Assembly (NCBI GenBank): GCA_021787985.1
Contig: JAJYLG010000015.1
Coordinates: 1-48,342, forward strand
DNA: 48,342 nucleotides
Origin: Chloroflexota bacterium
GTDB lineage: Bacteria > Chloroflexota > Dehalococcoidia > DSGV01
Direction of reading: 5' to 3'
Below are positions 1-48,342 of this stretch, piece after piece. The notes under the pieces were generated by a model that was given only the letters and a program-made list of their open reading frames with translations, was not told the DNA's origin and did no database searches. Both the position numbers and the translations under genes were made by a program. How positions within the stretch are numbered: the first letter of the stretch is position 1; each line of letters begins with the position of its first letter.

Positions 1-112
1 ACTCGCTGCTGCCTCCGCCTGACTCCAGCTGCCTGACAGTACCTGGGTGAGCGCCTGCAGTCGTTTCTGCGCCCTGCTGGTCAACGTGATCCCTTCCTCT
101 CGCATGAGAGGA

Positions 113-133
113 CAAAATCACTGGCCATCGACA
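113..133 (+). repeat. 21-base element shared with the gntR promoter region
   Basis: This stretch matches positions 23486-23506 at 20 of 21 bases; the core is tcactggccatcgaca. Both copies lie on the plus strand, about 55-90 bases upstream of a plus-strand gene start. It could be a shared operator, a relic of a duplicated promoter, or chance. No clear dyad symmetry is visible inside it. Apart from this element, bases 1-188 show no gene I can support. Confidence 0.4.
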
Positions 134-188
134 GGTTGCGGACATGAAGTGTACTCTTGAGGTACATCAATCCAATATGGAGGTGGTC

Positions 189-725
189 ATGGCCGATCCC
201 GAGATCGAGGCGATGTCCGCTGTGGCGACTGCCGTGGCGGCCCTGCAGGAGGACGAACGCGACCGAGTCTTGCGATGGGCGGCGGAGCGATACGGCGTGA
301 CCCTGGGCAGGAGCTGTGGTCGTCGCGGGGCTGCAGGTGGTGGAGGGGCGGCTGATGACACTGCGAGAGGCGACGTGACGGAGGATGAGATCGCCGCCGA
401 GGCTCCCGAGTTCGAGCACTTCGCCGAGCTCTTCGCGGCGGCCCAGCCGAAGACGAACGAGGACAAAGCGCTTGTGGCGGCGTACTGGCTGCAGGAAATC
501 AAAGGGCAGAACAAGTGGCAGGCCGCTTCTCTGCAGACGGAACTCAAGAACACGGGCAATGCCATCGCGAACATTACGGACGCTCTTAGCGGCAACATGC
601 GGCAGAAGCCCCCGCGCATCATCCAGTTGCAGAAGTCGGGTAGCGCCAGGCAGGCACGCAAGACGTACAAGGTCACTCGCGAGGGCCTCGGTTATGTCCA
701 GCTCATGCTCGGCCACGGTGGCTGA
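189..725 (+). CDS. Hypothetical protein with winged-helix-like C-terminus, partner of HEPN gene
   Basis: Unknown function, 178 residues. The start at 189 is chosen because GGAGGTG lies just upstream; an in-frame ATG at 144 has no such site. The N-terminus (residues 1-37) is a helical segment rich in A, E and R (EAMSAVATAVAAL, then RVLRWAAERYGV). A Gly/Ala-rich low-complexity linker runs to about residue 65. The C-terminal ~90 residues (KALVAAYWLQ, then LQTELKNTGNAIANITDAL, then KTYKVTREGLGYVQLML) look like a winged helix with a wing and a terminal helix. From memory, proteins of this layout occur as uncharacterised accessory genes in many bacteria; I cannot name a family. The next gene starts one base after its stop, so the two are almost certainly co-translated. 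The role may be regulatory or an adaptor for the HEPN partner. Confidence 0.7.
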   Translation: MADPEIEAMSAVATAVAALQEDERDRVLRWAAERYGVTLGRSCGRRGAAGGGGAADDTARGDVTEDEIAAEAPEFEHFAELFAAAQPKTNEDKALVAAYWLQEIKGQNKWQAASLQTELKNTGNAIANITDALSGNMRQKPPRIIQLQKSGSARQARKTYKVTREGLGYVQLMLGHGG

Positions 726-726
726 C

Positions 727-1503
727 GTGGGACTCGCACCAGAGGACGCCTTCTCGGCCTTGCCGGCCAGTCTGCGCGACGACCTGCTGATGGCGTTCAA
801 CGAGATCGTCAAGAACTACCGCGAGCACAAGTGGGAGCCGTCAGAGCTAAACGGCGGCAAGTTGTGCGAGGCGGTATACACAATCACCGAGGGCTGGCTG
901 GAGGGCCACAAGTACCCAAAGCGCGCCAAGAAGCCCAATCAGTTCCCGGACACTTGCTGGGCTCTGGCGCAGAAGTATGCGCATGTCCCTGACAGTAGGT
1001 CGCCCAGGATCTTGATCCCACGCATGATGATCGGCTTGTACGACATCCGCAACAACCGTGGGGTGGGACATGCGGGTGCCGAGGTGGACCCGAACCACAT
1101 GGACGCGACGATCGTGCTGTACACGGCCAAGTGGCTGATGGCTGAGTTGGTTCGGCTACTGCACACCCTCACGACGCAGGAGGCCACCGCGATCGTCGAC
1201 GGGCTCATTGAGCGTGAGGTCACGTGGGTGTGGACGCACGGGGACAAGAAACGTGTCCTCCGCACCGGCATGACCTGGAAGCAGCAGACCCTTGTACTGC
1301 TCCTGACGGAACCGGGTGACGTCGCCGAGGCGGACTTGTTCCAGTGGCTGGAGCACCCCGGGATGCAGAGTTTTCGGAAGGACGTCTTGAAGCCGCTGCA
1401 CAAGACGCGGCAGGCCGAATACGACACGGACAAGCGGACCATTCGGTTGCTTCCGCCAGGCGTGACGGCCGCCGAAACGCTCGTCGCCAACATCTCGTCG
1501 TGA
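727..1503 (+). CDS. HEPN-motif protein with C-terminal winged-helix-like domain
   Basis: Predicted 258 residues from GTG 727; ATG 694 and GTG 718 are alternatives that would overlap the previous gene. Residues 15-145 are helical and carry LYDIRNNRGVGHAG, in which R108 and H115 form the R-N-x5-H pattern typical of HEPN RNases and of HEPN domains in abortive-infection and toxin proteins. The C-terminal ~100 residues (MTWKQQTLVLLLTE, then LFQWLEHPGMQSFRKDVLKPLH) look like a winged helix. The protein is likely cytosolic; no signal peptide or membrane helix is seen. With the preceding gene it makes a two-gene unit. A defence or toxin-like role is inference from the motif and from its position beside a truncated gene. 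A catalytically silent HEPN scaffold is possible. Confidence 0.65.
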   Translation: MGLAPEDAFSALPASLRDDLLMAFNEIVKNYREHKWEPSELNGGKLCEAVYTITEGWLEGHKYPKRAKKPNQFPDTCWALAQKYAHVPDSRSPRILIPRMMIGLYDIRNNRGVGHAGAEVDPNHMDATIVLYTAKWLMAELVRLLHTLTTQEATAIVDGLIEREVTWVWTHGDKKRVLRTGMTWKQQTLVLLLTEPGDVAEADLFQWLEHPGMQSFRKDVLKPLHKTRQAEYDTDKRTIRLLPPGVTAAETLVANISS

Positions 1504-1847
1504 TGCGCGAACTTCGGTGCGCTCAATGCCGAAGGTTCGACCCCGAATGGGGACATGCTTGACCACGCGATGGCCTGGTGCGCCGCAGGTCCGTTTCGAC
1601 CGCCGCCAGGTCCACCCGGGACGGGCAGTGATGGCGCAACCGATAGGCCTGCTACTGGCACGCCCGTGAGCAGTACAGCATCCGCACCGATCTCGGGAGT
1701 GCCGTGCAGACGGGGCAGGGCCGCACTACCGTGCGTGACGCTGCGCGTGACGGTTGGTGGCTCATGCCCCGCTCCCGTGGCTTTGGGCACTGGCAGCCAG
1801 CTTGTCTTTGAGTCGGTAGCTCGGCCCTCGGCATTCCCGACCCGGTA
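1504..1847. other. Gene-poor junction between the HEPN pair and a truncated dppC
   Basis: No convincing gene is seen in these ~340 bases. Open frames exist but have no family resemblance and no good ribosome-binding site. The segment joins the island-like pair to the broken dppC, so it probably holds the recombination junction. No direct repeats, integrase or transposase ends were recognised. Confidence 0.5.
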
Positions 1848-2096
1848 TTGATGGCCACGATCCAGCTCGGTGCGGCCATCCTTGCCGAGGCTAGCCTCTC
1901 CTTCCTCCAGTTCGGCATCCCAGACCCGGTGCCGAGCTGGGGGCGGATGCTGAGCGGCATCGCCCAGGCGCGCGTCCGAACGGACCCCTGGCTCTCGGTC
2001 TGGCCGGGGCTTTTCATCGCCCTGGCTGTATTCGGCTTCAACATGCTGGGCGACGCGCTGCGCGATGTGCTCGACCCGCGGCTGCGCGGGGGGTGA
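1848..2096 (+). pseudogene. dppC C-terminal remnant (dipeptide/oligopeptide ABC permease)
   Basis: This frame encodes about 80 residues that match only the end of DppC/OppC-type inner-membrane permeases: a LGAAILAEASLSFL segment, PSWGRMLS, a last hydrophobic helix and the family-typical terminus LGDALRDVLDPRLRGG. A full protein has roughly 290 residues, so the N-terminal two thirds, including most membrane helices and the EAA loop, are absent. It resembles the end of the intact permease at 25329-26225 but is clearly diverged, so it is not a fresh duplicate of that gene. It looks like a gene cut by recombination when the left-hand island arrived. Confidence 0.8.
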
Positions 2097-2204
2097 CAGT
2101 GCTCCCCGGCTGACCATTCCAGTCATGACCGGCATCCCGGTGCCCGAGCTGGCGGAAGCGGTGCCCCCCTGCCTGCCGGCGGGAGGGCGGCGCACCGACC
2201 GCGG

Positions 2205-2618
2205 TCAGATCGTCCGGGTGGCGCGCCGCAGATCGGCCAGGTGCCTGACGGTGCCAACGATCTCGGCCGCTTGCGCCCCCGGGCCGAAGACCGCGGCCAC
2301 ACCCTTCCGGATGAGGGCCTGCCGGTCGGACTCGGTGATAACGGAGCCACCGACCACGACGGGCACGTGGGTCGGCTCTTCCGCGAGCCGCCGAAGCAGC
2401 TCGTCGATGTGGTAGATGTACTCCCATGAGTGGCAGCTCACGCCGACCACGTCCACGTCCTCATCGACCGCCGTGGTGGCGATCCTCTCCGGCAGGTTGA
2501 AGCGACCCAGGTAGATGACCTCCACGCCCGCGTCGCGCAGGATCCGCGCGACGGCCAGCGCCCCCGTTTCGTGCTGGTCGAGGCCCAGGATGGCGATCAA
2601 TGCGCGGACAGGTTCCAT
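2205..2618 (-). CDS. B12-binding small subunit of acyl-CoA mutase
   Basis: This 137-residue protein is the cobalamin-binding subunit of a methylmalonyl-CoA-mutase-type enzyme. It carries the DxHxxG motif (D14, H16, G19), whose His is the lower axial cobalt ligand, followed by ALAVARILRDAGVEVIYLG and the VVVGGS segment that binds the nucleotide tail. The start at 2618 is favoured by an upstream GGAGAGGG; a longer in-frame start at 2654 would almost abut the preceding gene. It lies 40 bases after the catalytic subunit and is probably the last gene of the left catabolic arm. The split two-subunit layout is like isobutyryl-CoA and 2-hydroxyisobutyryl-CoA mutases. Confidence 0.9.
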   Translation of the reverse strand: MEPVRALIAILGLDQHETGALAVARILRDAGVEVIYLGRFNLPERIATTAVDEDVDVVGVSCHSWEYIYHIDELLRRLAEEPTHVPVVVGGSVITESDRQALIRKGVAAVFGPGAQAAEIVGTVRHLADLRRATRTI

Positions 2619-2658
2619 CGTGCGCTGCCCTCTCCAAACTTTCTCCGGGCGCACCGGC

Positions 2659-4263
2659 TCAGAGCGCGGCCGCCGCCACGCCGAAGGGGTCGTACGCGGA
2701 ACCGTACGCCATACGCAGCGCGCCGGAGATCTCGCCCAGCGTGGCCCCCGCCTCCATGGCGGCGATGATCGGCCGCATCAGGTCCTCCCGCTCGGCCTTC
2801 GCCGCTCCCAGGACGCCCTGCAGCGCGGCCGCCACGCCCGTCTGGTCGCGGCTGCCCTTGAACTCCTTGATGCGCTCGACGTGGTCCCAGCACGGCTCGA
2901 TCTTGGTAGCCGCGAGCTCCTTGAGCAACGTGTCGTGCTCCTCCGCCATGCGGAACATGTTGACGCCGACGCGAGGGAGCGTCCCGTCCTGGATGGCGCG
3001 CTCCTGCCGCACCATGGCTTCCTCGAACAGGCTTCGGAACCAGCCTCTCTCGCAGAGGTCGAGCGGGCCGCCGAGCGCCTCGATGCGGTCGGTCATCTCG
3101 CCAATGCGCCGCTCGATTTCGCCGGTCAAGTGCTCGACATAATACGAGCCGCCGAGCGGGTCGGCCACCTGTCCCGCGTTGCTCTCGTACTGCACGACCT
3201 GCTGGGTGCGCAGGGCAACGAGGTGCGACTCCGGGCTGGGAGTCCGGTAGGCCTCGTCGAAGGCCGAGATCTCGACCGCCTGCACGCCCGCAAGGGCGAG
3301 CGCCAGCGCCTGGATCGCTCCCCGAATGACGTTGTTGACCGGCTGCTGCGCGGTGAGAGAGCTGCCGGCGGTGTGCGCGGTGATGTTGACGGACCAGGAA
3401 CGCGGATCCTTCGCGCCGAACTCGTCGCGCATCATGCGGGCGAAGAGGCGGCGGGTCGCGCGGATCTTGGCGATCTCCTCGAAGAAGTCCATTCGGCAGT
3501 TCAGCAGGATCGCGATCCGGGGGGCGAAACTGTCGATGTCGAGCCCGCGTTTGAGGAGCTCGCGCACGACCGCGCGGATCTCGATGAAGCCCAGCGCCAT
3601 CTCCTCGACGGCGTCCGGCCCGCCATCGCTGATGTAGTAGGTGTCTTCCACGAAAGAGTGGAACTTGGGCATCTCGCGCGTGCAGAACGCGATCGAGTCG
3701 AGCGTCAGCCGCAGGCGCAGGCTCACCGGCATATGGGTGCGGTAGCCGTAGTCCTCGCAGTAGAGCGGCGTCTGGATCACGGAGCCCCGCAGCACCGCGG
3801 GCGACACGCCGCGGGCCTTGGCGACCGCGTAGAGCCCGGCCACCGCGAACCATCCGGGGAGCGAGTGGGAGAGCGTAATGCGATCGAGCGGAATGCCATC
3901 GTACAGCTCGAAGAAGTCGTCGAGCCGACTCAAAGAGACGCCCTGGGTGCCCACGGCGTTCAGCGCATAGGGATGGTCCGGGTCCAGGCAGGCGGTGGTC
4001 GGGGCATCGCCGATCACATCCAACCCCACGGCCCCGGTTTCGATCAGGTAGCGGAACTGGGCGTTCGACCGCGACGGCGGGCCTTCACCGGACAGCTCAC
4101 GCTGGATCCACGAGTCACGCCGAGCGGGGTCGGACCGACGGCCACGCGTGTACGGGAAGGCTCCCGGGTCGTTCAGCGCGGCGCCGTTGTCCAGGTCGGC
4201 CACGTCCCCCGATGTGTAGAACGGCTTGAGCGGGATCTTGGACTGCGTCTCGAGCTCGGTCAT
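2659..4263 (-). CDS. Divergent B12-dependent acyl-CoA mutase, large subunit
   Basis: This 534-residue protein is a TIM-barrel catalytic subunit of the methylmalonyl-CoA mutase family, which rearranges acyl-CoA carbon skeletons by adenosylcobalamin radical chemistry. Family hallmarks are present: DFFEEIAKIRATRRLFA (residues 259-275), an NxxAHTAGSSLT-like segment (residues 293-304), and LRTQQVV and DPLGGSYYVE (residues 351-377). Substrate-site hallmarks are not. The usual RGxYPTMYxxRxWT region reads RGRRSDPARRDSWIQR (residues 40-55), so the substrate tyrosine is missing. The conserved GYHxxEAG reads TYYISDGG (residues 208-215), replacing the radical-shielding histidine with tyrosine. It therefore probably acts on a substrate other than methylmalonyl-, isobutyryl- or 2-hydroxyisobutyryl-CoA. 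It overlaps the upstream SDR gene by four bases. Confidence 0.85.
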   Translation of the reverse strand: MTELETQSKIPLKPFYTSGDVADLDNGAALNDPGAFPYTRGRRSDPARRDSWIQRELSGEGPPSRSNAQFRYLIETGAVGLDVIGDAPTTACLDPDHPYALNAVGTQGVSLSRLDDFFELYDGIPLDRITLSHSLPGWFAVAGLYAVAKARGVSPAVLRGSVIQTPLYCEDYGYRTHMPVSLRLRLTLDSIAFCTREMPKFHSFVEDTYYISDGGPDAVEEMALGFIEIRAVVRELLKRGLDIDSFAPRIAILLNCRMDFFEEIAKIRATRRLFARMMRDEFGAKDPRSWSVNITAHTAGSSLTAQQPVNNVIRGAIQALALALAGVQAVEISAFDEAYRTPSPESHLVALRTQQVVQYESNAGQVADPLGGSYYVEHLTGEIERRIGEMTDRIEALGGPLDLCERGWFRSLFEEAMVRQERAIQDGTLPRVGVNMFRMAEEHDTLLKELAATKIEPCWDHVERIKEFKGSRDQTGVAAALQGVLGAAKAEREDLMRPIIAAMEAGATLGEISGALRMAYGSAYDPFGVAAAAL

Positions 4264-5102
4264 CCCCGCACCTCCGTGTCGCTCTGCCCGCCCGCGCCGC
4301 CACGCGCGCCGTACGGGAACATCTCTGCCAGGCCCCTGCGGCTGTTGACGAAGCCCACGTTGAGCCCCATGCCTCCGTCGACCGGCACCAGCGCGCCGTT
4401 GATGAACCCGGCCTCATCCGAAGCGAGGAATACGATGAGCGCGGCCACCTCGCCCGGCTCGCCCAGCCGCTTCGTCGGAGTTGACTCGATGGCGTGCTCG
4501 AGGAGCTCGGGCGGCATCGCGCGCACATTCGGCGTCGCGATCAGTCCCGGCAGGACCGCGTTGCAGGCGACCCCGTGACCCGCGTACTCGAGCGTGACGG
4601 TCCGCGTGAGACCGAGCAGCCCCGCCTTGCTGGCCGCGTAGCCCGCCTGCCGGTGGAGCCCTCCGACGGCGGCCATGGACGAAACATTGATGATACGGCC
4701 CCATCCGCGCTCGGCCATCGGCACGATGACCTCTCGGATCATGTTGAAGGCGCCGGTGAGGTTGACCGCAAGCTCGCGCTCCCACGCGGACAGCGGCATT
4801 CCCGTAATCGAGCCGATATTGTTCACGATGCCGGCGTTGTTGACCAGCACGTCGATCTGCCCGAGCCTCTGGCGGATCCGCTCGACCCCGTCGTGGACCG
4901 CGGCCGCTTCCGCGATGTCGAACATTTCCGCTGCCGCCCGCCGGCCCAACCTCTCGACGGCATCCGACGTCTCGTGGACCTTCCCGTCCCGATCTACCAG
5001 CCCCACGTCCGCGCCCGCTTCGGCGAGCAGCAGACTCGTAGCTCGTCCGATACCGCCGGCGGCGCCGGTGACGAGCGCCACTCTGCCGTTGAGTCCACCC
5101 AT
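4260..5102 (-). CDS. SDR family oxidoreductase
   Basis: This 280-residue classical short-chain dehydrogenase probably oxidises a hydroxyacyl-CoA or alcohol with NAD+. TGAAGGIG is the dinucleotide loop, LVDRDG has the acidic residue that favours NAD+, and NNAG, then SSMAA and YAASK supply the catalytic Ser-Tyr-Lys. It extends ~25 residues past the usual C-terminal GGMGL segment. ATG 5102 is preceded by GGAGGG at four bases' distance; GTG 5105 is an alternative. It shares an ATGA overlap with the mutase large subunit, so the two are translationally coupled and the SDR may act just before or after the rearrangement. Confidence 0.85.
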   Translation of the reverse strand: MGGLNGRVALVTGAAGGIGRATSLLLAEAGADVGLVDRDGKVHETSDAVERLGRRAAAEMFDIAEAAAVHDGVERIRQRLGQIDVLVNNAGIVNNIGSITGMPLSAWERELAVNLTGAFNMIREVIVPMAERGWGRIINVSSMAAVGGLHRQAGYAASKAGLLGLTRTVTLEYAGHGVACNAVLPGLIATPNVRAMPPELLEHAIESTPTKRLGEPGEVAALIVFLASDEAGFINGALVPVDGGMGLNVGFVNSRRGLAEMFPYGARGGAGGQSDTEVRG

Positions 5103-5157
5103 CACGCCCTCCTCGTTTCAGCGCCTCCCACTCGCCGCCGGGGAGGCGCAAGCCCCA

Positions 5158-5283
5158 TCACACCGCTGGGAGGCCCATGGGCTCCGCCGTCGGTTGGCAG
5201 TCGAGCTGCCCCTCGGATCGGCGCAGCGCCACGCGCATCATGTGCTCGGTATGTTCCGCGATCCGGGGCGCACCGTCCAGGCT
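5158..5283 (-). pseudogene. CaiB/BaiF CoA-transferase C-terminal remnant
   Basis: A 41-codon frame ending at the stop at 5158-5160 reads SLDGAPRIAEHTEHMMRVAL and onward. It matches the end of the intact CoA-transferase at 13249-14478 (RLDRAPKIAEHTEHVMREVL). An in-frame stop at 5296-5298 and loss of similarity upstream show the rest of the gene is gone. The spacer between this remnant and the SDR at 4260 also resembles the spacer between the intact transferase and the SDR at 12447, so an ancestral CaiB-SDR unit was duplicated and this CaiB copy decayed. Confidence 0.75.
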
Positions 5284-5331
5284 CTCAGGGGCGCCTCAGG
5301 ATCCCGCACCCTCCCGTTCCACGAGCGAACC

Positions 5332-5352
5332 GCCTGCCTGCAGCAGGCAGGC
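5332..5352. repeat. Palindromic GC-rich repeat, copy 1
   Basis: CCTGCCTGCAGCAGGCAGG with one flanking base on each side forms a near-perfect hairpin with a single unpaired centre. An identical 20-base core occurs at 35637-35656. It lies in the gene-free stretch 5103-5419, which otherwise holds only the CaiB remnant. There is no T-tract, so it is more like a dispersed REP-type palindrome than a standard terminator. Confidence 0.6.
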
Positions 5353-5419
5353 ACTCGAGACGGAACGGAGCGCACCATTGCCCCGCGCGCCGCCCCGTCA
5401 CGCTGCGAGCGGTCGCGCG

Positions 5420-6199
5420 CTACTCGAGCAGACTCCAACCTCCGTCGGCGATGATGACCTGGCCCACGATCCAGTCGGCGTCGGGGCTGCACAGGAACGC
5501 GATCACGCGTGCTATCTCCTGCGGCGAGGCGACCCGCCCCCGCGGCGTGCGCCGAACCCACTCGCCGACGGCTTCCGCATACCCACCCTCGTAACGGCCG
5601 GCCGCGTACGTCCGCGCCGACCCGGTATCGACAAACCCCGGCAGCACGGCGTTGACGTTGATGCCGTGGGGCGCGAGCTCGACCGCTAGATAGCGAGTGA
5701 GCGTTTCGAGCGCTGCCTTGGCCGCCGCCAGCACACCGTGCCCGCGCATCACGCGGACCGTGTCGATGCCGGAGACCGTCACGATGCTGCCGCGGCGACC
5801 CGCCATCAGCGGTACGGCCCCCTGCACCAGGAGGAGCGCCGAGTGCACCACGGTCTGCATCGTAAGCGCCACGTTGTGCGGCTGGGCGTCGAGCAGCGGC
5901 TTGAATGCCGTTGACGCCGCGTTCGCGACGAGCACGTCCAAATGGCCGAGCTCGCGCTCCACGACCCGCATCATGGCGCGGACCTCATCCTCGGCGGCGA
6001 GATCCGCGCGCACCACCAGTGCCCGCCGGCCCAACTCGCGCGCCTCCCGCGCCGCCGCCTCTGCCTCGGCGGCGTCTCGTCGGTAGTGCACGACCACGTC
6101 GGCCCCGCGCTCCGCCAGCAGGCGCACCGTCGCGCGCCCGATGCCACGCGAGCTTCCCGTGACGAGCGCGACCTGCCCATCGGACCGCGGCTCGCTCAT
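5420..6199 (-). CDS. FabL-like SDR lacking the catalytic tyrosine
   Basis: This 259-residue protein resembles FabL-type enoyl reductases: KAALETLTRYLAVELAPHGI and a C-terminal GQVIIADGGWSLLE are very like that family from memory. TGSSRGIG binds the dinucleotide, and HYRRD suggests NADP(H). The active site is unusual. The segment RVMRGHGVLAAAKAALE has His at the position of the FabL tyrosine (Tyr-x6-Lys) and Leu at the classical SDR position (Tyr-x3-Lys). Either the histidine replaces tyrosine as proton donor, or the protein is a non-catalytic or altered reductase. It sits 24 bases before the BadI-like gene's stop, in the same operon. An enoyl-CoA reductase role is inference. Confidence 0.75.
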   Translation of the reverse strand: MSEPRSDGQVALVTGSSRGIGRATVRLLAERGADVVVHYRRDAAEAEAAAREARELGRRALVVRADLAAEDEVRAMMRVVERELGHLDVLVANAASTAFKPLLDAQPHNVALTMQTVVHSALLLVQGAVPLMAGRRGSIVTVSGIDTVRVMRGHGVLAAAKAALETLTRYLAVELAPHGINVNAVLPGFVDTGSARTYAAGRYEGGYAEAVGEWVRRTPRGRVASPQEIARVIAFLCSPDADWIVGQVIIADGGWSLLE

Positions 6200-6223
6200 G
6201 CGCGCTCTCCGAACACCGACCGC

Positions 6224-7018
6224 CTACCGCCGGAAGCGGCCGAAGTCGGGCTTGCGACGCTCGACGAAGGCATTGCGGCCCTCGACCGCCTCGTCGGTGC
6301 CGTAGTAGAGCGCCAGCGATGACATGCCGAGCCCGCCGATGCCTTTGATGTGAGCCGTCTCGGCATTGAACGAGATCTTGGCGATCTTGAGCGCGGTGGG
6401 GCTCATCGCCAGGATCTCGCGCGCCCACTCGCGCGCCTCGTCCATCAGGCGGTCAGCCGGCACCACCGTGTTCACCAGGCCCATCTCGAGCGCCTCTTGC
6501 GCCGAGTACTGGCGGCACAGGTACCAGATCTCCCGCGCCTTCTTCTCGCCGACGACGCGAGTCAGGTAGGCCGTGCCGAAACCGGGGTCAACGCTGCCCA
6601 CCTTTGGCCCCACCTGGCCGAAGCGAGCCGTGTCCGCCGCCATGCTCAGGTCGCACAGCACGTGCAGCACGTGCCCGCCGCCGATCGCGTAGCCGTTCAC
6701 GGCCGCGATGACGGGCTTCGGGATGTCGCGGATGATCTCGTGCAGGTCCTCGACGTCCATCCCGATATCGGAGCGAGAGGGCTTCCCCTGGTAGCCGCCT
6801 TCGCCGCGCACCGACTGGTCGCCACCGGCGGAGAAGGCCCGCGTGCCGGCGCCCGTCAGGATGACGGCGCCGACCGTACGGTCGAGCCACGCGTCTTTGA
6901 AGGCCTCGACCATCTCGTCCACGGTCTGCGCCCGGAAGGAGTTCAAGACCTGCGGCCGGTTGATCGTGATGGTCGCGATCCCGTCTTCCTTCTGGTAGAT
7001 GATGTCTTCGAAGTCCAT
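6224..7018 (-). CDS. badI: BadI-like 2-ketocyclohexanecarboxyl-CoA hydrolase (MenB-type crotonase)
   Basis: This 264-residue crotonase belongs to the MenB/BadI branch. GGDQSVRGEGGYQGK (residues 65-79), GYAIGGGHVLHVLCDL and KKAREIWYLCRQYSAQEA are shared with MenB. MDFEDIIY at the start, FGQVGPKVGSVDPGFGTA (residues 133-150) and SPTALKIAKISFNAETAH fit my memory of BadI, which hydrolytically opens the 2-oxocyclohexane ring to pimelyl-CoA. There are no other menaquinone genes nearby, while BadH-like, BadK-like, ligase and dehydrogenase genes are, which supports the ring-cleaving role. An AAAGGA sequence precedes the ATG. A MenB-type condensing function is the main alternative. Confidence 0.75.
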   Translation of the reverse strand: MDFEDIIYQKEDGIATITINRPQVLNSFRAQTVDEMVEAFKDAWLDRTVGAVILTGAGTRAFSAGGDQSVRGEGGYQGKPSRSDIGMDVEDLHEIIRDIPKPVIAAVNGYAIGGGHVLHVLCDLSMAADTARFGQVGPKVGSVDPGFGTAYLTRVVGEKKAREIWYLCRQYSAQEALEMGLVNTVVPADRLMDEAREWAREILAMSPTALKIAKISFNAETAHIKGIGGLGMSSLALYYGTDEAVEGRNAFVERRKPDFGRFRR

Positions 7019-7054
7019 CGCGTTCCTTTCCCTGTTCGTATCCGCTGGCTTGGC

Positions 7055-8206
7055 CTAGCGGTACGGCATGTAATCGCGCCCGATGACCTCGCGGGCGATG
7101 ATGCCCTTCATGATCTCCGGCGTGCCATCGCCGATCTCCAGCCCGATGGCGTCGCGCAGGCGCTGCTCGAACGGGAGGTCCATGTTGTAGCCGTAGTGGC
7201 CGTGCAGCCAGATGCAGGCGTGGATGGCGTCGACCGCGACCTTCGGCCCCAGCCACTTGGCCATCGCCGCCTCCTTGGTGTGCGGCTCTCCCTGGTCCCG
7301 CTTCCACAGGCACTCGTACGCCAGCAGCCGCGCCGCCTCTACCAGTGTCAGGTGCTCGGCGAGCTGGAACGAGACCGCCTCGTGCTTCGCCAGCGGCCGG
7401 CCGAAGCTCTGCCGCTCCTTCACGTAGGCGATCGTCTCGTCCAGCGACTGCTCGGCCGCGCCCACGCAGGCCAGCGCGATCACGGCGCGGTTGTAGTCGA
7501 AGGCGCCCATCGCCTGGTAAAACCCTTTGCCTTCCGCGCCGAGCAGATGGTCCGCCGGCACGCGCACCTGGTCGAAATACAGCGAGCCGCGCTGCGTCAG
7601 TCGCTCACCGGGACTGCGGTAGACCTGTCGCGTCACCCCCGGGGCGTCCAGCGGCACGAGGAACGTGCTCACCCCGTGCGCACCCTCGCCGCCGGTGCGG
7701 GCGAAAACGGCACAGGCGTCGGCGTAGCCGGCGAAGGTGATGGAGGCCTTCTCTCCCGAGATGACGTACTCGTCGCCGTCGCGCACGGCGGTGGTAGTCA
7801 GGTTGGCCGCGTCGGACCCGGCGGCTGGCTCGGTCAGCCCGAAGGCCGCCAGCGCGCTGCCGTCGGCCAGCCGAGGGAGCCAGACCCGCTTCACCGCCTC
7901 TCGCGCGTGCTGCCCGATCAGCTCGCTGCCGATGCTGTAGAGCTGGACAAACAGCGAGTAGTTGAAGTCGCCGCGGGCCAGCTCCTCAGCGGCGATGCCC
8001 AACATCACGTAGTGCGCGTCGGCGCCCCCGTACTCCGCTGGCACCCGCAGCCCCGTGATCCCGAGCTGGGCGAGCTCGGCCACCCGCTCGCGGGGAAAGG
8101 GCTCGCCGCGGTCCCAGGTCGCGTAGTCAGGCTTCAACCGCTGCAGGGCGAACCGCCGCACCGTCTCCGCGAACAGCCGTTGCTCATCGCTCAAGGCGAA
8201 ATCCAT
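7055..8206 (-). CDS. Acyl-CoA dehydrogenase (AliB-like by context)
   Basis: This 383-residue FAD-dependent acyl-CoA dehydrogenase forms an alpha,beta double bond in an acyl-CoA and passes electrons to an electron-transfer flavoprotein. FGLTEPAAGSD is the FAD/substrate loop and RQSFGRPLAKHEAV is the dimer/FAD segment. At the usual catalytic Glu position the motif reads GDGTPEIMK, with Asp360. Asp at this position is also known in ACAD10/11-like and some cyclic-acyl dehydrogenases. The gene lies between a BadI-like hydrolase and two CoA ligases, so cyclohexanecarboxyl-CoA dehydrogenase is the most economical guess. Confidence 0.85.
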   Translation of the reverse strand: MDFALSDEQRLFAETVRRFALQRLKPDYATWDRGEPFPRERVAELAQLGITGLRVPAEYGGADAHYVMLGIAAEELARGDFNYSLFVQLYSIGSELIGQHAREAVKRVWLPRLADGSALAAFGLTEPAAGSDAANLTTTAVRDGDEYVISGEKASITFAGYADACAVFARTGGEGAHGVSTFLVPLDAPGVTRQVYRSPGERLTQRGSLYFDQVRVPADHLLGAEGKGFYQAMGAFDYNRAVIALACVGAAEQSLDETIAYVKERQSFGRPLAKHEAVSFQLAEHLTLVEAARLLAYECLWKRDQGEPHTKEAAMAKWLGPKVAVDAIHACIWLHGHYGYNMDLPFEQRLRDAIGLEIGDGTPEIMKGIIAREVIGRDYMPYR

Positions 8207-8268
8207 CTGCTTCCACTCTCCTTCGCTCGTCCCCAGGGGGCGTCCGGCGATTACTGCCCCGCCGCCGG

Positions 8269-9953
8269 CTACGACTCGGCGCGCAGCCGCTGAGCGCGCT
8301 CCCGCAGCTCGTAGCGCATGATCTTGCCAGTCGGCGTCATCGGCAGGGCCTCGATGAGCTCGACACGCTCAGGCCACTTGTACTTCGCCAGTCCCCTCTC
8401 CGCCAGGAATGACCGCAGATCCTCCAACGTGAACGTCTGACCCGACCGCGGCACGATGAAGGCACACCCCCGCTCGCCGAGGCGCTCGTCGGGCATCGCC
8501 ACGACGAGCGCGTGCTCGACCTTCGGGTGGGTGTACAGCAGCTCCTCCACCTCGCGCGGGTCCAGCTTCTGGCCGCCGCGGTTGATCATGTCGTCCATGC
8601 GCGCTACGAACGTGAAGGTGTGGTCGGCGTTCCTGGTTATCAGGTCGCCGGACATGAACCAGCCGTCGGCGTTGTAGCGGGCGGAGACGAACTGCGGCTG
8701 ACGGTAGTACCCGGGCGAGAGGTTAGGCCCGCGGCCCCAGAACTCGCCCGTCTCACCTGCCGCGACCGGCCGGCCATCGCTGCCTACGACCTCGGACTCC
8801 CAGCCGGAGACCGTCCGCCCGACGGTCACGCTTGTGACCCCCAGCGGATCGTCAGGACTCGAATGGGTGTGGGCCAGTCCCTCTGTCCAGCCGTAGAAGA
8901 CGGCCAGCCCACAGCCCAGGCGGTCGTGCAAGCGCCGCAGGATGTCCACCGGGCACGGTGCGCCAGCGTACATCATGAACCTGAGGGCGGAGAGGTCCCG
9001 CCGCCCCAACTCTTCGCTGCGGGCGACGTCGATCAGCATGGGCGGTGCGCCGACGAAATGCGTGGCCCGATACTGCTCCGCCAGCTCGATGCCCTTCTGG
9101 ACGTCCCACGCCTCCAGCAGCACGACCGAGCCGCCCGCGACCAGCGCCCCCGTGAGGAACGGGATGCCGAATGCCGTGAGGTGAGTGATCGGCGTCACCA
9201 TCAGCCAGCGGTCGTCCGGTGTGAATCCGAACGCTTCCACGTACTTGCGGGCGCCGGCGATCAAGTTGGCGTGGAGATGCATGACGCCCTTGGGTCGGGC
9301 GGTGGTCCCCGACGTGAACATGAGCACGAAGAGGTCAGTCGATACCGGAGGCTCCGCCGCCGGCGGCCGACCCTGCCCGGACTCGAGCAGCTTCTCGAAC
9401 GCCAGAGTGCCCTCCTGCGCGGCGCCCTGCCCACGCACGACGATGACGTCGCGCAGGGCTGGAAGCTTCGCCCGCACCTGCCGCGCGAGCGCCGCGTGGT
9501 CGGTCCCGCGGTACGTGTCGGGAACCAGCACACCCCGGGCCTCCGTCAGGCCAAGGATGTACTCCATCTCGAAGGCTCGGTACGGCGTATGGATGAACGT
9601 CGGGCGGACGCCGATGCGCCCGGCGCCGAGGACCGCCACGCAGAACTCGGACCAGTTCGGCAACTGCATTCCCAGGCAGTCGCCCGGAGAATAGCCGAGG
9701 TCGATCAGCGCGGCGGCGACCGCGTCGCTGCGGACCTTCAGCTCTTGCCAGGTCAGCGTCGTCCCGTCCTGGTCGATGAGCACCGGCGCCTGTGGCCGTT
9801 CCCGCGCATGGCGGTCCAGCAGCTCGAGAACCGTATCGAGAGACCAGCCGCCAGACCGCAGGAAACGCTCGGCCGTCTCGACCGAGATGTGGGTGTCGTC
9901 ACGGGCCGCGAGCTCGCGGGCTCGGGCGAGCGCGTGCTCGAGCGTCAGGGTGG

Positions 9954-9957
<4 letters not shown>
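8269..9957 (-). CDS. AMP-forming acyl-CoA ligase
   Basis: This 562-residue ANL-superfamily ligase activates a carboxylic acid via an acyl-adenylate to a CoA thioester. TSGTTARPKG (residues 215-224) is the phosphate loop, YGWTEG the A5 motif, and SGDLITRN and PTGKIMR contain the hinge and catalytic Lys545. The start is GTG 9957, which overlaps the stop of the next ligase gene; GGGAGGAGG lies 8-10 bases upstream. Coupling with a second ligase suggests either two related substrates or a heteromer. Fatty, aromatic or alicyclic acids are all possible; the neighbouring Bad/Ali-type genes favour an alicyclic acid. Confidence 0.9.
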
Positions 9958-11615
<1,658 letters not shown>

Positions 11616-11649
11616 CGTCTCCTCCCCCGGCAGGCAGGGCTCGCAAGCG

Positions 11650-12438
11650 TCACCGGCCCGAGAACGTCGGGCCGCGCTTCTCTAGGAACGCCTGCATGCC
11701 CTCTTTGCGGTCTTCGGTGCCGAAGAGGAAGGCCACGGCTTGCCGCTCCGCTTCGACACCGGTCTTCAGGTCGGCGTTGACGCCCGCATGCACCAGCAGC
11801 TTGGCCGAGCGGAGCGCGAGCGGCGGCAGCTCCGCCAGCCGCCTTGCCCAGGTGAGCGCCGTCTCCAGCACCTGCTCGTGCGGGACCACCGCATTGACCA
11901 GCCCGTGCCGTAGCGCGTCAGCGCTGGACAGCGGCTCGCCGAAGTACACCATCTGCTTCGCGATTGCGGGCGGCAGCATGTGGGCCAGCCGCTGCGTGCC
12001 CCCGGCGCCTGGCAGCACGCCGATCTTGATCTCGGGCACGCCGATGCCCGCGGCCTCCGCCATGATGCGCAGGTCGCAGGCCAGCGCTAACTCGCAGCCG
12101 CCGCCGTACGCCAGACCGTTGATCGCCGCGATCGTCGGGCGGTCCAAGTCCTCGAGCGCGTTGTAGGTCGCCTGGATCCGCTCGATGAAGCGCAGGAAGT
12201 CCGGCGGCCCACCGAGCTTCACCAGCTCGCTGATGTCGGCCCCGGCCGAGAAAGCGCGCCCCTCGCCGGTGAACACCAGCGCACGGACGTCCAGGTCCTC
12301 GCGCACCCGCTCTATCACGGCCTTCAGGTCTTGCACCATCTGGGGACTGATGGCGTTGAGCCGCTGTGGCCGGTTGAGCCGCACGAGCGCTACCCCGCCG
12401 TCGCGCACGTAGGTCAACGTCTGATACTCGTCAGGCAT
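11650..12438 (-). CDS. Enoyl-CoA hydratase (BadK-like)
   Basis: This 262-residue crotonase adds water to an enoyl-CoA. Both catalytic glutamates of the hydratase type are present: GGGCELALACD and VPEIKIGVLPGAGGTQRL. FSAGADISEL forms the oxyanion-side loop. The GLAYGGGCELALACD block and the FLEKRGPTFSGR end resemble BadK, the cyclohex-1-enecarboxyl-CoA hydratase, from memory. It lies 8 bases after the BadH-like gene, matching consecutive pathway steps. General beta-oxidation hydratase is the alternative. Confidence 0.85.
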   Translation of the reverse strand: MPDEYQTLTYVRDGGVALVRLNRPQRLNAISPQMVQDLKAVIERVREDLDVRALVFTGEGRAFSAGADISELVKLGGPPDFLRFIERIQATYNALEDLDRPTIAAINGLAYGGGCELALACDLRIMAEAAGIGVPEIKIGVLPGAGGTQRLAHMLPPAIAKQMVYFGEPLSSADALRHGLVNAVVPHEQVLETALTWARRLAELPPLALRSAKLLVHAGVNADLKTGVEAERQAVAFLFGTEDRKEGMQAFLEKRGPTFSGR

Positions 12439-12446
12439 CGGTCGGC

Positions 12447-13193
12447 CTACGCCATCGTCAGGCCGCCGCTGACGGAGAGCGTCTGGCCAGTGATGAAGTC
12501 CGCGTCTTCCGAGGCGAGGAACGCCACAGCCGCCGCGAGGTCCTCGGGTTCCCCCAGCCGCCCGAACGGGATCGCCCGCTTGAGGGCGTCCGCCAGCTTG
12601 GTGTTACCTCCCGCGACCTCCTGGAAGAGCGGGGTGTTCGTCGGGCCCGGACAGACGACGTTGACGTTGATGTGGTAACGCGCCAGCTCGCGCGCCAGCG
12701 TCTTCGAGAAGCCGATGATGCCCGCCTTCGCGCCCGAGTACACCGCCTCGCCGGACGAGCCCACGCGCCCCGCGTCCGAGCTAATACTCACGATCTTCCC
12801 TCGCCCACGGGCGATCATGCCGTCCAGCACCGCGCGCGTGCAGGCGATCGGGCCCCTGAGGTTGATGGCGAGGACCTTGTCCCAGGTTGCCTCTGTGCTT
12901 TGGACGAACGGTTCCGCCTTGTCCCAGCCCGCGTTGTTGACCAGGATGTCGATCGGGCCGAGGCGTTGCTCCGCCTCAGCCACCGCTGCCCGCACGCTCG
13001 CCGAGTCCGTCACGTCGACCCGTAGGGCGATCGCCCTGGCTCCGATCTCGGCGGCAGTGGAGCGAGCCGTCGCGTCGTCCAGGTCCGCGACCGCGACGCT
13101 CGCTCCCTCCTCGGCCAGCCGCAAGGCGATGGCCCGGCCGATGCCCCGGCCCGCGCCCGTCACGAACGCCACCTTGCCTTCTAGTCCGCGCAT
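12447..13193 (-). CDS. badH: BadH-like 2-hydroxycyclohexanecarboxyl-CoA dehydrogenase (SDR)
   Basis: This 248-residue SDR has TGAGRGIG, the NAD+-favouring VADLDD, NNAGWD, and the Ser and YSGAK catalytic residues. Blocks SSDAGRVGSSGEAVY, INVNVVCPGPTNTPL and the terminal LSVSGGLTM agree closely with my memory of Rhodopseudomonas BadH, which oxidises 2-hydroxycyclohexanecarboxyl-CoA to the 2-keto form that BadI then opens. The start at 13193 is preferred because GGAAGGA precedes it; an in-frame start at 13208 lacks such a site. It sits between the CoA-transferase pair and the hydratase gene. Confidence 0.8.
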   Translation of the reverse strand: MRGLEGKVAFVTGAGRGIGRAIALRLAEEGASVAVADLDDATARSTAAEIGARAIALRVDVTDSASVRAAVAEAEQRLGPIDILVNNAGWDKAEPFVQSTEATWDKVLAINLRGPIACTRAVLDGMIARGRGKIVSISSDAGRVGSSGEAVYSGAKAGIIGFSKTLARELARYHINVNVVCPGPTNTPLFQEVAGGNTKLADALKRAIPFGRLGEPEDLAAAVAFLASEDADFITGQTLSVSGGLTMA

Positions 13194-13248
13194 GATGTCC
13201 TTCCTCATTTCAGCGCTTCCCGTTCGTCCCCGGGACGCGCGAGTCTCA

Positions 13249-14478
13249 TTACTCCGGCGGGAACTCGATCGCCTCCGTCGCCAACATCTGCCCGATCTCC
13301 TCGTCGGAGAGGCGCAGCACCTCCCGCATCACGTGCTCGGTATGCTCAGCGATCTTGGGAGCACGATCCAGCCTGCCCGGCGTCTTCGAGAAGTGGGACA
13401 TGAACCCGTCGTAGGGCGCCGCCCCGATCACGGGATGCTCCGGCCACTCGAAGAAGCCCCAGTGGCGGATGTGCGGGTCCTCGTGGAGATCGGACATCCA
13501 CAGGACGGCGCCGGCAGGTACTCCGACGGCCTGCAGCCTGGCCATCGCCTCCTGCGGAGAGAGCTGGCGAGTCCACGCTGCGATCAGCTCCTCGATGGCC
13601 CCCTCGTGCTCGCGACGTCGCGCCGCGGTGGCGTACGCCGGGTCGCTCGCCAGCTCATCCCGCTCGATGACGCGACACAGGCCCTTCCACTGCTCGTCGG
13701 TAAAGACGGCGATGGCCACCCAGCGGTCCTCGCCGCCGCAGGGGAACACGCCGTGAGGGATCGCGCGATCGTCACGGTTGCCCTTGCGCACGGCGACCCT
13801 GCCGTTGGCCGTGTAGTCAAGCACGGCAGCGCCTTGGCAGAGGATGCCCACCTCCATCTGGGAGGTGTCGATCCACAGCCCACGGCCGGTACGACGCCGT
13901 CGGTCGAGCGCCGCCGCCAGGAGAGCGACGTTGAAGTGCGGCGTGAGCATGTCGGTGTAGGCGCCATAGACGACCACCGGCGGGCGGTCGGGCCAGCCCG
14001 TGACGTTGTAGTATCCGGCGAGCGCCGCGGCCTGCGTGCCGTAGCCGGCATAGAGGTTGTAGGGCCCGGTCTGGCCCATCTGTGACGTGCTCAGCATGAC
14101 CAGGTCCGGCCGGTCACGCGACAGATCCTCGTAGTGCAGCCCCCAGGCCCGCATCTGCTTGGGCGTGTAGCCCTCCACCACGACATCTGCCCATTCGACC
14201 ACCAGCCGGCGCGCCAGCGCGCGGCCGGTCTCCGTGGCGAGATTGAGGCCCACACTCAGCTTGCTCGAGTTGTAGTCGGCCCAGAACTGGCTGCGGTTGA
14301 TCCCCGGCTTCCCCCCGGCGAACGGGCCAGCGAGCCGCAGGACGTCCGGCCTCTGGGTCGACTCCACGCGGATGACGGTCGCCCCGTGGTCCGCCAGATG
14401 CTTGGCCGAGATCGGCCCCACGCCGACCCAACCGAAATCCACGACCTTGATCCCATCGAAGATGCGCCGCGTCGTCAT
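13249..14478 (-). CDS. CaiB/BaiF class III CoA-transferase with catalytic Asp
   Basis: This 409-residue family III CoA-transferase moves CoA from a donor thioester to a carboxylate through an aspartyl intermediate. The N-terminal KVVDFGWVGVGPISAKHLADHGATVIRVES is the CoA-binding start. Asp176 (GAYTDMLTP) sits at the catalytic position. The C-terminus is FDxx-free and ends in a HTEHVMREVLRLSDEEI segment typical of the family. It overlaps the upstream paralogue by four bases, and that partner lacks the Asp, so a heteromer with one catalytic subunit type is likely, as I recall for benzylsuccinate CoA-transferase BbsEF. Confidence 0.85.
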   Translation of the reverse strand: MTTRRIFDGIKVVDFGWVGVGPISAKHLADHGATVIRVESTQRPDVLRLAGPFAGGKPGINRSQFWADYNSSKLSVGLNLATETGRALARRLVVEWADVVVEGYTPKQMRAWGLHYEDLSRDRPDLVMLSTSQMGQTGPYNLYAGYGTQAAALAGYYNVTGWPDRPPVVVYGAYTDMLTPHFNVALLAAALDRRRRTGRGLWIDTSQMEVGILCQGAAVLDYTANGRVAVRKGNRDDRAIPHGVFPCGGEDRWVAIAVFTDEQWKGLCRVIERDELASDPAYATAARRREHEGAIEELIAAWTRQLSPQEAMARLQAVGVPAGAVLWMSDLHEDPHIRHWGFFEWPEHPVIGAAPYDGFMSHFSKTPGRLDRAPKIAEHTEHVMREVLRLSDEEIGQMLATEAIEFPPE

Positions 14479-15764
14479 GTCCCCGCCTCTCCAATGACAC
14501 CCGCTTCAGACAGCTCCGCGAGCCGCTCCCGCGAAATGCCCAGCTCTTCGACGTAGACCTCGCGGTTGTGCTCGCCAATGCGCGGCGCCCGCCGGCGCAC
14601 CCCGACGCGACCTTCGCTGAGCAGCGCCAGGTGACCCGGATAGCGGAACGATGCCGCAAGCTCCGGGTGGTCAACCTCGACGAAGAAGCCGCGGGCGTTC
14701 GGCTGAGGGTGTTCCACCATGTCGCGCACGTCGTTGACCGGTGCGATGAGGATGCGCTCTCGATAGGCGCGGTCGAAGAGCTGCTGCTTTGTCTTGCCCA
14801 GGAAAAAGCGGGCAAGAGACGTTTCCATCACTTCGACCTCTTTCTGCGCCTCCGGGTCGTACATGTACTTGCCCATGTCCATACCGGCCCAGTCCTTCTC
14901 GAGCATGAGCCGGGGCGCCGTGCCCTCCTCGTCGAGCCAGCGCGTGAGGGCGGTCATCGACGTGGCGCCCGGAGTACCGCCGAGGAAGAAGAAGTAGACG
15001 TAACCGTCCTTGCAGGGATAGATCGCCCGCACCTTGACCGTTCCGAGTGCGGTGAAGTATCCGCCGCCGCGGCGCACCTCGGTCCCGTGCAGCCTGGGGA
15101 ACGGAGCGGCGTTCATGAGCTGCCACTGCGCCACCGCGAGCGCGGACACGTCCACCTGCTGGCCCTCGCCGGTCAGTCCCCGGTGGTAGAGTGCCATGGC
15201 GGTCGCCGCGGCGGCCTCGGCGCCGGTCTTCGTGGCCACCATCGGCACGCTGACGCGCGTCGGAGGTCGATCCGGGTCGCCGGACAGGTAGAGGAAGCCG
15301 GACAACGCTTGCAGCACGAGGTCGCTGCCGACGTACTCGCCATAGGGGCCATCCGGACCGAAGGGCGTGATCGTGGTCAGCACGATGTCGGGCTTCCGTC
15401 GCGCCAACTCCTGGTACGAGAGACCCAGTTCGCTCAGGCGCCGTGGGTGTAGCGTGGTGACCACCGCGTCGGCGGTCTCCACCAGCCTCAGGAACAGCTC
15501 GCGCCCGTCGGGGTGGACGACGTCCAGGGTGATGCTCCGCTTGCTCGTGTTGAAGGCGAGCCAGAAGAGACTGCCTTCCGGGTGTGGGTCGTCCCGGAAA
15601 AAGGGCCCGATACCGCGCGCCGAACTTCCGCCGGGGGGCTCGACAATGATGACGTCGCCGCCCATGTCGCCCAGCATCTTGCCGCACATCTGTCCGTGCT
15701 CGTCGGTCAGGTCCAGGACCCGGTACGGGAACAAGGACTCCTCCGCGCTGGTACCCCGCGCCAT
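14475..15764 (-). CDS. CaiB/BaiF CoA-transferase paralogue lacking the catalytic Asp
   Basis: This 429-residue family III CoA-transferase-like protein starts at 15764, behind GGGGGAGAG; the longer open frame upstream has no ribosome site. It has the family N-terminus (YRVLDLTDEHGQMCGKMLG) and RGIGPFF and NTSKRSITLDV segments. Where the catalytic Asp should be, the sequence reads SVPMVATKTGAEAA (residues 172-185), with Ala/Thr instead. It is therefore probably a non-catalytic subunit paired with the 13249-14478 product, to which it is translationally coupled. The 140 bases upstream, to the dehydrogenase at 15905, hold no clear element. Confidence 0.85.
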   Translation of the reverse strand: MARGTSAEESLFPYRVLDLTDEHGQMCGKMLGDMGGDVIIVEPPGGSSARGIGPFFRDDPHPEGSLFWLAFNTSKRSITLDVVHPDGRELFLRLVETADAVVTTLHPRRLSELGLSYQELARRKPDIVLTTITPFGPDGPYGEYVGSDLVLQALSGFLYLSGDPDRPPTRVSVPMVATKTGAEAAAATAMALYHRGLTGEGQQVDVSALAVAQWQLMNAAPFPRLHGTEVRRGGGYFTALGTVKVRAIYPCKDGYVYFFFLGGTPGATSMTALTRWLDEEGTAPRLMLEKDWAGMDMGKYMYDPEAQKEVEVMETSLARFFLGKTKQQLFDRAYRERILIAPVNDVRDMVEHPQPNARGFFVEVDHPELAASFRYPGHLALLSEGRVGVRRRAPRIGEHNREVYVEELGISRERLAELSEAGVIGEAGT

Positions 15765-15904
15765 ACCGTTGCTCTCCCCCTTCCCCCGTTGTCTGTCTCG
15801 GTGGTCCGAGCCCGGACCGTCCGGGTCATCGCCGTCGAGGGACCAGCGAGACCGCGCCGGCCCGTGCCCGCGCACGGCGTGCCGTCAGTATGCCAGCCGC
15901 GCCC

Positions 15905-17065
15905 CTAGTAGGACCGGGGCAAGCCGAGCACATGCTCGCCGATGTAGTTCAGGATCATCTCACGCGACACCGGCGCGGTGCGGAGCAGCCTCGCTACCGG
16001 CCACAGCGTGATCAGGTCGACCTCGCCCGTGAAGCCGCTGCCGCCGTGGACCTGCATCGCCAGGTCAACCGCTTCAATGGCCGCCTCCCCCGCGGCGAAC
16101 TTGGCCATATTGGCGTACGGTCCGGCCTCGCCACCCTCGTCGAACACGCGCGCGGCGTGGTGCGCCATCAGCGCAGCCAGCTCCAGGTGTGTCCGAGCTT
16201 CCGCCATCGGGTGCGCCAGTCCCTGGTGAGCGCCGATGGGCACGCCAAATACCCGCCGCGTCTTGGCGTACTCCACCGCCTTGCTGAGGGCGTAGCGGCC
16301 GATGCCGACCCCCATCGCGGCCCCCACGATCCGCTCCGGGTTGAGCGCGTCGAAGATCGCCCGCAGGCCGCGGCCCTCCTCGCCCACTAGGTTGGCGCGG
16401 GGCACGCGCACGTCGTCGAAGAAGATCTCGAACTGCTTCTCCGGCATGAGCAGGCGGGTATCCATGCGGTTGAGCGTGACCCCCGGCGCGGCCGTGTCGA
16501 CGATCAGCAGCGACATGCCCTCTCGCTTGTCGCTCACTGCGTCCGCTGGCGACGTCCGCACCACGACGAGCATGTGCTGGGCGCGATCCGCCCCGGAGAT
16601 GAAAGCCTTCTGGCCGGTGAGGAGGTAGTCGTCGCCATCGCGTCGCGCCCGGGTCTTGATGCGGAAGCTGTTACTGCCGGCATCCGGCTCGGTGATGGCG
16701 AAGCAGAACCGCTCGCGTCCCTCCGCCATTGCCGGCAGATAGCGCCGCTTCTGCTCCTCTGTCCCGTACTTGGCGATGGGGATGCAGCCCATGGCGGTGC
16801 TCACGACGAGGAAGAGGAGCGGCACGCCGTGGTTACCCAGCTCTTCCATGAGGACGGCGAGGCGCTGCATGCTCAGCCCACTGCCGCCGTACTCCTCGGG
16901 CACCGTCACGCCGAGGAAGCCCGCCGCCGCGAGCTCCTGCCACATCTCCTCGACGTCCTGCCCGGCCTCGGCCCGCTGCACCCAGTAGCCGCGGTCGTAC
17001 CTGCTCGTGAGCTGCCGGACGAACGCACGAATGAGCTCAATCTCGCCGTCGGTCGCTGTTGCCAT
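15905..17065 (-). CDS. Acyl-CoA dehydrogenase, IVD/LCAD-type catalytic position
   Basis: This 386-residue acyl-CoA dehydrogenase has ITEPDAGSNSF (FAD loop) and RVFGVPIGAHQGL. The usual C-terminal YEGT is replaced by RTAPVSREMIL, so the standard base is absent. Instead Glu244 in LNPERIVGAA lies where isovaleryl- and long-chain acyl-CoA dehydrogenases keep theirs. GGGGGAGAG precedes ATG 17065. It is the last gene of the TetR-led thiolase/DUF35/MaoC operon, the place held by ChsE-type dehydrogenases in mycobacterial igr operons, which suggests a side-chain or branched acyl-CoA substrate. Confidence 0.85.
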   Translation of the reverse strand: MATATDGEIELIRAFVRQLTSRYDRGYWVQRAEAGQDVEEMWQELAAAGFLGVTVPEEYGGSGLSMQRLAVLMEELGNHGVPLLFLVVSTAMGCIPIAKYGTEEQKRRYLPAMAEGRERFCFAITEPDAGSNSFRIKTRARRDGDDYLLTGQKAFISGADRAQHMLVVVRTSPADAVSDKREGMSLLIVDTAAPGVTLNRMDTRLLMPEKQFEIFFDDVRVPRANLVGEEGRGLRAIFDALNPERIVGAAMGVGIGRYALSKAVEYAKTRRVFGVPIGAHQGLAHPMAEARTHLELAALMAHHAARVFDEGGEAGPYANMAKFAAGEAAIEAVDLAMQVHGGSGFTGEVDLITLWPVARLLRTAPVSREMILNYIGEHVLGLPRSY

Positions 17066-17124
17066 CGTCTCTCCCCCTCGCCGGGTGCGCGTGGCGTCTC
17101 TCGCCCGCTCGCCGCTCCGGCTTT

Positions 17125-17580
17125 TCAGTCCCCGGTGGTGCGCCGCGGCAGGATGTAGGTCAGCGTGGCCGCAGCACCCAAGCCGCGCTCAGTCAGGACC
17201 CGCACCTCGACCTCCACCAACGACTGCCCGTCATGCTCATAGCGGCGCAGCACGCGCGCTTCGGTGCGAATCGTGTCGCCGACACAGACCGGCGAGACCA
17301 TGTCCAGGCGTCGGCGGAAGAGCCAGGCGTCCGGCCCGGCCCATTCGCCCCCCACACGGTCGACGAACCCGTGGAAGAACATCGTGTTCAGGTAGACGTC
17401 GCGCGCGTTCTGGCCGCGAGCGTAGTCACGGTCGTGATGCCCGGGGAAGAAGTCACGGGTGGCGGCGGCGTCGAGCACGCAGAGGCTGAGCGTGACGGGC
17501 AGGGTGACCTCGGGCAGCAGCTCGCCCTCGCGGACGTCGTCCCAGTAGCGCTGGGGACAGCGCGCAGCCGGGGGCATCAT
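17125..17580 (-). CDS. MaoC-like enoyl-CoA hydratase, catalytic subunit (ChsH1-like)
   Basis: This 151-residue single hot-dog protein carries a complete D-x4-H hydratase motif: DFFPGH, Asp43 and His48. It also has ARDVYLNTMFFHGFVDR, a block I associate with ChsH1-like proteins. Hydration of an enoyl-CoA is the expected reaction. It overlaps the preceding hot-dog gene by four bases; that partner lacks the His, so a heterodimer with one active site is likely, as in ChsH1-ChsH2. Two consecutive ATG codons mark the start. Confidence 0.85.
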   Translation of the reverse strand: MMPPAARCPQRYWDDVREGELLPEVTLPVTLSLCVLDAAATRDFFPGHHDRDYARGQNARDVYLNTMFFHGFVDRVGGEWAGPDAWLFRRRLDMVSPVCVGDTIRTEARVLRRYEHDGQSLVEVEVRVLTERGLGAAATLTYILPRRTTGD

Positions 17581-18134
17581 GCGGTCGCCTCCGCAAGGGT
17601 CACGGTCCGGAATCTGAAGAGGACGTTGCGGTGGCGCGCGATCAGCTCGCCCCGCTGGTTGCGGTAGGTCCCCATCGTGACGACGAAATGGCCCACGCCC
17701 AACCGCGTGCGCTTCTCGGGCGAGATGTCCAGCACCTCCTCCTCCACGTTGAGGCGGTCGCCCACCTTCATCGGGCGGAGGAACTCCGTCTCGGTCGAGA
17801 CGTTGATGAGCGTGTCGCCCGGCAGCGGGACCTGGGTTGCCAGCAGGGGCTGCTCGGGTACCCCGTCGGGACGCCAGCGGGCGGGCATCGACCAGACCAT
17901 GAGCATGCCGGGCGGCGAGATGATCGCCCCGTAGCGGCCGCGCGCCTCGTCCTCATCCCAGTAGTTCGGGTTGCCGTCGCGGACGAGGGAACAGAAGTAC
18001 TTGATCTGGGGCCAGTTCACCTCGTCCTCGCAGAACTGGATCGCCGATCTGCGGCCGATCCACGCCTTCGCCTCCTCGTAGCTCCCGAAGGCCAGGCGTA
18101 TGGCGATGTCTCGTCCCTGAACAGTTCCGCTCAT
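17577..18134 (-). CDS. MaoC-like (FAS1-type dehydratase N-terminal) structural subunit
   Basis: This 185-residue hot-dog protein is of the MaoC dehydratase N-terminal type. YGAIISPPGMLMVWSMPARW and the double-hot-dog-like ETEFLRPMKVGDRLNVEEEV are typical. The catalytic D-x4-H reads DGNPNY, with Tyr in place of His, so it is probably not catalytic itself. In mycobacterial ChsH2 an equivalent domain is fused to DUF35; here the DUF35 domain is encoded as a separate gene immediately upstream. GGGAGGG precedes the ATG. Confidence 0.85.
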   Translation of the reverse strand: MSGTVQGRDIAIRLAFGSYEEAKAWIGRRSAIQFCEDEVNWPQIKYFCSLVRDGNPNYWDEDEARGRYGAIISPPGMLMVWSMPARWRPDGVPEQPLLATQVPLPGDTLINVSTETEFLRPMKVGDRLNVEEEVLDISPEKRTRLGVGHFVVTMGTYRNQRGELIARHRNVLFRFRTVTLAEATA

Positions 18135-18152
18135 GGGCCCTCCCGCCCGCGC

Positions 18153-18560
18153 CTACCCCGTCGCCGGCTCGAACTGTGGCACTCGGAAGCCTCCCTCGCG
18201 CTCCTCGAACGTAACCCGCACCGGCAGGCCGACCCGCATCTCGCGCGGCTGGATGTGGACCACGTTCGCCATCATCTGCGGACCCTCGGCCAGACGGACC
18301 ACCGCGAGGACGTAGGGCGCGCCCACAGCGAACGCCGGCGAGGGGGCCTGGTGCACCGCGGTGTAGGTCACCACCTCGCCGCGCCCCGACGCCTCTACCC
18401 AGTCGAGCTCGGTGCTCCAGCAGTGGGGACACCACGGGCGCGGGTAGTGCACGAAGCGGCGGCAGCGCCCGCAACGCTGGATGACGAACCGGCCGGCGCG
18501 CGCCGCATCCCAGTACGGCCGAGTCACCTCCGTCACGCGCGGCAGCGGCTTCCCTTTCAC
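18153..18560 (-). CDS. DUF35 zinc-ribbon/OB-fold protein (acyl-CoA binding partner of thiolase-like enzyme)
   Basis: This 135-residue protein has an N-terminal zinc ribbon (CGRCRRF, then WCPHC) followed by an OB fold (GRGEVVTYTAVHQAPSPAF, APYVLAVVRL). DUF35 proteins bind the acyl-CoA and partner with thiolase-like enzymes, for example in the Ltp2-ChsH2 aldolase. GTG 18560 overlaps the stop of the thiolase-like gene and is preceded by GGGGAGG; a longer frame upstream is just the shadow of that gene. The coupling matches formation of a stoichiometric complex. Confidence 0.9.
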   Translation of the reverse strand: MKGKPLPRVTEVTRPYWDAARAGRFVIQRCGRCRRFVHYPRPWCPHCWSTELDWVEASGRGEVVTYTAVHQAPSPAFAVGAPYVLAVVRLAEGPQMMANVVHIQPREMRVGLPVRVTFEEREGGFRVPQFEPATG

Positions 18561-19729
18561 GGATTCCTCCCCAGCAGCAGCGTGCAGTGCTCCGACATCA
18601 TGCCACCGTAGGTGTGGACGAGCGCGACGCTGGCGTCGGGCGCCTGGCGCGCGCCCGCACGGCCCATCACCTGCAACGCGCCCTCCACCACCATCGAGAT
18701 GCCGGACGCGTCGCCGGTGTGGCCGAACGAGAGCAAGCCGCCGTACGTGTTGACGGGCAACTCGCCGCCCGGGGCGCCGCGCCCCTCGAGGAAGAAGCGC
18801 CCTCCTTCGCCCGGCGCCACCAGCCCGGTCGCCTCGAGGAACATGATCGAGTTGATGGTGAACGCATCGTAGATCTCCGCCACGCGCACGTCCGCCGGCA
18901 CGAGTCCCGCCGAGCGGAAGGCCGCCGTGGCCGCCTCGGGCGCGCCCATCGCCGCGAAGTCGCGTGCGGCGCTGACGGGGCCGTGGTCGTGGTACTCTCC
19001 CGCGCCGAGCAGGTAGGCGGGCTGCGGCGTGATGCGCCGGGCGATGTCGCCGCGCGCCACGAGGAAGGCGGCCCCACCCTCGCACGGCACCGAGCAGTCC
19101 AGGAGATTGAACGGTTCGGCCACCGGACGGGAGTTCAGCACATCCTCGAGGGTGATCGGTCCCTGGCCGCGCATCAAGGCGTCCGGGTGCAGCAACGCCC
19201 AGCGACGCGTCGACACCGCCACCGCGGCAAGCTGCTCGCGCGTGGTGCCGCGCTCGTGCATGTGGCGCCTCGCCGCGAGCGCGTACAAGGCCGGGATGAA
19301 TGCGCCGTAGATGTACTCGAAGTCCGGATGACTGACCATCCGTGCCATGGCGTCGGCGCCGCCGGCGCCGACCTTGGGGAACTTCCCGGCGCCCACGCAC
19401 AGCACCGCGTCGGCCAGCCCCTCACTGATCGCCCAGGAAGCGCGGTGGGCCATGATCGCGTAGCTCGCGCCGCCGGCATTGACTGTCTCCGAAAAGCGCG
19501 GATGGAGGCCGAGCGAGTCGGCCAGCTCCTCGTGCACGAAGATGTCAGCCGTCTCGCCGCTCGCCATTCCGGCCGGGCAGGCGAGGAACCCGTCGACCGC
19601 TTTCGGGTCCAGGCTCCACTGCCGCAGGAACGTGGCCAGCACCGCCTCGTACATCCCCAGAGCGGACAGCTCTGGGTAGCGGCCCGGGCGCATCTCGGTC
19701 GCGGCGGCGATGGCGGGCTCATTGCGCAT
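18557..19729 (-). CDS. Thiolase-like lipid-transfer protein (Ltp2/SCP-x type), no nucleophilic Cys
   Basis: This 390-residue thiolase-fold protein lacks the nucleophilic Cys: the segment reads ETVNAGGASYAIMAHRA (residues 81-97). EIYDAFTIN, LPVNTYGG and VHTYGGMMSEH occupy the other active-site loops, with tyrosines where Ltp2-type retro-aldolases use them (from memory). It therefore more likely cleaves a carbon-carbon bond by retro-aldol chemistry, together with the DUF35 protein, than by thiolysis. Its ATG overlaps the tetR gene's last 11 bases, so the regulator and the enzyme share a transcript. Confidence 0.85.
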   Translation of the reverse strand: MRNEPAIAAATEMRPGRYPELSALGMYEAVLATFLRQWSLDPKAVDGFLACPAGMASGETADIFVHEELADSLGLHPRFSETVNAGGASYAIMAHRASWAISEGLADAVLCVGAGKFPKVGAGGADAMARMVSHPDFEYIYGAFIPALYALAARRHMHERGTTREQLAAVAVSTRRWALLHPDALMRGQGPITLEDVLNSRPVAEPFNLLDCSVPCEGGAAFLVARGDIARRITPQPAYLLGAGEYHDHGPVSAARDFAAMGAPEAATAAFRSAGLVPADVRVAEIYDAFTINSIMFLEATGLVAPGEGGRFFLEGRGAPGGELPVNTYGGLLSFGHTGDASGISMVVEGALQVMGRAGARQAPDASVALVHTYGGMMSEHCTLLLGRNP

Positions 19730-20381
19730 CGGCGGCCCCCGTGCCTGTGGCGGCAGCCTCCCCAGGATGGGCCGCGATCCCGCCGACGACCATGGTGAAC
19801 AGCTCCTCGGCGATGCGGTCCGCCGCCACAGCCCCCTCGGGCGAGTCCCACCGCCCGGCCACGTTGAGCGCCCCGAGAATGAGGGAAGAGCCGACGCGCA
19901 CGTCGATCGGCCGGAAGACCCCGTCGCCGATGCCCTGGGCGAGAATCGAGCGGAGCAGCCGCTCGTGGCGGCGCCGGGCTTCGCGCATCATGCGCGAGCT
20001 CGCTTCGCCCAGCACCACGTCCTGGTTGCGCGCCAATACACGGCCGGCGGGGGTAGTGCAGACGACGCGCACGTGGGCGCGCACGAAAGCCCACAGCCGC
20101 TCCCCGGCCGGGGCATCGACCGGCAGTCCCGCGGCCGCTTGGCGCCCGATCTCGTCCGTCACCTCCGTGAGCAGGCGAGCGAGCAAGTCCTCCTTGCTGC
20201 GCACGTAGTAATAGAGGCTGGTCTTGGAGAGACCAACCGCCTCGCCGATCCCCTCGAGCGTTGCGCGCTCGTAGCCGACGTCGGCGAATACCCGCGCCGC
20301 CGCGTCCAGGATCCCGCGGCGTCGATAGCCCATGCGCCGCGCGCGCCGCTCGGTCGCCCCATCGCTCAGAACGCCAGCCAT
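19719..20381 (-). CDS. TetR-family regulator (KstR2-like C-terminus)
   Basis: This 220-residue repressor has an N-terminal helix-turn-helix (ILDAAARVFADVGYERATLEGIGEAVGLSKTSLYYYVRSKEDLL). The C-terminal ligand domain has GALNVAGRWDSPEG, a pattern I associate with KstR2-like regulators that sense acyl-CoA intermediates. The start at 20381 is chosen because an upstream TTG at 20444 belongs to the -35 box of the promoter. The first base of the start codon is also the last base of a large inverted repeat, so autorepression and control of the downstream thiolase/DUF35/MaoC/dehydrogenase genes is likely. Confidence 0.9.
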   Translation of the reverse strand: MAGVLSDGATERRARRMGYRRRGILDAAARVFADVGYERATLEGIGEAVGLSKTSLYYYVRSKEDLLARLLTEVTDEIGRQAAAGLPVDAPAGERLWAFVRAHVRVVCTTPAGRVLARNQDVVLGEASSRMMREARRRHERLLRSILAQGIGDGVFRPIDVRVGSSLILGALNVAGRWDSPEGAVAADRIAEELFTMVVGGIAAHPGEAAATGTGAADAQ

Positions 20382-20411
20382 CGGTATTTCGAACTCCGTT
20401 CGATATTCCGA
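20381..20411 (-). promoter_or_regulatory. Inverted-repeat operator of the tetR operon
   Basis: Two 14-base arms (20381-20394 tcggtatttcgaac and 20398-20411 gttcgatattccga) are complementary at 12 of 14 positions and flank a 3-base centre. The site lies between the predicted transcription start and the tetR start codon, a typical location for an autoregulatory TetR operator. Confidence 0.8.
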
Positions 20412-20415
20412 CCTG

Positions 20416-20444
20416 AACCTAAGCCCCCTTCGCGGCACGGTCAA
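20416..20444 (-). promoter_or_regulatory. Predicted tetR operon promoter
   Basis: On the minus strand TTGACC (20444-20439) is followed after 17 bases by TAGGTT (20421-20416). The -35 box is strong and the -10 box is weak. A transcript starting near 20409 would begin inside the operator. Confidence 0.55.
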
Positions 20445-20523
20445 GGGGCAGCCCTCGTCCCCTGGCCACCGGCAACGGCAGACATCCGCGGGATAGCAGC
20501 TCGCGGAGTGCGGTCCGCCCCGA

Positions 20524-21282
20524 TCAGGCGTGGTTGTAAAGCCCGCCCGACACGCACATCACCTCACCGGTCATGAAGCTGCTGCGGTCGCCGGCGAGGA
20601 ACACCACCGTGTTGGCGATATCCTCGGGCCTGCCCACCCTGCCGATCGGCGTCTTTGCTTCCATCTCGGTGAAGAACTGGGGCGGGTAGATCCGCGCCAG
20701 GAACTCGTTCCAGATCAGCCCGGGAGCGATCGCGTTTACGCGAATCCCGTGCCGGGCGACCTCCGCCGCCACCGCCCGCGTCAGGCCCATGACACCGGCC
20801 TTGGCGGCCGCGTAGTGAGCCTCCCCTTCGGTCGTGCCCATCCAGCCCGCGACCGAAGAGATGTTGATGATGCTGCCGCCTCCGCGGGCCATCATGTGCG
20901 GCAGCACGGCGCGGATCAGGAAGAAATGGCCGGTGAGGCAGACGTCGATGACCTTGCGCCACGACTCGGTCGGCATCTCCCAAACCGGCTTGAGCTCGTT
21001 GATGCCGCTGTTGTTCACCAGGACGTCGAGGTGACCGAACCGCTCCACGGTCTCGGTCACGACAGCGCTCACCCGCGCCTCGTCGGTGACGTCCAGCGGC
21101 AGCCCGACCACCCTGCGGCCGGTAGCCGCCGCCAGGTCCGCGGCCACCTGCTCGGTCCGCCGCGGGTGGGCGTCTGTGACGACCACGTCCGCGCCTGCCT
21201 CGGCCAGCGCCCGTGCCGTGGCCTGGCCAATGCCGGCCCCCGCGGCTCCCGTAACCAGCGCTACTTTCCCTTCCAGCTCCAT
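20524..21282 (-). CDS. SDR family oxidoreductase
   Basis: This 252-residue classical SDR has TGAAGAGIG, an acidic VTDAHP segment that favours NAD+, NNSG, SSVAG and YAAAK. The C-terminus GEVMCVSGGLYNHA is normal for the family. A 3-hydroxyacyl-CoA or hydroxy-ring substrate is likely from context. GGAGGTCTGG precedes ATG 21282. It is the third gene of the minus-strand unit beginning at 23395; its stop lies 112 bases before the tetR promoter box, so the tetR operon can be transcribed separately. Confidence 0.85.
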   Translation of the reverse strand: MELEGKVALVTGAAGAGIGQATARALAEAGADVVVTDAHPRRTEQVAADLAAATGRRVVGLPLDVTDEARVSAVVTETVERFGHLDVLVNNSGINELKPVWEMPTESWRKVIDVCLTGHFFLIRAVLPHMMARGGGSIINISSVAGWMGTTEGEAHYAAAKAGVMGLTRAVAAEVARHGIRVNAIAPGLIWNEFLARIYPPQFFTEMEAKTPIGRVGRPEDIANTVVFLAGDRSSFMTGEVMCVSGGLYNHA

Positions 21283-21377
21283 CCAGACCTCCTTCGACGT
21301 GATGGCTGCACGCCCCCGCTCATCGGCGACAGGCTCGCTCGGTTGCTCCGTCTCAGACGCGGCCGCCGTCGCATCGG

Positions 21378-22148
21378 TCAGCGCCCCACGAAGCGCGGCT
21401 CGCGCTTGGCGACGAATGCCTCGACACCCTCGGCGTGGTCGGCGCTGCGCAACGCCTCTCCCTGGGCCAGGCGCTCGGCGTCCATGAACGCGGCGAAATC
21501 GAGGTCCAAGCCACGATGCACGATCTGCCGGGTCAGTCCCAGCGCGAGGGTCGGCCCGCCGGCCAGCTTCGCCGCGTCGGCCCGAGCCGTCGCCATCAGC
21601 TCGCCGTCAGCCACGACCGTACCCAGGCCCAGGGACTCCGCGTCGCCAGCGCTGAGCGTCGACGCGGTCAGCAGCAGACGCTTGGCACGCTGGAGCCCGA
21701 CGTGTCGAGTCAGCAAGTAGGCGATGCCGTTATCGGGCGCCAACCCCACCCGGGGAAAGGCGAAGAAGAGCCGCGTGCTCTCGGCGAAGTAGACGAGGTC
21801 ACCCAGCAGCACCAACCCCAGGCCGGCGCCTGCCGCCACGCCGTTCACGGCCACGACCAGCGGCTTCTCCATGTACAGCAGGTCGAACTGGATGTCCCGC
21901 AGCGCCCCCATCCGTGGCCCGGCAGGCTGCCCGAGCATCGCGCGCTGCGTGCGCACGTCCCCGCCGGCACAGAACGCCCGCCCGGCGCCCGTGAGCAGCA
22001 CCGCCCGCACCTCCGGGTCGTCGCGGAGCGTGCGCACGACCTCGCGCAGCTCCTTGCGCATCTCCAGGTCGAACGCGTTGAGCGCATCCGGCCGATTGAG
22101 GGTGACCTCCGCCACCCCGTCCTGCCGGTCAACCAGCACGAGCGGCAT
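21378..22148 (-). CDS. PaaG-like enoyl-CoA isomerase/hydratase
   Basis: This 256-residue crotonase lacks both hydratase glutamates: the first site reads AAGAGLGLVLLGD and the second FFAFPRVGLAPDNG. The Asp in LAPDNG matches the catalytic Asp of PaaG-type delta3-delta2 or ring isomerases, so double-bond isomerisation is more likely than hydration. FCAGGDVRTQ is the oxyanion-side segment. ATG 22148 is chosen by homology; the open frame extends further upstream as a shadow of the dehydrogenase gene, whose stop lies 18 bases away. Confidence 0.8.
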   Translation of the reverse strand: MPLVLVDRQDGVAEVTLNRPDALNAFDLEMRKELREVVRTLRDDPEVRAVLLTGAGRAFCAGGDVRTQRAMLGQPAGPRMGALRDIQFDLLYMEKPLVVAVNGVAAGAGLGLVLLGDLVYFAESTRLFFAFPRVGLAPDNGIAYLLTRHVGLQRAKRLLLTASTLSAGDAESLGLGTVVADGELMATARADAAKLAGGPTLALGLTRQIVHRGLDLDFAAFMDAERLAQGEALRSADHAEGVEAFVAKREPRFVGR

Positions 22149-22165
22149 CGCTGTCCCTCCTCGCC

Positions 22166-23395
22166 TCAGAAGCCCACATCGCCGTTCAGCAGGCGGTGGG
22201 CGATGGTGCGTCGCATGATCTCCTGGCTGCCGTCGGCGATGCGCACGATACGGAGCTGGTGGAGCGCGTCGTAGAGCTTCACCTCGTTGGTGAGGCCCAT
22301 GCCGCCGAACGCCTGGATGCAGCGGTCGATGGCACGGAAGCCGGCCTCGGTGGAGAAGGCCTTGACCATCGCCACCTCCTTCACCGCCTGCTCTCCGCGC
22401 TCGAGCTTCCAGGCGCAGTGGATGCTCATCGTCCGCGCGGCGTAGATCTCCATGGCCGAGTCGGCCAGCAACCACTGCACCCCCTGGTACTCGGCGATGG
22501 GATGACCGAAGGCGACCCGCTGCTTGGCGTACTCGGCGGCGCGCTCTATCGCCCAGCGCCCCAGACCGACGGCACGCGCGGCGTTGTAGAGCCGGCCGTT
22601 GTTCACGCCCGCGAGCGCGAGGCGGAAGCCCTGGTGGAGCTCGCCGACCAGCCGATCGGCAGGGACGCGCAGGTCAGTGAAGCTCAGGATGCCCTCCATC
22701 CCGCCGACGTGCCCGAAGAGCCGGATCACGCTGTCGACCGAGAAGCCAGGCGAGGCGGTGTCGACGAGGAAGCAGGAGACGCCTCCCTTGCGCTGCGCCT
22801 GCATCGCCGGGTCGGTGACGGCGAATAGGAGCGCATGTTCCGCGTAGGGCGAGTAGCTGATCCATTGCTTGCTGCCGTTGATCACCCAGTCGTCGCCGTC
22901 CCGAACGGCGCGCGTTTTCATCGACCACACATCCGACCCGGCGTCCGGCTCGGACAGGGCGAAGCAGGAGAAGTGCTCACCGGACATGAGCTGTGGCAGC
23001 ACCCGCGCACGCACCTCCGGGGTCACGTGCCGCAAGATGGCACTCGGGCCGGTCGCCCAGTGGGCGACGGCCTGGTACGGCAGGTGTCGAGCGGGCCCCG
23101 CGTGGTGGTAGAGCGCCTCCCAGATCAGGAAGAGCGTCAGAGGGCCCTGCCCGCCTCCGCCCAGGTCCTCCGGCACCATCAGGGTGTAGTACCCGGCCCG
23201 GCTGGCGGCCGCGCGAACGCGCCGGTACAGCTCCACGACCTCTGGAACCAATCGCCCGTCCGGCTGGTACGTGGCGTGGCCGTCATCGAGCAACGCCTGG
23301 TTGTTACGCTCCAGCGGCACGACCTCGCGTTCGATGAACTGGAGCAGGCCGTTGATCGTGAGCTGCAGCTCGTCCGAGATCGTGAAATCTACCAT
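22166..23395 (-). CDS. Acyl-CoA dehydrogenase (ACAD10/11-like)
   Basis: This 409-residue acyl-CoA dehydrogenase has ALSEPDAGSDVWSMKTRAVRDG, RVAFGHPIAEYQGVQWLLAD and the C-terminal RIADGSQEIMRR, where Asp388 occupies the catalytic base position as in ACAD10/11-type enzymes. ATG 23395 has GGGAGAGG upstream. It is the first gene of the left arm, diverging from gntR; the 177 bases between the two starts hold the gntR promoter and the shared 21-base element, but I see no good -35/-10 pair for this direction. Confidence 0.85.
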   Translation of the reverse strand: MVDFTISDELQLTINGLLQFIEREVVPLERNNQALLDDGHATYQPDGRLVPEVVELYRRVRAAASRAGYYTLMVPEDLGGGGQGPLTLFLIWEALYHHAGPARHLPYQAVAHWATGPSAILRHVTPEVRARVLPQLMSGEHFSCFALSEPDAGSDVWSMKTRAVRDGDDWVINGSKQWISYSPYAEHALLFAVTDPAMQAQRKGGVSCFLVDTASPGFSVDSVIRLFGHVGGMEGILSFTDLRVPADRLVGELHQGFRLALAGVNNGRLYNAARAVGLGRWAIERAAEYAKQRVAFGHPIAEYQGVQWLLADSAMEIYAARTMSIHCAWKLERGEQAVKEVAMVKAFSTEAGFRAIDRCIQAFGGMGLTNEVKLYDALHQLRIVRIADGSQEIMRRTIAHRLLNGDVGF

Positions 23396-23485
23396 CGCCT
23401 GCCTCTCCCTAGCCGGCTGCCCGCCGCCGTGCGGTCGAGCGCGTGACGCCGAGAGGATACCGCACTGCGCTGCAAGCTTCCCGGT

Positions 23486-23506
23486 CAAATTCACTGGCCA
23501 TCGACA
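23486..23506 (+). repeat. 21-base element, copy in the gntR upstream region
   Basis: This matches positions 113-133 with one mismatch (T for A at the fifth base). It lies immediately upstream of the gntR -35 box, between the two divergent transcription units, a place where an activator or repressor site would act on both. Confidence 0.4.
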
Positions 23507-23522
23507 ACCCGCAGGCAAACTG

Positions 23523-23551
23523 TTGACGGTCCAATGTTCCGATCTTATACT
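23523..23551 (+). promoter_or_regulatory. Predicted sigma70-type promoter of gntR and the right arm
   Basis: TTGACG (23523-23528), a 17-base spacer and TATACT (23546-23551) make a near-consensus housekeeping promoter. The transcript would start about 15 bases before the ATG at 23573, which is preceded by GGGAGG. A short TTG-N6-CAA dyad overlaps the -35 box (23523-23534) and could be part of a GntR site. Confidence 0.75.
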
Positions 23552-23572
23552 CCGGCCCATCTGGGAGGCGCC

Positions 23573-24340
23573 ATGACGTCGAGCTCCAGACCCGCCGTGC
23601 CCGTCCGGCTGCGCGTCGACCTGAGCCGGCCGTCGGCCGTCGTCGCGCGCGAGCTGCGCCGCGCGATCATCTCCGGCGCGTTCGACGGCGACGGGCGACT
23701 CCCTCCTGAGGCCGAGCTCGCGGGCGAGCTGGGCATCAGCCGCCACCGGCTGCGCGAGGCAATCCGACTCCTCGAGGCCGAGGGACTCGTGCGCGTCAAA
23801 CCCGGGCGCAACGGCGGCATCTTTCCCTCGCCGCCGACGGAGGAAGCCCTCACACGGTCGTTCGCTACGGTGCTCGGTGCGCGCCGCACCCCGCTGAGCG
23901 ACGTGTTCGAGGCCCGCCTGCAGATCGAGTCCGCCTGCGCGGCCCTCGCTGCCGGGCGCGCCGGCGACGATGACCTCGCCGAGCTGCGGTCCCTCACCTC
24001 GGTGTCGGTCGACGCGTACGCCGCGCTCGGCGACCAAGAGCTGAACACGCGCTTTCACCTCGCCGTGGCCCGCGCGGGGCACAACGAGGCGTTCGTAGTC
24101 ATCATGAGCGCCATCCGATCGCTCATCGCGGGAGTGGACGCCCGCGTGATGACGCCGCAGACGCGCGCCGGGTTGCGTGAGGGTTCGCTGCGCGCCCACC
24201 GCGCGATCGTGCGCGCGATCGAGGCGCGCGACGCTACGAAAGCCGCCGAGCGCATGCGGATGCACATCGCCGGCTTCTGGGAAAGGCCGGAGGTTCAGGC
24301 GCTCCGACCGGGCACGCTGACGGTCAACGAGATCCTGTAG
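23573..24340 (+). CDS. GntR-family regulator, FadR/FCD subfamily
   Basis: This 255-residue regulator has an N-terminal winged helix (LPPEAELAGELGISRHRLREAIRLLEAEGLV) and an FCD ligand domain with the expected histidines (NTRFHLAV, RAHRAIVRAI, MRMHIAGF), which usually hold a metal near a carboxylate or acyl ligand. ATG 23573 is chosen for its GGGAGG; the open frame begins earlier, at 23534. It is the first gene of the right arm and lies opposite the first gene of the left arm, so it probably controls both by sensing a pathway acid or its CoA ester. Confidence 0.9.
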   Translation: MTSSSRPAVPVRLRVDLSRPSAVVARELRRAIISGAFDGDGRLPPEAELAGELGISRHRLREAIRLLEAEGLVRVKPGRNGGIFPSPPTEEALTRSFATVLGARRTPLSDVFEARLQIESACAALAAGRAGDDDLAELRSLTSVSVDAYAALGDQELNTRFHLAVARAGHNEAFVVIMSAIRSLIAGVDARVMTPQTRAGLREGSLRAHRAIVRAIEARDATKAAERMRMHIAGFWERPEVQALRPGTLTVNEIL

Positions 24341-24365
24341 GAAGGCCGCAGGAGAGGAGGTCCGC

Positions 24366-25325
24366 GTGGGGGGGTACCTGGTACGGCAGCTCGTGGCAGC
24401 CGCCGGCGGACTGATCGGTCTGTCACTGATCGTGTTCCTGTTCCTGCGCATCATGCCGGGCAGCACGACGACCATGCTGCTCGGCTCCGACGTGAGCAAC
24501 TCGCCGGAGCAAGTGGCGGAGCTCCGCCACCAGTTGGGATTGGACCGGCCGATCCCGGTCCAGTACCTGCGCTGGCTTGGTGACCTCGTGCGCGGGCAGC
24601 TTGGCAAGTCCCTCTTCACTGGCCGCTCCGTGTGGTCAGAGGTGACGGCACGGCTGCCCACCACCTTCGAGCTCTCGGTGCTCGCGCTGGGCTTGTCGTT
24701 GCTTGTTGGCATCCCCGTGGGGGTCGCGTCGGCCGTCTGGCGCGACTCCGCGGCCGACCAGGCGCTGCGCACGGCGAGCATCGTCGGACTGGCCGTGCCG
24801 AATTTCTGGCTCGGGACGATGGTGCTGGTGTTCGGTGCCCGCTGGTTCGGCTGGATTCCGCCGGCCGTCTACGTGTCGCCGACGAGCAACCTGTCCCGGA
24901 ACCTGCAGCAGTTCGTGATCCCGGCTGCCGTGCTGGGCCTCGCGCTGGCCGCGTCCCTGGCGCGCATGAGCCGCTCGACCGTCCTCGAGGTGCTGGGTGA
25001 GGACTACGTCCGCACCGCCCGAGCGAAAGGGCTCGCGGGTCGCAACGTTCTGCGACGACACGCGCTGCCGAACAGCATGATCCCGGTGCTGACCCTGTTC
25101 GGCGTGCAGGTCGGCTATGTGGTGGCCGGCAGCGTGGTCGTCGAGAGCGTCTTCAGCCTGCCGGGCCTGGGACGCTTGCTGCTGGACAGCATCGGACACA
25201 AGGACTACCCGCTCGCGCAGGGGATCGTGCTCCTCTACGGCGCGCTCATCATCCTCGTCAACTTGCTGGTCGATTTCGGCTATTCGGTCCTGGACCCGCG
25301 GGTACGTCTGGGGGCGCGAGGATGA
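24366..25325 (+). CDS. dppB: DppB-type ABC transporter permease
   Basis: This 319-residue inner-membrane permease of the dipeptide/oligopeptide/nickel class starts with GTG 24366 behind AGGAGG. It begins with a hydrophobic helix ending in FLFLRIMPG, and has GLDRPIPVQYLRWLGDLVRGQLGKS, the EAA-type loop YVRTARAKGLAGRNVLRRHALPN and the C-terminal LVDFGYSVLDPRVR. It forms the pore with the next gene product. In this cluster the cargo is more likely a carboxylic acid or peptide-like conjugate than a dipeptide, but that is inference. Confidence 0.9.
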   Translation: MGGYLVRQLVAAAGGLIGLSLIVFLFLRIMPGSTTTMLLGSDVSNSPEQVAELRHQLGLDRPIPVQYLRWLGDLVRGQLGKSLFTGRSVWSEVTARLPTTFELSVLALGLSLLVGIPVGVASAVWRDSAADQALRTASIVGLAVPNFWLGTMVLVFGARWFGWIPPAVYVSPTSNLSRNLQQFVIPAAVLGLALAASLARMSRSTVLEVLGEDYVRTARAKGLAGRNVLRRHALPNSMIPVLTLFGVQVGYVVAGSVVVESVFSLPGLGRLLLDSIGHKDYPLAQGIVLLYGALIILVNLLVDFGYSVLDPRVRLGARG

Positions 25326-25328
25326 GCC

Positions 25329-26225
25329 GTGCAGGGTGAAGCGGCGCTCCCAGCGGCGGCGGCGAACGGAACGCTTGCTCGAGGCGGACGGCGCACCGCC
25401 CGCCTGCTGCGCTGGGTGCGTCGGCCGCTCACGCTGGGCTCGCTGGTGGTGCTTACCATCTTCACCATTACCGCTGCCCTGGCGCCCGCCATCGCACCCT
25501 TCGGCCGCAACGAGGCCACCTCAGCCTACTTCGCGTCACCCGGACTCGCGCACGTCTTCGGCACCGACAACCTGGGCCGCGACGTGTTCTCGCGCGTGGT
25601 GTACGGCGCGCGGGTGTCGTTGGAGGTCGGCGTGCTCTCAGTGCTGATGGGCACGCTGGTGGGAGCCGTGCTCGGGACGGTAAGCGCCTACGCTGGCGGC
25701 TGGGCAGACGCCGCCTTTCGGCGGCTGGTCGACCTGATGATGTCGCTGCCGAGCCTGCTGCTCGCCCTGGTCATCGCCGCCGGCCTGGGCGCCAGCCTCT
25801 TCAACGTGACGCTGGCGATCTCCGCGGCGATCGTGCCGGTAGCCGGCCGGATCGCGCGGTCGAGCACGCTGGTCGTGCGCGAGCTCCCCTACGTCGAGGC
25901 GGCCAGGACCCTGGGGGCGAACCCGGCGCGCGTGGTCACGCGCCACGTGGTCCCGAACGTCCTCGCGCCGGTCGTCGTGATCGCCAGCGTACAGTTCGGC
26001 TTCGCCATCATCTCGGAAGCGTCCCTCAGCTTCCTCGGCCTTGGCGTGCCGTTGGGAGTGCCCTCGTGGGGCAACATGCTGAGCGGCTCCACCCTGCTCT
26101 ACATGCAACGTGCGCCGTGGATGGGGCTGTTCCCCGGCCTGGCGCTCACGCTCGTCGTCATGGCGGTCAACCTGTTCGGCGACTCACTGCGCGACTTCTT
26201 CGATCCACGGCTGCGCGGACGATAG
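25329..26225 (+). CDS. dppC: DppC-type ABC transporter permease
   Basis: This 298-residue partner permease has an N-terminal cytosolic tail, a first membrane helix, FGTDNLGRDVFSRVVYGARVSL, the EAA loop YVEAARTLGANPARVVTRHVVPN and the end LFGDSLRDFFDPRLRGR. GTG 25329 is the most plausible start; ATG 25322 runs into a stop after five codons. It is 3 bases from dppB. It is paralogous to, but not a recent copy of, the remnant at 1848-2096. Confidence 0.88.
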   Translation: MQGEAALPAAAANGTLARGGRRTARLLRWVRRPLTLGSLVVLTIFTITAALAPAIAPFGRNEATSAYFASPGLAHVFGTDNLGRDVFSRVVYGARVSLEVGVLSVLMGTLVGAVLGTVSAYAGGWADAAFRRLVDLMMSLPSLLLALVIAAGLGASLFNVTLAISAAIVPVAGRIARSSTLVVRELPYVEAARTLGANPARVVTRHVVPNVLAPVVVIASVQFGFAIISEASLSFLGLGVPLGVPSWGNMLSGSTLLYMQRAPWMGLFPGLALTLVVMAVNLFGDSLRDFFDPRLRGR

Positions 26226-26272
26226 CGCGGCCGTCCACCGATTCGGAACAGAACGAAGGGGGAGAACGACCG

Positions 26273-27985
26273 ATGACTACCGAAACACGACGCGAGGCGA
26301 GGCGGCCGCACATCATCACCCGGGTGACGCGCAGACGACTGCTCGTGACCGGAGGGCAGGCGGCCGCCGGCTTCGGGGCGGCGAGCCTACTGGCCGCCTG
26401 TGGCAGCAAGAAGTCGAGTCCTGGCCAGACCAGCACGCCCACGGCGACAGCCGCGGGTACTCCCAAGCGTGGCGGCTCGGTGACCGTCCGAATTCAGTCT
26501 GACCCGCCGAACTTTAGCGTGTTCACGGCCTCGTTCTTGACCGCGGGATTCGCGGATCTGGCGTATAACAAGCTGCTGGCCCAGAAGGTGGGGCCGGACG
26601 TGACCCCAGACCAGGTGGTGCTCGAGCCCGACCTGGCCGCCGCGATGCCGGAGCAGCCGGACAGCACGACCTACATCTTCAAGCTGCGACCGGGCGTCAA
26701 GTGGCAGAACGTTCCGCCCGCCAACGGCGCGGCGCTCACCGCCCAGGACGTGGTCGACGCGGTCAATGCCTACCGGACGAACACGGCCTCGGCGTTTCGC
26801 TCGGACTACGGCGCGATCGACAGCGTCGCCGCCACGGACGCCCAGACGATCAAGATCGTGACCAAGGAGCCCTACGCCCCGCTGCTCGCGATCTCGGCAG
26901 GGCAGTACGGTCTCCGTGTGTTCCCGGTCAAGCTGCTCGAGAACGACGCCATCAAGAAGCAGGCCGTCGGGACCGGGCCATTCATCCTCGACAGCTACCA
27001 GCAGGGCAGCCGCGCGTCATACAAGCGTAACCCGGACTACTTCCGCAGCGACCGCCCGTACCTGGACGCCGTGACGCTGGCCATCATCCCCCAGGAGGCG
27101 TCGGCGATTTCCGCCTTCGAGACCGGCCAGGCGGACATCATCGGCTCGATCCCCTGCGTGAGCGCGGATGAGGTCAAGCGCGCCAAGTCGGACGCGAAGT
27201 ACGGCGCAACCTACGACGTCTTCCCCGGCGGCTACATCGCTCTCAACACCACCAAGGCACCGTTCAGCGACGCACGGGTGCGCCGGGCGGTGTCGATGGC
27301 GTTCAACCGCAAGGCGGAAAGCGACGCGCTCGAGTGCGGCCAGGGCAAACCGGACCAGCTCATCCCTACCGGCGCCTGGAAGCTAGCTTTGCGCCCCGAC
27401 CAGATGGGCGACGCGAGCAAGTACTGGGCGTACAACCCGGACGAGGCGAAGAAGCTGCTGGCGGAAGCGGGTTTCGCGAACGGGTTCGAGGTGTCGGCCG
27501 TCTACACGCCGCAATATGGGCAGGCATATCAGGACTCGCTGGCCCGCGCCGCGAGCGACTTCAAGGCGGTCGGCATCACCGTCAAGCCGACGGCCGTGCA
27601 ATACAACCAGTGGATCAGCAGTCTCTACCGTCCGCCTTTCAAGTTCGATGGCATGCTCTGGGGCCCCTCTCGCTACTACTCGGACCCGGATCCGTACGTG
27701 TGGTACTGGCTGCACCCGGACCCGAAGCAGGGCATCAGCAACCAGAGCCGTGTCAACGATCCGCAGCTCGTGCCGTTGCTCACGAAGCAGCGGCAGACGC
27801 TCGACTCCCAGCAGCGCAACGCCGTGCTCGAACAGATCGAGAAGATCGTGGCGGACCAGCAATACTATGTCGGCCGCACGACGGGCGTCGCCTACACGTT
27901 CTGGCAGCCCTGGATCCAGGGCTACGGCCTGTATCTCGGCTACGATTTCCCACAACTGGAGCGGATCTGGGATGCCAGACGGTAG
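26273..27985 (+). CDS. ABC transporter substrate-binding lipoprotein (SBP_bac_5)
   Basis: This 570-residue family 5 solute-binding protein starts at ATG 26273, behind AAGGGGGAGA. The N-terminus has an RRR pair (residues 20-22), a hydrophobic stretch and a lipobox LLAAC with Cys43, so it may be a Tat-exported lipoprotein anchored outside the membrane. RGGSVTVRIQSDPPNFSVF, YIFKLRPGVKWQN and GTGPFILDSYQQGSRASYKRNPDYF are family-typical. It lies after dppBC. Its last 14 bases overlap the following CoA-transferase gene, an unusually tight link between uptake and metabolism. No ATPase gene accompanies the importer. Confidence 0.92.
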   Translation: MTTETRREARRPHIITRVTRRRLLVTGGQAAAGFGAASLLAACGSKKSSPGQTSTPTATAAGTPKRGGSVTVRIQSDPPNFSVFTASFLTAGFADLAYNKLLAQKVGPDVTPDQVVLEPDLAAAMPEQPDSTTYIFKLRPGVKWQNVPPANGAALTAQDVVDAVNAYRTNTASAFRSDYGAIDSVAATDAQTIKIVTKEPYAPLLAISAGQYGLRVFPVKLLENDAIKKQAVGTGPFILDSYQQGSRASYKRNPDYFRSDRPYLDAVTLAIIPQEASAISAFETGQADIIGSIPCVSADEVKRAKSDAKYGATYDVFPGGYIALNTTKAPFSDARVRRAVSMAFNRKAESDALECGQGKPDQLIPTGAWKLALRPDQMGDASKYWAYNPDEAKKLLAEAGFANGFEVSAVYTPQYGQAYQDSLARAASDFKAVGITVKPTAVQYNQWISSLYRPPFKFDGMLWGPSRYYSDPDPYVWYWLHPDPKQGISNQSRVNDPQLVPLLTKQRQTLDSQQRNAVLEQIEKIVADQQYYVGRTTGVAYTFWQPWIQGYGLYLGYDFPQLERIWDARR

Positions 27986-29183
27986 CGCGTTGCAGGGCGT
28001 CCGAGTCGTCGAGCTGGTCGAGGGGCTGGCGGGAGCGTATTGCGGGAAGCTGCTCGCCGGCCTGGGCGCCGACGTGCTGAAGGTCGAGCCACCGAGCGGC
28101 GACTCGCTCAGGCGCGCCGGCCCGTTTCCCGAGGACCACCCGAACCCGGAGGCGAGTGGGCTCTTCCTCCACCTCAACCCGGCCAAGCGTAGCGTGACGC
28201 TGGCCATCGAGACGGAGACGGGGCGCCGGCTCCTGGGCCGCCTGCTCGACACCGCGGACGTCCTGGTTCACGACCTCGCGCCGGGTCGTGCCCGGGCGAT
28301 CGGCCTGGACGACGCAAGCCTGCGCAACGAACGGCCCTCATTGGTCGCCGCCGCGGTCACCTTCTTCGGCTCGACGGGACCCTACGCGGACTTCGCGGGA
28401 ACGGAGATCGTCGCCCAAGCGCTCAGCGGCTACATGTCGCTGACCGGTGACCCGGACCGCGAGCCGCTCAAGCCGTACGGCTACTTGGCCGAGTACCAGG
28501 CCGGGCTGCATGCCGCCGTCGCCGTCATGGCCGCGGTGCTCGCTCGTGACGCGACCGATGAGGGCGACCTGGCCGACGTCTCCGTGACCGAGGCGGCGTG
28601 CTTTGCGCTCGGCGGCCCGCCCCAGCTCGCATGGTGGTTCGACCGCACGCTCAAGCGCAACGGCACGCGGCTCATCGGCGTGGGCGGGCGCCATCCGTAC
28701 CCTTCCACGCTGCGTCCCTGCGCCGACGGCTGGGTGCACGCCCACTCGAACAACCGCAACCCGGAGCTGCTGGCCGCGCTCGTCGGCGACCAATGGCTGG
28801 CAAGCCCCGAGGTGCTCGATGCGATGACCGACCGCGCCGACGAGATCGACGCCGTGGTCGATCGCTGGCTCGCGGACAAGACGAAGTGGCAGGCGGTCGC
28901 CGCGGCTCAGGAGATGCGGCTGCCGTTCACGGAGGTGCTGACGCCGGCCGAGCTGCTGGAGGACCGGGAGGGCCACCTCCGTTCGCGCGGGGAGCTGGTC
29001 GAGGTCGAGCACCCCGTCGCCGGAACGGTCACGCAGCTCGGACCGCCCGTTCACCTGGGGGCCGGGGCGTGGGTCTCGGACCGTGCGCCGCTGCTCGGCG
29101 AGCACACCGCCGACGTGCTCTGCGGGACGCTCGGACTCACGCACGATGACCTGCTGCGGCTGCGTCAGGCCGGCGTGGTGTGA
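27972..29183 (+). CDS. CaiB/BaiF CoA-transferase with Glu at the catalytic position
   Basis: This 403-residue family III CoA-transferase starts at ATG 27972, inside the end of the solute-binding-protein gene. It has GVRVVELVEGLAGAYCGKLLAGLGAD, NPAKRSVTLAI and FFGSTGPYADF. At the catalytic Asp position it reads YLAEYQAGLHAA, with Glu174. The change may reduce or alter activity. It is followed at once by a paralogue with a normal Asp, the same arrangement as the pair at 13249-15764. Confidence 0.85.
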   Translation: MPDGSALQGVRVVELVEGLAGAYCGKLLAGLGADVLKVEPPSGDSLRRAGPFPEDHPNPEASGLFLHLNPAKRSVTLAIETETGRRLLGRLLDTADVLVHDLAPGRARAIGLDDASLRNERPSLVAAAVTFFGSTGPYADFAGTEIVAQALSGYMSLTGDPDREPLKPYGYLAEYQAGLHAAVAVMAAVLARDATDEGDLADVSVTEAACFALGGPPQLAWWFDRTLKRNGTRLIGVGGRHPYPSTLRPCADGWVHAHSNNRNPELLAALVGDQWLASPEVLDAMTDRADEIDAVVDRWLADKTKWQAVAAAQEMRLPFTEVLTPAELLEDREGHLRSRGELVEVEHPVAGTVTQLGPPVHLGAGAWVSDRAPLLGEHTADVLCGTLGLTHDDLLRLRQAGVV

Positions 29184-29197
29184 GAGGGGACGGGGCG

Positions 29198-30460
29198 ATG
29201 CGCAAACCGCTCGAGGGGGTCCGAGTCGTGGACCTGACGCATGTCGTGGCGGGGCCGGTGGCCAGCTTCACGCTCGGTGACCTCGGGGCCGAGGTCATCA
29301 AGGTGGAGCCACCCTACCGCGCCGCGCCCGCCGTGGCCACGCCGCCGGTCGCGGGCGCGCCCGACCGGCCGCATAACCGTGTGCCGCTCTTCAACGAGCT
29401 GAACCGCAGCAAGCTCGGCATCGCCCTCGACCTGAGCAGCGGGCCAGGTCGCGACCTCTTGCTCCGGCTGGTCGCCGTCAGTGACGTCGTGATGGAGAAC
29501 TTCTCGTCGCGAGTCCTCGGCAACCTACGGCTGGAGTACGAGGACCTGCGCGCCGCTCGGCCGGACATCATCCTCGTCTCCATGCCGGCTTTCGGCCGCT
29601 CGGGGCCATACCGCGACCGCACCGCGCACGGCCCGGGGATCGACGCGATGAGCGGCCTATCGCACCTCACCGGCTACGGCGACGGGCGCCCCGGTAAGCC
29701 GGGCAACTTCTTCTGCGACTACAACGCCGGCCTGCTCGCCGCGCTGGCCACCATGGCGGCCGTGCGCCACCGCCGCCGCACGGGCGAGGGCCAGCATGTC
29801 GAGTGCGCCATGCTCGAGGGCGAGCTGCAGATCCTCGGCGACGCACTGATGGACGTGACGATGAACGGGCGTGTTCGCCAGCCGCTCGGCAACCGCCATC
29901 CGTGGATGGCGCCGCACGGCGTCTACCCCTGCGCCGGGGAGGACCGCTGGGTGGCGCTCGCCTGTCGCTCGGACGCCGAGTTCGCCGCGCTCTGTGACGT
30001 GATCGAGCGACCCGAGCTGGCACACGACCCGCGCTACGCCGCGCTGCCGGCGCGCTACCGCAACCAGGATGCGCTGGACGCGCTGATTGGCGCCTGGACA
30101 CGCCACCGCGACGAGTACGAGGCGATGGACGCGCTGCAGCGGGCGGGCGTTGCGGCCGGCGCAGTGCTCGACGTCGGCCAGTTGCACGCGGACCCGCAGC
30201 ACGTGGCGCGCCGCTTTTTCGTGCCGGTCGCGCATCCAGAGACTGGGCCGGCGCCGCTGCCACGCGTGGCGTTTCGCTTCGCCCGGATGTCGGCCGAGCC
30301 GGAACGGCCTGCGCCATGCTTCGCCCAGCACACCGACTACGTCCTGCGCGAGCTGCTGGGAATGGCGGATGCGGAGGTGCGCGAGCTGGAACAGTCGGGC
30401 GCCGTCGCGCGCGACCCGCGCGGTAGCCAGGAGGAAGGAAGGGAGGTGGCCCGCAAGTGA
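29198..30460 (+). CDS. CaiB/BaiF CoA-transferase with catalytic Asp
   Basis: This 420-residue family III CoA-transferase has GVRVVDLTHVVAGPVASFTLGDLGAEVIKVE, NRSKLGIALDL, FGRSGPYRD and FFCDYNAGLL with Asp174 at the catalytic site. ATG 29198 follows GAGGGGACG; GTG 29180, which overlaps the previous stop, is a possible alternative. It probably forms the active half of a heteromer with the preceding gene product. Its stop overlaps the thiolase-like gene start. Confidence 0.87.
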   Translation: MRKPLEGVRVVDLTHVVAGPVASFTLGDLGAEVIKVEPPYRAAPAVATPPVAGAPDRPHNRVPLFNELNRSKLGIALDLSSGPGRDLLLRLVAVSDVVMENFSSRVLGNLRLEYEDLRAARPDIILVSMPAFGRSGPYRDRTAHGPGIDAMSGLSHLTGYGDGRPGKPGNFFCDYNAGLLAALATMAAVRHRRRTGEGQHVECAMLEGELQILGDALMDVTMNGRVRQPLGNRHPWMAPHGVYPCAGEDRWVALACRSDAEFAALCDVIERPELAHDPRYAALPARYRNQDALDALIGAWTRHRDEYEAMDALQRAGVAAGAVLDVGQLHADPQHVARRFFVPVAHPETGPAPLPRVAFRFARMSAEPERPAPCFAQHTDYVLRELLGMADAEVRELEQSGAVARDPRGSQEEGREVARK

Positions 30461-31596
30461 ACCCACGAGGGCGCTACGCCGTCGTCGGGGTCGGCAACAC
30501 GGCCTACGGGAAGCTGGCCGGCCGGTCGGCGATGTCGCTGTCGGTCGAGGCCGTCCGCAACGCGCTGGCCGACGCCGGCCTGCGACCGGCCGACGTGGAC
30601 GCAGTGCTGACCAAGGCGCCGACATCGAACTTCACCATGTTATGGAGCGCGCAGGTCGCCCAGGCGGTCGGCATTGTCCCGCAGGTGACCGCGACGCTTG
30701 ACCAGGCCGGCGCGTCCAACATCGGGCTGGTCGGCTACGCGATGTGGTGCATCGAGACCGGGCAGTGCCACACGGCGGTGATCGTCTATGGCGACAACCC
30801 GGCCACCGGCTCGCGCGCCACCTACGCGCGACCGCGCGGCGAGGGGGCGGCGTACGGGATGTTCGGCGTGCCGCCGTGGTACGCGCTGATCGCGCAGCGG
30901 CACATGCACGAGTACGGCACCACGAGCGAGCAGCTCGGCGCCGTGGCCGTGGCCTGTCGCAAGCACGCGGCGATGAACCCCGGCGCGCAGTTCCAGTCAC
31001 CGATCACGCTCGAGGACCACCACGCATCGCGCTTCGTCGCGGAACCGCTCCGGCTGCTGGACTGCTGCCCCATCTCCGACGGCGCCGCGGCCATCGTCGT
31101 GACATCGGCCGAGCGGGCATCGGGCATGCGCAAGCCGCCGGTGTACGTGCTTGGCATCGGCCAGGGTCATCCCGCCTGGGACGTCCCGTACCGCTCGACG
31201 CTGACCACCAGCGGCGCAGCGACCTCGGGTCCGATGGCATTCCGGATGGCGGGCATCACTCCCGCCGATGTCGACGTGGCGCAGCTCTACGACTGCTTCA
31301 CCATCGTCCCTATCGTCACGCTCGAGGACTACGGCTTCTGCGCCAAGGGCGAGGGCGGCGCGTTCGTCGAGCAGGGGCGAATCGCGCTCGGTGGAGCGCT
31401 GCCGCTGAACACGTCCGGCGGTCTGTTGGGCGAGACGGGAATGCCCGGCATGCAGCTCATCGTCGAAGGGGTGCGCCAGATGCGGGGAGAGTGCGGCGGG
31501 CGCCAGGTCCCGGACGCGCGCATCTGTGTGGTGAGCGGTCAGGGCGGCGTGATGACGACCCACGCGACGCTGGTGCTCGGAAAGGAGGTGCCGTGA
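30457..31596 (+). CDS. Thiolase-like protein (SCP-x/Ltp type), no nucleophilic Cys
   Basis: This 379-residue thiolase-fold protein starts with GTG 30457, overlapping the previous stop. It has YAVVGVGNTAYGKLAGR at the N-terminus. The nucleophile loop reads TATLDQAGASNIGL, so Cys is missing, as in the left-arm paralogue. QLYDCFTIVPIVTLEDYG, LPLNTSGGLLGE and VVSGQGGVMTTH are the other active-site loops; unlike the left-arm copy it has no Tyr in the last loop. Together with the next DUF35 gene it may form a second aldolase- or thiolase-like complex with a different substrate. Confidence 0.87.
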   Translation: MNPRGRYAVVGVGNTAYGKLAGRSAMSLSVEAVRNALADAGLRPADVDAVLTKAPTSNFTMLWSAQVAQAVGIVPQVTATLDQAGASNIGLVGYAMWCIETGQCHTAVIVYGDNPATGSRATYARPRGEGAAYGMFGVPPWYALIAQRHMHEYGTTSEQLGAVAVACRKHAAMNPGAQFQSPITLEDHHASRFVAEPLRLLDCCPISDGAAAIVVTSAERASGMRKPPVYVLGIGQGHPAWDVPYRSTLTTSGAATSGPMAFRMAGITPADVDVAQLYDCFTIVPIVTLEDYGFCAKGEGGAFVEQGRIALGGALPLNTSGGLLGETGMPGMQLIVEGVRQMRGECGGRQVPDARICVVSGQGGVMTTHATLVLGKEVP

Positions 31597-32021
31597 TGGC
31601 AACGGACGTGACCGAGCGGCCAGCCCCGGATGTGGACGAAGAGAACGCCGGCTACTGGGATTCGCTCCGCCGGCACGAGCTGGCGCTGCAGCGTTGCGCC
31701 GACTGCGGCCGCTTCTGGTCACCGGCGGGCAGCTTCTGCCGGTGGTGCTTGTCTGACCGCTGGAGCTGGGAGCGCGTCTCCGGCCGCGGCACGCTCTACG
31801 CCTTCACCGTCGTGCACCAGGTCTACCATCCGGCCTTCCGCGAGGCGGCACCCTACCCGGCGGCGGTCGTGGAGCTCGAGGAAGGACCGCGGTTGCTGGC
31901 GACGGTCGACTGCGCACCCCGTGAGCTGCGCGTGGGCATGGCGCTCGAGGTCGGCTACCGCGACCTGCCCGAAGGCTTCACCTTGCTGGCGTTTCGGCCT
32001 GTCACTGGAGGCACGCGATGA
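31596..32021 (+). CDS. DUF35 zinc-ribbon/OB-fold protein
   Basis: This 141-residue protein has a zinc ribbon (CADCGRF, then FCRWC) and an OB fold (GRGTLYAFTVVHQVYHPAF, APYPAAVVEL). It should bind the acyl-CoA substrate of the thiolase-like partner. ATG 31596 shares one base with the partner's stop and is preceded by GGAGG. Its own stop overlaps the ATG of the small GIY-YIG-like gene. Confidence 0.9.
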   Translation: MATDVTERPAPDVDEENAGYWDSLRRHELALQRCADCGRFWSPAGSFCRWCLSDRWSWERVSGRGTLYAFTVVHQVYHPAFREAAPYPAAVVELEEGPRLLATVDCAPRELRVGMALEVGYRDLPEGFTLLAFRPVTGGTR

Positions 32022-32410
32022 GCGGCATCACCAAACCGTGGACAGCGTTCGACCCGGGTGGCGCGAAGCGCATCCCGGGGACGGTCGGCGTCTACGAGAT
32101 CGGAGACGAGGCCGGGAAAACGCTCTACATCGGCTGCGCGGGCGGTCGCGAGCCGTTCGGGCTGCGCGGCAAGATCACCGGCCACTTTACCGGCCCGCAA
32201 GCCGCGGATGGTTCGCCCGCACGGCCGCGCGCCTATCGGTACGAGGTCAACCTGCAGTACCTGACGCGCTGGATCGAGCTGCTCACCCAGCACCTGGAAG
32301 CGCAAGGCGGTCTGCCCCAGTGGAACGAGCGGGCGCGCTCGGAGCTGCCGCGGCTGGGTCGCTTCCATCGAGCGGCCGGTGTGCCGGCGCCCTCGGGAGG
32401 GAGCCCGTGA
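32018..32410 (+). CDS. Small GIY-YIG-like protein of unknown function
   Basis: This 130-residue protein has PGTVGVYEIGDEAGKTLYIG (residues 20-39), which reads as a GIY-YIG core with GVY at residues 24-26 and YIG at 37-39. Arg50 (LRGK) sits where the family has its catalytic arginine. Glu87 or Glu104 and Asn103 are candidates for the metal site. The length fits a stand-alone minimal domain. It is bound into the operon by a four-base overlap with the DUF35 gene. A nuclease inside an acyl-CoA operon makes little sense, so it may be a repurposed fold that serves the enzyme complex. I do not know a named family for it. Confidence 0.65.
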   Translation: MSGITKPWTAFDPGGAKRIPGTVGVYEIGDEAGKTLYIGCAGGREPFGLRGKITGHFTGPQAADGSPARPRAYRYEVNLQYLTRWIELLTQHLEAQGGLPQWNERARSELPRLGRFHRAAGVPAPSGGSP

Positions 32411-32477
32411 CCCGCCGGGTTCCATCGGCCGCTCCAGCGCCCCCCATGACAATCGAGAGCACGCCGCGGAGGCACGC

Positions 32478-33632
32478 ATGGACTTCCTAATGACCGATCA
32501 GCAGCGGCTGATCATCGAGACGATCCGCCGGTTCGTCCAGGACGAGATTGTTCCGCTCGAAGCACACCTCGATCCAGACGCCTTCGAGCTCCCGGAGGAG
32601 GAGTTCGACCGCCTGGTCGGCATGGTCAAAGAGATGGGGTTCTGGAACCTCAGCGTGCCGACTGAGTTCGGCGGTCCCGGGCTCGACCTGGTGACGCTCA
32701 CCCTCGCCGCCGAGGAGATGAGCCAGCACCGCGCGGGGCTCTACGCGCCTTGCTATCACGTCTTCGGCCACGGTGGGCTGGCCCAGCTCTACGAGGCGAA
32801 CGAAGACCAGAGGCAGCGCTACCTCTTGCCGCTGATCCGCGGGGAGAAGCACGCCTTCTTCGCGCTGACGGAGCCTTCCGGCGGGTCGGATCCTGCGCGT
32901 GCCATCAGGACCACCGCCGTGCGCGACGGCGACCACTGGGTATTGAACGGGACCAAAGTCTTCATCTCGGGCGCCGACCAGGCGGACTTCGGCCTCGTCT
33001 TCGCACGCTCCGACCCCGCACAGGGTCGCGCCGGCATCACCTGCTTCATCGTCGACTCAGACACGCCCGGGTTCCGGGTGCGCCGGATCATCCACGTACT
33101 TCGCAGTACCGAGTACCCGTGCGAGATCGAGTTCGACGAGTGCCGCGTTCCGGAGTGCAACGTGCTCGGCGAGGTGAACAAGGGGTTCACCATCGCGAAC
33201 GATCGCCTGACGCGCAACCGCATCCCGTACGCGGCCGGCTCCATCGGCGTGGCCGTCGCCGCGCAGCGGATGGCGATTCGCTGGGCCAAACAGCGCGAAA
33301 CCTTCGGCGACCTGCTCGCCCACCGCCAGGCGATCCAGTGGATGATTGTCGACAACGAAATCGACCTCCGCACCTCGCGCTGGCTCACGCTCGAAGCGGC
33401 GTCGAAGGCGGACTGCGGCGAGCCGTTCCGTTTCGAGACGGCAATGGCCAAGGTGGTGGCCACGGAAGCGGCGGGCCGCGTGGTCGACCGGGCCATCCAG
33501 GTGCACGGCGGGCTGGGCGTCACCAAGGACCTGCCGCTCGAACGCTGGTACCGCGAGCTGCGCATCCGCCGCATCGGTGAGGGGCCGTCGGAGGTGCAAC
33601 GCATCATCATGGCCCGCGACTTGCTCTACTAG
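32478..33632 (+). CDS. Acyl-CoA dehydrogenase with standard catalytic Glu
   Basis: This 384-residue acyl-CoA dehydrogenase has ALTEPSGGSDPA, RETFGDLLAHRQAIQWM and RIGEGPSEVQRIIMARDLLY, with Glu368 in the normal base position. ATG 32478 is preceded by GGAGG; the longer open frame upstream is not needed. It follows the GIY-YIG-like gene by 67 bases with no obvious promoter and precedes a crotonase, consistent with the first two steps of a beta-oxidation round. Confidence 0.9.
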   Translation: MDFLMTDQQRLIIETIRRFVQDEIVPLEAHLDPDAFELPEEEFDRLVGMVKEMGFWNLSVPTEFGGPGLDLVTLTLAAEEMSQHRAGLYAPCYHVFGHGGLAQLYEANEDQRQRYLLPLIRGEKHAFFALTEPSGGSDPARAIRTTAVRDGDHWVLNGTKVFISGADQADFGLVFARSDPAQGRAGITCFIVDSDTPGFRVRRIIHVLRSTEYPCEIEFDECRVPECNVLGEVNKGFTIANDRLTRNRIPYAAGSIGVAVAAQRMAIRWAKQRETFGDLLAHRQAIQWMIVDNEIDLRTSRWLTLEAASKADCGEPFRFETAMAKVVATEAAGRVVDRAIQVHGGLGVTKDLPLERWYRELRIRRIGEGPSEVQRIIMARDLLY

Positions 33633-33645
33633 AAGGAGGTTCTCC

Positions 33646-34422
33646 ATGGCGCTGCTGTTCGAGGTCCGCGACCATATCGCCTACCTGACCATCAACCGGC
33701 CCGAGGTGATGAACGCCCTCGACCCGGAGACCTACCAGGAGCTCTCCAACGCCTGGATCGAGGTGCGGGACAACCCGGAGATCTGGGTCGCGATCATCAC
33801 CGGCGCCGGCGACCGCGCGTTCACCGCCGGCGCCGACCTGAGGAAGACGATCCCGCGCCAGCCCGAGGTCTGGGAGTTCTGGCTCACCCAGCGGGAGCAG
33901 ATCCTGAACCGCGGGCTCGAGGTGTGGAAACCGGTGATCGCGGCGGTGAACGGCTACTGCCTCGGCGGGGGGATGACGCTGCTGTTCGCCACCGACATCC
34001 GCGTGGCCGCCGAGCACGCGACGTTCGGCTTGTCCGAGGTGAAACGGGCCATCCTGCCGGGAAACGGCGGCACACAGCGGGCCGTGCGCAATCTTCCCTA
34101 TCCCATTGCCATGGAGCTGCTCCTCACCGGCGACGCGCTGACCGCGCAGCAGGCCCACCAGTACGGGCTGGTGAACCGCGTGGTGCCGCTGGTCGAGCTG
34201 ATGCCGGCCGCCGAGGAGTACGCACGCCGCGTCTGCAGCAACGGGCCGCTGGCCGTGCGCGCCATCAAGGAGCTGGCCGTCCGCAGCCAGTACATGCACA
34301 TCGCCGACGGTCTGCGCATGGAGCAGGCGATGCAGCGCATGCTGATGGACCTGACCGAGGACGCCCGCGAGGGCCCGCGCGCCTTCGCCGAGAAGCGTCC
34401 AGCGCGGTACCAGGGAAGATAG
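33646..34422 (+). CDS. Enoyl-CoA hydratase/isomerase family protein (single catalytic Glu)
   Basis: This 258-residue crotonase has GDRAFTAGADLRK and GYCLGGGMTLLFATD, where the first hydratase Glu is replaced by Thr. The second is retained in GLSEVKRAILPGNGGTQR. Such one-Glu crotonases include isomerases and some hydratases, so the exact reaction is open. AAGGAGG lies 6 bases before ATG 33646. It follows the dehydrogenase gene directly. Confidence 0.87.
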   Translation: MALLFEVRDHIAYLTINRPEVMNALDPETYQELSNAWIEVRDNPEIWVAIITGAGDRAFTAGADLRKTIPRQPEVWEFWLTQREQILNRGLEVWKPVIAAVNGYCLGGGMTLLFATDIRVAAEHATFGLSEVKRAILPGNGGTQRAVRNLPYPIAMELLLTGDALTAQQAHQYGLVNRVVPLVELMPAAEEYARRVCSNGPLAVRAIKELAVRSQYMHIADGLRMEQAMQRMLMDLTEDAREGPRAFAEKRPARYQGR

Positions 34423-34436
34423 GAGGGGCCCGGCCA

Positions 34437-35201
34437 GTGGGCAGGCTCGACGGCAGGGTAGCGGTCGTCACAGGCGCCAGCCGCGGCATCGGCCGCACGA
34501 TCGCCGAGACGCTCGCACGCGAGGGCGCGGCGGTCGTCATCGCCGCGCGTACCGAGCAGCAACGGGGCGCGCGGCTGCCCGGGACGATCTATGAGGTAGC
34601 GGAGGGCATCTGCGCGGTCGGCGGGCGCGCGCTCGCCGTGCCGTGCAACGTGGCGGACGAGGACTCCATCCAGGCGATGGCGGACCGCGTGCACCGCGAG
34701 CTCGGACCGGTGGACCTGGTCGTGAACAACGCGGCCGTGCAGGTGCCCGGCTCGCTGCGCGAGGTGCAGGTGCGCCACTGGGACCTGGCCTTTCGCGTGA
34801 ACGTGCGCGGGCCGCTGCTGGTGGGTCGCGCCTTCCTCGATGACATGCTCGCGAAGCGCTTCGGCCACGTCATCAACGTCAGCTCGATCGCCGCGACGCG
34901 CGACCGCCCGGGTAACGTGCACTACAGCGTGACCAAGGCGGCGCTCGAGCGGCTGAGCACCGGCTGGGCGGCGGAGCTGCGCGAGGCGAACGTCGCGGTA
35001 GTCGCGCTCAAGCCGGCCGGCGCGGTGGACACGCCCGGCCTGCGCTTCGGCGGGCGTTACGACCACCCGGAGCTGCTACCCGGCCCGGAGCAGATGGCCG
35101 CGGCGACGGTCGTCCTGGCGGCGCAGGAGCCACTCGCTTGCACCGGCCTGGTGGTCAGCGATGAGGAGGTTCTGGCGCGGTTCACCCACCGGGCGGGCTA
35201 A
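34437..35201 (+). CDS. HSDL2-like SDR oxidoreductase
   Basis: This 254-residue SDR has TGASRGIG and IAARTEQQ (NADP-type), then LPGTIYEVAEGICAVGGRAL, a block resembling the N-terminal domain of HSDL2-like proteins. NNAAV, SSIAA and YSVTK complete the active site. The start is GTG 34437, with AGGAGG upstream. It is the last gene of the right arm and could supply the dehydrogenase step after the dehydrogenase and crotonase. The 228 bases beyond it, to the tRNA gene, hold nothing I recognise. Confidence 0.85.
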   Translation: MGRLDGRVAVVTGASRGIGRTIAETLAREGAAVVIAARTEQQRGARLPGTIYEVAEGICAVGGRALAVPCNVADEDSIQAMADRVHRELGPVDLVVNNAAVQVPGSLREVQVRHWDLAFRVNVRGPLLVGRAFLDDMLAKRFGHVINVSSIAATRDRPGNVHYSVTKAALERLSTGWAAELREANVAVVALKPAGAVDTPGLRFGGRYDHPELLPGPEQMAAATVVLAAQEPLACTGLVVSDEEVLARFTHRAG

Positions 35202-35429
35202 GCGCCGGGCGCGTCATGCCTGCCACGTCGCGGCGCGGTCAGCCCCATGGTCGGGGCGAAGCATGGTCGTGACGGTGAGCTCGGCCTCGGGGACGTGGGA
35301 CGCAGGTCGGAGTATGCGGTCCGAGAACGAATGCGGCGCGCCTCGTGGCGATCCAGCCGGGCGGCACGAGGGCAGGCAGTGGGACGGACCCTGGCGGCTC
35401 CTCGGTGCGGTCCGCCCAGATCCAGATGG

Positions 35430-35505
35430 TGGTGCCGAGGGGCAGAGTTGAACTGCCGACACCGCGATTTTCAGTCGCGTGCTCTACCACCTGAGCTACC
35501 TCGGC
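35430..35505 (-). tRNA. tRNA-Phe (anticodon GAA)
   Basis: A full cloverleaf can be drawn on the minus strand: acceptor GCCGAGG with CCTCGGC, a D arm (GCTC/GAGC), an anticodon stem CGCGA/TCGCG around the loop CTGAAAA (anticodon GAA), a five-base variable loop and a T arm (GGCAG TTCAACT CTGCC). The discriminator is A and the CCA end is encoded. Confidence 0.95.
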
Positions 35506-35523
35506 ACGCAGGAACGCATTCCC

Positions 35524-35552
35524 ATCCTAGGTAGCGGGCAGGGCGAGGTCAA
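35524..35552 (-). promoter_or_regulatory. Predicted tRNA-Phe promoter
   Basis: On the minus strand TTGACC (35552-35547), a 17-base spacer and TAGGAT (35529-35524) lie 19 bases before the tRNA 5' end. It uses the same -35 sequence and spacing as the tetR promoter. Confidence 0.7.
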
Positions 35553-35636
35553 CGCGCCGGAGCCGGGCGCCGAGACGAGCGGCGTGGTCCGCGCCGGCTC
35601 AGCCCGGTGCGGGGCGGCCTTGGAGTGCCTGCCTAA

Positions 35637-35656
35637 CCTGCCTGCAGCAGGCAGGC
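35637..35656. repeat. Palindromic GC-rich repeat, copy 2
   Basis: This is identical over 20 bases to the palindrome at 5333-5352. It lies between the tRNA promoter and the end of the dGTPase-like gene, and could act as a weak terminator for that gene; no T-tract follows. Confidence 0.6.
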
Positions 35657-35692
35657 GGGAGCGTGCTCTCGCCGTCGGCGCAGCGCGCGCCG

Positions 35693-36796
35693 CTACAGCG
35701 GACCACCCAGGCGGTCGGCCCAGGGCCAGTCCAGCGCCGCCCGGCAGCCCAGCTCGGCCGCGCGGCGCAGCGCGAACGGATCGGTCATGCCGCTGACGTA
35801 GTCGGCAGCGCGGCGCTCGGGCGGATCTTCGGGTCGCACGTAATCGCTCGCGATCGCTTCCGGGTTGCCGGCGTAGTACTCGAACAGGAACGCGACCACC
35901 CGCTGCGCCTGCACCACTTCGCGGCGCGTCCCCTCGTGCAGGTACACGCGCTCGAAGAGGAACTCGCGCAGGCGGTTGGCGAAGGCGTGCATCTCGGGCG
36001 ACAAGCGGACCGCTGGTGCGCCGGAGGCGGGCGCGCCGGTGCAGTCCCACGACGCGAGCACGGCATCGGTCACCAGCGTGTCCACGCGCTCGCGGTGCGT
36101 GGCGCCGAGCGCGGCGGTGATGTCGGCGGGGATGTCCTCCAGGCGGAGCAGTCCCGCGCGGATCGCGTCGAGGATGTCGTGGTTGATGTAGGCGAGCGCA
36201 TCGGCCAGGCGAACGGCCTGACCCTCGAGCGTCGCGGGGATGCCCCACGCCTCGGCGAAGATGTCGCCGCGAACCTTGCTGCTGCACGCGATGCCGTTGC
36301 GCGTTTCCCAGGTGAGGTTGAGCCCACGACCGCCTTCCTCCAGGAGCTCCACCACACGCACGCCCTGGTAGTTGTGCCGCCACTCCTCGCCCAGCGCCTC
36401 GCTGAGCGCCTCTTCGCCCGCGTGGCCAAAGGGCGCGTGGCCGATGTCGTGCGCCAGGGCGATCGCCTCCGCGAGGTCCTCGTTCAGGTTGAGGGCACGG
36501 GCAATGGTGCGGGCGATCTGCATGACCTGCAGGGTATGGGTGAGCCGGGTGACGAAGTGGTCGCCGGACGGCGCGATGAAGACCTGGGTCTTGTGCTTGA
36601 GCCGCCGAAAGGACTTGCAGTGGATGATGCGGTCGCGATCGCGCTGGAACTCGGTCCGCAGCGGCGAGGGAGGCTCCGGCCGGTCGCGCCCGCGAGAGCG
36701 GCTGCCGCGCGCCGCATAAGGCGAGAGCGCCGCCTCGCGTTCCTCGAGGCGGCGCCGCACTGACTCGATCCGCTCGTGTCGCTCGTGCTCCGTCAT
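35693..36796 (-). CDS. dgt: dGTPase-like HD-domain triphosphohydrolase
   Basis: This 367-residue protein of the dNTP triphosphohydrolase type 2 subfamily removes triphosphate from dNTPs. It has RTEFQRDRDRIIHCKSFRRLKHKTQVF, then the HD metal site: His87 (RLTHTLQV), H116-D117 (AHDIGHAPFGH) and a distal Asp in YINHDILDA. Length is normal for the family. It is the last gene of the minus-strand housekeeping block, 39 bases after ppsA. Substrate preference among dNTPs cannot be told. Confidence 0.92.
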   Translation of the reverse strand: MTEHERHERIESVRRRLEEREAALSPYAARGSRSRGRDRPEPPSPLRTEFQRDRDRIIHCKSFRRLKHKTQVFIAPSGDHFVTRLTHTLQVMQIARTIARALNLNEDLAEAIALAHDIGHAPFGHAGEEALSEALGEEWRHNYQGVRVVELLEEGGRGLNLTWETRNGIACSSKVRGDIFAEAWGIPATLEGQAVRLADALAYINHDILDAIRAGLLRLEDIPADITAALGATHRERVDTLVTDAVLASWDCTGAPASGAPAVRLSPEMHAFANRLREFLFERVYLHEGTRREVVQAQRVVAFLFEYYAGNPEAIASDYVRPEDPPERRAADYVSGMTDPFALRRAAELGCRAALDWPWADRLGGPL

Positions 36797-36835
36797 GCGC
36801 CCAGCGTTACGCGACCGCGCGACAGCTTGTGTCGG

Positions 36836-39121
36836 CTACGCGCGCGCCAACCGCGCCTCGGCCTTGGCGATGAGCTCGCGGGTCACCTCGATGGCGTCCG
36901 GGCTGACCGAGATCGAAGTGATGCCCCACTCCACGAGCTTCGCCGTCAGCTCCGGGTAGAAGCTCGGGGCCTGGCCGCAGATGCTGACCGTGACTCCGCG
37001 ACGGGTGCCCGTGGTGATGATCCGCTCCAGCGCCACCATCACCGCCTCGTTTCGCTCGTCGAACTCCACGGCGAACCGCTGGTTGTCCCGGTCGATGCCC
37101 AGCACGAGCTGCGTCAGGTCGTTCGAGCCGATGGAGATGCCGTCGATCCCGACATCGATGAACTTGTCCAGGATGAGCGCGTTGCTGGGGATCTCGGCCA
37201 TCATCCAGAGCCTGAACTCGTCGGAGCGGCACAGCCCCTCTTCCTCCAGGATCGCCTTGACTGACGCCAGCTCCTGCGGCGTGCGGACGAAGGGGATCAT
37301 GACCCACAGGTTCGGGAACTCGGCCCGCACGCGCTTGATCGCCTCGGTCTCGAGGTGGAACACGTCGCGCTCGCGGATGTAGCGTGAGGCGCCACGATAG
37401 CCGATCATCGGGTTCTCTTCCGGCTGCTCGTACTTCTCACCGCCGCGCAGGCCGGCGTACTCGTTCGTCTTGAAATCGGTCGTGCGGTAGATGACCGGGC
37501 GCGGATGGAAGGCCTTCGCGAACTCAAGCAGCCCCTGGTAGAGCTTCTGCGTGAACTCCTCGCCGCGGCCGCTGTCGATGAAGCTGCGGGGGTGCTCGCC
37601 GATGTGGGCAACCATGAACTCGGCGCGCAGCAGCCCGACGCCATCGACGTCACGCTGCGCGACCACGTCGGCCAGCTCGGGCTCAGCGAGGTTGACGTAC
37701 AGTTTGGTGCGCGTCTTGATCGCGGCGATCTTCGCCCGCCGCTCGCGCTCGCGCTGCTCCCAGTCGATTCGCGTCTGGGCGATGCCGTCATAGATGACGC
37801 CCTGCGTGCCGTCCACAGTGACGACCTGGGCGCCGTGGAGCGAGGTCGTTGCCGAGCCGGCGCCGACTACCGCCGGGATGCCGAGCTCCCGGCTCACGAT
37901 CGCCGCATGGCAGGTCCGCCCGCCGCGGTCGGTGACGATCGCGGCGGCGCGCTTCATCGCCGGGACGTAGTCCGGCGTGGTCATCTCCGCCACGAGCACG
38001 TCACCCGCCTGCACACGGTCGATCTCGGCCGGGCTCGCACAGATGACCACGCGGCCGGCCGCCACACCAGGGGAGGCCGACGAGCCACGCAGCAGCACCG
38101 GCTGCGGCTCCTCTTCGGCGCGCTCCTCGCGACGCTCCGCGACCCCCTCTCGGATCGTGGTGATCGGCCGCGACTGCAGGATGTAGAATCGCCCCTTCTC
38201 GAAGCCCCACTCGATGTCCTGCGGGAACGCGTAGTGCCGCTCCACGCGCAGGGCAATGGCGCCGAGCTCGCGCGCCTGCTCGTCGGTCAGCTTCCAGCGC
38301 CCGCGAAGCCGCTCACCCGTCGTCACCCACTCGTTGTTGCGATCGTGCCCGTCCCCGGTGACCGCCCGAACGAGCATCTTCTCCTGCTCGGTGTGGCTCC
38401 GGTCGAGGATGGCGAGCTCGCGCTTGTCCAGAACGTACATGTCGGGGGTTACTTCCCCCGACACGATCGCTTCACCTAGACCCCAGACCGCCTCGATTAC
38501 TACCTTCGTGCGGTCACTGCTTACCGGCTCGAGGGTGAACATCACCCCGCTTACCTCGGACTGCACCATCTTCTGCACCGGCACGGCGATGCCGACCTTG
38601 AGGTGGTCGTACCCGGCCTCCTCGCGGTAGAAGATGGCCCGCGCCTCGTAGAGGGATGCCCAGCAGGCCTGCACCGCGCGAACCACGTTGTCAGCGCCGA
38701 TGACGTTCAGGAACGTGCTCTGCTGACCGGCGAAGCTGGCCTCGGGGAGGTCTTCCGCCGTCGCGCTCGAGCGCACGGCGACCGGCCCCTCACCCAGCTC
38801 GCGGTACATCTCGCGGATCTCCTCCGCGATGTGCTCCGGCATCGGCACCGACATGATCAGCGCTTTGATGTCCTCGGACCGACGCTGCAACTCCACCGAG
38901 CTGTTGCGATCCAGTCCTCGCAGCATGCCGCCGATCCCGCGGTAGAGACCCGTCTCCTCCAGGAAATGGAAGAACGTGTCGGCCGTGACGACGAACCCGG
39001 GCGGGACCGGGATGCCTGCCCGCAGCAGCTCGCCCAGGTTCGCGCCTTTGCCGCCGACCAGGGCCCCGTCTTCCTTGCCGATCTCCTTGAACCAGACGGT
39101 AGCGCGCGTGACGCTGCTCAT
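36836..39121 (-). CDS. ppsA: Phosphoenolpyruvate synthase
   Basis: This 761-residue protein converts pyruvate, ATP and water to PEP, AMP and phosphate for gluconeogenesis. The N-terminal ATP-grasp domain begins VGGKGANLGELLRAG and has AVRSSATAEDLPEASFAGQQ. The central phosphohistidine domain has GGRTCHAAIVSRELGIPAVVG. The C-terminal PEP barrel has SIGSNDLTQLVLGIDRDN and ICGQAPSFYPE with its catalytic Cys. All domains are complete. Growth on organic acids through the neighbouring catabolic cluster would need such an enzyme, but the adjacency may be fortuitous. Confidence 0.95.
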   Translation of the reverse strand: MSSVTRATVWFKEIGKEDGALVGGKGANLGELLRAGIPVPPGFVVTADTFFHFLEETGLYRGIGGMLRGLDRNSSVELQRRSEDIKALIMSVPMPEHIAEEIREMYRELGEGPVAVRSSATAEDLPEASFAGQQSTFLNVIGADNVVRAVQACWASLYEARAIFYREEAGYDHLKVGIAVPVQKMVQSEVSGVMFTLEPVSSDRTKVVIEAVWGLGEAIVSGEVTPDMYVLDKRELAILDRSHTEQEKMLVRAVTGDGHDRNNEWVTTGERLRGRWKLTDEQARELGAIALRVERHYAFPQDIEWGFEKGRFYILQSRPITTIREGVAERREERAEEEPQPVLLRGSSASPGVAAGRVVICASPAEIDRVQAGDVLVAEMTTPDYVPAMKRAAAIVTDRGGRTCHAAIVSRELGIPAVVGAGSATTSLHGAQVVTVDGTQGVIYDGIAQTRIDWEQRERERRAKIAAIKTRTKLYVNLAEPELADVVAQRDVDGVGLLRAEFMVAHIGEHPRSFIDSGRGEEFTQKLYQGLLEFAKAFHPRPVIYRTTDFKTNEYAGLRGGEKYEQPEENPMIGYRGASRYIRERDVFHLETEAIKRVRAEFPNLWVMIPFVRTPQELASVKAILEEEGLCRSDEFRLWMMAEIPSNALILDKFIDVGIDGISIGSNDLTQLVLGIDRDNQRFAVEFDERNEAVMVALERIITTGTRRGVTVSICGQAPSFYPELTAKLVEWGITSISVSPDAIEVTRELIAKAEARLARA

Positions 39122-39191
39122 ACGGCTACTCCCGAGTGCTGTGGTTGGCGCCGGGACGGCGCCCGCACCCCCCTACCGCTGCAACGCCCCG

Positions 39192-39197
39192 AGTATA
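39192..39197 (-). promoter_or_regulatory. Extended -10 element of the ppsA promoter
   Basis: On the minus strand TGGTATACT makes an extended -10 box (TGnTATACT) about 70 bases before the ppsA ATG. No clear -35 box is seen, as is allowed for extended -10 promoters. Confidence 0.5.
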
Positions 39198-39271
39198 CCA
39201 TGCGGATCCCGCAGTCCAGGCGATACATTACGTCACGATCGATAGACAGTCCCTATGCCTGCAATCCAGCG

Positions 39272-41113
39272 TTACTCGACCGTGACGGTCTTGGCCAGAT
39301 TGCGCGGCTGGTCCACGTCGCAGCCCCGGCGCACCGCGATCGCGTACGCCAGAAGCTGCAGCGGCACGGTCGTGACCGCCGGCTGGAGCAGTGGGTGGAC
39401 CTCCGGCACCAGCAGGCTCACGTCCGCGTGCCGCGCCAGACTCTCGTCGCCCTCGCTGCCAACCGCGATCACCGGCGCCTCCCGCGCGCGGACCTGCTCG
39501 ATGTTCGACAGCATCTTGCCGTAGAGGGCGTCGTGCGGCGCGAGCGCGACCACGGGCATCGAGCCATCCACCAACGCGATCGGGCCGTGCTTCATCTCGC
39601 CGGCCGCGTACCCCTCGGCGTGGATGTAGGCGATCTCCTTCAGCTTCAGCGCGCCTTCGAGCGCGACCGGGTAGTGCAGCCCGCGCCCGAGGAAGAGGAA
39701 GTCCCGGTACCCGGCGTAGCGCTGCGCCACGCGCTCCACCTGTGGCTGCAGCTCCAGCGCCCGGCCCAAGGCATGCGGCAGCCGAGAGAGCGCGAGCAGT
39801 AGCTCGGCCAGCCCGGCACTGTCGACGACCCCGCGCCGGTGCCCGAGCCAGGTCGCCAGCAGAAACAGCCCCGCAAGCTGAGCGATGAAGGTCTTGGTGG
39901 CCGCCACGCAGATCTCGAGGCCCGCGCGCGTGTAGAGCGTCCCTTGCGCCACGCGGGTGGTCTGCGCGCCGAGCATGTTGCAGATCGTGAGCTGCGGCGC
40001 CCTCAGCGCGTTCGCTTCCGCCATCGCCTCCAGGGTGTCGACCGTCTCGCCGCTCTGGCAGACGGAGAGCACCAGGGTACGCTCGTCGATGAGCGGGGCA
40101 CGGTAGCGGAACTCGGCGGAGTTATCGACCTCGGCCGGCAAGCGGGCGATGTGCTCGACATAATAGCGGCCGATCATGGCGGCGTGCATGCTCGACCCCA
40201 TGCCGATCAGCAGCACCCGCTCGACTCGCTCGAGCTGCTCCGGAGTGAGCCGCAGGTCATCGAGCTCCACTGCCGGCGGGTCGAGCTGCGCGTGGCCGCG
40301 GACCGTGTCGAGCACGGCCTGGGGCTGCTCCATCATCTCCTTGAGCATGAAGTGCCGGTACGGGCCGCGCGCGGCGGCCATCGGGTCGTACGGCACCACC
40401 TGCGGGCCGCGCGCCACCTCCACGCCGGCCAGGTCGGAGATCGCCGCCCCTTCCCGCGTGACGACGCATGTCTCGCCAGGATGCAGGAACAGGACCTTGC
40501 GGGTATGCGGCAGCAACGCTGGCAGGTCGCTGGCGAGGAACATCTCGCCCTCGCCGTAGCCGATGGCGATGCCGCCCGCGTTGCCCAGCCGCACGCCGAT
40601 CACCCGGTCCGGCTCGCGCCGGCTGACCACCAGGATCGCCTGCGACCCAGCGAGGCGGCGCGCCATCGCCGCAACCGCCTCGCGCAGGGGCAACCCCTGC
40701 CGCAGCGCCTCCTCCACCAGGTGTGGCATCACCTCCGTGTCCGTCTCGCTGACCAGGCTGTGACCGCTCGCCGCGAGCTCCGCCCGCAGCTCGCGGAAGT
40801 TCTCGACGATGCCGTTGTGGATGACGACCGTCTCACGGCCGCAGTCGCAGTGCGGGTGGGCGTTGACGTCGGTCACCCGGCCGTGGGTCGCCCAGCGAGT
40901 GTGGCCGATACCAACCGTCCCCTCCGGCTCGTGACCGCGCAACTGGTCAAGGAGGACCTGGAGCTTGCCGGCTGCCTTGGCGACGTGGATCTCCTCCCCT
41001 TCCAGCACCGCGATGCCGGCGCTGTCGTAACCGCGGTACTCGAGACGTTGGAGGCCCTCCAGCAGGATGGGCCCGGCGCTCCGCTCGCCGACGTAGCCGA
41101 TGATGCCGCACAT
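39272..41113 (-). CDS. glmS: Glutamine-fructose-6-phosphate aminotransferase
   Basis: This 613-residue protein makes glucosamine-6-phosphate for peptidoglycan. It starts MCGIIGYVG with the Cys2 glutaminase nucleophile; GHTRWATHG and HNGIVENF are class II amidotransferase motifs. Two SIS domains follow (IGMGSSMHAAMIGRYY, SVCQSGETVDT; later GRGLHYPVALEGALKLKEIAYIHAEGYAAGEMKHGP) and the family end NLAKTVTVE. The gene upstream ends 6 bases away, so there is no room for a glmS ribozyme leader. Confidence 0.97.
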   Translation of the reverse strand: MCGIIGYVGERSAGPILLEGLQRLEYRGYDSAGIAVLEGEEIHVAKAAGKLQVLLDQLRGHEPEGTVGIGHTRWATHGRVTDVNAHPHCDCGRETVVIHNGIVENFRELRAELAASGHSLVSETDTEVMPHLVEEALRQGLPLREAVAAMARRLAGSQAILVVSRREPDRVIGVRLGNAGGIAIGYGEGEMFLASDLPALLPHTRKVLFLHPGETCVVTREGAAISDLAGVEVARGPQVVPYDPMAAARGPYRHFMLKEMMEQPQAVLDTVRGHAQLDPPAVELDDLRLTPEQLERVERVLLIGMGSSMHAAMIGRYYVEHIARLPAEVDNSAEFRYRAPLIDERTLVLSVCQSGETVDTLEAMAEANALRAPQLTICNMLGAQTTRVAQGTLYTRAGLEICVAATKTFIAQLAGLFLLATWLGHRRGVVDSAGLAELLLALSRLPHALGRALELQPQVERVAQRYAGYRDFLFLGRGLHYPVALEGALKLKEIAYIHAEGYAAGEMKHGPIALVDGSMPVVALAPHDALYGKMLSNIEQVRAREAPVIAVGSEGDESLARHADVSLLVPEVHPLLQPAVTTVPLQLLAYAIAVRRGCDVDQPRNLAKTVTVE

Positions 41114-41118
41114 GCCGC

Positions 41119-42570
41119 CTATCCCTCCCTGGCTTCGTGGACCGACCAGATGCGGCCGTTCGTGACCGCGTTTGCGCCAGGACGCCGCTCGGCGACCGCT
41201 CGCTCCGTATCGCGCAGCGCCGCGACCACCTCCGACAGGACACCAGCGAACAGGGTTGGCCTCCCCAACGCGCGCTGCACGTCCTCGGGCGTGCCGTCAT
41301 CGAGGAAGTGTCGCCCGTAGTAGTCGAGCGACGAGCGCGGCAGGAAGACCAGCTCGCCCAGCTCGTGCCGTCGCAGCTCCAGCAGGACGTCCCCGGCGGT
41401 GAGCAGCCCCGAGACGTTGATGCGGGGGCCGAAGTAGTTGTTGGAGACCGGCACCACATCTACTACAACGTCGCTCAATGCGGCCAGCTCGCGGGCCAGG
41501 CGCGCCAGCGTCGGCGCGATCAGCGCGGCGCACCCGACGGTCACGCGACGCAGAGGCGAACGTAGGCCGCCGGTGCGGCGCAGGGTTGCGCGCACGCGGT
41601 ACCAGTCGTCCAGCAACCGACGTGTCATGCCGATCCCGTTCTCGTACTGGGGGAAGCCGTCGTACCAGGCCGCGCCGGGCACGGGGAGCCCCGCCGCCAG
41701 GTAGTACTCGTCCGCGATGCTCACCACGGTGGCGCCCAGCTCGTGGCGGTAGTGGCGCTGCAGCGGGAGCAGCTCGCGGATCAGCCCCGCCGCGTATGCC
41801 GGCTCGCAGCGCGCGGCCTGTGGAGCGTGCTTCGCCCGCTGCCGCTCCTCATACCACTGGGTCGCCCCAACCGGGACCACTGAGACGGTCTGCACGGTCG
41901 GGTAGAGCTCGGCCAGGTCCCGCACGGTGCGCAGCAGGTGAGGGCCATCGTTCACTCCCGGGGTGAGCACCACCTGGGTATGCACGCGGATGTGGAGCTC
42001 GGCCAGCCGGCGCAACTGCTCCATAATGTCGGGGGCGCGCGGGTTGCCCAAGAGCTCCCGCCGGAGGTCCGGCTCGCTGGCGTGGACTGAGACGTTGAGC
42101 GGGCTGAGGCGCTGCTCGTCCAACCGCTGCCAATCGGCGTCGGTCAAGTTGGTCAGCGTAACGAAGTTGCCGTGCAGGAAGCTCAGCCGGTAGTCATCGT
42201 CCTTGAGATAGAGGGTCTTGCGCAGGCCCTTCGGCAACCCCTTGAGGAAGCAGAAGAAGCAGTTATTGTTGCAGGTGCGGATGCCGTCGAACGCGGCCTC
42301 GGCAAACTCGATGCCGGCGTCCTCGTCCGGGTGCTTGACCAGCGTCACGAGCCGCCGCCCGCCGCCGCGCAGCAGCTCCAGCTCCACCAGCGGCTCGGCC
42401 GCGTGGAACTGGAAGTCGACGGCGTCGCGCAAGAGGACGCCGTTGGCGCGCAGCACGCGGTCGCCCGGGCGGACGCCGGCGGCGTCGGCGGGCGAGCCCG
42501 GCGCCACGTGATCCACCGGCCCACCCCGCAGGTCCGTCTGCGCCGGCAGCACGGCGGTCTGCTCCGTCAC
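41119..42570 (-). CDS. DUF512 protein with PDZ and radical-SAM domains
   Basis: This 483-residue protein has an N-terminal PDZ-like domain (residues 14-80, VAPGSPADAAGVRPGDRVL), then a radical-SAM core with CNNNCFFCF (Cys100, Cys104, Cys107; C-x3-C-x2-C) and a C-terminal DUF512 region ending in DLLELRR-type and SSLDYYGRHFLDDGTPEDV segments. Its biochemical role is unknown to me. GTG 42570 overlaps the ispH stop. It is followed 5 bases later by glmS. Confidence 0.9.
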   Translation of the reverse strand: MTEQTAVLPAQTDLRGGPVDHVAPGSPADAAGVRPGDRVLRANGVLLRDAVDFQFHAAEPLVELELLRGGGRRLVTLVKHPDEDAGIEFAEAAFDGIRTCNNNCFFCFLKGLPKGLRKTLYLKDDDYRLSFLHGNFVTLTNLTDADWQRLDEQRLSPLNVSVHASEPDLRRELLGNPRAPDIMEQLRRLAELHIRVHTQVVLTPGVNDGPHLLRTVRDLAELYPTVQTVSVVPVGATQWYEERQRAKHAPQAARCEPAYAAGLIRELLPLQRHYRHELGATVVSIADEYYLAAGLPVPGAAWYDGFPQYENGIGMTRRLLDDWYRVRATLRRTGGLRSPLRRVTVGCAALIAPTLARLARELAALSDVVVDVVPVSNNYFGPRINVSGLLTAGDVLLELRRHELGELVFLPRSSLDYYGRHFLDDGTPEDVQRALGRPTLFAGVLSEVVAALRDTERAVAERRPGANAVTNGRIWSVHEAREG

Positions 42571-43424
42571 GCCGGCTCCAACGCCTCCAAGTGGAGGACC
42601 ACTTCGTCGATCGAGAAGTCGGGGGTCGAGGCGCCGGCCGTGACGCCCACGACGTCCACGCCGCGGAACCACTCCGGCCGCAGCTCGCCCGCGCGTTCGA
42701 TGTGGTACGCGGGGACGCCCTCTTCGTGGCAGATCTCCACCAGGTGGCGAGTGTTCGCGCTCTCGCGACCGCCGACCACGACCATGGTCTGGACCTGTCG
42801 GGCCAGCTCCCGCGCGGCGGCCTGCTGGCCCGTCGTCGCGTTGCAGAGCGTGTTGATCACGCGCAGCTCTGAGATGCGGTCCATGCGCTTCGCGAACAGC
42901 GCCCTGACGAAGGAGGCGAAGCGCTCTTCCGTGTGCGTCGTCTGCGAGAGCACGCCGATCTTGCTCGGCAGGTCGTCCGGCAGGCTGTCGATGTCCGATT
43001 CGTCCTGGCAGCAGAGAACGCGCCCCGTCGCCCAGCCGAGGACGCCCCGAACCTCCTTGTGATTCGGGTCACCGAACACGATGACGGCGAACCCGTCCTC
43101 CGTCAAGCGGCGCGCCCACTGCTGACTGCGGGTCACGATCGGGCAGGTCGTATCGATGATCTCGGCCCCTCGCTGTTCGAGGTCCTGCAGCACCCTCGGC
43201 CCGACGCCGTGCGCGCTGATCGCGATCGGCCGGTCGCGCAGCTCATCGAGCGTGCCAATGATGTGGACACCGCGTTGCGCCAGCCGCTCGGTGACCAGGG
43301 GATTATGGACGACCGCTCCGAGCGTGGCGACGTTGCCCTGCTGCTCGCCCGCCTCCTCCATCATCTGGACAGCGCGGCGCACGCCGAAGCAGAAGCCCAT
43401 GTCAGCCGCGCGAAGGACCTTCAT
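42567..43424 (-). CDS. ispH: 4-Hydroxy-3-methylbut-2-enyl diphosphate reductase
   Basis: This 285-residue protein is the last enzyme of the MEP isoprenoid pathway and holds an iron-sulfur cluster. MKVLRAADMGFCFGVRRAVQ has the first cluster Cys (Cys12); TCPIV and NTLCNATTGQQ have the other two. AHGVG, GDPNHKEVRG and TAGASTPD are substrate-site blocks. ATG 43424 is chosen because it gives the normal family N-terminus. It overlaps the end of plsC by 23 bases. Confidence 0.95.
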   Translation of the reverse strand: MKVLRAADMGFCFGVRRAVQMMEEAGEQQGNVATLGAVVHNPLVTERLAQRGVHIIGTLDELRDRPIAISAHGVGPRVLQDLEQRGAEIIDTTCPIVTRSQQWARRLTEDGFAVIVFGDPNHKEVRGVLGWATGRVLCCQDESDIDSLPDDLPSKIGVLSQTTHTEERFASFVRALFAKRMDRISELRVINTLCNATTGQQAAARELARQVQTMVVVGGRESANTRHLVEICHEEGVPAYHIERAGELRPEWFRGVDVVGVTAGASTPDFSIDEVVLHLEALEPA

Positions 43425-44145
43425 CGTGAAGCACCCGTCCTGGAGTAACCCCTGCCCCGCCCCCGCCCGCGGGCGCCCGCCGTCCGGCGGACTCCACCAT
43501 TTCACTGTACGCGCCGCGATAGGTCGGCGGCAGCAACCGTGCGATCCGCAGCATCATCTCGTCGGTGGCGGCGCGTACGGCCGCGCTGTCTATCCGCTCT
43601 GGCCGCGGCAGCACGAACGGCTCGCCGACGGTCACGGTGGCGCGGGGACGGTGGAGGAACGCCAGCGGGCTGCGCACCTGCTCAGTGCCGGTGAGCGCGA
43701 CCGGGACGAGTGGGGCCCCCGAGCGCAACGCGATGAGCGCGGTCCCCGGCTGCGCCTGGAGCAGGCCACGCCCGTGGCTGCGGTGGCCCTCCGGGAACAT
43801 GCCGATGACCTTGCCCCGCGCCAGCAGGTCCTGGGCCGTGCGCAGCGCCGCCAGGTCGGCTTCGAACCGCCGCACGGGGAACGCGCCGAAGAGACGGATG
43901 AAGAAGCCCCCGACGGGGACGCGGAACAGCTCGGCCTTGGCCATGAACCGGATGCGCCGGCGCCGTAGCACCGAGCCGATGAGCGGCGGGTCCGCGTTGT
44001 TCAGGTGGTTCGACACCACGATCGCCGGGCCGGTCGCCGGCAGGTCACCGTCGCGGCGCACTTCCAGCCGCCCGAACACGTGCGAAGCCAGCCACACCAG
44101 GCGGGTCGTCAACCAATAGAACGCGGCCGTCGGCCACTCCTTCAC
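43402..44145 (-). CDS. plsC: 1-Acyl-sn-glycerol-3-phosphate acyltransferase
   Basis: This 247-residue membrane-associated acyltransferase makes phosphatidic acid. It has NHLNNAD (H47-x4-D52), FRVPVGGFFIRLFGAFPVRR and the FPEGHRS motif. GTG 44145 overlaps the stop of the upstream fusion gene; the open frame continues far upstream only as a shadow of that gene. The last ~20 residues beyond EMVESAG are Gly/Ala/Pro-rich and overlap ispH. Confidence 0.92.
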   Translation of the reverse strand: MKEWPTAAFYWLTTRLVWLASHVFGRLEVRRDGDLPATGPAIVVSNHLNNADPPLIGSVLRRRRIRFMAKAELFRVPVGGFFIRLFGAFPVRRFEADLAALRTAQDLLARGKVIGMFPEGHRSHGRGLLQAQPGTALIALRSGAPLVPVALTGTEQVRSPLAFLHRPRATVTVGEPFVLPRPERIDSAAVRAATDEMMLRIARLLPPTYRGAYSEMVESAGRRAPAGGGGAGVTPGRVLHDEGPSRG

Positions 44146-45617
44146 GACACCCGCTCCGTGACGATGTCGAGCACGCGCGAGACGACCGCGCCGATGGTCA
44201 GGCTCGACGTGTCGATGATCACCGCGTCTGGCGCCGGACGCAACGGCGCGGCGGAGCGGCTCGCGTCGATCCGGTCGCGCTCCTCCTGCTCCGCGGCGGT
44301 CTCGCCCCGCCGGGCGCGCCGGACCTCCAGTTTCGCTTCCAGGAAGACCTTGACGTCGGCGTCGGGCAGGACCACCGTGCCGATGTCGCGACCCGCGAGC
44401 ACCGCCCCACGGGCGGCAAAGCGGCGCTGCAGGGCGAGCAGGTGCCGGCGGACCGCCGGCAGCGCGGAGTAGAGCGAGACGCCCGCCTCGACCGGGCGGT
44501 CCCGCAGATGGGCTGTCGCGTCGGCGCCGTCGATGTGGACCGTGGTTTGCAACGCCTCGGGGTCGTCGCGCGCCGGCCGCGTCCCGACGGTCAGCCGCAG
44601 GTCGCGCAGCAGCCCTGCAACCCCCGCGCGGTCCTCCGGCGGAACGTGGTTGCGCAACGCCCACCACGTGACGGCGCGGTAGAGCGCGCCCGTATCGAGG
44701 AACGCAAGACCGAGCGCCCGAGCGACCCGTGAGCCGATGGCCGTCTTGCCGCTGGCCGCGGGGCCGTCGATCGCGATGCGCGGTCCGCTCCCGCCGGATC
44801 CACGGCCCCCGTCCGGAGCCTGACCTCGCGCAGGCGGGGGCAGGCCCCCGACGGGCCGCGGCGAGGCAGGCGCGCCAAGGCCGCAGGCAGCGCGCAGCGC
44901 TTCGACCTCGGCCGCGCGCAGCCGGCGCCACTGCGACGGGGCGAGATCGCTCAGCGCCACCCCGTCGACGGCGGTGCGCACCAGACGGAGCACACGCAAG
45001 CCAACCGCCTCGCACATCCGCCGCACCACGTGCTTGCGACCTTCGTGCAGCTCGATCTCGAACCAGTCTCCTTCGGCATAGTGGCGGGCCGGACGACCAC
45101 AGCGCCGCGCCGTCCGCGCCGCTGCCGGCCGCTCCTCGCCGATGTCTACGCCACCACGCAGCCGTCGAAGCTGCTCCGCCGTGACAGGTTGCGCGGGAAG
45201 CACGGCGTAGCGCTTCGTCACCCCGTAGCGTGGGTGGGACAGGCGCAGCGCGAGCTCCCCGTCGTTGGTCAGGAGCAGCAGCCCCTCCGACTGCAGGTCC
45301 AGCCGCCCCACCGGGACCGTCCGCGGCAGATCCTCCGGCAGCAGGCCGACCACAGTCCGCCGACCGCGCGCGTCGCGTGCCGCAGTCAGCACGCCGCGCG
45401 GCTTGTTCATCGCCAGCACGACAACCTCGGTCATGACCTGCACCTCGCGGCCGTCCGCCGTCACGCGATCCCGCGCCGGATCGACGGTCGTGCCCGGGGC
45501 GGTAGCCGTCTCCCCGTTGACCTGAACGCGGCCCTCGCGCATCAAGCGCTCGGCCGCGCGACGCGATGCCACGCCAGCGTGGGCGAGGAAAACGTGCAGA
45601 CGCACGCGCGCGGTCAT
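44142..45617 (-). CDS. cmk: Fusion: RsuA/RluB-type pseudouridine synthase and cytidylate kinase
   Basis: This 491-residue reading frame joins two enzymes. Residues 1-60 are an S4 RNA-binding domain; 65-245 are a RsuA/RluB-type pseudouridine synthase with catalytic Asp107 in GRLDLQSEGLLLLTNDGE and LHEGRKHVVRRMCEAVG. A Gly/Pro/Arg-rich linker covers about 248-279. Residues 281-491 are cytidylate kinase, with P-loop GPAASGKT (285-292), FLDTGALYRAVTWWAL and AGRDIGTVVLPDA. The two genes are neighbours in many bacteria; here no stop separates them. It overlaps dac by four bases at its start and plsC at its end. Confidence 0.9.
   Translation of the reverse strand: MTARVRLHVFLAHAGVASRRAAERLMREGRVQVNGETATAPGTTVDPARDRVTADGREVQVMTEVVVLAMNKPRGVLTAARDARGRRTVVGLLPEDLPRTVPVGRLDLQSEGLLLLTNDGELALRLSHPRYGVTKRYAVLPAQPVTAEQLRRLRGGVDIGEERPAAARTARRCGRPARHYAEGDWFEIELHEGRKHVVRRMCEAVGLRVLRLVRTAVDGVALSDLAPSQWRRLRAAEVEALRAACGLGAPASPRPVGGLPPPARGQAPDGGRGSGGSGPRIAIDGPAASGKTAIGSRVARALGLAFLDTGALYRAVTWWALRNHVPPEDRAGVAGLLRDLRLTVGTRPARDDPEALQTTVHIDGADATAHLRDRPVEAGVSLYSALPAVRRHLLALQRRFAARGAVLAGRDIGTVVLPDADVKVFLEAKLEVRRARRGETAAEQEERDRIDASRSAAPLRPAPDAVIIDTSSLTIGAVVSRVLDIVTERVS
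44836..44849. repeat. Perfect GC hairpin inside the fusion linker
   Basis: GGGGGC-AG-GCCCCC lies within the codons for the low-complexity linker. It resembles the hairpin at 46687-46703, so a small palindromic element may have built or extended the linker. Confidence 0.5.
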
Positions 45618-46669
45618 GGCAAAGGCACCTCGTCCCCCGCACGGCTGGCCGCGGCAGCGCGGAGGACCTCGGCGGGAGCCTCGAACGGGACCAGCCAGGC
45701 CGGCAGCATGACCGGAGGCTTCCCGTCTCCCAGGTCGCGCCAGCGGAAAGCGGAGAAGGCCCAGTCGATCAGACCGAGGCTGGCGGGGTCCCGGTCGTTC
45801 GATCCCAGCACTACGATCATGACGCGATGGTCGTCGCGCGTCACCGAGGTCACCTGGTTCTCCCTGGCCAGGTCCTCGGTGCCCGTCTTCACCCCATCGA
45901 CCCCGGGGACGCCTTGCACGAGGAGATCGTTCGTGCTCTTGAGCACGAGTGTGCGCGTGCCGACGCGCATGTCGAGCCGCGGCGTGGCAACGATTTGCGC
46001 GAGCAGGGGGTCGGCCAGCAGCCTGAGCGCAAGTGTCGCCAGATCGAACGCCGAGGTATGCTCGCCCGGCGCATCGAGGCCGTGGGGATTGACGAAGCGG
46101 GTATCCCTCAGCCCCCAGCGGGCGGCCTGCTCGTTCATCTGCGCCACGAAGCGGGCGATGGACCCATCGCCCAGGGCGTAGGCGATGGCGTTCGCGGCCT
46201 CGTTGCCCGATGGGACCAGCATCGCACGGAGCAGGTCGCGCATCGTCAACCGGTCGCCGGGAAGCAGGCCGGCTGACGAGCCGTCCGCTCCCATCGCGGG
46301 GACGAAGTCGATCTGGCGGTCGAGCTGCCCGGACTGCGCCGCCAAGAGCGCGGTCATCATCTTCACCGTGCTCGCCGGATACCAGCGCAGGTGAGGCTTG
46401 ATGCCCCAGACGATCCTCCCGGTATTCGCGTCGAGCACGAGGACCGAGGCGGCGTCCACGGCGGGCGGTGCGGAGCGCTCCAGCGTCTCCACGACGGGCG
46501 GCGTGGCCGCGAGGTAGGCGTGGTCAGATTCGGTGAACGCCGGCGGACCGGCGGCGATGACCGCCAACGGCAGCAGGACGAGCGCCGCCCACGCGAGTCC
46601 CCGGGCGCCACGGCGGCGAGGCGCTCCGGCCGGTAGCCTCATCCAGCCAAGGCGGACTACGCCGATCAT
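45614..46669 (-). CDS. D-alanyl-D-alanine carboxypeptidase (S11 family)
   Basis: This 351-residue penicillin-binding protein trims peptidoglycan pentapeptides outside the membrane. After a basic N-terminus and a hydrophobic signal/anchor (LAWAALVLLPLAVIAA), the catalytic motifs are SxxK (S100-TV-K103), SGN (153-155) and KTG (260-262). It lacks the extra PBP5 C-terminal domain. ATG 46669 follows GGGGGGCC; the longer open frame has no such site. It is translationally coupled to the fusion gene. Confidence 0.92.
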   Translation of the reverse strand: MIGVVRLGWMRLPAGAPRRRGARGLAWAALVLLPLAVIAAGPPAFTESDHAYLAATPPVVETLERSAPPAVDAASVLVLDANTGRIVWGIKPHLRWYPASTVKMMTALLAAQSGQLDRQIDFVPAMGADGSSAGLLPGDRLTMRDLLRAMLVPSGNEAANAIAYALGDGSIARFVAQMNEQAARWGLRDTRFVNPHGLDAPGEHTSAFDLATLALRLLADPLLAQIVATPRLDMRVGTRTLVLKSTNDLLVQGVPGVDGVKTGTEDLARENQVTSVTRDDHRVMIVVLGSNDRDPASLGLIDWAFSAFRWRDLGDGKPPVMLPAWLVPFEAPAEVLRAAAASRAGDEVPLP

Positions 46670-46686
46670 CGGCCCCCCGTCGATTC

Positions 46687-46720
46687 GCGGGGGCAGCCCC
46701 CGCCTTCGCGGAGGCCGCGA
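46687..46720. repeat. Two tandem GC-rich hairpins
   Basis: GCGGGGGCAGCCCCCGC (46687-46703) and TCGCGGAGGCCGCGA (46706-46720) are adjacent near-perfect palindromes between the nicotinamidase-like and dac genes. No T-tract follows on either strand. They could pause transcription or protect an mRNA end. Confidence 0.6.
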
Positions 46721-46727
46721 GCCACCG

Positions 46728-47261
46728 TCATGCCGAGACTGGCATGCGCTCGACGCGCGCTCCGAGGATGTGTTCCATGTGGTCGAGCGCCCACGCATGG
46801 GCGTTGGCGTCGAATGAGGCGACGCACCATGCCGGCACGCGCACCTCATAGTCGCGGTTGCGCGCATCGGCCACGGTGTGCATGACGCAGATGTCGGTGC
46901 AGACCCCGCACACGGCGACCAGCGGTGGCCGGGCCTCGGCCAGACGCCCGTCCAGGTCCGTGCCGAAGAACGCGCTGTAGCGGGTCTTCTCCAGGCGTTC
47001 GGTCGCGAGGTCGGCCAGCTCTGGGATGACCTCCGGCTCCTCCGTCCCGCCGATGCAGTGCGGCGGAAACATGCGGAACTCCAGATCGTTGGGACGGTGC
47101 GTGTCGCACACGAAGATCACTCGCGACCCGGAGCGGCGCTGCTCCTCCACCAGCTCGCGGACGGCGGGGATGATGTCGCGGGCATCGTCGCCGCAGTAAA
47201 GCGCGCGTCCCGGCTCGAGGAAGCCGCGCAGCATGTCCACCACGAGGAGCACGTCGGGCAT
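46728..47261 (-). CDS. Nicotinamidase/isochorismatase-family cysteine hydrolase
   Basis: This 177-residue protein has the catalytic triad Asp9 (LLVVDM), Lys92 and Cys125 (VCTDICVMHT). D53, H55 (CDTH) and H68 (PPHCIGGT) match the metal site of nicotinamidases, so deamidation of nicotinamide in NAD+ salvage is the best guess. Other amide hydrolases of the family remain possible. It is 16 bases after the zinc-ribbon gene. Confidence 0.87.
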   Translation of the reverse strand: MPDVLLVVDMLRGFLEPGRALYCGDDARDIIPAVRELVEEQRRSGSRVIFVCDTHRPNDLEFRMFPPHCIGGTEEPEVIPELADLATERLEKTRYSAFFGTDLDGRLAEARPPLVAVCGVCTDICVMHTVADARNRDYEVRVPAWCVASFDANAHAWALDHMEHILGARVERMPVSA

Positions 47262-47276
47262 GGGCGTGGCCTTTGA

Positions 47277-47606
47277 TCAGGACGGCGGGTGGTATTCGAC
47301 CCGCCGGTAGTAGGTGATATCGAGCAGGCGGCCGGCCGACCGGCGTCCGCGAGAGGCGGACCGCGGCCGCAACGCCGCGCGGAGCGCGCGCCGTCCGAGC
47401 CAGGCCAGGCTGAGCTCCAGCCCCGTTCCGACCGCGATCAACGCGGCGCTGGTGGCAAGCTGGACGGACCGCGGGGGACGGACCACCGGTGCGAGGCCGT
47501 TCGGCCCGGCGGCGACGAGAGCCCGCGGCTGCGCCAGGGGCTCGCCACAACCGCGACAGAAACGATCCGCCACCACGACTTCGGTCGCGCAGGATTCGCA
47601 GCGCAT
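47277..47606 (-). CDS. Small zinc-ribbon protein with one membrane segment
   Basis: This 109-residue protein starts at ATG 47606, behind GGAGGT. It begins MRCESC and continues FCRGCGEPL, a CxxC-CxxC zinc ribbon. A hydrophobic segment (LATSAALIAVGTGLELSLAWL) follows near the middle, and the C-terminus is Arg-rich. It is probably anchored with the ribbon inside the cell. I do not recognise a named family. Confidence 0.75.
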   Translation of the reverse strand: MRCESCATEVVVADRFCRGCGEPLAQPRALVAAGPNGLAPVVRPPRSVQLATSAALIAVGTGLELSLAWLGRRALRAALRPRSASRGRRSAGRLLDITYYRRVEYHPPS

Positions 47607-47666
47607 GTGCACCTCCGCCGGCCGTGCGCCTCGGCGGACGCCGGGCCAGTCCTGCGTGTCATTGTG

Positions 47667-48342
47667 TCATCGACCAGCGGCCCCCGGAAAGTCGCCGGCG
47701 AGCGCCGTCTCCACTCCGCCGCTGAGGTCGAGCCCGGTGGGCAACGTCCCGCCATCCCGATCGAGGACCGCCCCCTCGCGCAGCGCCACACGTCCGTCCG
47801 CCAGGGCGCGCAGCGTCTCGACCAGGAACGGCCCCTCGCGCCGCAGGCCGCGGGCACGCAAGGCGACGAACAGGGGATGCGACTCGCCGAGCGCGGCCGC
47901 GAGAGTGCCGGCGTGCCCGGCGGGGGTCTCCGTCCAGAGGGCGTCCAAGTCCGGGCCGCGCAATGAGTAGCGACAGAAGCTGACGACCGGCCCGCGGTCG
48001 ACCGCCACGGTGGCACGGTTGATCATCACGCCGCTCTCGCCGGCGCGCGCGGCGATAAGCTGCCACAGCACCTCCTGCCAGGTGCCAACGGGGCCGCCGG
48101 GCAGCGCCGGGTGCAGGTTGAGCAGGACGTACCGGTCACAGAGCACGTCGGTCGTGATGAGCATGTAGCCCGCGAGCACGCCGACATCGAAGCGATAAGG
48201 CGTGAGGAGCTCGGCGACCCGCGCATCGAAGGCACGCCGCCATTCGGGCAGCGGCTCGCCCGGCCGCGAGCGCTCGCCGTCCATCCCTTTGCGGAAGCGG
48301 ACGCTCGACAGGGTGACCGCCGGAACGCCATGGGCGCGGACC
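47667..48342 (-). CDS. Formyltransferase-like protein (PurN-type fold), 5' end beyond window
   Basis: The open frame runs off the right edge without a stop, so the N-terminus is missing; at least 224 residues are seen. LNLHPALPGGPVGTW contains the Asn/His of folate-dependent formyltransferases, and AVDRGPVVSFCRY is the usual Asp-containing segment. SSVRFRKG and FDVGVLAGYMLIT fit the Rossmann-like half. The ~75-residue C-terminus is longer than PurN. An internal ATG at 48284 would cut into the conserved fold, so the frame is annotated as partial. Substrate unknown; GAR transformylase is possible. Confidence 0.75.
   Translation of the reverse strand, partial: VRAHGVPAVTLSSVRFRKGMDGERSRPGEPLPEWRRAFDARVAELLTPYRFDVGVLAGYMLITTDVLCDRYVLLNLHPALPGGPVGTWQEVLWQLIAARAGESGVMINRATVAVDRGPVVSFCRYSLRGPDLDALWTETPAGHAGTLAAALGESHPLFVALRARGLRREGPFLVETLRALADGRVALREGAVLDRDGGTLPTGLDLSGGVETALAGDFPGAAGR

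What the first reader, a model, noticed from the sequence alone, without database searches (positions are those of the whole stretch)
2205..4263. B12 acyl-CoA mutase with rebuilt substrate site
The large subunit keeps the family scaffold but has lost the TMYxxRxW substrate motif (it reads RSDPARRDSWIQR) and the radical-shielding His of GYHxxEAG (it reads TYYISDGG). The small subunit retains a perfect DxHxxG. Known mutases (methylmalonyl, ethylmalonyl, isobutyryl, 2-hydroxyisobutyryl) keep the His. Next to an alicyclic-acid gene set, a new carbon-skeleton rearrangement, for example of a cyclic or branched acyl-CoA, is possible.
Basis: partly seen in the sequence, partly recalled or inferred. 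Interest (0 to 1): 0.68.

Follow-up and report, generated by a model that had tools for sequence, protein, structure and literature searches.

The report
Uncharacterised B12 mutase with rebuilt pocket
This is a real, conserved but never-studied branch of the vitamin-B12 enzymes that move a carbon group within acyl-CoA molecules; its reaction pocket has been rebuilt and it comes with a dedicated partner dehydrogenase, so it probably rearranges a molecule that no known enzyme of the family handles.

Summary
The finding is real. Window 2659-4263(-) and 2205-2654(-) encode both subunits of an MCM-family B12 mutase. The large subunit has Tyr where MCM has His244. One correction: MCM's substrate Tyr89 is not in TMYxxRxW but in RQYAG. 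Leu57 is there here, as Ile90 is in 2-hydroxyisobutyryl-CoA mutase (HCM). The changes are not decay. About 22 orthologues (51-65% identical) in Chloroflexota, Rokubacteria, Myxococcota, Pseudomonadota and Actinomycetota share them: Tyr or Phe at 244; Leu89; R207, Q197, R326, H328, Q330 and N366 replaced; Asp at 114, His at 330; Glu370 kept. Their small subunits keep DxHxxG but lose Lys604. The clade is monophyletic (100/100); an AU test rejects grouping with HCM (p=2.6e-6), and it is separate from MCM, IcmF and presumed ECM and ICM. Its sister branch also lacks the His. The predicted fold matches HCM (Z 38). Eight loci have a short-chain dehydrogenase (SDR) gene just upstream; in 393 same-class genomes it occurs only beside this mutase. 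The alicyclic-acid genes are real but specific to this window. Best reading: an AdoCbl acyl-CoA mutase for a non-dicarboxylic, probably hydroxylated acyl-CoA, passing its product to the SDR. Substrate and activity are unproven.

The parts
2659..4263 (-). mutL: large (TIM-barrel, substrate-binding) subunit of the B12 acyl-CoA mutase, 534 aa
   Evidence: PF01642 445 bits; best PDB match HCM 4r3u; orthologues in several phyla
3634..3636 (-). codon for Tyr210 at MCM His244 (Tyr or Phe in all 21 clade members)
   Evidence: gap-free alignment and residue table
4093..4095 (-). codon for Leu57 at MCM Tyr89 / HCM Ile90 (Leu in all 21 clade members)
   Evidence: residue table
4018..4020 (-). codon for Asp82 at MCM Ser114 (Asp in all 21 clade members), two residues before the position of HCM Asp117
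   Evidence: residue table
2205..2654 (-). mutS: small, cobalamin-binding subunit, 149 aa; DxHxxG kept (DQHETG), MCM Lys604 replaced by Ile, CHSWEY in place of SxLSGAH
   Evidence: PF02310 and TIGR00640 above cut-off; clade signature; HCM small subunit keeps the Lys
4260..5105 (-). SDR_a: NAD-type short-chain dehydrogenase, translationally coupled to mutL (ATGA overlap); dedicated partner
   Evidence: adjacent orthologue in 8 loci; in 393 same-class genomes found only in 4, all with this mutase; catalytic Ser and YxxxK present
5420..6199 (-). SDR_b
   Evidence: Pfam and NCBIfam
6224..7018 (-). BadI/MenB-like ring-cleaving or ring-closing crotonase
   Evidence: TIGR03210 375 bits (cut-off 467.6), TIGR01929 menB 344 bits (cut-off 342.7)
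7055..8206 (-). cyclohexanecarboxyl-CoA dehydrogenase-like acyl-CoA dehydrogenase
   Evidence: TIGR03207 410 bits, below cut-off 575
8269..9957 (-). acyl-CoA ligase A
   Evidence: AMP-binding family
9954..11615 (-). cyclohexanecarboxylate-CoA ligase-like ligase B
   Evidence: TIGR03208 552 bits, below cut-off 792
11650..12438 (-). enoyl-CoA hydratase
   Evidence: PF00378
12447..13208 (-). BadH-like 2-hydroxycyclohexanecarboxyl-CoA dehydrogenase
   Evidence: TIGR03206 323 bits, below cut-off 431
13249..15875 (-). two CoA-transferase family III genes (13249-14478 and 14475-15875)
   Evidence: PF02515
15905..17065 (-). second acyl-CoA dehydrogenase (assigned by eye from its sequence and by its homologue)
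   Evidence: open frame on the same strand; 69% identical homologue near the orthologue in L048

Best explanation
mutL and mutS form a two-subunit adenosylcobalamin-dependent acyl-CoA mutase of a conserved, uncharacterised clade of the methylmalonyl-CoA mutase family. As in its relatives, CoA should lie along the barrel and Co-C homolysis should start a 1,2-shift of the CoA-thioester carbon (inferred from fold and family). The acyl end of the pocket is rebuilt: the carboxylate-binding Arg207 and Tyr89 are Ser/Gly and Leu, His244 is Tyr/Phe, and Asp82, the Glu206-Asp207 pair and His297 are new. The substrate is therefore most likely not a malonyl/succinyl-type dicarboxylyl-CoA but a neutral acyl-CoA with a polar group, most likely a hydroxyl. 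The product, a 3-hydroxyacyl-CoA, would be oxidised by the dedicated SDR, as HCM is paired with a 3-hydroxybutyryl-CoA dehydrogenase. In this operon it could turn an alpha-blocked (tertiary) alicyclic 2-hydroxyacyl-CoA into a 2-hydroxycycloalkanecarboxyl-CoA that BadH/BadI-like enzymes can open. Shown here: predicted fold, clade, residues, partner gene. Inferred: cofactor use, hydroxylated substrate, pathway position.
For: Both domains match their Pfam families. The predicted fold matches HCM (Z 38.2, 499 residues, 2.6 A) and MCM. About 22 orthologues from several phyla keep the rebuilt residues at 51-65% identity, and the clade has 100/100 support. Glu370 is invariant in all 147 mutases sampled; the barrel-lining Ser/Thr at 164, 166 and 195 and Arg283 are kept, which supports a CoA channel. 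All 21 orthologue loci carry the small subunit next door with DQHE. MeaB, the mutase chaperone, is a neighbour in L068 (Pfam hit) and in the orthologous gene of L066. The host genome has MeaB and a CobA-type adenosyltransferase. SDR_a is found in 4 of 393 genomes, all four with this mutase (6 of 393 carry it), and adjacent in 8 loci. HCM plus an SDR-type dehydrogenase is a published pairing (PMC8084838).
Against: No activity is known for any member. Lys604 and most adenosine- or substrate-contact residues are changed, so the catalytic details may differ. Some orthologues lack SDR_a and sit next to other genes: CoA ligase with ketopantoate reductase, ECH, MeaB. The clade does not group with HCM, so hydroxyacyl chemistry is an analogy. 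Asp82 is not at the same position as HCM Asp117.
Confidence: 0.45

Rival explanations
1. An AdoCbl acyl-CoA mutase for a hydrocarbon (non-hydroxylated) branched or alicyclic acyl-CoA, of the pivalyl/isovaleryl or isobutyryl/butyryl type, for example a quaternary alicyclic acid turned into a cycloalkylacetyl-CoA; the SDR acts later, in beta-oxidation.
For: Loss of Arg207 and Tyr89 removes the carboxylate site. IcmF is known to accept pivalyl-CoA (PMC10481361). The operon carries a full bad/ali-like gene set.
Against: The pocket gains polar and acidic residues (Asp82, Glu206, Asp207, His297) where a hydrocarbon substrate would favour apolar ones. SDR_a is tied to the mutase across phyla, the bad-like genes are not.
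Confidence: 0.25
2. A mutase or other B12 radical enzyme that acts on an amino- or otherwise cationic acyl substrate, or uses a metal ion held by the new acids and histidines.
For: Invariant acids at positions 114, 205, 240 and (20 of 21) 241, invariant His at 330 and 236, loss of Arg207 and Arg326. Aminotransferase class V is a neighbour in L059.
Against: The charge shift was large only on a partly post hoc residue list (-4.5 against +3.4 in MCM). On an unbiased list of strand ends it is small (-6.5, HCM -6.0). CoA-ligase and ECH neighbours point to ordinary acyl-CoA chemistry.
Confidence: 0.12
3. An ordinary methylmalonyl- or ethylmalonyl-type mutase that tolerates sequence drift.
For: Family-level HMM TIGR00641 passes its cut-off (400 against 303.8 bits).
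Against: MCM equivalog far below cut-off (336 against 876). Arg207, Tyr89, Gln197 and His244 are all lost together and kept lost across phyla. Genomes that carry it have separate canonical mutases.
Confidence: 0.05
4. A catalytically dead or regulatory mutase-like complex.
For: Loss of His244 and Lys604, which every solved mutase in the comparison keeps.
Against: Invariant Glu370, DxHxxG, conserved partner genes, MeaB neighbours and strong conservation. PDB holds MCM H244A as a folded enzyme (1e1c); from general knowledge it keeps some activity.
Confidence: 0.08

Closest known systems
2-hydroxyisobutyryl-CoA mutase HcmAB (Aquincola tertiaricarbonis, PDB 4r3u)
   Same: Separate large and small subunits, best sequence and fold match, non-Tyr at 89 (Ile90 against Leu57), non-Arg at 207, paired in some bacteria with an SDR-type 3-hydroxyacyl-CoA dehydrogenase
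   Different: HCM keeps His245 (MCM 244), Arg328, His330, Gln332, Asn368, Asp117 and small-subunit Lys604; grouping with HCM is rejected (p 2.6e-6)
Methylmalonyl-CoA mutase (P. shermanii 1req/4req/5req, human 2xij)
   Same: Fold, Glu370, Tyr243, CoA-channel Ser/Thr, DxHxxG
   Different: Window lacks Tyr89, Gln197, Arg207, His244, Arg326, His328, Gln330, Asn366 and Lys604
Isobutyryl/pivalyl-CoA mutase IcmF and two-subunit ICM-type enzymes
   Same: No Arg at 207, neutral acyl-CoA substrates
   Different: They keep His244, Gln197 and Gln330; IcmF is fused to its G-protein
Ethylmalonyl-CoA mutase (inferred from architecture in L154, L159, L160)
   Same: Also lacks Asn366 and His328, so those losses have precedent
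   Different: Keeps His244, Tyr89 and Arg207; single-chain
Benzylmalonyl-CoA (phenylsuccinyl-CoA) mutase IaaGH (PMC8360864)
   Same: B12 mutase for a bulky ring-bearing CoA ester
   Different: Dicarboxylyl substrate; sequence not available here, so not placed in the tree
His-less paralogues of the same bacterial class (L004, L043, L011, L012)
   Same: Sister branch, no His244, His at 330 in three of four
   Different: Asp or Asn rather than Tyr/Phe at 244, Arg326 and small-subunit Lys604 kept, 38-42% identity; also uncharacterised

Membership tests
Methylmalonyl-CoA mutase superfamily (PF01642, class I AdoCbl mutases) | PF01642 barrel over gathering score | tested here: met
   445 bits, cut-off 22.1; fold Z 36-38 to MCM/HCM
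Methylmalonyl-CoA mutase superfamily (PF01642, class I AdoCbl mutases) | B12-binding domain with DxHxxG | tested here: met
   PF02310 81 bits; DQHETG, DQHE in all orthologues
Methylmalonyl-CoA mutase superfamily (PF01642, class I AdoCbl mutases) | AdoCbl-dependent 1,2-shift of a CoA-thioester group | not testable with these tools
   needs enzyme assay
Methylmalonyl-CoA mutase (EC 5.4.99.2) | NF006944 equivalog cut-off | tested here: not met
   336 bits against 876
Methylmalonyl-CoA mutase (EC 5.4.99.2) | Tyr89, Arg207, His244 | tested here: not met
   Leu57, Gly173, Tyr210
2-hydroxyisobutyryl-CoA mutase | clade with HcmA | tested here: not met
   AU test p 2.57e-6
2-hydroxyisobutyryl-CoA mutase | Ile90, Asp117 and His245 (A. 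tertiaricarbonis numbering) | tested here: not met
   Leu57, Ile84, Tyr210; an Asp stands two residues earlier (Asp82)
Fused isobutyryl-CoA mutase IcmF | NF045497 cut-off and fusion to a G-protein | tested here: not met
   170 bits against 1500, separate 534-aa subunit
Ethylmalonyl-CoA mutase | grouping with the single-chain ECM-type enzymes; His244, Arg207 | tested here: not met
   separate supported clades; residues lost; ECM identity of L154/159/160 itself inferred
Benzylmalonyl-CoA mutase IaaGH | grouping with IaaGH | not tested
   no identified IaaG sequence in the collections used
Cyclohexanecarboxylate (bad/ali) pathway, for the operon | equivalog cut-offs TIGR03206, 03207, 03208, 03210 | tested here: not met
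   323/431, 410/575, 552/792, 375/467.6 bits: relatives, all below cut-off

The most novel reading that the evidence does not exclude
A B12 acyl-CoA mutase that has done away with the catalytic or shielding His244 kept by the characterised family members compared here, with a histidine on strand 7 (His297, MCM 330) and acids on strands 2, 4 and 5 taking over. It would catalyse an unknown rearrangement, for example of an alicyclic tertiary 2-hydroxyacyl-CoA to a ring 3-hydroxyacyl-CoA, that opens alpha-blocked ring acids to degradation.
Probability: 0.2. Interest if true: 0.75.

Novelty: new variant of a known kind. Interest (0 to 1): 0.52.

Why it matters
Only a handful of B12 acyl-CoA mutases have a known substrate, and His244 is taken (general knowledge of MCM) to shield or protonate the radical. 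A conserved clade without it, with its own small-subunit signature and its own dehydrogenase, would widen the reactions and the mechanism of the family. In 2024 rational first-shell changes in an HCM scaffold gave only inactive enzyme (PMC11599936), so natural rebuilt pockets would be useful starting points. It would also help explain how soil and marine bacteria break down recalcitrant branched or ring acids.

Tried and rejected
Numbering error of my own: and in the column called Y89, Tyr89 was taken to be the Tyr of TMYxxRxW; corrected with the 5req (Y89F) sequence. Rescue of the His by a shifted alignment: rejected; the 244 block is gap-free in sequence and Tyr210 follows strand 5 of the model. 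Charge inversion of the pocket: strong on a hand-picked list, weak on an unbiased list, so not used as main evidence. His swap (His330 in place of His244): 26 of 27 sequences with His330 lack His244, but the independent-pairs test has too few independent changes; kept as a lead. Alicyclic pathway as the clade-wide partner: rejected; BadH/BadI orthologues 66-84% identical occur in genomes whose loci show no such mutase, and most orthologues lack bad genes nearby. No paper on His-less mutases found. A search of 296 genomes in the class of the Streptosporangiaceae isolate gave no further orthologue. IaaGH and RcmA could not be placed in the tree for want of identified sequences.

Full report
What is there. 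On the minus strand the window holds mutL (2659-4263, 534 aa) and, four bases downstream, mutS (2205-2654, 149 aa). mutL is PF01642 over its full length (445 bits) and mutS a B12-binding domain. The start of mutL overlaps the stop of the SDR gene just upstream by four bases (4260-5105). The cluster continues upstream on the same strand with SDR_b, a BadI/MenB-like crotonase, a cyclohexanecarboxyl-CoA dehydrogenase relative, two CoA ligases, an enoyl-CoA hydratase, a BadH relative, two family III CoA-transferases and an acyl-CoA dehydrogenase, then a thiolase, an SDR, a hydratase and another dehydrogenase up to about 24.8 kb. The bad/ali models are the best or near-best hits for four of these genes, but all lie below the curated cut-offs, so the pathway resembles cyclohexanecarboxylate degradation without being shown to be it.

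The residues. Numbering was fixed with the P. shermanii MCM sequence of PDB 5req, the Y89F mutant, so that F89 lies in RQFAG. Against MCM the window has L57 at 89, D82 at 114, I84 at 116, G85 at 117, I163 at 197, G173 at 207, E206-D207 at 240-241, Y209 at 243, Y210 at 244, D213 at 247, R249 at 283, N293 at 326, T295 at 328, H297 at 330, S333 at 366 and E337 at 370. In the 21 clade members the fixed states are L89, D114, I116, G117, Y243, H330 and E370; position 244 is Tyr (16) or Phe (5). In the 126 other mutases sampled, E370 is invariant, position 326 is Arg or Lys in 121 and 244 is His in 91. The region around Gln197-Arg207 is less surely aligned (low model confidence at 170-172), but neither residue is conserved there in the clade. 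Loss of Asn366 and His328 also has a precedent, in ECM-type sequences. Loss of His244 has none among MCM, HCM, IcmF and the presumed ECM and ICM sequences compared.

Clade and distribution. A search of 393 same-class genomes found close orthologues in five besides the window (51-65% identity). A scan of 84,980 species genomes gave some 20 loci, several of them the same records, from Chloroflexota, Rokubacteria, 'Deltaproteobacteria' (Myxococcota in the lineage printed by the tree tool), Rhodospirillaceae, Gammaproteobacteria, a Streptosporangiaceae isolate and Solirubrobacterales. Two exact peptide patterns were used there, so the count is a lower bound. The maximum-likelihood tree puts them in one clade (100/100) on a long stem. 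The next branch, with L004, L043, L011, L012 and the long-branched L007, also lacks His244 (99/90). Holding the clade together with HCM costs 75 log units (AU p 2.6e-6). MCM, IcmF (equivalog hit over half its length) and ECM-type references lie elsewhere.

Small subunit. The orthologues share a DQHE motif (mostly LGLDQHE) in place of KxGLDGHD, with Ile, Leu, Met, Thr or Val where MCM has Lys604, and mostly CHSWEYL in place of SxLSGAHL. The HCM small subunit keeps the Lys (AKVGLDGHDRG). Both subunits were thus remodelled together.

Structure. AlphaFold2 with 22 rows gave pLDDT 78.8, pTM 0.82. VIA-align: HCM Z 38.2, 2.6 A over 499 residues; MCM Z 36-37, including the H244A mutant 1e1c. Tyr210 follows strand 5 (201-205), Asp82 lies in strand 2 (80-85), and His297 ends strand 7 (293-297).

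Partner genes. mutS lies directly downstream of mutL in all 21 orthologue loci. An SDR 54-62% identical to SDR_a lies directly upstream in eight loci including the window. In 393 same-class genomes SDR_a orthologues occur in four, all among the six that carry the mutase (hypergeometric chance about 1.5e-8, my calculation, although three of the four are one family and not independent). SDR_a has the SDR catalytic Ser and YxxxK and an Asp after strand 2 that suggests NAD. MeaB lies divergently upstream in L068, with an orthologous gene in L066. CoA ligases, hydratases or a ketopantoate reductase are neighbours elsewhere. The host genome encodes MeaB twice and a CobA-type adenosyltransferase; no PduO-type was found.

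Mechanism. The retained features (Glu370, Tyr243, Arg283, barrel Ser/Thr, DxHxxG, MeaB) argue for AdoCbl radical chemistry on a CoA ester. The lost Arg207 and Tyr89 argue against a second carboxylate on the substrate. A dedicated dehydrogenase argues for a hydroxyl on substrate or product. The published parallel is acetone and 2-hydroxyisobutyrate degradation, in which HCM forms 3-hydroxybutyryl-CoA and a dehydrogenase, in one organism of the SDR family, oxidises it (PMC8084838; PMC7176365). For the window's operon, an alicyclic tertiary 2-hydroxyacyl-CoA giving a ring 3-hydroxyacyl-CoA for BadH/BadI-like steps would fit; this is inference.

Limits. No assay, no coordinates, no RcmA, IaaG or experimentally proven ECM/ICM sequence in the tree. 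The roles given for MCM residues (Tyr89, Arg207, His244, Lys604 and so on) rest on general knowledge of the MCM literature, not on papers read here. The association with alicyclic genes rests on this one operon. The large number of other His-less paralogues in the same bacterial class means that loss of His244 is a wider, unstudied trend and not unique to this gene.

Noticed in passing
G007, G026, G058, G040, G021 (loci L082-L129): Genomes of this Chloroflexota class carry up to 13 or more mutase large subunits each; 35 of 126 non-clade mutases sampled lack His244 (Asn, Asp, Gln, Ser, Val, Cys, Leu, Pro, Gly or Ile instead). A large unexplored family expansion.
   Followed up: partly
G000 contigs C10, C13, C25, C26, C31, C53, C152 (L001-L007): The window's own genome has seven mutase large subunits; besides the window's, those on C13 (L004, LYDL), C53 (L007, AYDL, MeaB nearby) and C25 (L005, ARNI) also lack His244.
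   Followed up: partly
L081, L099, L134 and relatives: A separate mutase clade has an insertion before the position of Trp in TMYxxRxW; most members keep GYHxREAG.
   Followed up: no
L139 (Shinella plasmid peSHIWSC3, 4434-9970): HCM-like large subunit (60% to HcmA) with small subunit, MeaB, enoyl-CoA hydratase and CoA ligase: a probable plasmid-borne hydroxyacyl-CoA mutase cluster.
   Followed up: no
window 22835-31596, +: Divergent set of ABC-transporter permeases, CoA-transferases and a thiolase facing the minus-strand catabolic cluster; likely the uptake and second half of the same catabolic island.
   Followed up: partly
window 939-2195 (-) and 144-725 (+): Open frames next to mutS without any Pfam match.
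   Followed up: no
L175, L176, L177: A conserved BadH-BadI-like pair (66-84% identical to the window's) in other genomes of the class, without the mutase nearby.
   Followed up: partly

Follow-up and report, generated by a model that had tools for sequence, protein, structure and literature searches.

The small gene at 32018-32410 of the window, by which we mean the whole stretch of 48,342 nucleotides that was analysed, encodes a 130-residue protein that we consider, with a probability of about 0.6, to be a protein of GIY-YIG fold that lacks a conserved nuclease site and is dedicated, as an accessory protein, to a single clade of acyl-CoA dehydrogenases (ACADs), represented here by the product of 32478-33632. 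It belongs to Pfam family DUF7508, its predicted fold is that of GIY-YIG domains, and its gene is tightly and reciprocally paired with this ACAD clade. The pairing indicates that enzymes of this clade almost always require the small protein or benefit from it; the small protein presumably binds the ACAD physically and was probably recruited from a role on DNA to assist the enzyme.

The gene lies in an operon of plus-strand genes, separated by overlaps or short gaps, that extends from 27972 to 35201; the source genome comprises 3.5 Mb in 189 contigs. The operon is composed as follows.

27972-29183, plus strand: family III CoA-transferase CaiB1, starting with Met (NCBIfam CoA-transferase models)
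29180-30460, plus strand: family III CoA-transferase CaiB2 (Pfam CoA_transf_3; PDB 9fn0_B, E 3.9e-55)
30457-31596, plus strand: thiolase-like protein (Pfam Thiolase_C_1, E 4.5e-57; PDB matches including BbsB, 7pxp)
31596-32021, plus strand: DUF35/ChsH2-type zinc-ribbon OB-fold protein (Pfam OB_ChsH2_C and zf-ChsH2)
32018-32410, plus strand: DUF7508 protein of predicted GIY-YIG fold, 130 aa (Pfam PF24348, AlphaFold2 model, fold comparison)
32478-33632, plus strand: ACAD, the conserved partner gene, 384 aa (Pfam Acyl-CoA_dh_1/M/N)
33646-34422, plus strand: enoyl-CoA hydratase (ECH) (Pfam ECH_1, E 4.1e-58)
34407-35201, plus strand: SDR-family oxidoreductase, start uncertain (NCBIfam SDR models)

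Taken together, these genes look like a bbs-type beta-oxidation module, with a two-subunit CoA-transferase, ACAD, hydratase, SDR, and thiolase plus DUF35. The benzylsuccinate pathway of anaerobic toluene degradation uses BbsEF, BbsG, BbsH, BbsCD, and BbsAB, and two CaiB genes, ACAD, ECH, SDR, and thiolase plus DUF35 also adjoin in the window, whereas the account of that pathway, in the part of the source at hand, names no GIY-YIG protein (PMC10818641). CaiB2 matches the benzylsuccinate CoA-transferase subunit 9fn0_B and the thiolase-like protein matches BbsB 7pxp, with other structures scoring better in both cases, and the equivalog scores are 31.1 bits versus a required 250 for BbsA and 139.8 versus 750 for BbsB. 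The catalytic Glu region of the window's ACAD, located by alignment to PDB ACADs, reads GEGPSEVQR. An ABC transporter permease and a substrate-binding protein, read from the sequence at 25329-27985, end in an overlap with the first CoA-transferase gene and may provide uptake for the operon.

The open reading frame at 32018-32410, with its ATG at 32018 and its TGA stop at 32410, is a real gene, and its GC content by codon position resembles that of the adjoining genes. As the earlier note had claimed, it overlaps the DUF35 gene by four bases (ATGA), its product contains GVYEIGD (24-30), TLYIGC (35-40), and R50, and there is no DNA-processing neighbour within the operon; outside the operon, the minus-strand ORF at 35693-36796 is presumably a dNTPase-like HD protein, judging from its sequence. 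The protein matches DUF7508 (PF24348) with 35.1 bits versus a cut-off of 26 (E 1.5e-8). A profile search of genome contigs (alignment A2) located relatives with 30 to 50% identity at 79 loci, a search of these contigs with the 130-residue sequence alone having returned 308 pattern stretches and zero relatives; phmmer against the PDB with that same single sequence gave chance-level matches only, and PHROGs gave no match. DUF7508 is matched at E <= 0.1 by every one of the 84 sequences in alignment A3, 11 of which weakly match the Pfam GIY-YIG model; the DUF7508 model also matches apparent UvrC N-domains (judged by length and motif) in many genomes. As to a mobile or phage origin, there was no plasmid match for a homologue of the protein (L117) and no phage match for the window protein itself.

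An AlphaFold2 model built from alignment A3 (m078de2b87483; mean pLDDT 82.8, pTM 0.77) has the strand-strand-helix-strand-helix order expected for GIY-YIG (beta-beta-alpha-beta-alpha), the residues from about 111 onward being the least confident part of this isolated model. The top six Foldseek matches are all GIY-YIG domains, none of them at E < 0.001. VIA-align Z scores were 9.9 for UvrC 1yd6, 9.8 for the N-domain of the plant glutaredoxin GRXS16 (2lwf), and 8.1 for UvrC 1ycz, and 6.7, 6.6, and 5.9 for Eco29kI, EndoII, and I-TevI; hhalign against 16 apparent UvrC N-domains gave a probability of 96.6%. The GIY and YIG boxes correspond to GVY at 24-26 and YIG at 37-39 of the window protein. 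Fold and profile homology both place the protein in the GIY-YIG superfamily, and the fold proposed in the earlier note is supported by this prediction and comparison. The UvrC N-domain (1yd6, 1ycz) shares fold and profile with the window protein, but the window family is without a conserved catalytic Arg, and the window protein itself has a 5-residue insert (AGGR..FG, in the hhalign alignment) and neither further UvrC domains nor repair neighbours. The N-domain of GRXS16 is the best Foldseek match, its Z score covers model residues 1-109, and its profile match spans positions 15-100, including a P..GN motif, at an E value of only 0.1; it is likewise the partner of a redox domain, but as a glutaredoxin fusion in plants and with no ACAD.

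GIY-YIG domains are generally regarded as nucleases. In the UvrC profile alignment, the GIY Tyr falls on Y26, the YIG Tyr on Y37, and the catalytic Arg of the first helix on position 52, where the window protein has Lys; the Arg50 that had been proposed as the catalytic residue is thus present, but it is K52 that occupies the catalytic position. Residue counts were made over 78 ACAD-linked rows, in which two genomes are counted twice. Tyr is found at position 26 in 64 rows and at position 37 in 48, while position 52 is Arg in 17, Glu in 47, and Ala in 9. Because the catalytic Arg position is variable, the 130-residue protein is not classed as a nuclease. The counts at positions 52 and 37 likewise make the nucleic-acid or nucleotide-ester hydrolase, which the earlier note had given as its alternative, less likely. 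Tyr, Tyr, Arg, and His/Tyr stand together in 17 of the 78 rows, and these rows, which keep Tyr, Tyr, Arg, and His, count against a loss of the nuclease site. The residues invariant in all rows are A41, G43, F47, G48, R50, R74, E76, Y81, and P100. In the profile alignment made here, the N-domain of GRXS16 carries Phe in place of the YIG Tyr and lacks the catalytic Arg; a further difference from the window protein is the endonuclease activity that a review reports for it, and because this domain reportedly cuts DNA without those residues, the absence of catalytic residues does not imply the absence of activity (PMC5890173).

That report on a fold relative also speaks for an active nucleotide-type phosphodiesterase working beside the ACAD, with FAD, RNA, or the 3'-phospho-ADP moiety of CoA as possible substrates, as do Y26, Y37, H56, E87, and N103, all carried by the window protein. 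Position 87 is Glu in 77 of the 78 rows and position 103 is Asn in 60, the register of E87 against the metal-binding Glu that UvrC has on the last helix being left unfixed by hhalign and that of the C-terminal half being uncertain. We nevertheless regard such an enzyme as unlikely, as the complete set of Tyr, Tyr, Arg, His/Tyr, Glu, and Asn occurs in only 2 of the 78 rows, and the prevailing residue at the catalytic Arg position is Glu.

The 79 loci are distributed over Chloroflexota, Proteobacteria (alpha, gamma, and delta), Actinobacteria, and Acidobacteria, among at least five phyla. In 77 of them, the next downstream gene on the same strand is an ACAD 62 to 73% identical to that of the window, and in the remaining two (L067, L097) the contig stops 28 and 77 nt past the small gene. 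The median distance from the stop of the small gene to the start of the ACAD match is 12 nt, with values from -16 to 276. Directly upstream (within 450 nt), 45 loci have an ECH, 17 a CaiB, and a single one DUF35, and 16 have no member of the gene families of the window. When 147 ORFs called around 24 selected loci of the 79 were tallied by Pfam, several of the calls being rough and the window's genes not serving as queries, ACAD was counted 19 times, ECH 15 times, and CoA-transferase III 14 times, with every other family at 3 or fewer. Of the two observations by which the earlier note would have been refuted, a predicted fold other than GIY-YIG and homologues usually next to DNA-repair or mobile genes, neither was made. 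In one genome (G945), a single GIY-YIG gene precedes two ACADs in tandem, both from the linked clade (L254, 2898-5640).

The frequent upstream ECH, together with two copies of the small gene that lie beside an ECH without an ACAD, could be taken to mean that the small protein acts on ECH and ACAD together or chiefly on the hydratase, the ACAD pairing being a by-product of operon structure. This is quite improbable, however: CaiB rather than ECH is directly upstream in the 17 loci noted above, the upstream ECHs are only about 28 to 35% identical to the window's ECH, and the highly similar ACAD is present at every locus whose contig reaches it.

The pairing also holds when it is viewed from the side of the enzyme. 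Among the 386 genomes searched in the window's class, 56 ACADs were found at E <= 1e-120. Those at least 60% identical to the window's have the small gene on the same strand and contig in 46 of 48 cases, 45 with the gene within 1 kb upstream and 1 with it elsewhere on the contig (G349); of those below 60%, 1 of 8 has it (Fisher p 1.2e-6 for the split, from related genomes that are not independent). Two clade members have no small gene nearby: one is the ACAD of G353, where the small gene adjoins an ECH on a contig other than that of the ACAD, and the other is an additional ACAD copy in G621. Conversely, 49 of the 57 places with the GIY-YIG gene in this class are beside an ACAD or in its operon and 8 are not, the 49 including two truncated or frameshifted ACADs (G053, G595). 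Of 289 alphaproteobacterial genomes, 15 have the ACAD (E <= 1e-110), and exactly these 15 have the GIY-YIG protein (E <= 1e-9); the genes are adjacent in 14, and in the other (G859) they are split across contig ends that keep the usual order ECH-GIY / ACAD-CaiB. The source genome has 28 ACAD-family matches, one of which has the small gene beside it. Four ACAD-family matches (32478-33632 and those at 7085, 15929, and 22187) are on the 48-kb window contig alone.

A maximum-likelihood tree of the ACADs groups 80 linked rows with the 2 exceptions in a single starred clade (97/96), whose sister clade (98/90) consists of seven unlinked ACADs, the outgroup branches being long; the linked/unlinked label needs 3 changes on this tree versus 16 in shuffles. 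Linked and unlinked ACADs are separated at 31 positions, mostly at 67-130 and 203-215, from which no conclusion is drawn because any two sister clades differ.

The partner that the earlier note had put forward was the thiolase/DUF35 complex, of which the small protein would be a subunit. That the window's small gene shares four bases with DUF35 is in keeping with this, and the DUF35-small gene order recurs in L052, L166, and L251, but thiolase-DUF35 is directly upstream of the small gene in only one of the 79 loci. Moreover, L210 and L247 are operons of CaiB, ECH, ACAD, thiolase, and DUF35 that have no GIY-YIG gene, and their ACAD is of the sister clade; the small gene therefore follows the ACAD clade and not the thiolase. 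We rejected the thiolase/DUF35 partnership on these grounds, as an extremely improbable one. What stands of that proposal is the repurposing of a GIY-YIG fold within an acyl-CoA operon, as indicated by the conserved gene context, with the co-travelling ACAD in place of the thiolase/DUF35 complex as the partner.

A degenerate nuclease domain might instead bind the mRNA or the promoter of the operon that encodes it and, as a regulator, tune ACAD expression. The GIY-YIG fold, the small size, and the position in the operon would suit this role, which we hold to be doubtful, since the gene stays with the ACAD clade across many phyla, whatever the operon layout and the upstream genes; in L169 it is found at the other end of the operon, and in G353 on a different contig. 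Varied layouts around a constant ACAD are better explained by a protein partner than by a cis-acting regulator.

As an accessory protein of the ACAD, the small protein would bind enzymes of the linked clade directly and may help them to assemble or to retain FAD, or may gate them, or dock them for substrate or electron transfer. Candidate contact sites are the invariant AGGR..FGLR, R74, E76, and Y81, together with E87 and the conserved C-terminal LGRLS tail, which has little order in the isolated model and of which 74 of the 78 rows carry some version (loose pattern). A model of a read-through chain of GIY-YIG domain, intergenic stretch, and ACAD from L110 (pTM 0.67) gave no docking signal, the GIY-YIG domain having a pLDDT of about 95 and the tail block one of 66, and binding is therefore still something that we infer. 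The exceptions in G353 and G621, the ECH-adjacent copies in L042 and G353, and the ACAD-less relatives L170-L173 count against the partner reading. A shortage of ETF as the reason for an alternative acceptor is unsupported; the source genome has four ETF-family matches.

ACADs are commonly viewed as homo-oligomers requiring nothing beyond FAD and an electron acceptor. If the ACAD-partner reading is true, an unsuspected accessory protein is added to beta-oxidation, one-to-one with an ACAD clade over at least five phyla, a domain of unknown function (DUF7508) gains a testable role, and the name "GIY-YIG nuclease" on such genes can mislead. The small protein and the ACAD form a small, closely spaced pair that is easily co-expressed. 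No paper naming DUF7508 was found among the open-licence PMC papers searched, and no GIY-YIG protein tied to an ACAD, to CaiB/CoA-transferase, or to beta-oxidation, and nothing relevant on pseudoenzymes, came up among the papers listed; likewise, the available part of a 2006 survey of the GIY-YIG superfamily makes no mention of a dehydrogenase, glutaredoxin, or oxidoreductase (PMC1564403). As far as these searches go, the parts are of known kinds, and the ACAD pairing and the role are new; in Pfam, DUF7508 is a family without an assigned function, to which the ACAD pairing is an addition made here.

The wider DUF7508 family reaches beyond this enzyme. A second copy in the source genome (L042 3305-3577, contig C112) lies directly upstream of another ECH, with no ACAD, and is degenerate, having lost the YIG tyrosine and having no matching C-terminal part. 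Divergent members (L170-L173) have no ACAD beside them, and some free-standing ones of this kind lack any acyl-CoA neighbour. In other Dehalococcoidia, the domain forms the C terminus of NuoG/GltD-like Fe-S/FAD oxidoreductases of about 840 residues, which carry NuoG-like ferredoxin and Pyr_redox domains; these fusions speak for the partner reading.

L161 842-3340: DUF7508-oxidoreductase fusion
L162 577-3117: DUF7508-oxidoreductase fusion
L163 406-2910: DUF7508-oxidoreductase fusion
L164 1-2034: DUF7508-oxidoreductase fusion

Tentatively, DUF7508 might be a non-nuclease branch of GIY-YIG that now serves flavin and redox enzymes at large as a helper module, in one form a free-standing and near-obligate partner of an ACAD clade, in another a C-terminal domain of Fe-S/FAD oxidoreductases, and related to the domain fused in GRXS16; we consider this generalization possible but less likely than not. 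A divergent GIY-like ORF is also found upstream of two thiolase-like genes in G353 (L255, from about 4979, contig C143).
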